From contig CALIZB010000159.1 in NCBI GenBank assembly GCA_938028625.1, positions 1-35,974 of the forward strand: DNA of 35,974 bases, in the 5' to 3' direction. Below the pieces are notes generated by a model that ran no database searches, was not told where the DNA came from, and worked only from the letters and a program-made list of their open reading frames with translations. The stretch comes from an uncultured Bacteroidia bacterium. Lineage in GTDB: Bacteria > Bacteroidota > Bacteroidia > JANWVE01. Below, piece after piece: positions 1 through 35,974 of the stretch. Within the stretch, counting starts at the first letter, position 1, and the number at the start of each line of letters is the position of its first letter. The position numbers were made by a program, and so were the translations under genes.

Positions 1-402
1 ATAAAATCTATTGACGAGACCCCTGATTTTAGTAAAATATTACTCCCCATAGACCCAAAACTTACCGTAGATAGTCTTTCTACTTATGCACAGACATTTA
101 TAAAGCAAATGAATGCACAGATAGAACTGATATATGTAGGAGAAGAAACTGAACTCTCTCGTAAAATACTAGAAAAATACACTCAACTTTATCAAAATGA
201 AGGAATTAAGGTTACTTATAACTTTGTAGACAGAGAAGGCACTATTGCTGAAACAATTCTAGATTATAGCAAAAAAAATGATTTTAAGGCTATTATCATG
301 GCTACACATGCACGTATGGGGATAAAAGCTCTCATTTTAGGCAGTGTTACAGAAAACTGCATTAACAATGCGTCTATACCTGTACTAACCCTGAAAGCAT
401 AA
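1..402 (+). CDS. Universal stress protein (UspA family), 5'-truncated by the window edge
   Basis: The frame is open from base 1, so the start lies outside the window and 133 residues are visible. From about residue 12 there is a complete Usp fold, beginning KILLPID (strand 1 with the conserved Asp). The nucleotide-loop signature appears near the end as HARMGIKALILGSV, a form of the family G-2x-G-9x-G-S/T motif. At least eleven residues precede the usual domain start, so this is probably the second half of a tandem two-domain Usp, a common layout in Bacteroidota. An internal ATG at 109 would remove the first strand and is unlikely to be the start. Usp proteins are small cytosolic ATP-binding stress proteins. 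The gene is convergent with recJ, only 4 bp away. Confidence 0.85.
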   Translation: MKSIDETPDFSKILLPIDPKLTVDSLSTYAQTFIKQMNAQIELIYVGEETELSRKILEKYTQLYQNEGIKVTYNFVDREGTIAETILDYSKKNDFKAIIMATHARMGIKALILGSVTENCINNASIPVLTLKA

Positions 403-406
403 CTTT

Positions 407-2137
407 TTAGTCCCACCGAATATCTTTGAGGCGAAGCTGAATAGTGGTTTTGCCATTGTAAGTATTCTCCTCTACATGATAGGCAATGTTAAAAGAATCA
501 CTTTCTTTAATTTTTCTTATAGTTTCTTCTGTACCCATACCAAAAGCAATTGCCCGATAAGATATTTTATTATCTTGGGTAAGAGAAAGTTGTAAATGCT
601 GATTGCCTACTACTCGGTATCCGTCATCATATTGAGTATACAAAGAAATCTTTGAAGACATAAATACAGGAGATAGATTTTTAGGTCCGAAGGGCGCCAT
701 TTGTTTAAGAATACGCATAAATCTACCATTATCATTAAATACATTAAAATTACATTCTGCATCAATAAAAAGTACAGGTTCAAGGCTGTGTGGTTGTATG
801 CGAGCGGATACAACCTTCTCAAATTTGTTTACAAATGCTTCCAAATTATCTTTTTTCAACGCTAAACCTGCGGCGTATTTATGCCCTCCGTACTGTATTA
901 GCAAGTCCCCGCACTCACAGATAGCCTCATGAACATCAAATTCGTGTACGCTGCGGGCAGAACCCACTAACTTTCCGTCTGATTCTGTAAGCATAATAGT
1001 AGGTTTGTAGTATTTTTCTATTATTCGTGATGCAACAATACCAATCACGCCTTTGTGCCAGTCTTCCTTAAAAAGCACCGTGCTTTTTCTTTTGCCAAAT
1101 ACCTCTTCATTAGAAAGCATATACAGCGCTTCATCAGTAATAATTTTATCTAATCCTTTTCTGTCTTCGTTAATCTGGTCTAACTGTTTTGCCAAATCCT
1201 GAGGCATTTCTTGCTCTGAAATCAGCAGTTCTACAGCATACTTTGCATGTTTTAGTCGCCCTGCGGCGTTAATTCTCGGACCTATCTTAAATACCAAATC
1301 GTTTGTGTCCAATTTCTCGTCATCTACACCAGATACATTCATCAGGGCCTTAATGCCATTTTTAGGGTTCTCTTCCAGTACTTTCATGCCATAATACATC
1401 ATGATGCGATTTTCATCAATTACATCTACCAAATCTGAGGCAATAGAAATAGCTACAAAATCCAATAAATTATATATGGTTTCTTTGGGAATATTCATCT
1501 TTTCACTTAATGCCTGACATAACTTAAATCCTACTCCACAACCACTCAATTCTTTAAAGGGATAATTACAATCTTTTTGTTTAGCATCTAATACTGCTAT
1601 CGCGTTCGGAACAGTATCCCCAGGCAGGTGATGGTCGCAAATAATAAAATCTATACCCTTTTCTTTCGCATACTCTATTTTATCAACAGAACGTATACCA
1701 CAGTCCAAAGATATAACTAAGGAAAAACCGTTTTCCTCCGCAAAATCAATACCCTTAAAAGAAATTCCGTATCCTTCTGTATAACGGTCAGGAATGTATA
1801 TGTCAATGTATTCTTTGTAAAAAGGCTTAAAAAAAGAATACATCAGACTTACAGACGTAGTACCGTCTACATCATAATCTCCATAAATCAGGATTTTTTC
1901 TTTTTGGTCTACAGCCTGTAATATTCTTTGTACTGCTTTGTTCATATCCTTCATTAAAAAAGGATTGTGTAATTGACTTAACTCTGGACGGAAATATGCT
2001 CTACTTTTTTCAAGAGTATCTATGTTTCTCTTAAAAAGTACTTCACATAAAGGATAGGGGGCATTATTAAGCACTGCGGACAATTCTTTTACTTTATTTT
2101 GTGCTGTATTATCTAGTTTTTCATATATCCACTTCAT
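407..2137 (-). CDS. recJ: Single-stranded-DNA-specific exonuclease RecJ
   Basis: 576 residues, normal RecJ length. RecJ degrades single-stranded DNA 5' to 3' in recombination and mismatch repair, using two metal ions. The DHH-family motifs are in order: YGDYDVDGTTS (84-95), LDCG near 145, CDHH (167-170), SIASDLVD near 232, and PRINAAGR (287-294). The DHHA1 part carries WHKGVIGIVASR near 360 and GGHKYAAG (417-424). A C-terminal OB-fold region completes the protein. The ATG start gives MKWIYEKL with no competing upstream Met. It reads away from the S9 peptidase gene across a 125-bp divergent gap. No -7 box was found on its side of that gap. Confidence 0.97.
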   Translation of the reverse strand: MKWIYEKLDNTAQNKVKELSAVLNNAPYPLCEVLFKRNIDTLEKSRAYFRPELSQLHNPFLMKDMNKAVQRILQAVDQKEKILIYGDYDVDGTTSVSLMYSFFKPFYKEYIDIYIPDRYTEGYGISFKGIDFAEENGFSLVISLDCGIRSVDKIEYAKEKGIDFIICDHHLPGDTVPNAIAVLDAKQKDCNYPFKELSGCGVGFKLCQALSEKMNIPKETIYNLLDFVAISIASDLVDVIDENRIMMYYGMKVLEENPKNGIKALMNVSGVDDEKLDTNDLVFKIGPRINAAGRLKHAKYAVELLISEQEMPQDLAKQLDQINEDRKGLDKIITDEALYMLSNEEVFGKRKSTVLFKEDWHKGVIGIVASRIIEKYYKPTIMLTESDGKLVGSARSVHEFDVHEAICECGDLLIQYGGHKYAAGLALKKDNLEAFVNKFEKVVSARIQPHSLEPVLFIDAECNFNVFNDNGRFMRILKQMAPFGPKNLSPVFMSSKISLYTQYDDGYRVVGNQHLQLSLTQDNKISYRAIAFGMGTEETIRKIKESDSFNIAYHVEENTYNGKTTIQLRLKDIRWD

Positions 2138-2206
2138 ATCGCAAAATTGCTAAAAAAAGAGATAAAAGTCAATTTTTTTTGATATTACAAGTATTTTGAT
2201 ATAAAA

Positions 2207-2239
2207 TTTGCATATACAAGATATGTTTTTCTATATTTG
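2207..2239 (+). promoter_or_regulatory. Bacteroidota-type promoter of the S9 peptidase gene
   Basis: A -33-like TTTG (2207-2210) is followed after 21 bp by a -7 box TATATTTG (2232-2239), which fits the TTTG...TAnnTTTG consensus and spacing. The start codon is 23 bp downstream, so this transcript would have a short leader. Confidence 0.6.
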
Positions 2240-2262
2240 CTCTTTGTAACTAGCAAAACACC

Positions 2263-4404
2263 ATGCGAAACTACTTACCTGCTATAATTATTACATTTTT
2301 ACTTGCTTTTGGCTTATTTTGGCAAAGCTGCGGCAAGAAAAAAATGAGCTCCTCTGTACAGTATCCTGTTACAGAAAAAGTAAAACAGACAGACACCTAT
2401 TTTGGTAAAACCGTAGAAGACGAATATAGGTGGCTAGAAGATGACAGAAGCCCAAAAGTTGCAGAATGGGTCAAAGCTCAAAATAAAGTTACTTTTGAAT
2501 ATCTAGAAAAAATACCTTACAGAAATGCCATAAAACAAAGATTAGAAAAACTGTTGAATTATGAAAAATTTTCTGTACCTATCAAAGCAGGAGATTATTA
2601 TTTCTTTTACAGAAATACAGGACTGCAAAATCAAAGTGTAATTTATTTACAGAGAGGTCTTTCTGACCCGCCTGAACTCTTCATTGACCCCAATCAAATA
2701 GATAAAAACGGTACTACTGCAATTCGCTTGTTAGGGGCATCCCCTGATAACAAATACATGGCTTACGCTCAGTCCGTAGCAGGTTCAGACTGGAGTGAAA
2801 TTTACATTATGGAAATTGCTACCAAAAAGAAACTCCCTGACGTACTTAAATGGGTAAAATTTTCAGGTGTGGCATGGAAAGACAATAATTCTTTCTTTTA
2901 CAGCCGTTATCCTGAACCCGAAAAAGGAAAAGAACTTTCAGGACAAAATCAGTTTCATAGTATCTATGAACATAAAATCGGCGAACCGCAGGAAAAAGAT
3001 AAACTTATCTATCGTAATAATGAAAAACCCCTTCTCTATCATTCGGCTGCAATTACAGAAGATAAAAAATACCTCATTATGACCGTAGCCTCAGGGACAG
3101 ATGGGTTTGAAACGTATTACAAAGACCTTTCTAATCCTTTCAGTAAATTTGAAGCCCTGTTTACAGGTTTTCAATACAAAAGCAGTGTTATTGACCATAT
3201 TAACGGTAAGTTTTTAGTACGTACAGATATAGATGCTCCCAAATACAAACTCGTACTCATTGACCCTAAAAATCCACAGAAAGAAAAGTGGCAAACTATT
3301 ATTCCTGAAAAAGAACATTTACTTGAAGAAGTTACGCTCTGCGGAGGTAAACTATTTGCTAAATATCTTGAAAATGCTAATAACAAAATTTATCAGATGG
3401 ATATAGATGGTAAAAATGCCAAAGAAATAAAACTTCCTTCCTTAGGTTCTGTTGATGGATTTAGTGGTAAAAAACAAGATAAAATTACTTTTTACAGTTT
3501 TACTTCATTCACTTATCCCCCTACTATTTACAAATATAACATAGAAACAGGTGAGTCTATTCTGCATTTTAACCCAAATGCTTCTTTTAATCCTGATGAA
3601 TATGAAACTAAACAGGTTTTTGCTACAAGTAAAGATGGTACAAAAATACCCATTTTTATTGTGCATAAAAAAGGCTTACAACTTAATGGAAATAATCCTA
3701 CATACTTGTATGGTTATGGTGGATTTAATGTTAACCTCACCCCTGGATTCAGTGCAAGCCGTATCGTTTTATTAGAAAATGGAGGAGTATTTGCTATGGC
3801 AAACTTACGTGGTGGTGGTGAATTTGGTGAAGAGTGGCATAAAGCAGGTATGAAACTTAATAAACAAAACGTATTCAATGATTTTATTGCTGCATCTGAA
3901 TATCTTATTGCCCAAAAATACACTAATAGCGAAAAATTAGCTATTGCAGGTGGTTCTAACGGTGGTTTGCTTGTAGGCGCTTGTATGACACAACGTCCCG
4001 AACTCTATAAAGTAGCTTTTCCTGCCGTAGGGGTTATGGACATGCTTCGTTATCATAAATTTACTGTAGGCTGGGGTTGGATACCCGAATACGGTTGTGC
4101 AGACAGTACAGAAGCAGATTTCAAAAATCTATATTCTTACTCTCCATTACACAACATCAAAGATGCAAACTACCCTGCAACTTTGGTAACTACCGCAGAC
4201 CATGATGACAGAGTTGTTCCCGCACATTCCTTTAAATTCATTGCAAAATTACAAGCACATCAGAAAGGTGAAAATCCTGTACTCATACGCATAGAAACTA
4301 ATGCAGGACACGGCGCAGGCAAATCCATTTCAAAATCTATTGAAGAAGAAGCAGACAAATGGGCATTTATGTTCTATAACATGAAAATACAGCCTAAACT
4401 CTAA
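2263..4404 (+). CDS. Prolyl oligopeptidase, family S9A
   Basis: 713 residues, matching full-length prolyl oligopeptidases plus a secretion signal. The family cleaves short peptides after proline. The N-terminal beta-propeller opens with the typical VEDEYRWLEDDRSP. The alpha/beta-hydrolase domain is C-terminal, with YGYGGFN, NLRGGGEFGEEWH, the nucleophile elbow GGSNGG (Ser565), DHDDRVV (catalytic Asp within 646-649) and NAGHGAGK (His683), so the triad is intact. The N-terminus (MRNYLPAIIITFLLAFGLFWQSCGKKK split at Cys) looks like a lipoprotein signal with an imperfect lipobox, suggesting a periplasmic or outer-membrane-anchored enzyme. It precedes accA by 39 bp, but accA has its own promoter box. 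Confidence 0.95.
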   Translation: MRNYLPAIIITFLLAFGLFWQSCGKKKMSSSVQYPVTEKVKQTDTYFGKTVEDEYRWLEDDRSPKVAEWVKAQNKVTFEYLEKIPYRNAIKQRLEKLLNYEKFSVPIKAGDYYFFYRNTGLQNQSVIYLQRGLSDPPELFIDPNQIDKNGTTAIRLLGASPDNKYMAYAQSVAGSDWSEIYIMEIATKKKLPDVLKWVKFSGVAWKDNNSFFYSRYPEPEKGKELSGQNQFHSIYEHKIGEPQEKDKLIYRNNEKPLLYHSAAITEDKKYLIMTVASGTDGFETYYKDLSNPFSKFEALFTGFQYKSSVIDHINGKFLVRTDIDAPKYKLVLIDPKNPQKEKWQTIIPEKEHLLEEVTLCGGKLFAKYLENANNKIYQMDIDGKNAKEIKLPSLGSVDGFSGKKQDKITFYSFTSFTYPPTIYKYNIETGESILHFNPNASFNPDEYETKQVFATSKDGTKIPIFIVHKKGLQLNGNNPTYLYGYGGFNVNLTPGFSASRIVLLENGGVFAMANLRGGGEFGEEWHKAGMKLNKQNVFNDFIAASEYLIAQKYTNSEKLAIAGGSNGGLLVGACMTQRPELYKVAFPAVGVMDMLRYHKFTVGWGWIPEYGCADSTEADFKNLYSYSPLHNIKDANYPATLVTTADHDDRVVPAHSFKFIAKLQAHQKGENPVLIRIETNAGHGAGKSISKSIEEEADKWAFMFYNMKIQPKL

Positions 4405-4428
4405 AAAATTATCTGTTAATTATTTTTC

Positions 4429-4436
4429 TATTTTTG
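4429..4436 (+). promoter_or_regulatory. -7 box before accA
   Basis: TATTTTTG matches TAnnTTTG and ends 7 bp before the accA ATG, predicting a transcript that begins at or next to the start codon. No convincing -33 element is seen. Confidence 0.5.
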
Positions 4437-4443
4437 CAGTCTT

Positions 4444-5403
4444 ATGGCAAGTGTAATCTTAGACTTTGAAAAGCCCATCATTGAGCTAGAAGAAAAATTA
4501 ACGCTCATGAAAAAAATGGCAGAGGAGAGCAAATTAGATATATCAGGACCTATTAAAGAATTAGAAGCCAAAATTTTACAACTCAAAAAAAATACTTATC
4601 AGAACCTTACCCGCTGGCAAAGAGTACAACTGTCCCGCCACCCCGATAGACCTTATACTTTGGACTATGTTTATGGTTTATGCACTGATTTTGTAGAACT
4701 TCACGGCGATAGACACATAAAAGATGACAAAGCCATAATAGGAGGTTTTGGTACTTTTGAAGGACAAACGGTAATGTTTATCGGACATCAAAAAGGTAGA
4801 GATATCAAACAAAGACAATACCGCAATTTTGGTATGCCAAATCCCGAAGGATACAGAAAAGCTCTACGCTTAATGAAACTAGCTGAAAAATTTAATAAAC
4901 CTGTGGTTACTTTTATTGATACTCCTGGTGCATACCCTGGAATAGAAGCTGAAGAGCGCGGACAAGGTGAAGCTATTGCCCGTAATCTTTTTGAAATGTC
5001 TACTTTACGTGTACCTATTATTTGCATTGTTATTGGTGAGGGGGCATCTGGGGGTGCATTAGGCATTGGAGTAGGAGATAGAGTACTTATGTTAGAAAAC
5101 ACTTGGTATTCAGTTATTTCACCCGAGTCTTGTTCTAGTATCTTATGGCGCAGCTGGGATTACAAAGAACAAGCCGCAGAAGCCCTTCGCTTAACTGCCA
5201 AAGATATGTTAGAACTCAAACTGATAGACGGTATTATTAAAGAACCTCTCGGCGGCGCACATCAAGACCCACAAGGTATGCTTAAAAACTTACGTAAAGT
5301 ACTCAAACATCAACTTGCAGAACTCAAAGAAATAGATACCGATACGCTTGTCCAACAGAGAATACAAAAATTTACTTCCATGGGCGTGTTTGCTACTGAA
5401 TAA
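4444..5403 (+). CDS. accA: Acetyl-CoA carboxylase carboxyltransferase subunit alpha
   Basis: 319 residues, the normal length for AccA. With AccD it forms the carboxyltransferase that moves the carboxyl group from biotin carrier protein to acetyl-CoA to make malonyl-CoA, the first committed step of fatty acid synthesis. Landmarks are the N-terminal helical segment with [14 protein letters not shown], the [11 protein letters not shown] segment, [34 protein letters not shown], and [12 protein letters not shown] forming the oxyanion region. folC follows 11 bp downstream and is probably cotranscribed. No accD or accBC is present here, so the subunits are dispersed in this genome. Confidence 0.97.
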
Positions 5404-5414
5404 TTATCAAAAAA

Positions 5415-6716
5415 ATGTTCTCTGCTTACTCAGAAGCGATAACATGGTTACAAAGTCAGTTACCTGTATTTCACTTACAAGGTAAAACCGCATTTAACCC
5501 AAGCTTAGACACAATCTCTTATTTATCAAGTGTTCTTTATAATCCGCACTTAAAGTATCCTACCATTCATATTGCGGGTACTAATGGCAAAGGTTCTACG
5601 GCAAGTATGCTCGCTTCTGTACTACAAGAAGTAGGATACAAAACAGCTTTATACACTTCACCCCATTTGCTTTCTTTTACAGAACGCATTAAAATAAATG
5701 GGAAAGCCATACCTGAACATGAAATTTTAGATTTAGTTAATCTTTTGTACCCTGTAGTCCAAAAAATGCCTAAAAAACCCAGTTTCTTTGAAATAACTAC
5801 GGCTATTGCTTTTCAATACTTTGCAGAACAAAAAGTAGACATTGCAGTCATAGAAACAGGACTTGGAGGAAGGTTAGATGCTACCAACATTATTCAACCT
5901 ATATTCTCTATTATTACTCGTATAAGTTATGACCATACAGATATTCTTGGAAATACGCTTGCTAAAATTGCATCAGAAAAAGCAGGTATCATTAAACCGA
6001 ATACGCCTGTTTTTATCGGAAAACGAAATTCTGAAACAGACAACGTATTTACAGATATAGCAAAACAGCAAAATTCTGCCATTTTTTTTGTAGAAGATAC
6101 ATGGAAGAGTATATATCAAAATACAGATTTTTTACATGGTATTCATGAAGTTTATTTTAATCAGGAATGTATTTATCCACAGGTAAAGGTAGGACTACTC
6201 GGTAAATACCAATCAGACAACGTGGCTACTGTATGTGCTATATGCGATTTTTTAGCTAATAATCAATGGAATATAAAAGATATTCACTTGTACAGAGGAT
6301 TAGAAAAGGTACAAAAAAATATTAATCTCATGGGCAGAATGCAGGTAATAAGACAAGAACCTTTGTTCATTGCAGATATTGCTCATAATACCGAAGGCAT
6401 ACAAGCTGTTTTAGAGAGTTTATCTCACTTCAAAAGAATACATGCTATAATGGGCATATTACAAGATAAAGATATAGAAAACATGATACAGCAATTTCCT
6501 AAAAATACGGTTTTTTATATGATTACCGCAGATACTCCTCGTGCAATTTCAAATATAACATTGACAGAAATAGCCCAAAAACTAGGTTATACCGCGCAGG
6601 CATACTCTTTGGAAGAAGCTATTCTAAAAGCTTATACTAATTGTACAAGCAATGAAATGATATACGTAGGAGGAAGCAACTATACTGTCAGTATGGTGTT
6701 AAAAAAGTATCTCTAA
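5415..6716 (+). CDS. folC: Folylpolyglutamate synthase / dihydrofolate synthase
   Basis: 433 residues, typical of FolC. It is a Mur-ligase-type enzyme that adds glutamate to dihydropteroate and/or folates using ATP. The P-loop is AGTNGKGSTASML (55-67), followed by the family motif TSPHLLSFTERIKING, then ETGLGGRLDATN and the YDHTDILG motif with the metal-binding His. A second conserved block, EKAGIIKP, follows. The C-terminal Mur ligase domain contains ADIAHNTEG, the usual D-x-AHNP-like motif. The ATG start lies 11 bp after the accA stop. The gene ends 9 bp from a convergent gene. Confidence 0.95.
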   Translation: MFSAYSEAITWLQSQLPVFHLQGKTAFNPSLDTISYLSSVLYNPHLKYPTIHIAGTNGKGSTASMLASVLQEVGYKTALYTSPHLLSFTERIKINGKAIPEHEILDLVNLLYPVVQKMPKKPSFFEITTAIAFQYFAEQKVDIAVIETGLGGRLDATNIIQPIFSIITRISYDHTDILGNTLAKIASEKAGIIKPNTPVFIGKRNSETDNVFTDIAKQQNSAIFFVEDTWKSIYQNTDFLHGIHEVYFNQECIYPQVKVGLLGKYQSDNVATVCAICDFLANNQWNIKDIHLYRGLEKVQKNINLMGRMQVIRQEPLFIADIAHNTEGIQAVLESLSHFKRIHAIMGILQDKDIENMIQQFPKNTVFYMITADTPRAISNITLTEIAQKLGYTAQAYSLEEAILKAYTNCTSNEMIYVGGSNYTVSMVLKKYL

Positions 6717-6725
6717 ACCTTGTAT

Positions 6726-7547
6726 TTATCGCGTGGGAAGTGTTTTTGAGGGTTTGGAACTAGGAAAAAAACCTATGATGAACTTATACGTAGTACTGCT
6801 GTAAATAGCTCTTTTTCTTGGGTCTTTCTCCGGGTCGCAAGGTATATTCTGTTTTGGTATTTCAAACTCAAACATCAGGTATCTAACAGCATTATTATCC
6901 TCTGAGAAAATAAACGGCATATTTATCCGATGATACCTTATATCTTCTCTACGAGTATTACTTCTACCAGCATTCCTACCTATATATCTATAATCTCCCA
7001 TACCAACTTTTTCATATATTTTAACATTATAGTCAATACTTGTAATAAAATCTATGGTGGAGGTATAATCAGGTATGTAGAGTGAACCATAATGCTGTGT
7101 TCTCAAAGCCGCAATAACCGTATTTTTTTGAATAGGCAAACTATCGCGTTTTTGAACAGCTTCGTTATGAGGCGTATATGTTATAACCCAGTAAGGCATG
7201 CGTATAACAGGTTTTCTGACCGCAAATTCTATATTCCCAATTTTTTCTTGATTTCCATTTTTATTTATTCCTATTATATTTACTATAAAAGATGTACAAT
7301 TACAAGCAGGTACAACATTAGCAGATAATACTTTTTGTGCTTTTACACTATCATATACTTCTTTTACGTCAGTAAGTTCTCCATTACTCGCAGTTTCTAA
7401 TGTATACTTAGGATAGTTTTTGTCCTTAGGTAAGACCACTTTTATTCGGTTTAAAGTTCCCGCAGTAAGGCTATCTCCATACTGACATAAGCCTACATAA
7501 ACATGTACACAAATAAAATACAAAAAAATAACAAGTGTTTTGTTCAT
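6726..7547 (-). CDS. Secreted protein of unknown function, possibly GldM C-terminal-like
   Basis: 273 residues with a clear signal peptide (MNKTLVIFLYFICVHVYVGLCQ, cut near 22). The mature part is beta-rich with no catalytic motif. One stretch (about 30-125: NRIKVVL near the start, TSFIVNIIGINKNGN, then IGNIEFAVRKPVIRMPY) follows the rhythm of the repeated beta-domains at the periplasmic end of GldM/PorM, where domains end in a F-x-V-x-x-x-P segment. That likeness is by eye and weak. The rest (130-273) is unrecognised. It stands alone, convergent with folC, with a -7 box 4 bp before its ATG. It could equally be a lineage-specific periplasmic protein. Confidence 0.7.
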   Translation of the reverse strand: MNKTLVIFLYFICVHVYVGLCQYGDSLTAGTLNRIKVVLPKDKNYPKYTLETASNGELTDVKEVYDSVKAQKVLSANVVPACNCTSFIVNIIGINKNGNQEKIGNIEFAVRKPVIRMPYWVITYTPHNEAVQKRDSLPIQKNTVIAALRTQHYGSLYIPDYTSTIDFITSIDYNVKIYEKVGMGDYRYIGRNAGRSNTRREDIRYHRINMPFIFSEDNNAVRYLMFEFEIPKQNIPCDPEKDPRKRAIYSSTTYKFIIGFFPSSKPSKTLPTR

Positions 7548-7551
7548 ACTG

Positions 7552-7559
7552 CAAAAATA
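7552..7559 (-). promoter_or_regulatory. -7 box of the secreted protein gene at 7547
   Basis: Reads TATTTTTG on the minus strand and ends 4 bp before the ATG, implying a leaderless transcript. It shares the 160-bp divergent gap with the phosphatase promoter. The rest of that gap holds nothing I recognise. Confidence 0.5.
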
Positions 7560-7688
7560 TGAGTTTTTAGAATTACCAGTATTCGTATATTTACTCTTGT
7601 TTATAAGAAATATTTTTGTAAGGTTGGCTTGCCGCGTTCAGCCATTGATAAATTTGACTGTGCAGGGTTTTGTTCATTAAATTTTACC

Positions 7689-7696
7689 TATTTTTG
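7689..7696 (+). promoter_or_regulatory. -7 box of the phosphatase-tamL operon
   Basis: TATTTTTG ends 11 bp before the ATG at 7708. A TTTG at 7669-7672 lies upstream but only 16 bp away, short of the usual 19-21 bp, so the -33 assignment is uncertain. Confidence 0.45.
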
Positions 7697-7707
7697 TTGA
7701 GTTAATT

Positions 7708-8556
7708 ATGATAGTAAGTGCTTCGGTTACGCCCCGTGCTAATCCTGAACATAATCAAGACGCAATGTGGCACAGTAAAGGTAAAGAATACAGCATTATG
7801 GCTGTGGCTGACGGTTTGGGTTCTTTTGATTATGCAAACCTTGCCGCACAATATGCATGCCAAGGAGTTGCTGAATATATCCATGATACACCTCATAAAA
7901 CTATTTATTCGTTTGACATGTACAATATTTTTACGTATGCCCAGCAGTATCTTGTACAACAGGCAGAAAAATACCTAACAAAGCATAACATAAAACCTGC
8001 TCACAGCAACATATTTGGCACTACACTCATTGTTGCCGTAGAAACAGAAGAAGAATTTATATGCGGTTATTGTGGAAATGGGGGTATTTTTCATATCAGA
8101 GGCAATTTTGACCATTTTCAGGCTTCGCAGTATTTACCTTGGAATGCAGTTAATTATCTTAATCCGCATACGGTTCAGAACGAACAGGGTAAAGAAGCAC
8201 TCTACAAACTGCTTTCTTTTTACAGTAATCCCGCTGAATACACTCCCACCATAATTCGTATTTCCAAAGACAATATCCTGTACGGTGATATACTCATGAT
8301 TTGTACAGACGGCATATTTTCCAATGACCAGATTCAGATAGGCAAGGACAGTAAAAATAACCTTTGGATACAAGGAGAAGCTACAATGGCAACCCTCTAT
8401 GAATTTCTCAAACCTATACCCCAGACTGAAAAAGCCTTGCAGGAAAAAATACAGCAGTATTTAGCACATCTACATGCCCAAAAGATGTTAGATGATGATG
8501 CTACCTTAGCAATTTGTGTTTCACAAACTACATTAGACTATTACCGTCAAAAATAA
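7708..8556 (+). CDS. PP2C-type serine/threonine protein phosphatase (PPM family)
   Basis: 282 residues of a soluble phosphatase domain with no signal peptide. PPM enzymes use Asp-bound Mn/Mg ions to remove phosphate from Ser/Thr. The motifs are in order: NQDA (16-19), VADGLGS (33-39, metal Asp35), GTTL (104-107), GNGG (123-126, close to the usual GDSR position), CTDG (199-202, metal Asp201) and DDDAT (262-266). It resembles the compact bacterial PP2C_2 type. The tamL-like gene begins 1 bp after its stop, so the two are surely cotranscribed. No partner kinase is seen in the window; the PASTA protein at 31172 has no kinase domain. Confidence 0.88.
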   Translation: MIVSASVTPRANPEHNQDAMWHSKGKEYSIMAVADGLGSFDYANLAAQYACQGVAEYIHDTPHKTIYSFDMYNIFTYAQQYLVQQAEKYLTKHNIKPAHSNIFGTTLIVAVETEEEFICGYCGNGGIFHIRGNFDHFQASQYLPWNAVNYLNPHTVQNEQGKEALYKLLSFYSNPAEYTPTIIRISKDNILYGDILMICTDGIFSNDQIQIGKDSKNNLWIQGEATMATLYEFLKPIPQTEKALQEKIQQYLAHLHAQKMLDDDATLAICVSQTTLDYYRQK

Positions 8557-8557
8557 C

Positions 8558-11500
8558 ATGAAACATTACAGACTTATTTTGTGGATAAGCTTTTTGTTAG
8601 TTAGCATGTTATACATGGGTTGTTTTCGCATGACTGATGTACCCCGCGGAAAAACATTGCTCAAAACTGTGAACGTAAATTATGTAACCGATAAAAAATG
8701 GGTATCTGCTAATGAACTTCCCAGCAGCAGTGATTTACTTGCACTATCTGCTCAGCATACCCACAGCCAAATTGGTTTTGGCAAACTTATTTTACTCCGT
8801 CCTAATGTTATTTTGTACAAAATAGGTATAAAATTCCCTAATACAGAACGCCGTATTCCGAACTGGTTAGTTAATAAAGTTGGAGAAAAACCTATTATCT
8901 ATGACCGTATGGCTAATGCCGCGCGTATTCCTTTAATGCAAAAATATCTTGCTCAACATGGCTTTTTCAGAGCAAAAGTATCTATTATAGACACTACCAA
9001 AAAAGGATTGCTCCCCAGAAAAATGACTAATTTAGTGTACAGAATAGAATTTAATCAGCCCACACGGTTAGAAAAAGTTGTTTATAGATGTAAAGATGAA
9101 GATGTAAATGCGTTTATTCAATCAGGGTTAGGTAAAGCGGAAATAAAAGCAGGAGACATTTACAATGAAGACAAAATTTCCGCAGAGAGAGATAGAATCT
9201 ATAACGAACTCAAAAACAAAGGCTATTATTTTTATACAAAAAATGCGTTTTCTGTATGGGTAGATACTTTACATGTTTCCAAACCTTGTACGGCTATTTT
9301 ATACATAGATATTCAAGATACCGAAGAGCGTTTAGCGCCCTACATGTATGATAGTGTTAAAGTATATATTAGGGATTACAAAGGTTCTTTGATTAACCAT
9401 GAATTTCACCCTTCACGAAAACTGAGAAAAATTTTATCTAAAAACCCAGATACAACCATAGTCAATTTATACAAAAAATGGTATCCGTACCGAAAATATG
9501 CCGCAGATTTTCATAATTTAGATTATTTTGGTTTTGTTAGTGAAAGAGATACTATTGCGGCTATACGCATGCGTGTAAAACGTGACGCAGATTCAGTGCT
9601 GTCAGCTGTTTCACCTGCTTTTGCTAATTATTGGAAAAACACAGTGGATACCTTCTATACTCCCATACCCAAACAAGCAAGAAAAGAAATTATGGGCAGA
9701 CTTCGTTTAGACGCTAGCAGTGTAGATGATGAAATGTATAAAACCCTATCCAAAAGAAAAATAAAAAGACTTAAAAAAGGTAAAACTATTATTGCAGACC
9801 CCCTTAATGCCACAGAAAGAGAAGCTATTATAAATTTATATTCATTTTGGTTATGGCAAAGAAGTTTTTTACACAAACATCATCTATTAAATCAAAAATA
9901 TCCGCAGTGGCGCAACGAAGAACCTGCATCTATTGAAGCCAAAGCCGTTTTTATGGAAGGAACGCTCCGCCGTAATGTACCACTCTTCAAAAAAGAATAT
10001 GACCGAAAAATGTTTCAGGATACTCTCCGCATAGATAACATGATTTTTATCGGACACAATCACCGAATAAAATTAGATTTGTTGCAGGAGAAAATCTCTT
10101 TTCCGTATAACCAACCCTATTCTATTGAGCAAAAAAATCTTATCCAAAACCGCTTGGACTTGCTTAATATCTTCCGTAGTGTAAAAATAAACTTTGAAAA
10201 ATCCCGAACACCGCAGTACCTTAATGTCATAGTAGATTTAACCTTGCACCACAGAAACGAATACCAATATCGTCCTTATATCAACTCCCGAAATAGCAAT
10301 AATGCCAATAATAGCAATGCCAACAACATAGATATAGGAAATGGTTTAATTTTTCGTAACCGAAATACTTTCAAACGGGCAGAGCGTTTAGAATTTAACA
10401 TTAACTTTTATACAGCGCTCAACCGTGCCGCACAGCAAGACCCTTCCCGAAATCCTTTACGCAGTTCTAATTTAGAATTTTCTACACAAATGGTTATGCC
10501 ACGTGTACTCGGCAAACATCTGATTGACCCCATTGTAAATACATTCAGAAAAAAAGAAAATCGCCATAATCTCTTTCTTAATCCTTATACTACGCTTAAT
10601 ACCAAACTGCTTTTTGAAAGCCGTCAAAACTATATACGTACGCGTGTTACGGGAATAATCAATTATGAATGGTTACACCATAGATTTGCAAGAAGTTCAT
10701 TCTCGCCTATTATTATCAGTTATGTAAATCCCCGACTGTATTCTAATTTTTATACAGACCTAAATCAAGCCGCACAAAACCTTTACTCATCAGATAGTAT
10801 CAGACAAGTCAATTACAAACAGCAGGTATTATTAGATTTTTCACCTACGGTTTTAACGGCTATGCGGTACACTTATACCTACAACAACTATACTTCGGGG
10901 GTAAATAGAAAAATATCTTATTTCTTTTCATGGAGTATAGAGTTAGGAAATAATCTTGCACATTGGATAGATTTTTATCAGCTAAAAAAAGACTCGTCCA
11001 AAACAGATTTACGCATTGCTAATAGATTATTTTTCAGTCAATACGTTAAAACTGCGATAGAATTTAGATGGTATATGCCGCTCTTGGAAAAAGTTATTTT
11101 TGCTATGCGTACCGCAGGAGGCTGGGCTACACCGTATAATCGTTCTTATTTTATTCCGTATGACCAAAGGTTTTTTCTTGGTGGTTCTAATTCTTTGAGA
11201 GGGTGGGCGCCCCGTACCGTAGGACCAGGCAGTGCAGGTACAGTAAATACTCCATTCATTGACCAAGGTGGTGAGATTATGATGGAAACTAATGTAGAAA
11301 TTCGCAGAAAACTTTTTGAAGCAGGAGGCATTTTTTATGGAGGACTGTTTTTTGATATAGGTAACACTTGGTATAATCCTATAAACAAAGAAAAATCTCC
11401 TAATGCTGTAAAAAATGAAGCACTTTTTGATACACAGCGTTTCACAAAAGAACTTGCATCAGACATAGGTTTTGGCGTACGTATGGACTTTTCTTTTTTA

Positions 11501-11668
11501 CTTATCCGTTTAGATTTGGCTTATCGCGTTACAGACCCCGCAGAACCTTTGGGAGAAAGATATGTACTGCAGAAACGGTTGTCGCAAACGTTTAGAAAAA
11601 AACCATCAGGAACAAACAGACAAACCTGGGGACCACAGTTTAACCTTGGATTAGGACTACCCTTTTAG
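8558..11668 (+). CDS. TamL-like BamA/TamA-family outer-membrane protein
   Basis: 1036 residues. The N-terminus is a lipoprotein-type signal with Cys22 (LYMGCFRM), followed by DVPRGKTLLKTVNV, an opening I associate with the lipidated TamA homologues (TamL) of Bacteroidota. POTRA-like regions fill roughly 40-570, with two insertions rich in Lys/Arg (about 230-480) that make it longer than the usual ~800 residues. The C-terminal part is a 16-strand-type Omp85 barrel with the lid-loop signature GGSNSLRGW near 875. It ends in FNLGLGLPF, a typical outer-membrane C-terminus with terminal Phe. The inferred role is insertion of outer-membrane proteins or envelope homeostasis. The upstream partner in the same transcript is a PP2C-type phosphatase. 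No tamB is present. Confidence 0.88.
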   Translation: MKHYRLILWISFLLVSMLYMGCFRMTDVPRGKTLLKTVNVNYVTDKKWVSANELPSSSDLLALSAQHTHSQIGFGKLILLRPNVILYKIGIKFPNTERRIPNWLVNKVGEKPIIYDRMANAARIPLMQKYLAQHGFFRAKVSIIDTTKKGLLPRKMTNLVYRIEFNQPTRLEKVVYRCKDEDVNAFIQSGLGKAEIKAGDIYNEDKISAERDRIYNELKNKGYYFYTKNAFSVWVDTLHVSKPCTAILYIDIQDTEERLAPYMYDSVKVYIRDYKGSLINHEFHPSRKLRKILSKNPDTTIVNLYKKWYPYRKYAADFHNLDYFGFVSERDTIAAIRMRVKRDADSVLSAVSPAFANYWKNTVDTFYTPIPKQARKEIMGRLRLDASSVDDEMYKTLSKRKIKRLKKGKTIIADPLNATEREAIINLYSFWLWQRSFLHKHHLLNQKYPQWRNEEPASIEAKAVFMEGTLRRNVPLFKKEYDRKMFQDTLRIDNMIFIGHNHRIKLDLLQEKISFPYNQPYSIEQKNLIQNRLDLLNIFRSVKINFEKSRTPQYLNVIVDLTLHHRNEYQYRPYINSRNSNNANNSNANNIDIGNGLIFRNRNTFKRAERLEFNINFYTALNRAAQQDPSRNPLRSSNLEFSTQMVMPRVLGKHLIDPIVNTFRKKENRHNLFLNPYTTLNTKLLFESRQNYIRTRVTGIINYEWLHHRFARSSFSPIIISYVNPRLYSNFYTDLNQAAQNLYSSDSIRQVNYKQQVLLDFSPTVLTAMRYTYTYNNYTSGVNRKISYFFSWSIELGNNLAHWIDFYQLKKDSSKTDLRIANRLFFSQYVKTAIEFRWYMPLLEKVIFAMRTAGGWATPYNRSYFIPYDQRFFLGGSNSLRGWAPRTVGPGSAGTVNTPFIDQGGEIMMETNVEIRRKLFEAGGIFYGGLFFDIGNTWYNPINKEKSPNAVKNEALFDTQRFTKELASDIGFGVRMDFSFLLIRLDLAYRVTDPAEPLGERYVLQKRLSQTFRKKPSGTNRQTWGPQFNLGLGLPF

Positions 11669-11763
11669 GTTTTATGAAAGTTAAAAATTTTCTCTGATTT
11701 ATCTTTTTAAGATAGTGATTAAACTCATTTATGATTTTTTGAATGTTAAAAAAAACAACTTTT

Positions 11764-11798
11764 TTTGTGTAAGATGTTCTATGTATGTGTTAAATTTG
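11764..11798 (+). promoter_or_regulatory. Promoter of the Gly-rich secreted protein gene
   Basis: TTTG (11764-11767), a 23-bp spacer, then TAAATTTG (11791-11798). The GTG start at 11803 is 4 bp after the box, so the mRNA is probably leaderless and starts on GTG. The 134-bp gap after tamL holds nothing else I recognise. Confidence 0.5.
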
Positions 11799-11802
11799 TA
11801 TT

Positions 11803-14100
11803 GTGAAAAAATTGTATTCTTACTTATTCTATTTTCTTGCTTTTGTAGTTTCAGAATTTTCTTTTGCACAAGGTGGCGATAACTGTGCTGCGGCGTTAGC
11901 AAGCCCGATAACCATTCCCACAGTTTTAACAGGGCAAACCACAAGTGGATATACGAACACCTATTCAGGTATTGCAGGTTGTGCCGTAAGTACAGCTTAT
12001 CAAAACGAACCTGACAGGCTGTATGCTTTTACTGCAACATGCAACGGAAATGTCAGTATCACTATGAATGTAACTGCCGCTTGCGGAGGATGGGTAAACT
12101 GGGGAGCTATTTTTTTATTCCAAAACTGCCCCAACACAGGTACATGTATCGCATCAGGAACGAGTAGTACGAATCCAGTAACGATTACAGCCGCAGTAAT
12201 CGCTGGAAACACTTACTACATTTGGGTGGATAGCTACACCTGTGGGGCATCAGGTTGGATAAACTATGACCTTGATATAACATACACTACATCAAGTTTT
12301 ACCTCTCCTACTTCGGATAATGGATACTGGATAAGCTATGCGTCAGGAGGTACGAATTACAATAGTTATGCCTCTGTTATCAGTATTCCCAATACTACTA
12401 CGCTGGAAGTGTACGAAGCCGCAGGGTTTAACCCTTGTGATTATGTGATGATAGTACAAATGAAAGGCGCCTCTGTTAATCTAACCTCAACACCTTCATA
12501 CGGCAGTATAACAAGTTTAAATGAAGCAGGAATGTATGAATTTAACCGTATTAAAAGCATCGTTCCCACAGCAAGTTGTACTTTTGAATTTTTGCTAGAA
12601 AACCCGCTCTCTTTGCCATTTAATCGGGATAATATCATTCAGGTAATACGTGTTCCTTATGTAACAGACCTTATTCTGAACACTACTTATACCGTACCAC
12701 CGTTTGACGGTAGAAAAGGTGGCATAATGGTTTTATACGGGCAGAACTCTATTACTTTCAATAATGCGAATATTAATATACAAGGCAGAGGATACAGAGG
12801 AGGAAACAGCATAGGACCCGGTTGGACTTGTGGAAGCGTACCTATTCCTCCCCCTTATTTCCTGGCAGGACCTTCACAACTTCCTGCGGGGGCAAAAGGT
12901 GAAAGTTTTGCTTCTTTTCCTGCGGGACATGAACTAGCACGCGGGGCAATGGCAAGCGCGGGAGGTGCAGGACTTAATGTAAATGCAGGCGGTGCAGGCG
13001 GTAGCAATGGCGGTCTTGGTGGATTAGGTGGTGGAGATTGGATTTCTTGCAGTCCAAGAAATGATGGCTTAGGTGGTGGAATACCTGGTTATACCATAGC
13101 TGCAATGACAAACCGCATTTTTATGGGCGGTGGCGGTGGTAGCGGACACGCAGGCGATAATGTTGCTAACGGCGGTGACGGTGGCAGTGGTGGTGGTGCT
13201 GTATGGCTATTTACAAACAACTTAATTATAACTGGTACAAACAGTATTAACGCAATGGGTGCAAATGCTACAAATGTAAGCGGACAATGGGCAGGAGGTG
13301 GTGGTGGTGCAGGAGGTACAGTACAAATTACTTCTACCACAATAGCTGGAACAGGTACACTCAATATCAATACATCAGGTGGAAACGGCGGTAATGCCTG
13401 GTGGCCCAATGAACTCGGACCTGGCGGCGGAGGTGGTGGCGGAAGATTAATTCTTTCTTATCCAACTGTACCTGCACAAATTATCCATACAAGTACAGGT
13501 GGTGCTCCAGGTGTGCATTGTGGTTCTTGTACTTCCCCGTACTATAATACAGCGGGTTCCGCAGGCGTAGTTACTACAAATATGGCTATTCCTACACCCC
13601 CATTTCCTTTACCTTGTACTCCATTACCCACTCAAAATATAATTTTATCAGGTAAAACAGAGCAGAACAAACACATATTACAATGGCATACAAATAATTC
13701 CACCAATATAAAACACTTTGATATAGAAATTTCTGACGGTAACACTTCTTTTGAATACTTGACTACCGTACAAGCAAATCAAGGTTCTGTATATGAATAT
13801 ATCCATGTTCCCAATCATGAAAAACTTATGTACAGAATAAAACAAACAGATAAAGACGGTAAAGTTGAGTATTCTAATATAGTTACACTATACAGTGCAG
13901 AACTAACACCTTATTTAACTATGTCTGGTTCATTAGTCTCTATAAGAAATTATACACAACAAGTGGAAGTTTATACCATACAAGGACAATTATTAGCTCG
14001 CTATATGCAAAATCCGCAGTTTATTGATGTATCTCAATTTAATACCACAGCACCACTAATTGTAAGAATACAAAACAAACACTGGATAGTAAAACCATAG
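11803..14100 (+). CDS. Large glycine-rich secreted surface protein, likely T9SS client
   Basis: 765 residues, starting at GTG: no ATG precedes the signal peptide (MKKLYSYLFYFLAFVVSEFSFAQ, cleaved after Gln23). Residues 25-165 form a Cys-containing beta-sandwich-like domain, similar in pattern to pre-peptidase (PPC) domains. About 320-560 is low complexity and very Gly-rich, with repeated GGAGG, GGGGGSG and GGNGG runs and few charges; the DNA there is correspondingly GC-rich. Residues 605-690 resemble the fibronectin-like module seen before T9SS tails (LQWHTNN, YRIKQTDKDG, YSNIVTL). The last 70 residues (EVYTIQGQLLARY to the end WIVKP) resemble a T9SS sorting domain, though less clearly than in the protein at 34192. 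The inferred location is the cell surface or extracellular matrix. No enzyme motif was seen. Confidence 0.82.
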   Translation: MKKLYSYLFYFLAFVVSEFSFAQGGDNCAAALASPITIPTVLTGQTTSGYTNTYSGIAGCAVSTAYQNEPDRLYAFTATCNGNVSITMNVTAACGGWVNWGAIFLFQNCPNTGTCIASGTSSTNPVTITAAVIAGNTYYIWVDSYTCGASGWINYDLDITYTTSSFTSPTSDNGYWISYASGGTNYNSYASVISIPNTTTLEVYEAAGFNPCDYVMIVQMKGASVNLTSTPSYGSITSLNEAGMYEFNRIKSIVPTASCTFEFLLENPLSLPFNRDNIIQVIRVPYVTDLILNTTYTVPPFDGRKGGIMVLYGQNSITFNNANINIQGRGYRGGNSIGPGWTCGSVPIPPPYFLAGPSQLPAGAKGESFASFPAGHELARGAMASAGGAGLNVNAGGAGGSNGGLGGLGGGDWISCSPRNDGLGGGIPGYTIAAMTNRIFMGGGGGSGHAGDNVANGGDGGSGGGAVWLFTNNLIITGTNSINAMGANATNVSGQWAGGGGGAGGTVQITSTTIAGTGTLNINTSGGNGGNAWWPNELGPGGGGGGGRLILSYPTVPAQIIHTSTGGAPGVHCGSCTSPYYNTAGSAGVVTTNMAIPTPPFPLPCTPLPTQNIILSGKTEQNKHILQWHTNNSTNIKHFDIEISDGNTSFEYLTTVQANQGSVYEYIHVPNHEKLMYRIKQTDKDGKVEYSNIVTLYSAELTPYLTMSGSLVSIRNYTQQVEVYTIQGQLLARYMQNPQFIDVSQFNTTAPLIVRIQNKHWIVKP

Positions 14101-14129
14101 AACACAAAAATTTTCAATATAACAGTAAA

Positions 14130-14177
14130 AGGTCATTTCGGTACGCCCTAAAAGCTACTCAATGACCTATTTTTTTA
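14130..14177 (+). terminator. Putative terminator after the Gly-rich protein gene
   Basis: An 8-bp inverted repeat AGGTCATT (14130-14137) / AATGACCT (14161-14168) with a 23-base loop is followed by a T-rich run (ATTTTTTTATTT). The loop is long, so strength is uncertain, but the position 30 bp past the stop fits. Confidence 0.5.
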
Positions 14178-14194
14178 TTTAATCAACTCATAAT

Positions 14195-14226
14195 AAAAAA
14201 GCAGGTTTAGCCTTGACTAAACCCGC
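14195..14226 (-). terminator. Rho-independent terminator of the TonB receptor gene
   Basis: On the minus strand a 10-bp stem (bases 14226-14217 pairing with 14210-14201, one G-U pair) closes a 6-base loop and is followed at once by six T. It lies 34 bp past the receptor stop codon. With the plus-strand hairpin next to it, this convergent gap appears to stop transcription from both sides. Confidence 0.72.
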
Positions 14227-14260
14227 AAAGAATAAGGTTATATTTGTTTAATTTAGTTTT

Positions 14261-16690
14261 TTAGAAATTCGCTCTTATCGCAAGATACAGATTTCTTCCT
14301 GGTGCGGATATACCTGATGCAAAATGTCTATAATGAGTATCCAGGATATTTTCTACTCCTGCTTGTAACATTACATATTTATGTATCTGGTATTGTGTGC
14401 GAATATTCAACGTAAACCATGCAGGCATACCTTGTGAAGTAGCATACTGTAAGTTATCTTCGCCGTTATTGCTGTAATCTCTTAACAATTTAGGTCCGTT
14501 AAACAGAGTAAAAAATTCTCCTTTGAAACGATTAAGACCGAGCTGAAAACCTACTCTACCATATACAGGAGGAATATGGTCAAGAGGGCGTTCTGTTTCT
14601 CCCGCTTTTTGCGGACGCACTCTACCATAAGTATATGTGACTGTTCCAAATACAGAGAATACTTTGGTGATATCTCCTGCTACGGTAAATGACCCCCCAT
14701 ACAGATAGGCTTTATTTTTATTTTGATTAGCTTGTACTTTGCTCATTACACCATCATAAAGAATAGAGTCTTGTCCATTAAATTTAAAGTCGTCTGTTAC
14801 AATAGCATTATCAAAAATAGTGTAAAATGTTACCAAATTAAGTTTTAGCTTATCATTATCAAACGTTTTTTGAATACCAAACTCGGCATTGTAGGTATAT
14901 TCAGGTTTTATGTTAGGATTAGGTACAATCACTAATCTCTGGGCAGAATTACTATCAAATACTTTACCTAAATCGTCTATATTAGGCGAACGAAAACCTG
15001 ATGAAAATAGAGTAGAAACCCGTAATGAAGGAATAGGTTTGTATATTAAACCGATATTGCCTGTTAAAGCAGAGTTAGTTTGTGTTGCAGTTTTGAATGG
15101 AAACTTCATAACACTATCTTTATCATCAAATTTGGCATTCAAATCAATATAAGAAAAACGCAGCCCTGCATTAGTAACGAATTTGTCACTGATTTCCCAA
15201 GCATGCGTGCCATAGAGTGCCATAGTAGTAAGTGTAGAGCCTCCGTCAGGATAGCGTGTGCTTGCGGGGCTTTCTGTATTATTAGTGATATTTATTCTTT
15301 TAGCTTTGGACATAACAGTATTATGCGTACCTTCTATTCCATAACGGACTTCGTGTTTTTGTATTTTTTTCATTAAATCCGCATTGAGTGCAAAAACTTT
15401 TACATTTTCTATACGAGAAACTTTGTTATTGTTCTTAAATCTACGTGTATGTCGGCTTTCCTCTATATCCTGATAGGATAAAATAATTCGTGCTTGGTCA
15501 TAAGCGACATTAGGATTAGATAAATTGAGCGTATAAGCTGTTAATAAGCGTTTTTGGGGTCCATAGTACCATTCTGCAAAATTAGGATCACCATTGCTTT
15601 TTATTTCAGACAAACGGTCATAACGAGGTACATCGGTAGAATTAGAATACTGAACATTGAGTAAGTGCGAAATAGTACTATTTTGCTCAAAACGAATTTT
15701 TTGTGTCAAATCATATTGTTTGTAAGCCGAACCAATCTGAATATTAAAATCATCATTTTTGAGCGTAGTATCTCTACCATCTATGCGTGTTTGATAGATT
15801 TTGCGTTTGCCCCAATCTCCATGAAAAGGATTTCGGATATTGCCCATACGTAAATCCCCGAAGTCAGAGAAAGTGAAGCTGGTCAGAGATGCAAATTTTT
15901 TAAAGCCAAGATTTAGGTCTAAATGTCCTGTTTTTTCTTGATTAGCGGTAGAATACCGCGTAAAAGCATTACCTTTTATTAGCATTTTATCATCAGGGCT
16001 TAATGTAGGCTTGCGAGAATAAAAGTGCATTACTCCCCCAAGAGCATCACTACCATACACTACTGAACCTGGTCCAAATACTACTTCCACACGGTCTAAC
16101 ATATTTTGGTCTATGGTAATGATATTCTGTAAGTGTCCTGAACGATAAATAGCATTGTTCATACGAATACCATCTACAACTAATAACACTCTACTGGCTT
16201 CAAAACCGCGTAAAACAGGACTGCTCCCGCCTTGTTGACTTTTTTGAACAAATATGCCACCCGTTTGCATCAGTAAGTCGCCTGTATTTTGACTATTAGC
16301 GGTTCGGATTATTTCATCACTAATAACCGTAATTTGTTGAGCTACATCAGTTTTTTTCTCTTCAAATTTACTTGCAGAGATAACTATTTCATTCAAATCC
16401 ATAGTAGATTGAGTGAGTTTTACTTCATTATTGAGTTCTTTTATGCTTTGTAAAGAGAGTGTTACAGTTCGGTATCCTGCAAGAATAAACATTATATCCC
16501 CATTACCAAGTGAAGTTATATCTGCTTGTCCTTTGGGATTTGTAGTAATAATAGTCGTTTTCTCTGTATTAGTAACGACTACACCTTCTAGTGCGCGTAA
16601 AGTCTGCGCATCTTTTACTGTTACGATAGTTTGTGCATACGCGCATATAGCGACAAAGCACAATAGGAATAAGAAATATGCTTTTTTCAT
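14261..16690 (-). CDS. TonB-dependent outer-membrane receptor
   Basis: 809 residues. A signal peptide (1-20, ending CAYAQ) is followed by a carboxypeptidase-regulatory-like beta domain (22-92), usual in Bacteroidota receptors. Then come a TonB-box-like EIVISASK and a plug domain (about 114-225) with LRGFEASRVLLVVDGIRMNN and VEVVFGPGSVVYGSDALGG. The remainder is a 22-strand-type barrel with the late signature GFRSPNIDDLGKVFD and the terminal strand RNLYLAIRANF. The plug wording and GFRSPN motif are closest to what I recall of haem/haemoglobin- or metal-type receptors rather than SusC-type; no SusD gene is nearby. The substrate cannot be fixed from sequence. It is preceded by a small membrane protein gene that is probably functionally linked. 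Confidence 0.93.
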   Translation of the reverse strand: MKKAYFLFLLCFVAICAYAQTIVTVKDAQTLRALEGVVVTNTEKTTIITTNPKGQADITSLGNGDIMFILAGYRTVTLSLQSIKELNNEVKLTQSTMDLNEIVISASKFEEKKTDVAQQITVISDEIIRTANSQNTGDLLMQTGGIFVQKSQQGGSSPVLRGFEASRVLLVVDGIRMNNAIYRSGHLQNIITIDQNMLDRVEVVFGPGSVVYGSDALGGVMHFYSRKPTLSPDDKMLIKGNAFTRYSTANQEKTGHLDLNLGFKKFASLTSFTFSDFGDLRMGNIRNPFHGDWGKRKIYQTRIDGRDTTLKNDDFNIQIGSAYKQYDLTQKIRFEQNSTISHLLNVQYSNSTDVPRYDRLSEIKSNGDPNFAEWYYGPQKRLLTAYTLNLSNPNVAYDQARIILSYQDIEESRHTRRFKNNNKVSRIENVKVFALNADLMKKIQKHEVRYGIEGTHNTVMSKAKRINITNNTESPASTRYPDGGSTLTTMALYGTHAWEISDKFVTNAGLRFSYIDLNAKFDDKDSVMKFPFKTATQTNSALTGNIGLIYKPIPSLRVSTLFSSGFRSPNIDDLGKVFDSNSAQRLVIVPNPNIKPEYTYNAEFGIQKTFDNDKLKLNLVTFYTIFDNAIVTDDFKFNGQDSILYDGVMSKVQANQNKNKAYLYGGSFTVAGDITKVFSVFGTVTYTYGRVRPQKAGETERPLDHIPPVYGRVGFQLGLNRFKGEFFTLFNGPKLLRDYSNNGEDNLQYATSQGMPAWFTLNIRTQYQIHKYVMLQAGVENILDTHYRHFASGISAPGRNLYLAIRANF

Positions 16691-16736
16691 AAATTTTTTA
16701 GGATTTTTAAGTTTGTTTTGTAATCAATGCTTTTTA

Positions 16737-16763
16737 CATGCCTAAAGTTTACAAGAGGGCATG
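16737..16763. promoter_or_regulatory. Inverted repeat upstream of the TonB receptor gene
   Basis: CATGCC (16737-16742) and GGCATG (16758-16763) form a 6-bp dyad with a 15-base spacer, about 50-75 bp upstream of the receptor start. It could be an operator for a metal-responsive repressor, but it matches no consensus I can name. The rest of the 159-bp gap shows no TAnnTTTG box. Confidence 0.2.
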
Positions 16764-16849
16764 CTTGTCAGAATAAGTAATAATTTAGATTACCTTTTGA
16801 GATGCTTATGCAAGTCGGTTCTTATGCTGATTATTAAGTAAAATCAGTA

Positions 16850-17368
16850 TTAACAAAAAAATTTAGGAGGAGGAGAAATTAAAGGCAAACTTAAATCTTG
16901 TATTTTGTATTCAAAAGAGTAGTAACTATATGAACTGCTGAACGTAATAAAAGAGTATATTATTCCATTTATACAGTACTCTTTCCCTTCAAATTTTGGA
17001 TTGATTTTACTTTTTTCTGATTTTTCTTGGCTATTCTGTATAGTTTCAGAGAGGTTTTTTCGCAGTTTATGTTCTTTTTTATCTAAGTAAGCTGTGAGAT
17101 ATAAAAGTCCTTCACTTTGGGATATGCTCACAATATCGTACCATTCGTTTTGCCAAATAAACTCTTTTTGATTGATACGAATAAAGTTTTTATCTTGAGT
17201 AGAGATAACAAGCTGTTTAATATGTTTTGGATTTTTGTGACTCACTTTACGTTGGATAGTTTGATGGTGTATACTTAATTGTAGTAAAGCTATGGCTGTA
17301 TGGATAAAAATATAAAATATCCATACAGATAAAGTGAAATAGGCTATGATTTTTGAGTAATCAAACAT
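16850..17368 (-). CDS. Small inner-membrane protein, probably linked to the TonB receptor
   Basis: 172 residues. One N-terminal membrane helix (about 8-32) is followed by a mostly extramembrane part. The central segment reads KEFIWQNEWYDIVSIS, then a Leu/Tyr strand and LDKKEHKL. From memory this matches a set of uncharacterised Bacteroidota proteins with an EF-x-x-x-G-x-MYDIV ... D-K-E pattern and a PPPK tail, often found beside TonB receptors; here the end is PPPKFFC. This is the reason to group it with the receptor 159 bp downstream rather than with the cytoskeletal-type cluster upstream. It has its own -7 box 7 bp before the ATG. Function unknown. Confidence 0.7.
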   Translation of the reverse strand: MFDYSKIIAYFTLSVWIFYIFIHTAIALLQLSIHHQTIQRKVSHKNPKHIKQLVISTQDKNFIRINQKEFIWQNEWYDIVSISQSEGLLYLTAYLDKKEHKLRKNLSETIQNSQEKSEKSKINPKFEGKEYCINGIIYSFITFSSSYSYYSFEYKIQDLSLPLISPPPKFFC

Positions 17369-17375
17369 CTAAGTG

Positions 17376-17383
17376 CAAATATA
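17376..17383 (-). promoter_or_regulatory. -7 box of the small membrane protein gene
   Basis: Reads TATATTTG on the minus strand, ending 7 bp before the ATG at 17368. It supports a transcription unit separate from the preceding gene, which ends at 17428. Confidence 0.5.
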
Positions 17384-17427
17384 AAAGATTTTATTTTAAA
17401 GTCCTAAACAGGGCTATAATGTGCGGT

Positions 17428-18177
17428 TTATACTTTTTTTAATACTTTTTTTATCTCTTGAATTTTTTTATTGCATGCTTCAATCTGTTTTTTTAACTGT
17501 TGTATTGAAGCATTTTCTATATTTACTTTTTCCTTTATCTCTTTTTTAGATGGCTCTTCTGCTTCTTTTAGAGGTGTTTTGGTTTCTTTTTCCACTCGCT
17601 GTCTTATACCCTTCATATAGAATACAAAAAAAGAAAACAAGAGAGAGACAAAAGCTACACCTATAATACCCCAGGTTAGACCATCAAAATTTTTGAAGTA
17701 ACTATGTTTTTTACTACTTTCCTCATTTTTTTGTTCTTCCTGGCTATCAGAATTTCTCTGTTGTAATATGTTTCTAATTTCATGCTCAAAATTTTTTTCA
17801 ATTTTATATTTGTATTTTATTAGATTATCATACCTATCATTTTTGTTAAAGTTGTCTATATCAATAACTTTGCTGTCATCCCAATTTAGAGTAAATATTT
17901 GAACATAGTCTTTTATAGTACGTATTTTTTGTATATCTTTTGCTTCATAATCTATGGCTTTTGCAAATCTCTTAATTTGATATTCAGCTATTTCATCATT
18001 CTTTGCTAAACTTTCCATTCGTACCTTCCAGTATTGAGTAGCTTTTTTTAAGGCATCAGGATTAGGATAATCATTCACATCTTGAGCTAATATAAACTCA
18101 ATAGAAGAGAAAAAAAGGATTATACAAATAGATGTTAATGTTCTAAATAAAAGGTTAGGCAAAGAAATATTATGCAT
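17428..18177 (-). CDS. Membrane-anchored coiled-coil protein, paralogue of the gene at 20722-21849
   Basis: 249 residues. Signal peptide 1-31 (ends IEFILAQ), extracytoplasmic helical domain about 36-140, acidic linker, one membrane helix (about 167-190) and a charged cytoplasmic tail with a coiled coil at 225-249. The extracytoplasmic domain is plainly homologous to that of the 375-residue protein: both have PDALKKAT or PEALKKAT, then YWK..M..L.KNDE, then IR.IK.YV.IFTL.WD. It lacks the C-terminal domain of its paralogue. It is the last gene of the cluster, 117 bp after the MotB/ZorB-like gene, with its own promoter box. Function unknown; homology to a gene beside the motor pair suggests a role in the same machine. 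Confidence 0.8.
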   Translation of the reverse strand: MHNISLPNLLFRTLTSICIILFFSSIEFILAQDVNDYPNPDALKKATQYWKVRMESLAKNDEIAEYQIKRFAKAIDYEAKDIQKIRTIKDYVQIFTLNWDDSKVIDIDNFNKNDRYDNLIKYKYKIEKNFEHEIRNILQQRNSDSQEEQKNEESSKKHSYFKNFDGLTWGIIGVAFVSLLFSFFVFYMKGIRQRVEKETKTPLKEAEEPSKKEIKEKVNIENASIQQLKKQIEACNKKIQEIKKVLKKV

Positions 18178-18212
18178 AGCATTGAACTTACATAAAGACT
18201 TATTTTTGGTTA

Positions 18213-18220
18213 CAAAGTTA
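18213..18220 (-). promoter_or_regulatory. -7 box of the gene at 17428-18177
   Basis: Reads TAACTTTG on the minus strand, 35 bp upstream of the ATG. Together with the 117-bp gap it suggests that the last cluster gene can be expressed apart from the upstream operon. Confidence 0.4.
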
Positions 18221-18294
18221 TGGGTTTTATTGATTTTTTAATTCACCTTTAATCTATCAAAATTTTTTTACTTTTTGGTATTTTAGCTATTTCA

Positions 18295-18978
18295 CTATTT
18301 TTTATCATTGAAAAACTCATTGTAGCTAATATAAGGTGTAAGATATACTATAATTTTTTGGTCATCTTCAGGTCGTGTATAGCTGTTTAATCTTCCCCAA
18401 CCACGTTTATCTTCTCCACTTCCAACGATTTGAATTTTGCAGGTAAGTTCTCTATTGTGCCTGTCAATTTTTTCCCTCAAATCATAATTATCATACCAAA
18501 TTTTGTACACTTCTAATGCTCTATTGTAGCTTAATTGATCATTAAGCTTATAACCATCTTTAGATGCCATACCTTCAATAATAAGCATATATTGAGAGTT
18601 TTTATATTTCGTAGTTAATTTTTGTATCATATTGAATAGTTTATTGCCTACGGATAGCAAATATCCTATATCATCAGAGTTTTTTATGCGATGGTCAGCG
18701 TAACCGAATTTAATTTGTCTTTTGAGTTCAAAACGTCTATACTTATTGTTATATTTTAGTTCCCTTGAACTCTCTAATTCTTTCATATCATTTTCTATGT
18801 TTCTCATAATGCTATCCCTATATTCAACTTGCTTTTTTCTTTGATTAATCTCTTTTATTTTTTTTTGGTTATTGATATAAAAGATAACAAACAGCACTAA
18901 TGAAATAAAAAACATGCTCGTCATAAAGTCGGAATAACCAATCCAAAAAGTATGTTCATGCTTAGTTGACTTTATCAT
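18295..18978 (-). CDS. MotB/ZorB-like stator protein with OmpA-like domain
   Basis: 227 residues. The short cytoplasmic N-terminus leads straight into a single membrane helix, FWIGYSDFMTSMFFISL and onward (11-34). This matches the MotB/ZorB pattern W-x-x-x-x-ADFMTAM, and Asp17 sits at the position of the ion-path aspartate. A helical linker (40-90) follows. The OmpA-like domain (about 100-220) has LIIEGMASKDG, then the core N-DQLSYNRALEVYKIW and IVGSGEDKRGWGR; the usual late NRR segment is replaced by EDDQKIIVYL. Such domains hold peptidoglycan so that the partner rotates or moves against it. It lies 25 bp after the MotA/ZorA-like gene, as expected for such a pair. Confidence is high for the family and low for the process served. 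Confidence 0.88.
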   Translation of the reverse strand: MIKSTKHEHTFWIGYSDFMTSMFFISLVLFVIFYINNQKKIKEINQRKKQVEYRDSIMRNIENDMKELESSRELKYNNKYRRFELKRQIKFGYADHRIKNSDDIGYLLSVGNKLFNMIQKLTTKYKNSQYMLIIEGMASKDGYKLNDQLSYNRALEVYKIWYDNYDLREKIDRHNRELTCKIQIVGSGEDKRGWGRLNSYTRPEDDQKIIVYLTPYISYNEFFNDKK

Positions 18979-19003
18979 ATTTTTATCTAAAAAGAACTCA
19001 ATG

Positions 19004-20725
19004 TTAATTATGATTTATATTATTTTTATCATTATCGTTATTATCATCCATAGAATATTTACTTAACATAGTTTTTATTTTTTTATTGGATATTGGAAGT
19101 AATGTTTTAGCTTTTTCAATTTGGACTTCATTTTGTAAAAGTAGTAATTCTTTTATTTTTATGATTTCTTCTAATTGCATAATTAGTTGTTTATTCAGTA
19201 GAATTTGAGTTTCACTAATAGGTTCTAAATATTGTAGGTTCTGTATAGAATAAGCAGAGTGTTCTTTTTTCAAGAAATTTGTCATTTCTGCTTCCTCTTC
19301 TTTTAGAACTTGTAATCTTCTTTCAATAAACTCAGACATTTTCTTAAACTCTTTCTCTACGTTTTGTAGAGTTTCAGGTATGATATTATTAAGTTTATTA
19401 AGCGTTTCTACCATTTCTTGTTTGGTATTAGATACGTCTTGTTGATATTTAGAGCTTATTTCTTGATATATCGCTATAACTTGACTATAAGTTTTCTCGT
19501 ATTCCGCGCTTAGATTATTCATAAATTTTGTAAAAGTTTCATTTGACACCCTCATCATAACTTTATGAGTGTTTGACAGTTCTTCAATTTCTTTCAATTG
19601 TGTATTTATGAATTCTATAATACCTTCTACAGCGACTATTCTTTTATCTAGATGATTAGCTATTTCATGGATTCTACCAGTTGATATCAAAGTTTTATCT
19701 AATACCTCTACTATACGACTTGTTGTTTTAAGCATATCATTTAGATTATCTATGTATGCTGTGAATTTGTCAAATTTTTCAAGAGCAAGTGTGAGTTTAG
19801 ACATTATGTTGAGATTAGCCTGTGTAATATCACTGATTTTAGTATTATTGATAGTATTGATGAGTTCAGCTTGTTTTTCTATCGTTGAGTAGGTTTTGTC
19901 TACAACTTTATTGATATTATCACTACTTTTTTGAAAATAATCAGCGTTTTTATTTGCTACTTCAAAAAATCTTTTTGTGTTTTGGTCAAATTCACTATTA
20001 AACTGTAATAAGCTACGTTGTAGTTGTGTAAATGTATCTGTCATGCTTTCATTGATTACAGGCATAATTTCTATTTGAAGCAGTGAAACAAGGTCATTTT
20101 TATTTTTTTCTTGTGTATGAATAGCTTTTGGTAAAAGCATATAAGCTAATATAGTGGTAAACACTAAACCTAACCCACTTGTAAACATGGTATATCCGAC
20201 CTCTTGAAGAAATCTCTGAACATTATCTTCAACTAAGAATTGAACAAGTTCGCCATATATAAAGCTAACAACAATGCATGTTATTGTACCTATCAAACCT
20301 AGGTATAATGGAGCATAAATGTAAGTATATGCTTCTTCTCGTAATTCGTTTAATTTTCTTTCAATTAAACTATTTATAATGTTAAACTCTGCTATGGAGT
20401 TATGATTACGTACTAAGTAGATATTTATGTCATTTATGAGTTTTTGAAAGTATTCTGAACTTTCGTGCTGTTGCTCGAGCAAATGTATCTCTACTGTATC
20501 CAGTAAATCTTTATTGCTATGAGCAACTTCTTGATACTGGTTTATGTTAGTGATAATGTCAGGAATCTTATCGTGTACAAGGTCTATCTTCAAAACTATG
20601 TATTTTTTTATGAGTATATTATCACTATCAGGAATAAAGTTTTTGAGTTTTATTATTGAGTTATTAGAGATTAGTAAAGCTATAAGTTGAAAAATACAAA
20701 TGAAAATTATTATGTAAGTTATCAT
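19004..20725 (-). CDS. MotA/TolQ/ExbB-superfamily channel protein with long coiled-coil tail (ZorA-like)
   Basis: 573 residues. Membrane helix 1 at 3-19, a cytoplasmic helical stretch (20-135), helix 2 at about 137-160 with LGLIGTITC (equivalent to the GLLGTV of ExbB/TolQ) and helix 3 at about 178-199 with TSGLGLVFTTILAY (the TGLGL-type pore helix). From 205 to the end is almost continuous helix with heptad character, low in Pro and Gly, ending in an Asn/Asp-rich tail. A pore module with a cytoplasmic tail of roughly 370 residues is the architecture of ZorA of Zorya systems, not of MotA, GldL or ExbB. It overlaps the preceding gene by 4 bp (ATGA) and precedes the MotB/ZorB-like gene, so the two should form an ion-driven motor unit. 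Confidence 0.87.
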   Translation of the reverse strand: MITYIIIFICIFQLIALLISNNSIIKLKNFIPDSDNILIKKYIVLKIDLVHDKIPDIITNINQYQEVAHSNKDLLDTVEIHLLEQQHESSEYFQKLINDINIYLVRNHNSIAEFNIINSLIERKLNELREEAYTYIYAPLYLGLIGTITCIVVSFIYGELVQFLVEDNVQRFLQEVGYTMFTSGLGLVFTTILAYMLLPKAIHTQEKNKNDLVSLLQIEIMPVINESMTDTFTQLQRSLLQFNSEFDQNTKRFFEVANKNADYFQKSSDNINKVVDKTYSTIEKQAELINTINNTKISDITQANLNIMSKLTLALEKFDKFTAYIDNLNDMLKTTSRIVEVLDKTLISTGRIHEIANHLDKRIVAVEGIIEFINTQLKEIEELSNTHKVMMRVSNETFTKFMNNLSAEYEKTYSQVIAIYQEISSKYQQDVSNTKQEMVETLNKLNNIIPETLQNVEKEFKKMSEFIERRLQVLKEEEAEMTNFLKKEHSAYSIQNLQYLEPISETQILLNKQLIMQLEEIIKIKELLLLQNEVQIEKAKTLLPISNKKIKTMLSKYSMDDNNDNDKNNINHN

Positions 20726-21849
20726 GATTTTTTTTCATTAAAATAAAGTGTTATTTTTTTAGTTACAATCCATTTATCATCTTGTAATTGTACTTCGCCT
20801 TCCTCAGCATGAGATAGCTTGTTGGTATCATACTCTTTCCATCCGTATTTTTGGACTAAATTATTCATGAGTGTTTTATCATGAAAGGTAATAATAGTGT
20901 TTATATTATCACGGTATAAGCTAAGAGTGCCTTTCTTACCATCTTTTGTAAATATAACATAGCAGGTGTCTTCATCAGCAGATAGCTTATGATTTTTATG
21001 GTTTATACCTTCTTGATCAATGCTTGGAATACCATAATAATAAAAAGTACTATCATTGCTTGGCTTTTTTTCTTGTATGCTAACTTGTTTTGATATTTCT
21101 ATTTGATTTTCCTCTGTTTTTTTCATGTTTTCAAGTCTTTCTAGTTTCTTTTGTATATTTTGTATATCTTGTAAGATTTTGTTTTCCGACTCTTGTTGCG
21201 GGGGTATTTTTTGAATATTATCATAACTTGCATTTTTTTGACTTTTTTGCCGTTTAACTTGTATGTAAGCAAGTAAAGAAAAAACAAGTGCAGTAATAGC
21301 TATGCCTATGGTTAAGTAGAATAATAGGTTTGTGGAGAGTGTAGATTTTTCATTCTTTTTTTTATTCTCTGTTTTGGTCTCATCAGTTTTATTTTGTTCA
21401 ACTTTTATATCTTCTGATTTATTATCAACTTTTTCCTTTTTTAGTATTTTGTTAATTGTATCTTTGAGTTCATTGAGTTCATTGGTAATTTTATTTTTGT
21501 AGTCTTTTAGACTTTTGTAGTTATTGTTGAATTTATCCGCATCTTTGATTTTATTTTTATCCCAGTCTAGTGTAAATATTGCAACATATTCTTTTATGGG
21601 GCGTATTTCATTTTCTGGTTTTGTTTCTTCTTCTCGTTTTTTTGCTAATTGACCAATCTCTTTTTTAAGATTTTCATCATTTTTTACTAAGTTATTCATG
21701 TGTTCTTTCCAGTATTCTGTAGCTTTTTTCAGTGCTTCGGGGGTAGGGCAATCATCAGATTTTTCCTGTGCAAAAACATTGGTTGACAGGATAAGGAAAG
21801 ATACTACTCCAGCACACAATAAGACTCTATATAAGAATAAACGCATCAT
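20722..21849 (-). CDS. Membrane-anchored coiled-coil protein with extra C-terminal domain
   Basis: 375 residues from ATG 21849 (ATG 21846 also possible; a TTG at 21855 is less likely). Signal peptide to about 28 (TNVFAQ), extracytoplasmic helical domain about 34-137 homologous to the protein at 17428-18177, a Lys/Glu-rich linker, one membrane helix (about 173-198), coiled coil (about 220-248) and a C-terminal globular domain (about 268-373: beta-rich, with TKDGKKGTLSLY and DDKWIVTKKITLYF). So part faces the periplasm and the larger part the cytoplasm, where it could contact the tail of the ZorA-like protein or the actin/tubulin-like proteins. The stop overlaps the next start (ATGA), implying translational coupling to the motor gene. 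No family recognised. Confidence 0.82.
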   Translation of the reverse strand: MMRLFLYRVLLCAGVVSFLILSTNVFAQEKSDDCPTPEALKKATEYWKEHMNNLVKNDENLKKEIGQLAKKREEETKPENEIRPIKEYVAIFTLDWDKNKIKDADKFNNNYKSLKDYKNKITNELNELKDTINKILKKEKVDNKSEDIKVEQNKTDETKTENKKKNEKSTLSTNLLFYLTIGIAITALVFSLLAYIQVKRQKSQKNASYDNIQKIPPQQESENKILQDIQNIQKKLERLENMKKTEENQIEISKQVSIQEKKPSNDSTFYYYGIPSIDQEGINHKNHKLSADEDTCYVIFTKDGKKGTLSLYRDNINTIITFHDKTLMNNLVQKYGWKEYDTNKLSHAEEGEVQLQDDKWIVTKKITLYFNEKKS

Positions 21850-21892
21850 AAGCAATATTAAATTGAATTTTACTTTAATTTAAGGTTTGAGT

Positions 21893-24800
21893 TTAGTTAT
21901 TTTTATCTACGCGGTATCTATGATTAAGCCAATCTTGGATAATTCCCACGGGTATGTAGAAAAAGGCACTCTCGTCCATAAATTTATTTTCATCTAGCTC
22001 TTCTATTTTGCTTCTATAGTCATATCCAGTACTTATGAAGTCTCCGTAATATGGAATATTCTCTTTTATAGCATTCATGAAGCGTGCTACAATTGATTGA
22101 TTGATACCAAATAAATCTTGAAAATCAAGTTTTTGATGTAATGCCTCAAAAAAAGCATGGTATTTTTCCATTACCTTAATATATTCTTCAACAATTCCCT
22201 CTTCTTTGAACTCTTTCCATTGTAAAACTTCCTTACTCTCTATACCTGAGTAAGATTTTTTAATATCTTTTATGTCAGGTAGTTCTTCATCTTCAATATA
22301 AAGCCCTCCTTTAGCTGTAATTTCCTTGGGTATCTCGTTTTCTAGTATAACTTTGATAGGGTCCTTACTTTCTGGGTAAAAGTGCCTAAATATCTCAGAT
22401 ACATATTTTTCTCTAATTGTAGAAGATGAGGTCAGAATATTGAATGATTTAGAACCTGTACCACTGAAAAATATCTCAGAAGGAGGATTTATAGCATTAA
22501 ATTTAATTAGGTCTGCAATATGATAGATAATGTTAGTATAGTAGTATAAAAGAATAATTTTGAATTCAGGATCGTTTTTTAAGAGTTCTGAATAATTGAA
22601 TTCAGAGTCTTGGTTTTGTTTCTCTAAGGCGAATAATAAATTATTGAACTCAGTGCAATTATTTTCAGTTCTCTTAATGATTTCCAGATATTCTTTTGAA
22701 ATTTTTTTATCTAACTCAGTAGAATAGTATTTTGTTAAGAGATTGGAATTAGGTTTAGTATTATATCCAGAACCGAATATTATATTTCCTGCAAAATGAA
22801 AAGATGAGAAAAGAATAGGTTGGTTACCTTTGAACACATTTATGTCTGTAGTTCCCCCACCAATATCCACAGATACAGCAGGCTTTATAGAGCCGCTTTT
22901 TATCTTATTAGTATATTTGTAAAAATAAAAAGGTGCAAAGGACTCGGGAATACTTTTGCTTACAACCTCTTTCGAGAGGTGTCTTTTTATTGATTTGCTC
23001 CATATTTCTTCTAATTCTGTTCTTTGGTTCATTGTCATAACAGAAGGATAAAACCATATAATGTTAATACGGTCAGGTGAGTAATTTTTCTTAACTGCTA
23101 TGGATTTGATGTGAATTACAATCTCTTCTATGAATTTTTCTCTGTATTGTTTATTTTCTATGTTGTTATCTAGCCATTTTAGATTAGTTTTGTATCCTTC
23201 GCCGCCATATTTATGTTTTTGAGTATGGTACATCCATGCAATATTAAAACCTGATAGTGCTTGCATTTGTTTGCTTTCTGTAATTGCAGGACTTTTTTGT
23301 ATAACTGTTCTTGCAGGAAAGTGATATTCTTTTGTCTCTTTGGACTGGTTAGATAAAAAGAAGTGTAAATTTTGTGCAAGGTACTGGTCAGATAGTTCAA
23401 GTTTATCAGAGAAATCTTTAGCCATAAGAATTAAGCTACATTCTACAATTTCTTGGTAGGTAAGAGATTTAATATTAGCATTTTTACCTTCTTTGTATTC
23501 AATATGTGTGTTAGTTGTGCCGAAGTCTACGGAAAAATAGATTTTTTCCTCACCTCCCTCTGCACTGCGCCATTTAGGAATAACAATCCCACTGGCATTA
23601 TTTTCTATTAAATGTATTTTTACATAATCAAAGTCTTTTTCATGATTAAGAATATAATAAGTAATGCCCGCAAATTGATTTTCTGATTTACCTTTCTCTG
23701 TATGACATATTTCATATATTGGTTCTACGGTTTCTGTTGTTTCTTTGTAGAAGTAAGCCTTTATTTTTTGTCTATAGCGTTTATCTGCATCTATAAGTTG
23801 TACTCTATATTCTCCATTAGAAAGCTTAAATCCAGGGTAAATAGCAAGATTGACTTTTACAGATATAATAGCACCTTTATTTTCTTTTTCAGAAATATTT
23901 GGTTCTATATCTTTATGATAAGTTCGCATATAAGCAATAATTTTATCTTTCTGAATAGGAATCTTTAAATGAACTTCCACGGATTCTCCCACTCCTTCTT
24001 TTATTTCAAACATTTTTTTATCATTTTTTAGCGTTCTGTTAAGGTCGTCAATGGTAAAGTATTCGAAGAATGTAGATTTGAGGGGTATTAAATAACTTAC
24101 CTTATTATCAGATGATTTAGATACAAGATTGCCGTCTAAATAACTTTCTTTGTTAATCGGGTAGGGTAAGGAAATAAGATAAGGTTCCAAAAAATCGTCT
24201 ATCGTAAGATAAGGATAGAGGTGTGTTGTACCTGGTAATATTCTTTTCGATGTATCTGAAATGGGCGCCTTATAGGGTACAGTTATTTTTTCAGGGTCCC
24301 ATACATCTTCTACGTACATCAAAGAATCATTAAATCTTTCAACAGGCAAAACAAGTGGCAGTTTAGTTTTTGTAACATCTACTTTTCTGCTAGGTTGTAT
24401 TATAAAATCGCTATTCCTTATTTTACTGTCTTGACTTTCTATTCTTTGTTTAGGCAAATATACATCTTTAATAGGTTTTACATAATCATTTTCATTCTCA
24501 CCACATAGATAGTCAAATAAATCACCAAAACTATTTTCGTTATAATCGTAGATTTCACTATATAGGTTGTTATTAAAGTTTTTTATTTTTTCCTCTAAAC
24601 ATCTTTCTAAGTAATTCCACAGTAGCCTTGTAGAGCCTAATTCATGTAGTATTCTATATTTTTTGTATAGAGCATAAAAAGATTTGATAAATTGTTCTTC
24701 GCGCTCGTAAATTTGACAATAATCATCATCAAATAAGGTATCCTTACCAAAAGATATATCACGTAAACCTTGTTTTTGCAGATTATTAGGTGAAGGAAAG

Positions 24801-25312
24801 AATAAAGTTGCTGGTGAGGTACCACCTACAATAACATTGTCTATTTTAAGAATGTACAAGTCTTCTAACAAGTGAAAATTATAGGCTTTTTCATCTTGTG
24901 TTAAGTATAATTCAAGGGTCTTGGCAATTAGATAATGTTCTTTTGAGGCTTTTTTTAATCTTTCCATCTCTGTTTTTCTATTCCATCTGATAATCTTAAC
25001 CTTATGCTTATTAGATAGAAAGTCTTTGTTAAAAAAGGCTTGAGCAACATCTAGCATATCAGATATTGTCTTGTGGTATATAGTTTTACCATCTATGGGG
25101 AACCTTTTATCCTTAAACTTATTGAGTGCATCTACAACAATAGCCATGTTAGCAAAAGGTGAAGGAATAGAAGTAATTTTGTATAAGCTAGAACCTCCTG
25201 ACGGGTCCTTTATGTCATTTATTTCACTAGGTGTGTAACAATTAGGACTTTCTGTCCATCCTTCAATATTTTCAGTTCCTTTTTCAGTAATTCTAAATAT
25301 GATTTTGTTCAT
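21893..25312 (-). CDS. Actin/Hsp70-fold ATPase with large N-terminal extension
   Basis: 1139 residues, cytoplasmic, no signal peptide. The C-terminal half is an actin/Hsp70-type ATPase: phosphate-1 loop YFSVDFGTTNTHIEYK (592-607), a connecting segment INIIWFYPSVMT (749-760), phosphate-2 loop AVSVDIGGGTTDINVF (812-827), adenosine motif SEIFFSGTGSKSFNIL (945-960) and a late KEITAKGGLYI (996-1006). Residues 1-590 match nothing I know; they include a GGTSPATLFFPSPN segment (163-176) and several beta-rich stretches. Residues 1010-1139 are helical. It may be a distant relative of SrfB-like Hsp70-fold proteins, but I cannot confirm that. It lies 17 bp after the tubulin-like gene, so the two products should be made together. 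Confidence 0.87.
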   Translation of the reverse strand: MNKIIFRITEKGTENIEGWTESPNCYTPSEINDIKDPSGGSSLYKITSIPSPFANMAIVVDALNKFKDKRFPIDGKTIYHKTISDMLDVAQAFFNKDFLSNKHKVKIIRWNRKTEMERLKKASKEHYLIAKTLELYLTQDEKAYNFHLLEDLYILKIDNVIVGGTSPATLFFPSPNNLQKQGLRDISFGKDTLFDDDYCQIYEREEQFIKSFYALYKKYRILHELGSTRLLWNYLERCLEEKIKNFNNNLYSEIYDYNENSFGDLFDYLCGENENDYVKPIKDVYLPKQRIESQDSKIRNSDFIIQPSRKVDVTKTKLPLVLPVERFNDSLMYVEDVWDPEKITVPYKAPISDTSKRILPGTTHLYPYLTIDDFLEPYLISLPYPINKESYLDGNLVSKSSDNKVSYLIPLKSTFFEYFTIDDLNRTLKNDKKMFEIKEGVGESVEVHLKIPIQKDKIIAYMRTYHKDIEPNISEKENKGAIISVKVNLAIYPGFKLSNGEYRVQLIDADKRYRQKIKAYFYKETTETVEPIYEICHTEKGKSENQFAGITYYILNHEKDFDYVKIHLIENNASGIVIPKWRSAEGGEEKIYFSVDFGTTNTHIEYKEGKNANIKSLTYQEIVECSLILMAKDFSDKLELSDQYLAQNLHFFLSNQSKETKEYHFPARTVIQKSPAITESKQMQALSGFNIAWMYHTQKHKYGGEGYKTNLKWLDNNIENKQYREKFIEEIVIHIKSIAVKKNYSPDRINIIWFYPSVMTMNQRTELEEIWSKSIKRHLSKEVVSKSIPESFAPFYFYKYTNKIKSGSIKPAVSVDIGGGTTDINVFKGNQPILFSSFHFAGNIIFGSGYNTKPNSNLLTKYYSTELDKKISKEYLEIIKRTENNCTEFNNLLFALEKQNQDSEFNYSELLKNDPEFKIILLYYYTNIIYHIADLIKFNAINPPSEIFFSGTGSKSFNILTSSSTIREKYVSEIFRHFYPESKDPIKVILENEIPKEITAKGGLYIEDEELPDIKDIKKSYSGIESKEVLQWKEFKEEGIVEEYIKVMEKYHAFFEALHQKLDFQDLFGINQSIVARFMNAIKENIPYYGDFISTGYDYRSKIEELDENKFMDESAFFYIPVGIIQDWLNHRYRVDKNN

Positions 25313-25329
25313 AGTAGTAGGTATTATTT

Positions 25330-26826
25330 TTATCCTTTGTAATCTAATTGTTTATCTTGTATAATTTGCGCAGTAGCTCTATACATTAGCGAAATCAAAC
25401 GTTTGAAGTTAGATATGTCTTTTGAAAGTTCTTTTGACGACTTATTTAAGATATCATCAAAAGACTCGTAGTCTTTCATTCGTCTAAAAGAAAACAAACT
25501 AGAGCTTTTATGTGGAGTTATAGATTCTATTGATGAGAAAACTTCTTCTTTATTCTCTTCATCAATTTTGAAAGGTTTGAAAGCAACATGGTTCTCTGCC
25601 ATTTCCCTTAAATATTGATAATAAAGTTCTATGAATTCTTTCATGTCTTGGTATACAGGGTCGTTTGTGTTTATTTTTGTTTCGTCGAACCAAGGTGATT
25701 TTTTGTTAGATATTTTAGGTAATCTATCTGTAAAATAGCGTGTCATTAAGAAAAATTGTATGAGTTCATTTTGTATTTTTTTTCTGTCTTTATGGGATAA
25801 ACAAGTAAGAGTTAAATATGGTGTAGAAGTGCTATATGAGGCTGTACTATATTCTTTTTTACTCACTTCTTCATTTGTTGTAAAATCTGTATCCATAAAA
25901 TCAAAGATAGATAAGGCACTAGCAAACTCTATAAAATGAGCTTTATTTTCTTGTGTTCTTCCACCTTCTGAATTTTCATAGGTAGCACCGTTAGTATATC
26001 CTATGTAATAAATAGAGTTGAGTTGTTTGGTATGAATTATATTATTGTAGTAGTATTCAAGTGCAGATTTTGTTTTAGAAATAAAGGTGTTACTATTTAT
26101 TTTACTACTTTCTGTATTTTCTAGGTTAAAATAAGGAAGCACACTAATAGCACCGATAACAGCATCTTTAATATAGTTATGATTAGGTATTTTTTCATCT
26201 GGATTACGAAGGTTTTTCAATAATGTAGGAAATCCTGACGCACCTGTACCTCCAAAAATAGAACTTATAATAAATATGCGGTCACTTGAATTGAAAGAGC
26301 TAGCAAATAATTTAAAGTATTCCGCGTCAGAAAATTGATTAAGTACTATGCTTCCTATATTAGGGTTGCCTTTAAAGCCTACTTCAAGATTAGTTTCTAA
26401 ATTATCTTCTGAAAATAGCAAGCGAAGTAATGCTTGCGAACTTTCGGTCATTGTATTAAGATTGAGAAAATCTTTGAGGTTTTTATTTTGTATGTCCTGT
26501 ATCGTTTGGTGGAAACTGTTTTCTTCTATTGTAATAAGAGTTTTTAATCCATCTATATCGCCAGCAAAAGTTTGTATATTTTTTAATTTAAGCCTAAAAA
26601 AATTATTATCAGTGTGTTCTACATTATTTCGTATTCTATTGTAAAGTTTAATGAGTCTTATTGTTTTATTTAAATCTCCGTTACTGTTATCAGGGTCAAT
26701 AATGATAGGAATAATTGTATCAGAGTCATTTGAGTCAAATTTTACGCCTGCGGCAGCTAAAAATACAAGATGCTTAATTACTCTGGCTCCTGTACCTCCA
26801 ATGCCAAATAAAAATAACTTTGCCAT
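25330..26826 (-). CDS. Tubulin/FtsZ-superfamily GTPase-like protein
   Basis: 498 residues, no signal peptide. The N-terminus FLFGIGGTGARVIKHL (6-21) is the first nucleotide loop, followed by strand IIPIIIDPDNSNGD with an acidic ribose-contact position (about 38-51). IISSIFGGTGASGFP (186-200) is the tubulin signature loop (GGGTGSG-like). ENKAHFIEFASALSIFDF (293-310) resembles the central-helix/T7 region of divergent FtsZ-like families, in which acidic residues complete the GTPase site between subunits. The C-terminal 190 residues are helical and replace the usual FtsZ C-terminal domain and tail. This fits the divergent Tubulin_2/FtsZ-like families rather than FtsZ itself. It sits between a small membrane protein and the actin-fold ATPase, within one probable operon. 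Confidence 0.85.
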   Translation of the reverse strand: MAKLFLFGIGGTGARVIKHLVFLAAAGVKFDSNDSDTIIPIIIDPDNSNGDLNKTIRLIKLYNRIRNNVEHTDNNFFRLKLKNIQTFAGDIDGLKTLITIEENSFHQTIQDIQNKNLKDFLNLNTMTESSQALLRLLFSEDNLETNLEVGFKGNPNIGSIVLNQFSDAEYFKLFASSFNSSDRIFIISSIFGGTGASGFPTLLKNLRNPDEKIPNHNYIKDAVIGAISVLPYFNLENTESSKINSNTFISKTKSALEYYYNNIIHTKQLNSIYYIGYTNGATYENSEGGRTQENKAHFIEFASALSIFDFMDTDFTTNEEVSKKEYSTASYSTSTPYLTLTCLSHKDRKKIQNELIQFFLMTRYFTDRLPKISNKKSPWFDETKINTNDPVYQDMKEFIELYYQYLREMAENHVAFKPFKIDEENKEEVFSSIESITPHKSSSLFSFRRMKDYESFDDILNKSSKELSKDISNFKRLISLMYRATAQIIQDKQLDYKG

Positions 26827-26854
26827 ATTTGTAGTAATTTGAGGTTATATTGAA

Positions 26855-27292
26855 TTAAAAAGGTATTTTTCTATGATTGTTGCTAACAGATTTGAATAAC
26901 AATGCAAATATGAAGTATAAAATCAAATAGTAAAAAAGAACTGTAAATGCAAAGCCCCATGTGTCTCCATTTGTTATTTGCAGTTCTTTGCAATACATTT
27001 TATTAGTAATATCACTGCTTACCTTTAGAAAAGACCATAAGAAAGGCAACAAACCAGTTACAATTCCAACCATAGACCATTTACCTATACTAGTATACCT
27101 AGGCATATCTAATCCTTTGTAGTACAAAAAACTAGCTAAAAAAGAAACAAAAAGTATAACGAGTCCAATAGTATTGTAGAATGCGCCTGCGTCATAGGCT
27201 TTACATCTCATGTTAAAACCACGAAGATGCTCTCCTAAATCCTTACTATATAGGGACATTAACTCAAATATTGTTGCAAAAAGGTCTGTCAT
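26855..27292 (-). CDS. Three-helix inner-membrane protein
   Basis: 145 residues from ATG 27292, 4 bp after the upstream stop; an in-frame TTG at 27304 would overlap that gene by 8 bp and is less likely. An amphipathic N-terminal part (MTDLFATIFELMSLYSKDLG) with two Cys (30 and 101 overall) is followed by three membrane helices at about 40-58, 70-90 and 112-135, and a short basic tail. It has no recognisable family or catalytic motif. Encoded just before the tubulin-like gene, it is a candidate membrane anchor or adaptor for it, but this is inferred only from position. Confidence 0.75.
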   Translation of the reverse strand: MTDLFATIFELMSLYSKDLGEHLRGFNMRCKAYDAGAFYNTIGLVILFVSFLASFLYYKGLDMPRYTSIGKWSMVGIVTGLLPFLWSFLKVSSDITNKMYCKELQITNGDTWGFAFTVLFYYLILYFIFALLFKSVSNNHRKIPF

Positions 27293-27296
27293 ATGC

Positions 27297-28673
27297 TTAA
27301 TCAATAATAGTTAGTTTAAATAAAGTTTGCATGTTCCTGTTATTTTTTGCTAAATTATATATTAGTTCATAAAGTCCAAAAGTTTTTGTTTTTTCTTTTT
27401 CTAAATCATTGATATTAACAGAGTTATTTTCTATCCATTTTGGAAGTTCATTTATTTTAATACTAACTGTGAGATTGGTAGGAATAGGTTCTTCGCTCGT
27501 TATGATAAAATAATACTTATGCTTTTCGTTTTCTTTTTCTAACCGAATTTCTTTAATTGTATATTTTGGTTCAGACAACTGGTAATTTTTTTGGTTAGAT
27601 AAATAAGACTCACCATACAACACTTCAAGATTTTCCATTCCTAAGACTTCCAGAGTAAATTTTATTTGAGTAGGTTTTTTTATCTTTATTTTATTTTTCT
27701 CTTTTTTTTCTATCTCTACACCTTGAATATTATTTCTTCCTTGAAGTATTCTTGTATTTATAGATAAATCATTTATGCTACTGATAGAAATAAATTCTCC
27801 TATGCTCTCTTGATGTAAAAAATTCATTTTTTTAAGTTTTATTATTTGTTCAGGTTGTCCAATAAATAGCATATAAAAAGGACGTTGTATATTACTTAAC
27901 TGTGTTTTTTGATTATTACTATACCAAAAGTATCCATTAAAATCTACATTATAGCCAACAAGATAAAAACTTTTATTCTTTATATCTATTCCTTTAAGAA
28001 ATTCTAATACGTTTTTGGAGTTATCTTTATGGTTAGAGGTTATGAGGTCAGACGCTAGAACAACAACATTCTCTTTATCTGCTTTTTCAGCAATCTTGGG
28101 AATAAGCTTGTGAAATAAAGAACTTAATCCATTAGACTGTTTCAGTTCATCAGACAATTTGTCTTCTATGTATTCACTCAATTGACTTTTATTGTTAAAA
28201 CTATGTTGTTGAATACATTCTCCTTCAGAATTTAGTAAGCATATAAAAGTTTTATTTTTTTCAATAAGTTTAGTTACCTTATCAACTAAAATTCCATTCA
28301 TGGATTTAGACATGTCCATTTTTTCTTTCTTAATATAACCTTTGGTAAGGTCGCTACCGTCAATATAGATGTGATAATTTGTATTGATAGTTTCCCATAA
28401 GATTGTACAACCACATTCCGATTTAAGGTATTTAATAAACTCAACGCTATCTATCTCACCTGCTTTCTGACCTTGCCAAGGCTCATTAGTTATTTTCTTA
28501 TTTTTGCTGAATACCTTTTTGAACTCTTCATAATCTTGTATGGTTACTTGTTTATTATCACAGATGTTTTCAAGATTGCTATTCCATTTATTGCTATCTC
28601 CTCTCTGGCATGACACAGCTAGTAGTGACACAGCAACCCATAAATAGTGTTTGAAAGACGCTATTATTTTCAT
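27297..28673 (-). CDS. Lipoprotein with degenerate von Willebrand A-like domain
   Basis: 458 residues. Lipoprotein signal with Cys22 (SLLAVSC). A conserved-looking segment follows (45-95, including CGC at 87-89). From about 98 a vWA-like Rossmann fold appears: strand NYHIYIDGSDLTKGYIKK, in which DGSD sits where active vWA domains have DxSxS, then ENVVVLASDLITSN (201-214), the typical V-V-x-x-SD strand, and RPFYMLFIG (264-272). The MIDAS is therefore partial: D105 and S107 remain but the second Ser is missing. The rest (about 310-458) is beta-rich, probably Ig-like. It is likely to face the periplasm. Its stop is 4 bp from the next start. FtsZ-like/vWA pairings are known in other bacteria (Makarova and Koonin 2010, from memory). 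Confidence 0.78.
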   Translation of the reverse strand: MKIIASFKHYLWVAVSLLAVSCQRGDSNKWNSNLENICDNKQVTIQDYEEFKKVFSKNKKITNEPWQGQKAGEIDSVEFIKYLKSECGCTILWETINTNYHIYIDGSDLTKGYIKKEKMDMSKSMNGILVDKVTKLIEKNKTFICLLNSEGECIQQHSFNNKSQLSEYIEDKLSDELKQSNGLSSLFHKLIPKIAEKADKENVVVLASDLITSNHKDNSKNVLEFLKGIDIKNKSFYLVGYNVDFNGYFWYSNNQKTQLSNIQRPFYMLFIGQPEQIIKLKKMNFLHQESIGEFISISSINDLSINTRILQGRNNIQGVEIEKKEKNKIKIKKPTQIKFTLEVLGMENLEVLYGESYLSNQKNYQLSEPKYTIKEIRLEKENEKHKYYFIITSEEPIPTNLTVSIKINELPKWIENNSVNINDLEKEKTKTFGLYELIYNLAKNNRNMQTLFKLTIID

Positions 28674-28728
28674 GTTTGTTGTTATAGAAGAAAAAATTTT
28701 TGTAAAATTATATCAAAATAATCTAACA

Positions 28729-29391
28729 TCAAAACAATCTAATTACATTATTTTGATAATCTATTTCTACTCTTCCAAATCTAGATAGAGCACTCTGTCC
28801 GAGTAGTAATGGGGCACGCGCATTCTTAATTACAATTGCGTCTACATCACGTAGAATTTTATTTCCTACTTCTACTTGTCTTAATGTTATTTTTTTTGCG
28901 GTCAATGTATTTCCTGAAGCATCTTTATAGGTAACTTGCTCTTTTATATCACTTTGCTTAATACGCCTTTTTTTTGTCAATAACTGAAACTCTAACTCTG
29001 ATATAGAAATATCTGACGCACCTGTATCAAAGACAAAATCTAATTCTAATCCATTTATCCGTATAGGAATTTCATAAACTCCACTTTCTGTCTTGAACAT
29101 AGGTATCTCAACATATTCATTATTGTTCTGATCACGTTTTACAAGAACTTTTCTTCGTGTTTTTTTCTCCTCGTCATTATTATCATTCTCTTCTGTGTCA
29201 TCATCTTTTTCAATGATTACTTTGTTTAGTTCTTTTTCCTTTTTTATTTTTATATCATCATTATTTTCTTCTGCTTCCTGATGCTCTAACCGCCTTCCGG
29301 ATTTGCTACAACCCGCAGAAACAAATACTAAAAAGTAAGAAACTAATACAAGTAGTTGTAATAAAAAAATTACCTTTTTCATAAGATACAT
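28729..29391 (-). CDS. Lipoprotein with retroviral-type (clan AA) aspartic protease domain
   Basis: 220 residues from ATG 29391; ATG 29382 (MKKVIFLL) is an equally workable start, and a TTG at 29403 lies inside the promoter box. Lipoprotein signal with Cys28 (FVSAGC), then a very acidic, flexible stretch (about 35-85, rich in Asp, Glu and Asn). The protease domain covers about 92-220: VYEIPIRINGLELDFVFDTGAS with the catalytic Asp122 in DTGAS, and LLLGQSALSRFG near 195-206, as in the single-domain bacterial pepsin-retropepsin family that works as a dimer. It is the first gene of the cluster, 55 bp before the vWA-like lipoprotein. It may process a cluster protein in the periplasm, but no substrate is evident. 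Confidence 0.85.
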   Translation of the reverse strand: MYLMKKVIFLLQLLVLVSYFLVFVSAGCSKSGRRLEHQEAEENNDDIKIKKEKELNKVIIEKDDDTEENDNNDEEKKTRRKVLVKRDQNNNEYVEIPMFKTESGVYEIPIRINGLELDFVFDTGASDISISELEFQLLTKKRRIKQSDIKEQVTYKDASGNTLTAKKITLRQVEVGNKILRDVDAIVIKNARAPLLLGQSALSRFGRVEIDYQNNVIRLF

Positions 29392-29400
29392 TATTTTCTG

Positions 29401-29408
29401 CAAAGCTA
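29401..29408 (-). promoter_or_regulatory. -7 box at the head of the cluster
   Basis: Reads TAGCTTTG on the minus strand, 9 bp before ATG 29391. It is the only clear box ahead of the eight tightly spaced genes that follow, so it may drive about 11 kb of transcript. No -33 element at the right distance was found. Confidence 0.45.
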
Positions 29409-29514
29409 AAAAATATTGATATATTTTTGTTTACTGATGTTATATTTTTAACTCAAAGAACACAAAAAATATCGTATTACAAGTGCTATACTAACAAAAA
29501 TACTTTTTTGTTAG

Positions 29515-29547
29515 TTGATAACCAGTTATTAGAATAGTATATCTTTG
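29515..29547 (+). promoter_or_regulatory. Promoter of the histidine phosphatase gene
   Basis: TTG (29515-29517), a 22-bp spacer and TATCTTTG (29540-29547), ending 6 bp before ATG 29554. The 162-bp gap thus contains divergent promoters for this gene and for the cluster on the other strand. Confidence 0.55.
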
Positions 29548-29553
29548 CGCTTT

Positions 29554-30204
29554 ATGGAACGATATTTTTCTAATTTTTTGCACTTATACATTATTCGGCA
29601 TGCAGAAACAGATTTGAATAAAAATGGAATCATTCAGGGAGGAGGTATAGATAGCGACATTAACGAACATGGTATATGGCAAGCCGAGCAGTTCTATCAA
29701 CATTACAAACATATATCTTTTGATGCTGTGTATTGCTCTACTTTGAAAAGAACTCAACAGACTGTACAAAAATTTATAACAAATGCACCCTGGGTAGAGT
29801 TTTTACCTGAACTTAATGAAATTTCATGGGGAAAATTAGAAGGTCAACTTGCTACACAAGAACAAAAAGAAATATACAAAAATCTTATTCACGAGTGGCA
29901 ACAAGGAAATGTACATGCTAAAATAGAAGATGGAGAGAGTGCTTTATCCGTACAAAACAGATTGAGAAAGGCGTTGAAAAAAATACATTACAACCATGCC
30001 AAAGGAAATATTCTCATTTGTACGCATGGACGAGCTTTACGTATTTTACTCTGTACTGTATTTAATTACGATTTAGGTAAAATGGACTTGTTTTTTAGTC
30101 ATGCGAATACTTGTGTTAATCACGTCATTTATACAGGTAACGCATATATATGTATGAGCATCAACGATACTAAACATCTACAAACAAGTCCTATTGTTGA
30201 ATAA
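29554..30204 (+). CDS. Histidine phosphatase superfamily (phosphoglycerate mutase-like) protein
   Basis: 216 residues from ATG 29554; an in-frame TTG at 29545 lies inside the -7 box and was rejected. The phosphohistidine motif is IIRHAETDLN (13-22) with the family continuation NGIIQGG, followed by CSTLKRTQQT, the acid donor region ELNEISWGKLEG and the second His in CTHGRALRI. The active site is therefore complete. It is of the short cofactor-type branch that includes alpha-ribazole and broad-specificity phosphatases; the substrate cannot be told. It reads towards purC, which has its own box 45 bp downstream. Confidence 0.9.
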   Translation: MERYFSNFLHLYIIRHAETDLNKNGIIQGGGIDSDINEHGIWQAEQFYQHYKHISFDAVYCSTLKRTQQTVQKFITNAPWVEFLPELNEISWGKLEGQLATQEQKEIYKNLIHEWQQGNVHAKIEDGESALSVQNRLRKALKKIHYNHAKGNILICTHGRALRILLCTVFNYDLGKMDLFFSHANTCVNHVIYTGNAYICMSINDTKHLQTSPIVE

Positions 30205-30232
30205 AAAACCCTTAAAGTATTTAAGTTTTGTA

Positions 30233-30240
30233 TAACTTTG
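30233..30240 (+). promoter_or_regulatory. -7 box before purC
   Basis: TAACTTTG ends 8 bp before ATG 30249, predicting an almost leaderless mRNA. A TTG at 30228, just upstream of the box, is in frame with purC and could be mistaken for its start. Confidence 0.5.
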
Positions 30241-30248
30241 CACGCAGA

Positions 30249-31175
30249 ATGCTATCGTTTTCTTCACAAACAAACTTTTATCAAGGTAAAGTAAGAGATA
30301 TTTATACTATAAAAGATGAGTATCTAGTGATTGTGGCAAGCAATCGTATATCTGCCTTTGACCATATTTTACGACAGGAAATTCCTTACAAAGGACAGGT
30401 ACTTAACCAAACGGCGGCCTATTTTTTAGAAAAAACAAAAGACATAGTACCTAATCATTATTTAGGTAGTCCTGCACCGAATGTTACAATAGGAGTTCGC
30501 TGTACTCCATTTCCGATTGAGATTGTAGTAAGAGGATATTTAGTAGGACATGCATGGAGGGAATATAAAGCAGGTAAAAGGACTTTATCAGGAGTAGTTT
30601 TACCCGAAGGTATGCGTCAGAATGATAAATTTCCTGAACCTATTATCACGCCTACTACAAAATCTACGATTGGACACGATATTGATATTAGTGTAGAAGA
30701 AATCTTAAAATCAGGTTTAGTAGAAGATTTTGAATGGTATCAAATTCAGGATTATGCTTTGAAGTTATTTGAAAAAGGTACACAAATGGCAAAAGAAAGA
30801 GGCTTAATCTTGGTAGATACAAAATATGAATTTGGAACAGATAAAAATGGAAATATCTTACTCATAGATGAAGTACACACTCCTGATTCTTCTCGTTATT
30901 TTATGGCAGAGAGTTATTATGAAAGACAAGAACAAGGTTTAGCCCAAATTCAACTTTCTAAAGAATTTGTGCGTGAATGGCTAATCAAACATAATTTTCA
31001 GGGATTAGAAGGACAAATTTTACCTGATTTGCCCCCTGATTTTGTACAAGAAGTAAGTAAAAAATATATTGATTTGTATGAAAAAGTTACAGGAAGCACT
31101 TTTATTCCTGCTGATTATTCAAAAGAACAGACACAAAATTTAGTACAAGAATTTTTAGCTACTTTAATATCATGA
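30249..31175 (+). CDS. purC: Phosphoribosylaminoimidazole-succinocarboxamide synthase
   Basis: 308 residues from ATG 30249 (MLSFSSQTNFYQGKVRDIY). The enzyme joins aspartate to CAIR with ATP in de novo purine synthesis. Signatures: YQGKVRDIYTI at the ATP site, ASNRISAFDHIL, the first family signature IEIVVRGYLVGHAW, TPTTKSTIGHD, and the second signature LVDTKYEFG followed by LIDEVHTPDSSRYF. Length and wording fit the roughly 300-residue form found in many Bacteroidota. The last 4 bp overlap the ATG of the PASTA protein gene (ATGA), indicating translational coupling. Confidence 0.96.
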   Translation: MLSFSSQTNFYQGKVRDIYTIKDEYLVIVASNRISAFDHILRQEIPYKGQVLNQTAAYFLEKTKDIVPNHYLGSPAPNVTIGVRCTPFPIEIVVRGYLVGHAWREYKAGKRTLSGVVLPEGMRQNDKFPEPIITPTTKSTIGHDIDISVEEILKSGLVEDFEWYQIQDYALKLFEKGTQMAKERGLILVDTKYEFGTDKNGNILLIDEVHTPDSSRYFMAESYYERQEQGLAQIQLSKEFVREWLIKHNFQGLEGQILPDLPPDFVQEVSKKYIDLYEKVTGSTFIPADYSKEQTQNLVQEFLATLIS

Positions 31176-31987
31176 TAGAACAAGTAAAGAACAAAGTAAA
31201 GATTTATTATCAAAAATGGCGGAGTTTTCAGGAAAAAAAACCTGTACTGGCTGCGGTTATTATACATGGTGGGGGAGTGATTTTAGGTAGTTTTGTAGTA
31301 TTATGGTCTATATTTAATGTTTTAATGCCCATTTACACGCGTCATGGTAAAAGTAAAGAAATTCCAAATGTGGTAAAAAAGAAGTTTCATGAAGCTGTTG
31401 AAGAATTAGAAAACAAAGGACTTACAGTGCGTTTAGATTCTGTATATGATGAAAAACGCCCCCCACTTATTGTATTAGACCAGTACCCAAAAGGAGGATA
31501 CACCTACAAAAAGCGTAATCGTGAAGTAATTATTACCTACAATATGAGCAAACCGCCATTAGTAGAACTTCCTGACCTGAAAGGTAAATCATTAGATATT
31601 GTCAAAGAACAAATGAAAAGCCTTAAAATCAACATTGGAAATATTTCTTATATTCCGTATCCCTACAATGTGTTTGTTGAGTACCAATATAAAGGTAAAT
31701 CTCTCGCAGCAGGTAAAAAAATACAACAAGGTGAAACAATAGACATCGTGATGGGCAGTGGTCAATGCAATAAAATGCTTACACCTATATTTACAGGATT
31801 AAGTTTAAAGGAAGCTATTCGTAAAGCCGAACAGTACGGATTAGAGTACGAAGTAGACTCTACTAAGTATATCCAATATGCTATACCAGGCAAAATACAT
31901 AGTCAATCACCAGGCATAAGAGATTCTGTCTGTAAAGGGGACAGAGTGATACTTGTACTGACAAGTTATAAGAAAAAGAAAAAATAA
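31172..31987 (+). CDS. Membrane protein with three PASTA domains, no kinase domain
   Basis: 271 residues. A short basic cytoplasmic N-terminus, one membrane helix (about 26-53), then three tandem PASTA domains at about 61-127, 131-196 and 199-265. Each begins with a P-N/D-hydrophobic turn (IPNVVKKKFHEAVEEL, LPDLKGKSLDIVKEQM, TPIFTGLSLKEAIRKA) and ends in a ...G..I.I.. strand. PASTA domains bind peptidoglycan fragments or scaffold wall enzymes. In Gram-positives they sit on Ser/Thr kinases or PBPs, but free-standing ones are common in Bacteroidota. It is coupled to purC by a 4-bp overlap and is followed 17 bp later by a glycosyltransferase gene. Confidence 0.9.
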   Translation: MIEQVKNKVKIYYQKWRSFQEKKPVLAAVIIHGGGVILGSFVVLWSIFNVLMPIYTRHGKSKEIPNVVKKKFHEAVEELENKGLTVRLDSVYDEKRPPLIVLDQYPKGGYTYKKRNREVIITYNMSKPPLVELPDLKGKSLDIVKEQMKSLKINIGNISYIPYPYNVFVEYQYKGKSLAAGKKIQQGETIDIVMGSGQCNKMLTPIFTGLSLKEAIRKAEQYGLEYEVDSTKYIQYAIPGKIHSQSPGIRDSVCKGDRVILVLTSYKKKKK

Positions 31988-32004
31988 GATTAAGTTACAG
32001 AGTT

Positions 32005-33618
32005 ATGATACGTTCAGCCAATTGGATAAATGCAAAGTATGGCATTTTTGTAGGCATTATTGTAATATACATACTGGGCATGTTTGTAGATGTAATGGAT
32101 ACAGATGCGGCGCAGTATGCGTCTATTGCAAGAGAAATGATAGAAACAGGTAATTATCTTCATTTTAAGCACAGGTATGCAGATTATTTAGATAAACCAC
32201 CTTTACTCTTTTGGCTGTCCGCAATAAGTATGAAAATATTGGGTATCAATAATTTTGCCTATAAACTACCGTCTGTATTAGTAGGTTTATTGTGTATTTA
32301 TTCTGTATATCGTTTAATGAAAGTATGGTATAATGACGAAGTAGCCTATTGGTCCGCATTGATATTAGCAAGTAGTCAAACATTTTTTCTTATTCACAAT
32401 GATATTCGGACAGATACTTTACAAATAGGTTTTACATTGTTTTCACTTTGGCAGTTGGTGGAAATAGAACGAACTAAAAAATGGAAATACATTATAGGAG
32501 CAGGCATAGGTATAGGTTTTGGCATGTTAGCTAAGGGACCTATGAGTTTGATGCTACCGATATTAGCTCTTGGAAGTGATATTATACGAAAATTAGAATG
32601 GAAACGTATTTTTAATTGGCGTTGGTTGATAGTGTTAAGCATAGCAGGAGTAATGTTAATTCCTATGCTTATAGCACAGTATGAGATGTATGGCATAAAA
32701 GCAATACGCTTTTTCTTTTGGTCGCAGAGTTTTGGAAGAATTACAGGAGAAAGCCCTTGGAAAAATGATGCAGGATATTTCTTTTTATTACATTCTTATC
32801 TATGGGCATTTGCACCTTGGACGGCATTATGGATATATGCGTACATTAACGAAACTCTAAATTTAGCTAAAAAACAAAGAGAATATGTTTTATGGGGCAG
32901 TTTTACCCTTGTTTTTATTGCTTTATCTTTTTCTCATTACAAATTACCTCATTACATTTATATTGTTACGCCGCTTGGCGCTATGATAACAGCCAAACAT
33001 ATTATCCAAGATAAAGAAAAAATAAATCGCTTTATTGTTATAGCGCAGTCTTGTATGAATTATCTTATATATGCACTCATTTTTGTATTGCTAATATGGA
33101 TATTTCCTGCTTCTTGGTGGTGGTATACAATTGTAACAGTGTTTTTTATTTTCACGCAGTATTTGCAGTGGATAAAAAAACAAATTTTAATCAGTAGCGT
33201 AACAAGTATGATAGCCTTACATACTGTTGGTAGTCTGTACGTTTATCCCATTTTGTTAAATTACCAGAGTACGCATGAAATAGCCGAGTATGTTCATAAA
33301 AATAAGCCAGAAGACGTTGTTTTTGCCACATATACATTTAGCAACCATTCATTAGATTTTTATGGTAATCAAATTGTACCTTGTGTAGGCTATCGCGGGG
33401 AGTTAGAAAAACAGATATTGCAAGGTAAAAAATACTGGTTGTATATTCTTGAAAAAGATATTCCACATATCCAAGAACTCAACACAGTTAATATCAAAAT
33501 TATCTATCAAAATACCTACTTTATGGTAGCGAATATGTCGTTGGAGTTTATCAATCCTGCTACGCGAGCAAAAACATTAGAAAAACGCTGTATTGCAGAA
33601 ATAACTCTCAAACAGTAA
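32005..33618 (+). CDS. ArnT/PMT-like integral-membrane glycosyltransferase
   Basis: 537 residues with about eleven or twelve membrane helices in the first 420 and a C-terminal soluble part. The first loop has MDTDAAQYASIAREMIETG, with the acidic and Gln residues of the GT-C catalytic site, followed by YLDKPPLLFW, both hallmarks of the PMT_2/ArnT group that moves sugars from polyprenyl-phosphate donors to lipid A, proteins or other lipids. A later LAKGPMSLMLPILAL and SHYKLPHYIYIVTPLGA also fit the group. Acceptor unknown. It lies 17 bp after the PASTA gene, probably in the same transcript. Confidence 0.9.
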   Translation: MIRSANWINAKYGIFVGIIVIYILGMFVDVMDTDAAQYASIAREMIETGNYLHFKHRYADYLDKPPLLFWLSAISMKILGINNFAYKLPSVLVGLLCIYSVYRLMKVWYNDEVAYWSALILASSQTFFLIHNDIRTDTLQIGFTLFSLWQLVEIERTKKWKYIIGAGIGIGFGMLAKGPMSLMLPILALGSDIIRKLEWKRIFNWRWLIVLSIAGVMLIPMLIAQYEMYGIKAIRFFFWSQSFGRITGESPWKNDAGYFFLLHSYLWAFAPWTALWIYAYINETLNLAKKQREYVLWGSFTLVFIALSFSHYKLPHYIYIVTPLGAMITAKHIIQDKEKINRFIVIAQSCMNYLIYALIFVLLIWIFPASWWWYTIVTVFFIFTQYLQWIKKQILISSVTSMIALHTVGSLYVYPILLNYQSTHEIAEYVHKNKPEDVVFATYTFSNHSLDFYGNQIVPCVGYRGELEKQILQGKKYWLYILEKDIPHIQELNTVNIKIIYQNTYFMVANMSLEFINPATRAKTLEKRCIAEITLKQ

Positions 33619-33661
33619 AAAACCTTTCAAAAACGAAACCAAATAATAAAATTCTTGTTTT

Positions 33662-34168
33662 ATGGGTAAATATATGTCAGAGAGTATCTACCCGATTACG
33701 CTTAGGAATAAAAAAGGAGAAGAAGTGCCCTTATCTATATATGAAGGCAAAGTAATTATGATAGTCAATATTGCTGTTCATTGCGGATTTGCTCCACAAT
33801 TGAAAAAGTTAGAAAAACTCTATCAAATGTATAAAGACAAAGGGTTTGTAGTAATAGGTGTTCCTACTAACGACTTTGCCAAACAAAATCCCGAAGATGA
33901 TGCTCAAACAACAACAATATGCGAAGTAAATCACGGAGTAAGTTTTCCTATATATGGAAAACAGCATGCCATAGGTAGAGAAAAACATGCTATATTCCAG
34001 TATCTTACAAAAAAAGAAAAGAATGGTAAGTTCTGTTACCCTATATTTTGGAACTACCAAAAATACTTAATAGACAAAAAAGGTAAAGTAAGACACATGT
34101 ATTTTAGCATTTGTTCGCCTGATAGACTTTTTGTACACAAACATATACAAAAACTATTGGCAGAATAA
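33662..34168 (+). CDS. Glutathione peroxidase-family protein with altered active site
   Basis: 168 residues (ATG 33674 is an alternative start). It has a thioredoxin fold with the peroxidatic segment VNIAVHCGFAPQ (Cys41 in the Sec/Cys position) and WNYQKYLID (Trp130, Asn131). The family block usually written FPCNQFG reads VPTNDFAK (67-74), so the Cys is Thr69 and the tetrad Gln is Asp71. Cys87 (TTICEVNHGVSFP) is at the position of the resolving Cys used by thioredoxin-dependent enzymes. No signal peptide, so cytosolic. It may be a peroxidase with changed activity rather than a typical one. It follows the glycosyltransferase by 43 bp and is convergent with the Kelch-like gene. Confidence 0.88.
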   Translation: MGKYMSESIYPITLRNKKGEEVPLSIYEGKVIMIVNIAVHCGFAPQLKKLEKLYQMYKDKGFVVIGVPTNDFAKQNPEDDAQTTTICEVNHGVSFPIYGKQHAIGREKHAIFQYLTKKEKNGKFCYPIFWNYQKYLIDKKGKVRHMYFSICSPDRLFVHKHIQKLLAE

Positions 34169-34191
34169 CCTACCTCTAATAGAAACCAGTA

Positions 34192-35808
34192 TTATGGGTC
34201 AACAATTATTTTATGAGTTGATTTCTCATAACTTGTTTCAATAGTCAAGAAATAAGTACCACCTTCTATAAGGTTCTTGATGCTTTTTGAAAAAGCATGT
34301 TCCCCAGCAGGCTGATTCTTAAATATTTTTTCTTCTATTTTTTTACCATCAACAGAATAAATGAAAATTTTTACATCTGTTATCGCTTTGAGTGTATATT
34401 TTATAGTAAAATCCCCATTATTAGGATTGGGATAAACATTAACTTTTAAGCTATTTACACTATGTTCATTAAGTTCATGCGGGATAGACGAAACTGTGTT
34501 TTTTACTAAAAGTACTTTGTATATTTGAGTACTTGCACTACTCAAAGTTGTATTACTCCAAAAAATATTTTTTGCCGTACTATTTATTCCACCATAAATA
34601 TAACCAATAAGTGTAGTATCGTGAGTTAAGTCATCATATTTAATAACATGATTAGAATATCTCGGCAAGTTTTCATTTGGAATAAGTTCTGCTCCTGCAC
34701 CTAAAAATGTAGGCATTTCAATAGGTAATTTATACTCTGCCATAGTTCCTGACATATTTCTAGAAACTCTTGCGATTGTTTTCACAAAAGGCACATTATT
34801 ATCCTGAACTAATACGCTTGCGCTATCATAATACTGTGCTATTCCTCCAAAAAATACTGTGTTCATTTCATTTTGTGAAGCAGAGTAAATAGCAAAATGC
34901 GGGCAATGATAATGGTTGTAGTATTGTGTAAAAGTGTTATTTACAACGTATCCTGTGCTGTCAATATTTACACAATTAAGAAAAGGTAAATTTATATTAT
35001 ATTGAAAAACACCTGAGAAAGCCGTTAGCCCTTGTGCGCCATTAGGCATAATTTGAGGTACAACATTAAAGTCTCTGCGATGTAAATTAACTGTATCTGT
35101 AATAGCAGATAAATGATTTATGGTAATAGTAGTACCATCATCAGTGAGATTAAACTTTCTGATTTGATTAGTGTATTGTTGAGTAAAACCTGGTCCGTGA
35201 GTAGGTCCATGGGGGTTGTATTTACCTAGAAATTTATGTCCTCCTACTAAATAAAAAGTGTTATTTATTTTTTCTAATCTTCCTCCTGTTACTTGAAATT
35301 GAGCATCGGTGATTTGTCTAAAATAAGTGGCAAAACTGGTGTTAGTAATAATTGCGTTTATAGTTGCAGGAACATCAATAGCTGTCAGATAAGGATAAGT
35401 AGTATGATTACCTACTGTGGCGCTGTATCCATATCCACCGATTAAATAAAGATAGTTACCTACTTGGTAAAATTGCATATTAGTAGATTGTATTTGTTCT
35501 TGAATGGTTGTAGGTAATGAGCTAATAGGTGCTGACCATTTTTGTAAAGATACAGGGTCTATTACTATGAGTTGAGTATTATGCCCTGCAAGGTCAAAAG
35601 AAGCAAAAGGCTGTCTTTTATGTAAACCATCTAACCTGCCACCTACGATTAACCATTTACCATTGTGTTGTCCAAAAGCATAGGATTGTAATCCTGTAAG
35701 CCCTGATATAGTGATAGGTTCAAGAATAATGTTAAATGGGTTACTTTGGCAAAATACAGTAAAAGAAAATGCTAATAAGCTGTATAAAAATAAAGATTTT
35801 CTGTTCAT
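34192..35808 (-). CDS. Secreted Kelch-like protein with T9SS sorting domain
   Basis: 538 residues. Signal peptide 1-21 (FTVFCQ). Several Kelch-type blades carry the paired-Gly pattern, e.g. KWLIVGGRLDG, YLYLIGGYGYS, FYLVGGHKFLG and GYIYGGINS, spread over about 45-430, consistent with a beta-propeller. Residues about 455-538 are a type A T9SS sorting tail: VYPNPNNGDFTIKYTL, the VKIFIYSVDGKKI strand, AGEHAF and the terminal GGTYFLTIET...KIIVDP. The protein should therefore be exported by the type IX system and anchored on or released from the cell surface. No catalytic motif was seen. A -7 box lies 6 bp before the ATG. Confidence 0.9.
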   Translation of the reverse strand: MNRKSLFLYSLLAFSFTVFCQSNPFNIILEPITISGLTGLQSYAFGQHNGKWLIVGGRLDGLHKRQPFASFDLAGHNTQLIVIDPVSLQKWSAPISSLPTTIQEQIQSTNMQFYQVGNYLYLIGGYGYSATVGNHTTYPYLTAIDVPATINAIITNTSFATYFRQITDAQFQVTGGRLEKINNTFYLVGGHKFLGKYNPHGPTHGPGFTQQYTNQIRKFNLTDDGTTITINHLSAITDTVNLHRRDFNVVPQIMPNGAQGLTAFSGVFQYNINLPFLNCVNIDSTGYVVNNTFTQYYNHYHCPHFAIYSASQNEMNTVFFGGIAQYYDSASVLVQDNNVPFVKTIARVSRNMSGTMAEYKLPIEMPTFLGAGAELIPNENLPRYSNHVIKYDDLTHDTTLIGYIYGGINSTAKNIFWSNTTLSSASTQIYKVLLVKNTVSSIPHELNEHSVNSLKVNVYPNPNNGDFTIKYTLKAITDVKIFIYSVDGKKIEEKIFKNQPAGEHAFSKSIKNLIEGGTYFLTIETSYEKSTHKIIVDP

Positions 35809-35814
35809 ATTTTA

Positions 35815-35822
35815 CAAATTTA
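35815..35822 (-). promoter_or_regulatory. -7 box of the Kelch-like gene
   Basis: Reads TAAATTTG on the minus strand and ends 6 bp before the ATG at 35808, another leaderless-type arrangement. Confidence 0.5.
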
Positions 35823-35896
35823 GCATTTTAGAGACATTTAGTAAAATTTTGTCAAGCGAGTATGTTCATTTTCATTAGTTCTTACAAAAATCAAAT

Positions 35897-35974
35897 ATGA
35901 AATTTGCATTTAAAATCACTCCGTTATTGTATTGGAAAGCGCTTTTGCCATTGATTTGTCTGCTATACTGTAAA
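35897..35974 (+). CDS. Start of an exported protein, cut by the window edge
   Basis: ATG at 35897 opens a frame that stays open for all 26 codons to the window end. The peptide begins MKFAFKITPLLYWKALLPL and continues ICLLYCK: basic residues, then a hydrophobic core, then a Cys that could be a lipobox. That is the form of a signal peptide or lipoprotein signal. It is divergent from the Kelch-like gene. Nothing more can be said without downstream sequence. Confidence 0.5.
   Translation, partial: MKFAFKITPLLYWKALLPLICLLYCK

Follow-up and report, generated by a model that had tools for sequence, protein, structure and literature searches.

Zorya motors detect events at the cell envelope and recruit nucleases (PMC11890865). 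Neighbourhoods of FtsZl1 with vWA and OmpA-family genes were outlined by Makarova and Koonin in 2010 (PMC2875224), and a reviewer of that paper asked how a cytoplasmic tubulin could act with periplasmic and outer-membrane partners. Constant NTPase cores with variable partners are found in the DO-GTPase/GAP1 conflict systems (Kaur et al. 2020, PMC7159879), where tubulin and HSP70-family proteins occur as alternative themes along with vWA, and vWA proteins located outside the inner membrane are encoded beside TolQR-like motors of the 5:2 type (PMC12204202).

The cluster described here lies in a window of 35,974 nucleotides (the whole stretch of DNA analysed). Its ZorA-like and ZorB-like subunits are closest to the solved Zorya motors, and it shares with Zorya (PMC11890865) a long ZorA tail, an invariant ZorB Asp, an OmpA-like domain and nuclease-type partners. 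However, actin, tubulin, vWA, three-TM and coil genes replace the type-defining partners (PADLOC gave no match to ZorC/ZorD, ZorE or ZorF/ZorG for any of ten window proteins), and its enzymes are predicted to be exported whereas those of Zorya are cytoplasmic. In common with the FtsZl1 neighbourhoods (PMC2875224), it has a tubulin in the same Pfam family range, a vWA protein, an OmpA-family protein, further membrane proteins and, in a sister cluster, a kinase. The main text of that paper has no actin partner, MotA/ZorA protein or exported enzymes, and the present cluster, unlike those neighbourhoods, yielded no gene for a P-loop GTPase. The constant core with variable partners recalls the DO-GTPase/GAP1 systems, but here tubulin and actin occur together, with a ZorAB motor and exported enzymes added; general family searches showed no DO-GTPase, GAP1 or other GTPase family among the window or accessory proteins. 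As with the TolQR-like motors (PMC12204202), a 5:2-type motor is encoded together with a vWA protein positioned beyond the inner membrane, except that their vWA protein is TM-tethered and ours is a predicted lipoprotein accompanied by actin and tubulin genes. Our literature search, which covered main texts outside subscription, found no description of this gene set, nor of the actin partner, the ZorAB identity or the exported enzymes; the tubulin, vWA and OmpA part has been known since 2010 (PMC2875224).

Gene order and the conserved core

ORF calls give nine co-directional genes on the minus strand from 29391 down to 17428, as the initial annotation had it. The first starts with an ATG at 29391 (an alternative TTG lies upstream at 29403), and the intergenic gaps are, in order, 55, -8, 28, 17, 37, -4, 25 and 117 bp, the second becoming 4 bp if a later ATG is taken. 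A tenth minus-strand gene (16850-17368) was considered as part of the cluster and rejected as a flank gene, since a relative that carries its cluster elsewhere has the homologue of this gene next to the same TonB receptor. Promoter and terminator scans gave chance-level results only.

Seven of the genes form a core in fixed order, all on the minus strand: the vWA-like lipoprotein (27297-28673), a membrane protein with three TM helices predicted by hydropathy (26855-27304), the tubulin-fold protein (25330-26826), the actin-fold protein (21893-25312), a protein with signal peptide, TM helix and coil (20722-21855), and the ZorA-like (19004-20725) and ZorB-like (18295-18978) motor subunits. Among 62 related loci with enough flank the core is complete in 44, the vWA-like gene is present in 61 and ZorB with an OmpA-like domain in 51; median gaps between core genes are 5-20 bp. 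As this order recurs in dozens of genomes, it is not a matter of chance, and the conservation of the gene set, which had been chosen beforehand as a check, is confirmed. The protease gene (28729-29391), which the initial annotation had placed in the set, is on the other hand a variable accessory, the enzyme class differing between loci. At the other end, the gene at 17428-18177 on the same strand encodes a paralogue of the 20722-21855 protein without its C-terminal domain (32% identity, E 1e-30), so that the two coil proteins are indeed paralogues as proposed; this duplication is present in some loci only, and other coil duplications are found in L042, L055, L075, L080 and L098.

Within the genus the distribution of the cluster is patchy. 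In a class sample of 395 genomes, the strong matches to tubulin and those to actin fall in the same 15. Outside Hymenobacter, 44 of 60 loci have a lower GC content than their flanks, whereas in Hymenobacter the cluster sits at a fixed place with no GC shift and no such accessory enzyme gene adjoining it. The tubulin tree largely follows families. There are also sister clusters, in which divergent tubulin-actin pairs occur with TerD/OmpA or kinase genes.

Folds and topology of the core proteins

Pfam Tubulin matches all 14 aligned members of the tubulin-like family (best 3e-8), which supports the proposed tubulin fold, and Tubulin_2 (PF13809) matches 13 of the 14 (best 4e-10), although the window protein taken alone is under both cut-offs (22.8 bits against 27 for Tubulin_2). 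The motifs GGTG..R and SSIFGGTG..GFP are invariant in the aligned members, and by its sequence the protein appears to lie near FtsZl1/Tubulin_2. For the actin-fold protein the phosphate-1, phosphate-2 and adenosine motifs, an AlphaFold model of pLDDT 83 and Foldseek matches in the PDB to MreB/Mbl/Hsp70/ParM (E 2e-8, probability 1.0) agree with the actin/Hsp70 fold first suggested, and a viral structure library returned Hsp70/actin-type matches again. An N-terminal region of about 590 residues lies outside the assigned fold.

The model of the vWA-like protein (pLDDT 84) has vWA domains as its best matches (TFIIH Ssl1/p44, Rpn10, PilB), but at E 5e-3 to 5e-2, so the earlier assignment holds with moderate support. 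Its family has a MIDAS-like motif, ExSxSM, with an invariant Asp, where the window copy reads DGSDL instead, and a lipobox was found by a simple rule in 73 of 90 members, which is consistent with a periplasmic position. Hydropathy gives the 20722-21855 protein a signal peptide, a predicted periplasmic part of about 150 residues, one TM helix, a coil and a C-terminal cytoplasmic domain that is conserved across loci. No credible family was found in Pfam, NCBIfam or PADLOC for the coil, three-TM or window vWA protein, and a PDB profile search with the coil family returned coiled-coil or chance matches only.

The ion-driven ZorAB-like motor of the initial annotation is recovered by PADLOC and by profiles of solved structures. 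The ZorB-like protein matches PADLOC ZorB (E 1e-16), and its family profile matches solved ZorB (8vvn 3e-15, 8qyd 1e-8) as against 0.01 for MotB; the alignment shows a single TM helix with an invariant Asp17 and an OmpA-like domain of the peptidoglycan-binding type. Its partner matches PADLOC ZorA1 (E 7.5e-10) and, over TM3-TM4, the solved ZorA 8qyy, 8vvn and 8qyd (E 6e-5 to 2e-4; TolQ 0.016), in a structure-profile comparison where chance coiled-coil matches score too. The TM3/TM4 residues are conserved and a helical cytoplasmic tail of about 370 residues follows. As the window ZorB-like protein scores 38 bits against a cut-off of 400 for the NCBIfam ZorB1 equivalog, the motor subunits are distant relatives of Zorya.

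Exported enzymes beside the core

The product of 28729-29391 (minus strand) is a retropepsin-like (clan AA) aspartic protease lipoprotein and a candidate effector (gag-asp_proteas 2e-16, TIGR02281 above its cut-off, FDTGAS motif), and in other loci its family is located after zorB. Beyond what had been described before, the genes beside the core vary, and the protease belongs to a group of exported enzymes, nucleases and proteases, that replace one another on a constant core: trypsin (12), retropepsin (11), SNase (6), DNase I-like (4), NUC1-type (2) and transglutaminase (2). Active-site motifs are largely intact, a lipobox is present in 33 of 36, and, mapped on the tubulin tree, the enzyme class has switched at least 8 times. 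The classes have in common a stretch of basic residues following the lipid cysteine; an SGR pattern at this place was seen in 8 of 46 against 2 of 129, and basic enrichment is the safer statement.

Possible functions of the cluster

The trans-envelope machine of the initial annotation, an ion motor with cytoplasmic NTP-binding proteins, keeps its folds and its conserved gene set; actin, tubulin and a ZorAB-type motor are all supported, and neither check proposed with the idea, on conservation of the gene set and on predicted folds, refuted it. The picture was incomplete in three respects: the protease is only one of several interchangeable enzymes, the tubulin, vWA and OmpA-family part had been outlined in 2010 (PMC2875224), and a physical assembly of tubulin and actin on the motor is putative. 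A machine spanning the envelope is likely, and for a defence role the chances are about even. The fixed core, the co-occurrence of actin and tubulin, the ZorAB-nearest motor, the swapped enzymes, the patchiness with low GC and the sister clusters together lead us, tentatively and a little short of an even call, to an outward-facing relative of Zorya in which a constant trans-envelope core works with exchangeable exported effectors. Against this, ZorAB is absent from some clusters, and the flanks hold, by raw count, only few RM and integrase genes.

We infer that the parts assemble into one complex. A ZorA5B2-type, ion-driven motor, probably anchored to peptidoglycan, would sit in the inner membrane with its long tail in the cytoplasm, where the actin-fold ATPase and tubulin-fold GTPase may be tethered to the membrane through the three-TM and TM-coil proteins. 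The periplasm would hold the vWA lipoprotein together with the N-terminal part of the coil protein, and the protease or nuclease lipoproteins facing it would be the effectors. The motor might detect a disturbance of the envelope, for instance when a phage ejects its DNA; ion flow together with assembly driven by NTP would switch the complex on, and the periplasmic enzymes, gathered or activated there, could cut incoming DNA or ejection proteins. The full version, an outward-facing, Zorya-like immune machine in which an ion-driven motor physically coupled to co-assembling actin and tubulin acts with interchangeable, tag-sorted nucleases and proteases of the periplasm against phage DNA while it is being ejected, is doubtful. 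It is unusual for one operon to tie an actin-fold and a tubulin-fold protein to a single motor, and a ZorAB-type motor with a TM-coil protein would offer a concrete physical link by which the question put by the FtsZl1 reviewer becomes testable. If the defence reading is true, motor-based immunity gains a periplasmic enzyme layer in one of the major bacterial phyla.

The fixed Hymenobacter site without enzyme gene or GC shift, together with the tubulin tree, fits a housekeeping role better. One such role, proposed for the FtsZl1 neighbourhoods, is envelope or membrane remodelling, in which a membrane-bound structure is assembled or put in place by tubulin and actin, force across the envelope comes from the motor, and the periplasmic enzymes serve to trim proteins or remove debris. 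The nearness to FtsZl1 with vWA and OmpA-family partners, as in PMC2875224, also favours it, yet it leaves the swapped exported nucleases (SNase, NUC1, DNase I-like) unexplained and the cluster is dispensable, since so few genomes of the class sample carry it; we regard it as unlikely. Digestive enzyme types predicted to face the periplasm would suit a motor that drives import of DNA or protein over the outer membrane for nutrition, the more so as Ton import is powered by related 5:2 motors (PMC12204202). But in the related loci the core is not accompanied by any conserved transporter, TonB-dependent receptor or substrate-binding protein, and the actin and tubulin partners are left without a part, which makes uptake improbable. 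A constant machine with variable enzymes also resembles an effector set, as if the enzymes were handed as toxins to neighbouring bacteria. This is very improbable: recognised immunity genes are absent from the accessory genes, and the enzyme lipoproteins have basic N-termini, whereas the surface-export signal of lipoproteins in this phylum is acidic (PMC5080379).

Gene content and folds of the cluster

The ORF calls bear out the nine co-directional genes of the initial annotation, which lie on the minus strand (window 17428-29391), as well as the tight spacing of genes 1-8 (gaps of at most 55 bp or slight overlaps); the ninth gene starts 117 bp past the eighth. The GC composition in the window is 0.293 for the cluster vs 0.351 for the flanks. 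The gene of a 172-aa small membrane protein (window 16850-17368) was ruled out as part of the cluster and is taken as a flank gene, because its homologue in the congener genome G001 adjoins the same TonB-dependent receptor.

In the 1139-aa actin-like protein, the actin/Hsp70 domain begins at about residue 590; the DFGTTNTH, DIGGGTTD and FSGTGSK motifs of this protein are largely invariant across the family. The previously claimed fold is borne out by the AlphaFold model (pLDDT 83), with which the motifs and Foldseek agree (Mbl/MreB, Hsp70 and ParM matched, E near 2e-8, probability 1.0). Pfam FtsA gave a weak match to 9 of the 14 family members, and the actin profile also matches a short phosphate-2 stretch in ORFs of 420-470 aa, which may be FtsA, in most class genomes. 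The tubulin-like identity is likewise supported, with Pfam matches in all 14 aligned members, the window copy by itself scoring sub-threshold; a separate FtsZ of the same genome sits on another contig.

For the MotA/MotB-type, ZorAB-like pair, the nearest relative is the Zorya motor, in line with the initial annotation: the ZorB family profile matched solved ZorB with E 3e-15 vs 0.01 for MotB, and the ZorA profile matches solved ZorA across TM3-TM4. The vWA-like fold claimed for the lipoprotein is retained; vWA domains are the best fold matches of the model, but at E 5e-3 or weaker, and they belong to unrelated proteins. We hold this assignment with moderate confidence.

Conservation, distribution and mobility

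The window actin as query matched 15 of the 395 class genomes, and strong actin together with strong tubulin matches to the family profiles were found in the same 15, in one of which the two are on different contigs. The tubulin alignment, run against species genomes, yielded at least 547 relatives. The 80 best were retained, and the synteny figures describe these nearest members and not the whole family. The gene set is kept together elsewhere, a point the initial annotation had left to be checked: among the 62 loci with enough flank, 44 have all seven core genes (vWA 61, 3-TM 55, actin 61, coil 61, ZorA 58, ZorB 51), among them 29 of the 39 loci outside Hymenobacter and close kin, with a median gap of 5-20 bp between neighbouring core genes. 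Carriers are nearly all Bacteroidota; misbinning may account for the metagenome bins, one each, labelled Leptospiraceae, Sulfuricurvum, Acetatifactor and Oscillibacter.

Evidence for a defence-island habit is mixed. The cluster was not found in one congener (genome 91% complete), and in the other it has different neighbours. In 44 of the 60 loci outside Hymenobacter the core is lower in GC than its flanks, a shift not seen in the Hymenobacter loci, and type I RM genes and integrase genes turn up in small number in the sampled flanks, as a raw tally.

Variable exported enzymes

Directly 3′ of zorB, and often overlapping it, exported enzymes of unrelated fold are present in about 24 of 55 named non-Hymenobacter loci, by our own count, with many other loci cut by contig ends. 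These are trypsin-like, retropepsin-like, SNase, DNase I-like, NUC1-type and transglutaminase-like; the window enzyme, a retropepsin-like lipoprotein, is sited upstream of the core. Active-site motifs (GSSG, DTGA, DGDT, GDFN/SDH, RGH) are intact in nearly all; the exceptions, each lacking some of them, are a fragmentary SNase and a short protein of the DNase I-like class. Mapping three of the enzyme classes onto the tubulin tree takes at least 8 changes across 27 labelled loci.

Each of the 36 enzymes examined carries a hydrophobic segment at its N-terminus, and a simple rule identifies a lipobox in 33. In the ten residues past the lipid cysteine they average 2.45 K/R; for 110 other lipoproteins encoded in these loci the mean is 1.09 (Mann-Whitney p 1e-10, ignoring relatedness). 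Surface-exported lipoproteins of Bacteroidota have acidic residues at the start (PMC5080379), whereas only one variable enzyme has two or more there.

DUF6804 is matched by five accessory proteins. Several loci encode a small membrane protein downstream of the enzymes (locus-internal coordinates here and below: L052 19871-20200, L059 18513-18827, L070 19896-20249, L107 19639-21042), and in some Flavobacteriaceae loci DnaJ-domain proteins are encoded downstream of the enzyme genes (L052 20214-21386, L080 19297-21062).

Relation to known systems and variant clusters

In Zorya, the motor, which binds peptidoglycan and has a long tail in the cytoplasm, is proposed to sense envelope disturbance and recruit nucleases (PMC11890865). 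The cluster may well work like Zorya, but should not be called so since the type-defining partner genes are absent. Of the trans-envelope machine proposed in the initial annotation, the gene content, folds and topology signals are observed, as is modular exchange, while its NTP-dependent part stays a proposal: actin and tubulin would supply assembly or a switch. That the cluster encodes such a machine is probable, and for a conflict or defence role the chances appear even; the full outward-Zorya model, with Zorya motor logic acting together with periplasmic enzymes, is tentative and rather doubtful. FtsZl1 was linked to vWA and OmpA proteins in 2010 (PMC2875224), and systems that combine a constant core with variable partners, in some cases including tubulin or HSP70, were described in 2020 (PMC7159879); our literature search found no account of the tubulin-actin-ZorAB combination or of the exported enzymes that go with it.

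ZorAB was not found in a few clusters, where other TM proteins stand after the core; single-TM proteins take its place in L021 (13605-15020), L022 (13775-15358), L030 (14551-15852), L027 (13660-14706) and L042 (13497-14489), and among those scanned one has a WG repeat and one an SH3 domain. In sister clusters, a divergent tubulin-actin pair with a lipoprotein-like and a small TM protein is present and coil-ZorAB is replaced: by TerD (1e-43) and OmpA (8e-16) proteins in L166 (3917-14650), a Ser/Thr kinase (5e-19) in L165 (990-10840), and GYF and TPR proteins in L169 (351-11433); L168 (3465-10491) is a further case. The tubulin-actin pair may be the older unit, with the ZorAB branch as one of its outputs.

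Kordia-like genomes encode, between the ZorA-like and ZorB-like genes, a membrane protein of 580-616 aa that has a vWA-like DRTGS motif (L047 17860-19710, L069 16725-18464, L073 17714-19471). Some Hymenobacter clusters have an ORF of about 142 aa between the tubulin and actin genes (L061 11573-12001, L076 11561-11989, L078 11578-12006, L083 11565-11993), which by eye looks like a small (REP-type) transposase.

Follow-up and report, generated by a model that had tools for sequence, protein, structure and literature searches.

A ZorAB-like motor pair in a Bacteroidota operon with tubulin-like and actin-fold partners

Within the window, by which we mean the complete stretch of 35,974 nucleotides that was analysed (contig CALIZB010000159.1 of assembly GCA_938028625.1, from an uncultured Bacteroidia bacterium), a ZorA/ZorB-like motor pair is encoded at 18295-20725. 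As judged by profile and tree comparisons, this pair falls into a separate ZorAB clade that neighbours Zorya and lies outside MotAB, ExbB/TolQ and GldLM. It makes up the last part of an operon that runs from 28673 to 18295, entirely on the minus strand, and that codes, in this order, for a lipoprotein with a predicted von Willebrand A (vWA) fold, a small membrane protein, an FtsZ/tubulin-like GTPase, an actin-fold ATPase, a one-helix membrane protein, ZorA and ZorB. An earlier interpretation of the same DNA (the sequence-only reading) had described the pair as being without Zorya effectors, which was correct, but had overlooked the conserved operon around it. Our preferred interpretation, which we consider reasonably likely, is that the pair is the proton- or sodium-driven motor module of a non-Zorya envelope-spanning machine, akin to the FtsZ-like/vWA/OmpA operons.

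The ZorB-like B subunit (18295-18978, minus strand) has 227 residues, with one transmembrane helix that carries the channel aspartate, Asp17, and an OmpA-like peptidoglycan-binding domain. It matches the PADLOC profile ZorB1 (E 1e-16), and a profile from four members of its family retrieves solved ZorB chains from the PDB (8vvn, E 3e-11; 8qyd, E 2e-10). Asp17 (GYSDFMTS) is unchanged throughout an alignment that combines the motor family with Zorya ZorB and two MotB sequences, and G136, L149, S150, R153 and G186 from the OmpA domain are equally invariant. As a single sequence, the protein stays under the Pfam cut-offs (OmpA, 21.4 bits with a cut-off of 27.2; MotB_plug, 18.6 with a cut-off of 24) and thus the single-sequence Pfam evidence is weak. 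Comparison of profiles, however, provides strong sequence-level support for the ZorAB assignment.

The ZorA-like A subunit (19004-20725, minus strand; 573 residues) matches the PADLOC profile ZorA1 (E 8e-10). Its three predicted transmembrane helices (residues 1-19, 138-156 and 180-198) follow the pattern of ZorA and ExbB and not the four-helix pattern of MotA. The GLxGT pore motif, which includes T147, aligns in register with Zorya ZorA and ExbB; further residues of the pore region are S183 and T190. Beyond residue 200 there is a helical cytoplasmic tail of 373 residues with a total of only 4 prolines and 2 glycines. A PDB profile search with ZorA returned coiled-coil noise and a weak match to TolQ. 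The sequence-only reading had proposed a MotB-like protein with channel Asp17 and an OmpA-like domain, together with a MotA-like protein with pore helices and a tail of about 370 residues. Both descriptions have been borne out, the former by residue invariance and by the PADLOC and PDB matches, the latter by the predicted helices and the length of the tail.

Placement of the pair inside ExbBD/TolQR or GldLM had been named beforehand as the result that would speak against a ZorAB-type motor, and both trees and profile comparisons place it outside of these families. The A-subunit profile is closest to Zorya ZorA (E 1.5e-11), followed by ExbB (6e-5), MotA (1e-3) and GldL (0.03). The B-subunit profile matches ZorB (E 7e-15) and MotB (2e-7) but neither ExbD nor GldM. 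In the A-subunit tree, the motor family forms its own clade (support 97/92), as does Zorya I (100/99), with MotA and ExbB outside. In the B-subunit trees it is again a separate clade (100/99), apart from Zorya I. Two of the Zorya I loci (L142 and L144) were confirmed by their ZorC and ZorD neighbours; Zorya types II and III entered the comparison as PADLOC profiles only. Within Zorya, the trees have long branches, and the order of their deep splits is uncertain.

Assignment of the pair to MotAB was rejected, as the A subunit does not have the four-helix pattern and falls outside the MotA clade. ExbBD/TolQR was rejected because the A subunit is outside the ExbB/TolQ clade and the B subunit has no likeness to ExbD, and GldLM because profile likeness to GldL and GldM is not convincing; the genome carries a separate GldL of its own. 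Membership in Zorya was rejected on account of the missing effectors and the separate clade. The motor clade also contains pairs from Parabacteroides, pairs linked to DarT, and stand-alone pairs. The latter are two-gene ZorAB-like units (L175, L177, L178, L179) from large genomes of one family, with no recognised partner nearby.

The genes of the operon are closely packed: neighbours overlap by 4 bases in one case and by 8 in another (8 if an upstream TTG start is taken), and no gap is longer than 37 bases. The one-helix membrane protein (20722-21855, minus strand), which overlaps the start of the zorA-like gene by 4 bases, has a signal peptide, a periplasmic part, one transmembrane helix and a C-terminal domain. 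It is preceded by the genes for the actin-fold ATPase (21893-25312, minus strand), the FtsZ/tubulin-like GTPase (25330-26826, minus strand), the small multi-helix membrane protein (26855-27292, minus strand; its ATG start was judged from homologues) and the vWA-fold lipoprotein (27297-28673, minus strand). The one-helix protein and the small multi-helix protein both belong to the inner membrane. Scans for promoters and terminators gave results at chance level. The G+C content of region 16850-28673 is 29.2%, that of the flanks 36.1% and 32.8%.

The tubulin-like protein (498 residues) contains the loops GIGGTGxR and SIFGGTGAxGFP; on its own it stays under the Pfam cut-offs (Tubulin_2, 22.8 with a cut-off of 27), but 30 of 32 homologues match Tubulin and 28 of 32 match Tubulin_2 (best E 2e-10). 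The actin-fold protein (1139 residues) contains the phosphate motifs DFGTTNT and DIGGGTTD, and 17 of 28 homologues match Pfam FtsA. Its AlphaFold model (pLDDT 79) resembles MreB, Hsp70 and ParM in Foldseek (E about 1e-8 to 1e-7), and residues from about 588 to 1015 align with PilM, MamK, MreB and FtsA at Z of about 10, PilM being the best structural relative. The N-terminal part of about 580 residues has no recognised fold. An alternative assignment as virulence factor SrfB was rejected, as it is based on one weak match among the 28 homologues. For the lipoprotein, the predicted model (pLDDT 86.5) has vWA domains as most of its best structural matches, with Z up to 7.7, which stays short of the thresholds applied (Foldseek E 0.001, VIA Z 8), and among 32 members, no more than one or two are matched by vWA sequence profiles. 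Assignment of a vWA fold, which relies on the model, is thus good but not certain.

Additional genes adjoin the operon. Upstream of the vWA gene, a lipoprotein that belongs to the clan AA (retropepsin-like) aspartyl proteases is encoded at 28729-29403 (minus strand) and is a probable accessory. Homologues directly follow zorB in four loci (L007, L068, L079, L147); in L148, the homologue comes after the one-helix gene instead. In L011-L013, a trypsin-like lipoprotein (as assigned by Pfam for L011) is found after zorA in place of the aspartyl protease, and L007 and L079 additionally have an SNase-type lipoprotein (Pfam for L079). A periplasmic proteolytic step in the machine is plausible. Directly after zorB, a shortened paralogue of the one-helix protein (17428-18177, minus strand; 38% identical) is found, which is without the C-terminal domain and is lineage-specific. 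The gene run ends with a membrane protein of 172 residues (16850-17368, minus strand) that has no matches and is of uncertain membership. The conserved order does not extend to the TonB receptor gene (14261-16690). Also outside the operon, at 31172-31987, is a protein of 271 residues that matches PADLOC family PD-T4-6 (E 1e-14).

The same seven genes occur in the same order in three further Bacteroidia genomes, and about 60 loci, which come from several families of Bacteroidota, share the operon order. A scan of genome contigs with a single tubulin sequence gave no matches, but when the alignment was used as query, 231 relatives were found in named genomes, and 80 loci were kept. A ZorA-like gene is present in 69 of these and a ZorB-like gene in 63. 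In G059's genus, which is most likely Hymenobacter, all of 120 genomes have the tubulin gene, as have 112 of 140 genomes from the corresponding family. The upstream neighbours are common to 30-36 of 40 Hymenobacter loci, which indicates a conserved chromosomal place. In a sample across the phylum, the gene was found in 13 of 395 genomes. The genus of the window is not uniform, as one genome (G001) is without the operon and another (G002) has different flanking genes. Distant tubulin-like/actin-like pairs were seen in L152 and L153 (1487-12024) near genes which, judged by eye, resemble the TerD family.

Some of the loci are without a motor. The 11 of the 80 loci which do not have ZorA comprise three that are ended by a contig edge and eight from Prevotellaceae. 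Complete Prevotellaceae loci code for the vWA protein, the small membrane protein, tubulin, actin and mostly the one-helix protein, and a ZorB of the motor family was absent from anywhere in the Prevotella genome that was searched. For whole-genome searches, the PADLOC ZorB1 profile was swamped by ordinary OmpA domains. A plasmid from the cyanobacterium Gloeothece (NC_014503.1; L140, 7505-15788) carries genes for the small membrane protein, for tubulin and actin and for two one-helix proteins, again without ZorAB. Thus, the motor behaves like a module that can be gained or lost by a core made up of the vWA protein, the small membrane protein, the tubulin-like and actin-fold proteins and the one-helix protein. 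This core can exist on its own, and the motor is not essential to it.

The pore residues T147 and S183 are kept in all 69 ZorA-like proteins that have a complete pore region and a ZorB neighbour. In four loci (L010-L013), ZorB is missing, and a whole-genome search finds no motor-family ZorB in these genomes. All four ZorA proteins have lost S183 and two have also lost T147, but as the genomes are related, this represents few events, perhaps one. The ZorA tail, the actin gene and the tubulin gene are retained in all four. It appears from these sequences that pore residues are maintained only alongside a B subunit, which points to selection on ion conduction, as would be expected if ions flow. 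Since either the whole motor or ZorB together with the pore serine has been lost in nature, the part played by ion flow can be tested directly.

For the proposed machine, we envisage that five ZorA surround two ZorB, a count which is based on homology. The OmpA domains of ZorB would grip peptidoglycan and act as the stator, and passage of ions at Asp17 and the ZorA ring would turn this ring with its long tail in the cytoplasm, after the Zorya structures (PMC11890865). The tail might then work on assemblies formed by the two NTPases, the actin-like and the tubulin-like protein, or such assemblies might switch the tail. The NTPases would be its natural partners, as few genes of the operon are better conserved. 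On the periplasmic side, the vWA lipoprotein would act, joined in some lineages by the protease. The ion gradient would be coupled to work in the envelope, which could be membrane remodelling or the handling of proteins or lipoproteins across the periplasm. A more specific version, in which a peptidoglycan-anchored rotary ion motor has a cytoplasmic shaft that either drives filaments of the actin-like and tubulin-like proteins or is gated by them, is advanced only tentatively. Both the rotation and the formation of filaments are inferences here, as is the role in the cell. If true, this would be a cytoskeletal machine powered by an ion gradient and a further use of ZorAB besides phage defence. 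In L006 (7698-9800), the C-terminus of a ZorA-like protein is fused to the domain that elsewhere ends the one-helix protein, which suggests that this domain acts at the ZorA tail.

We also considered whether the operon represents a new Zorya-like anti-phage type, in which ZorAB senses phage damage to the envelope, with the tubulin, actin and vWA partners as effectors. Zorya is the closest known relative of the motor, and in G701 as well as on a plasmid of Parabacteroides, relatives from the same clade lie next to a gene for a DarT-type ADP-ribosyltransferase, which keeps a defence reading alive. The patchy occurrence in the phylum sample and the absence from G001 would fit, as would the SNase lipoproteins that accompany L007 and L079. 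However, all 120 genomes of one genus have the tubulin gene, and where its place in the chromosome was compared, in Hymenobacter, this place is conserved, which rather speaks against a defence island. The operon is flanked by housekeeping genes, the tubulin gene has no match in phage records, and the partner proteins in the window have no convincing match to a PADLOC defence family. ZorC, ZorD and ZorE were found neither among the operon proteins (PADLOC) nor among the ten flanking proteins scanned, while such scans do detect ZorC and ZorD in control loci L142 and L144. RecJ, which lies about 16 kb from the pair, is the window's sole nuclease. The absence of Zorya effectors asserted by the sequence-only reading is confirmed. 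In addition, a second ZorAB pair, of the defence type and next to a TmtA homologue, is encoded elsewhere in the genome. We consider an anti-phage type rather unlikely, and the motor of the operon is probably not a phage defence. Of the two options that the sequence-only reading had left side by side, recruitment of the engine for another purpose is the better supported, given the conserved tubulin, actin and vWA partners, the universal presence in one genus and the lack of a defence partner; the other option, defence by way of unfamiliar effectors, is less probable.

If the operon is not a defence system, ZorAB might still work like ExbBD, TolQR or GldLM and energise transport in the periplasm or at the outer membrane, with the tubulin-like and actin-like proteins merely assembling or positioning it. 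The three-helix A subunit with its GLxGT motif is indeed as in ExbB, the vWA lipoprotein and the proteases sit on the periplasmic side, and PilM, to which the actin-fold domain is structurally closest, is a type IV pilus assembly protein. The B subunit, however, has a peptidoglycan-binding OmpA domain as in ZorB and MotB and no likeness to ExbD or GldM, the long ZorA tail indicates a cytoplasmic output, and the TonB receptor gene does not belong to the conserved order. We regard this explanation as improbable and prefer the envelope-spanning machine with a cytoplasmic output.

Among known systems, Zorya ZorAB (types I and II; PMC11890865) shares with the window pair the A/B architecture, the channel aspartate, the OmpA peptidoglycan domain, the Ser/Thr pore ring and the long cytoplasmic tail of the A subunit. 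The window pair differs in forming its own clade and in having tubulin-like, actin-fold and vWA partners instead of ZorC/D, ZorE or another defence partner, and operons of its type are core genes in at least one genus. Flagellar MotAB, ExbBD/TolQR and GldLM are further members of the 5:2 ion-motor superfamily. With PilM, FtsA and MreB, the window protein shares the actin fold, but this domain is set in a much larger protein. The membrane complex TssNQOPR of the Bacteroidota type VI system also contains a vWA lipoprotein (PMC10781749); it was set apart by description alone, as the part of that source at hand describes no tubulin-like or actin-like component.

As far as the main text of Makarova and Koonin (PMC2875224) describes them, the FtsZ-like/vWA/OmpA operons, predicted in 2010 to be a membrane-remodelling system, are the closest known kind. 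Tubulin_2 corresponds to their FtsZ-like proteins (PMC9871819). Like the FtsZl1 (Tubulin_2) operons outlined there, the window operon unites an FtsZ-like protein of the Tubulin_2 kind with vWA, OmpA-family and membrane proteins. According to the same text, FtsZl1 has about 1000 residues, and the window protein, with about 498, is without its extended coiled coil and helical C-terminal domain; the operon is therefore not filed as a strict FtsZl1 member. Pfam identifies no GTPase or protein kinase partner in the window operon, such partners being frequent, though not universal, in the FtsZl1 operons as presented there. Unlike in those operons, the OmpA protein is the B subunit of a motor with a ZorA partner, and an actin-fold protein is present; in the main text of PMC2875224, as far as covered here, neither a MotA/ZorA-type nor an actin-like partner is mentioned. 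No paper linking a ZorA/ZorB-type motor to FtsZ-like/vWA operons was found in a search of mainly non-subscription literature (for PMC2875224, the main text). In the literature found, phage defence is the only setting in which ZorAB engines are described, and the function of the operons predicted in 2010 is still open. A ZorAB in an operon with tubulin-like and actin-fold proteins, universal in at least one genus, would make the engine a general module, and the motor operon offers a handle on the FtsZ-like/vWA operons.

Two further ZorAB arrangements were encountered. The second ZorAB-like pair of the window genome (L181; contig C63, 2292-9477, minus strand; 123 bits with the ZorB1 profile) adjoins a TmtA homologue of 1675 residues (PADLOC E 2.5e-149), TmtA being the Tiamat protein, and it represents a defence-type ZorAB with an unusual partner. 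The DarT-linked pairs from the motor clade are found on the Parabacteroides distasonis plasmid NZ_OY725823.1 (L139, 6529-10651) and in G701 (L176, 7520-13599), where the units also have a DUF6939/NADAR-like or ADP-ribosylglycohydrolase gene. These are candidates for a new DarT-ZorAB defence unit, and given these relatives, the motor clade may serve defence elsewhere.

What the first reader, a model, noticed from the sequence alone, without database searches (positions are those of the whole stretch)
21893..26826. Actin-like and tubulin-like proteins encoded side by side
The two cytoskeletal NTPase superfamilies are adjacent with only 17 bp between them, so they are probably made together and in fixed ratio. 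Each has its nucleotide motifs but is otherwise far from FtsZ, FtsA, MreB or DnaK. FtsA-FtsZ is the familiar actin-tubulin partnership; this could be an independent one, with the membrane link supplied by the neighbouring small membrane protein.
Basis: partly seen in the sequence, partly recalled or inferred. Interest (0 to 1): 0.8.

Follow-up and report, generated by a model that had tools for sequence, protein, structure and literature searches.

The report
Paired tubulin–actin module with ion motor
A bacterial operon makes a tubulin-like and an actin-like protein side by side, a pairing kept across distant bacteria and once fused into a single protein, as part of an unstudied membrane machine that here also carries an ion-driven motor resembling one used in phage defence.

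Summary
Window 25330-26826(-) encodes a 498-aa tubulin-superfamily protein and 21893-25312(-) a 1139-aa protein with an actin/Hsp70-fold ATPase domain (residues 588-1016), 17 bp apart. Both folds were confirmed by motifs invariant in 16-18 divergent homologues and by AlphaFold2 models. The pairing is not accidental. In 395 genomes of the same class the actin occurs in 20, the tubulin in 21, and all 20 overlap; they lie side by side in 32 of 35 neighbourhoods. In a Syntrophomonadaceae MAG they are one 1660-aa polypeptide. The conserved unit is vWA-like lipoprotein, small membrane protein, tubulin, actin, membrane linker, found in Bacteroidota, cyanobacterial plasmids and Bacillota. In the window it continues into a ZorA/ZorB-like motor. 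The host has ordinary FtsZ and FtsA elsewhere, so this is a second, independent tubulin-actin partnership. The tubulin family and its vWA/OmpA neighbours were described in 2010 (FtsZl1); I found no paper describing the actin partner, the fusion or the motor. Best reading: a membrane-docked GTPase-ATPase co-complex that gates or loads a peptidoglycan-anchored motor, perhaps in envelope sensing or defence. Direct binding, polymerisation and function remain untested.

The parts
27297..28673 (-). vWA-like lipoprotein, 458 aa (core gene 1)
   Evidence: Invariant lipobox Cys22. MIDAS-like DGSDLTKGY aligned with DGSGSM in the Gloeothece homologue and ExSGSM in the consensus. Own HMM finds it in 26 of 35 related loci. 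No Pfam or PDB match by itself.
26855..27304 (-). Small inner-membrane protein, 149 aa, about 3 TM helices in most homologues (core gene 2)
   Evidence: Hydropathy. Between lipoprotein and tubulin in the conserved order. Overlaps the lipoprotein gene by 8 bp.
25330..26826 (-). Tubulin-superfamily protein, 498 aa (core gene 3)
   Evidence: Pfam Tubulin/Tubulin_2 about 6e-5; invariant GGTG loops; AF2 model matches CetZ/FtsZ/tubulin, Z up to 15.5.
21893..25312 (-). Actin/Hsp70-fold ATPase protein, 1139 aa; ATPase domain at residues about 588-1016, about 590-aa N-terminal region and C-terminal helical tail (core gene 4)
   Evidence: Invariant phosphate-1, phosphate-2 and adenosine motifs; AF2 model matches MreB/MamK/DnaK.
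20722..21855 (-). Membrane linker protein, 377 aa: signal peptide, one TM, charged/coiled segment (core gene 5)
   Evidence: Hydropathy; homologues downstream of the actin in 26 of 35 loci, in cyanobacterial plasmids and after the Syntrophomonadaceae fusion.
19004..20725 (-). ZorA-like motor subunit, 573 aa, 3 predicted TM helices plus long helical tail
   Evidence: PADLOC ZorA1 E 7.5e-10; family profile reaches TolQ 0.0046 and ZorA 8qyy 0.014 in PDB; overlaps the linker gene by 4 bp.
18295..18978 (-). ZorB/MotB-like peptidoglycan-binding stator subunit, 227 aa
   Evidence: PADLOC ZorB1 E 1.1e-16; PDB 8vvn MotB-related E 4e-13 and ZorB 8qyd E 2.5e-8; invariant channel Asp17 and OmpA-type LSYxRA motif.
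17428..18177 (-). Second, shorter linker paralogue, 249 aa
   Evidence: Same family as the 377-aa linker (HMM E 1.1e-57).
28729..29403 (-). Retropepsin-like aspartic protease lipoprotein, 224 aa (accessory)
   Evidence: TIGR02281 over cut-off, gag-asp_proteas 2.1e-16; homologues in the same operons in at least five other loci, next to ZorB or after the linker.

Best explanation
The two proteins are the cytoplasmic nucleotide-binding core of one trans-envelope machine. Shown by computation: a tubulin-superfamily protein and an actin/Hsp70-fold ATPase form an obligate genetic pair that is kept together across three phyla and is once a single polypeptide. They are encoded with a vWA-like lipoprotein, a small multi-helix membrane protein and a membrane linker. 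In this organism the same operon encodes a ZorA/ZorB-like ion-driven motor with a peptidoglycan-binding arm. Inferred: tubulin and actin bind each other, as a hetero-complex or short co-polymer, and dock on the inner membrane through the small membrane protein and the linker. GTP and ATP state then control whether the ZorA tail, and so ion flow and motor torque, is engaged; the ZorB arm and the lipoprotein report on or act on the peptidoglycan and periplasm. More speculative: the physiological output is response to envelope insult, such as phage DNA entry, since some relatives add lipoprotein proteases and lipoprotein nucleases. My estimates: obligate functional partners 0.9; direct physical complex 0.75; acts together with the motor in this organism 0.65; defence or envelope-stress role 0.4.
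For: Folds and motifs. Co-occurrence 20/20 among 395 genomes. Adjacent in 32 of 35 loci, median gap 16.5 bp, tubulin-actin distance correlation r 0.90, the highest of all pairs in the core. Natural fusion, 1660 aa, with tubulin at residues 1-433 (E 8e-62) and actin at 898-1629 (E 7e-42) and no start codon between them in frame. Same gene order on cyanobacterial plasmids. Motor. Separate FtsZ and FtsA in the genome. ZorB peptidoglycan binding, ion flow and ZorA tail are needed in Zorya (PMC11890865). Lipoprotein protease and SNase next to ZorAB-type loci.
Against: No complex was modelled (single-chain prediction only). The ZorAB motor is present in only about half of the related loci (16 of 35 ZorA, 14 of 35 ZorB; some contigs are cut), so the core can work without it. 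Only one fusion was found. Co-occurrence and co-divergence are not corrected for shared ancestry. Immediate flanks are ordinary housekeeping genes, not defence islands.
Confidence: 0.6

Rival explanations
1. Cytoskeletal filament pair: the tubulin and the actin-like protein each or together polymerise into dynamic filaments that position or move the membrane complex.
For: Both belong to superfamilies with cytomotive members, and nucleotide motifs are invariant. The tubulin fold covers GTPase and central helix regions.
Against: The catalytic T7 acid is not evident in this clade: no invariant acid between F310 and N412. The C-terminal part is barely covered by FtsZ or tubulin matches. The actin domain is embedded between a 590-aa N-terminal region and a helical tail, which would limit ordinary actin-filament packing. 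FtsZl1 proteins were also suspected to filament by a novel mechanism or not at all (PMC2875224).
Confidence: 0.25
2. Anti-phage system with Zorya logic: the ZorAB-like motor senses the cell-wall insult, and the tubulin-actin pair with protease/nuclease lipoproteins replaces ZorC/D/E as effector.
For: ZorA/ZorB similarity; patchy presence (20 of 395 genomes, absent from one of three genomes of the genus); operon GC 29% against 36% and 33% in the flanks; plasmid copies; accessory SNase and protease lipoproteins; variable downstream modules.
Against: No ZorC, ZorD or ZorE; no hit of tubulin or actin to PADLOC. Flanks are housekeeping genes. Many relatives lack ZorAB. Nucleases are periplasmic lipoproteins and in a minority of loci; none is in this window.
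Confidence: 0.35
3. Membrane remodelling or vesicle formation, as Makarova and Koonin proposed for the FtsZl1/vWA/OmpA operons.
For: Same family and context type (tubulin, vWA, OmpA-like, membrane proteins; PMC2875224).
Against: That proposal rested on gene context alone and did not know of the actin partner or the motor; nothing found here points to membrane bending.
Confidence: 0.2
4. Independent neighbours: two unrelated NTPases that happen to lie side by side.
For: In one genome (G117) the tubulin and the actin are on different contigs.
Against: 20/20 co-occurrence, conserved order over three phyla, r 0.90, natural fusion.
Confidence: 0.03

Closest known systems
FtsZl1 / Tubulin_2 family (PF13809) with vWA and OmpA neighbours (Makarova and Koonin 2010, PMC2875224)
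   Same: Divergent tubulin-superfamily GTPase beside a vWA protein, membrane proteins and an OmpA-like protein; genome also has ordinary FtsZ; Bacteroides and cyanobacteria were among their examples.
   Different: [quoted passage not shown] their supplementary lists were not readable here). Typical FtsZl1 has a long coiled coil; this protein is 498 aa.
Zorya ZorA-ZorB motor (PMC11890865)
   Same: ZorA-like membrane protein with long cytoplasmic helical tail, ZorB-like subunit with channel Asp and peptidoglycan-binding domain.
   Different: No ZorC, ZorD or ZorE; the partner genes are a tubulin, an actin-fold ATPase, a vWA-like lipoprotein and linkers.
FtsA-FtsZ
   Same: Actin-fold protein paired with tubulin-fold protein, probably at the membrane.
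   Different: Neither protein reaches FtsA or FtsZ family cut-offs; the genome has its own FtsA and FtsZ elsewhere; different accessory genes and domain layout.
DO-GTPase/GAP1 conflict systems with tubulin or HSP70 (Kaur et al. 2020, PMC7159879)
   Same: Tubulin and Hsp70-fold proteins and vWA proteins appear in NTP-dependent multi-gene systems thought to act in conflicts.
   Different: There tubulin and HSP70 occur in separate themes next to DO-GTPase and GAP1, mostly in Firmicutes and Actinobacteria; no P-loop GTPase or GAP1 was detected here.

Membership tests
FtsZ/tubulin superfamily | Nucleotide loops T1 (GGxG) and T4 (GGTG[S/T/A]) | tested here: met
   G10GTG13 and F191GGTG195 invariant in 18 homologues
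FtsZ/tubulin superfamily | Tubulin GTPase fold | tested here: met
   AF2 model; CetZ 3zid Z 15.5 (222 aligned, 6.1 A), gamma-tubulin 8qv2 Z 15.3 (226, 3.6 A), B. subtilis FtsZ Z 14.8 (188, 2.9 A)
FtsZ/tubulin superfamily | Catalytic T7 acid (NxDxxD/E) | tested here: inconclusive
   No invariant acid after helix H7 in alignments, but that stretch aligns poorly and the structural equivalence was not mapped
FtsZl1 / Tubulin_2 PF13809 | Score above Pfam's curated cut-off | tested here: not met
   22.8 bits against 27; E 6.4e-05. Related, but outside the model's cut-off, so not filed as a member
FtsZl1 / Tubulin_2 PF13809 | Gene neighbourhood with vWA and OmpA-like proteins | tested here: met
   vWA-like lipoprotein upstream, OmpA/MotB-type protein downstream
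Actin/Hsp70 superfamily | Phosphate-1, phosphate-2 and adenosine motifs | tested here: met
   D596, G598, N601; D816, G818, G819, T821, D823; G951 invariant in 16 homologues
Actin/Hsp70 superfamily | Two-lobed ATPase fold | tested here: met
   Residues 588-1016: DnaK Z 12.2 (323 aligned, 5.0 A), MamK 11.7 (292, 4.6 A), MreB 11.5 (293, 4.0 A); Foldseek MreB5 E 7.5e-08
FtsA | Score above family cut-off | tested here: not met
   PF14450 17.2 bits against 31.8; TIGR01174 11.6 against 175.85
FtsZ | Score above family cut-off | tested here: not met
   TIGR00065 12.9 bits against 295.2
Zorya system | ZorA and ZorB homologues | tested here: met
   PADLOC ZorA1 7.5e-10, ZorB1 1.1e-16; below NCBIfam ZorB1 cut-off (38 against 400 bits), so homologous rather than members of that equivalog
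Zorya system | ZorC+ZorD or ZorE effector genes | tested here: not met
   No such hit for any operon protein
DO-GTPase/GAP1 systems | TRAFAC DO-GTPase and GAP1 protein | tested here: not met
   No P-loop GTPase or GAP1 domain found in the operon proteins
Polymerising cytoskeletal protein | Nucleotide-dependent filaments | not testable with these tools
   Needs purified proteins

The most novel reading that the evidence does not exclude
A new class of bacterial cell machine in which an actin-fold ATPase and a tubulin-fold GTPase form one heteromeric, even covalently fused, engine that couples two nucleotide cycles to a peptidoglycan-anchored ion-driven motor across the envelope.
Probability: 0.35. 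Interest if true: 0.92.

Novelty: new variant of a known kind. Interest (0 to 1): 0.75.

Why it matters
FtsA-FtsZ is the familiar actin-tubulin partnership in bacteria. A second one, evolutionarily separate, conserved over three phyla and present once as a natural fusion, shows that the two superfamilies have been joined more than once. It gives a direct experimental handle on how an ATP-driven and a GTP-driven protein can work as one unit. The link to a ZorAB-type motor would also show that such motors serve machines other than flagella, transport, gliding and Zorya. It adds an identifiable actin partner and motor to a tubulin family that has been without a function since 2010.

Tried and rejected
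Chance neighbours: rejected by co-occurrence, conserved order and fusion. Assembly artefact as the source of the fusion: no ATG/GTG/TTG in frame over residues 481-580, and no long alternative frame at the junction, so rejected as far as sequence alone allows; reads were not available. FtsA/FtsZ duplicates: family scores far below cut-offs, and true FtsA/FtsZ lie elsewhere. SrfB-like actin: considered from memory; no Pfam SrfB hit at E up to 1, not tested further. Phage origin: no match of either protein in 50,697 phage genomes; one IMG/VR contig (L080) carries the core genes but looks like a host fragment. Defence island: flanks scanned with PADLOC and Pfam gave mostly housekeeping families. 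Empty-site comparison in the sister genome without the system (G002): contigs too short. The 172-aa ORF at 16850-17368 was first counted with the operon and then dropped, because its homologue sits beside the TonB-receptor gene in G001 without the system. Fold of the actin protein's first 590 residues: not covered by any listed match, not tested alone.
Full report
What is there. The window is a whole 36-kb contig of a 2.9-Mb draft genome. On its minus strand an operon runs from 29403 down to 17428. In order of transcription it encodes: a retropepsin-like protease lipoprotein, a vWA-like lipoprotein, a small membrane protein, the tubulin-like protein, the actin-like protein, a membrane linker, a ZorA-like protein, a ZorB-like protein and a second linker. 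Gaps run from -8 to 117 bp, with 17 bp between tubulin and actin. Operon GC is 29%, against 36% and 33% in the flanks.

Tubulin. Single-sequence Pfam scores are modest (6e-05, below cut-off). Eighteen homologues of 19-57% identity keep the T1 and T4 nucleotide loops without exception. They also keep a Q292-x-N294-x-x-H297-x-x-E300 motif just before the helix at 298-312, which I take to be H7 (assignment by order of elements, inferred). The AF2 model matches CetZ, FtsZ and tubulin over residues 1-356 at Z 14-15.5. GTP binding is therefore likely. Hydrolysis is uncertain, because the T7 acid is not evident. The closest described family is FtsZl1/Tubulin_2 (PMC2875224; called FtsZ-like in PMC9871819).

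Actin. Sixteen homologues keep the phosphate-1, phosphate-2 and adenosine motifs, plus K712 and E790. From memory of Hsp70 numbering, these two could correspond to its catalytic K71 and E175; this is inference. Residues 588-1016 model as an actin/Hsp70 ATPase, tied between DnaK, MamK and MreB. About 590 residues precede it and a helical tail follows. The family cannot be narrowed to actin or Hsp70 with these data.

The pairing. In the same 395 genomes of the class, separate profile searches found the actin in 20 and the tubulin in 21. All 20 coincide, and the twenty-first tubulin is cut by a contig end (hypergeometric about 1e-32, not corrected for phylogeny). In 32 of 35 fetched neighbourhoods the two genes are neighbours in the order tubulin then actin, with a median gap of 16.5 bp; their distance matrices correlate at r 0.90. 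In one genome (G117) they lie on different contigs.

The fusion. In a Syntrophomonadaceae MAG (JAISDD010000105.1, locus L058) one 1660-aa ORF matches the tubulin profile at 1-433 (E 8e-62) and the actin profile at 898-1629 (E 7e-42). There is no start codon in frame around the junction and no open alternative frame. It sits in the same order: lipoprotein, membrane protein, fusion, linker-like membrane protein. This is Rosetta-stone evidence that the two proteins act together. It is a single example from a MAG.

The conserved unit and its variable tail. The core is lipoprotein, small membrane protein, tubulin, actin, linker. It is found in many Bacteroidota: Prevotella, Hymenobacter, Pedobacter, Maribacter, Christiangramia and others. 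It is also on plasmids of the cyanobacteria Gloeothece and Picosynechococcus. Downstream content varies: ZorA plus ZorB (the window and about half of the loci), a WG-repeat membrane protein, a protein kinase, two TerD proteins with an OmpA protein, TPR/GYF proteins, or zinc-ribbon proteins. ZorAB-type loci often add a protease lipoprotein (retropepsin- or trypsin-like) and a staphylococcal-nuclease lipoprotein.

The motor. The ZorB-like protein keeps the channel Asp and the peptidoglycan-binding LSYxRA motif; its profile reaches MotB-related 8vvn (E 4e-13) and ZorB 8qyd (E 2.5e-8). The ZorA-like protein has three predicted TM helices and a long helical tail, with weak but consistent links to ZorA and TolQ. 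In Zorya the peptidoglycan arm, ion flow and the tail are all needed (PMC11890865).

Mechanism. I favour a membrane-docked complex in which the tubulin and actin nucleotide states gate or load the motor. Shown: fold, motifs, obligate pairing, fusion, operon with motor. Inferred: direct contact, docking, gating, envelope-sensing output. Defence is plausible from the Zorya likeness, patchiness, plasmid copies and nuclease/protease additions. It is weakened by the absence of known effectors and by housekeeping flanks.

Known or new. The tubulin family and its vWA/OmpA context have been known since 2010 (PMC2875224). Kaur et al. 2020 (PMC7159879) place tubulins or HSP70s in other conflict systems, in separate themes. 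In the papers I could search (open-licence PMC only; supplementary files not readable) none describes the actin partner, the motor link or the fusion. I therefore file it as a new variant of a known kind, with a real chance that it proves a distinct class of machine.

Noticed in passing
L058:2442-7424 (JAISDD010000105.1, Syntrophomonadaceae MAG): Natural tubulin-actin fusion protein of 1660 aa in the same operon order as the window.
   Followed up: yes
L063, L081, L082 (plasmids of Gloeothece and Picosynechococcus): Same core of vWA-like lipoprotein, membrane protein, tubulin, actin on cyanobacterial plasmids, annotated almost entirely as hypothetical.
   Followed up: partly
L028:1951-2490, L029:2490-3053, L033:377-1060, L044:17842-18423, L053:17424-18032: Staphylococcal-nuclease-like lipoproteins, often with a retropepsin- or trypsin-like lipoprotein, near ZorA/ZorB-bearing copies; not in the window.
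   Followed up: partly
L040:2639-3858: Two TerD-domain genes plus an OmpA-domain gene downstream of a tubulin-actin pair, suggesting a link to Ter stress systems.
   Followed up: no
L026:1415-4210 and L024:9884-11986: Enlarged linker relatives: a 931-aa linker with a spectrin-like stretch, and a ZorA with an added linker-like domain (700 aa).
   Followed up: no
16850-17368: 172-aa membrane protein that belongs with the TonB-dependent receptor next door (homologue beside it in G001), not with the operon.
   Followed up: yes
L080 (IMG/VR contig IMGVR_UViG_3300034171_000222): A contig catalogued as viral carries the core genes; the pair is otherwise absent from phage genomes, so it is probably a host fragment.
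   Followed up: partly
window:21893-25312, protein residues 1-590: Large conserved N-terminal region of the actin-like protein (TSIPSPFAR, GGTSPxTLFF motifs) with no Pfam match; fold not identified.
   Followed up: no
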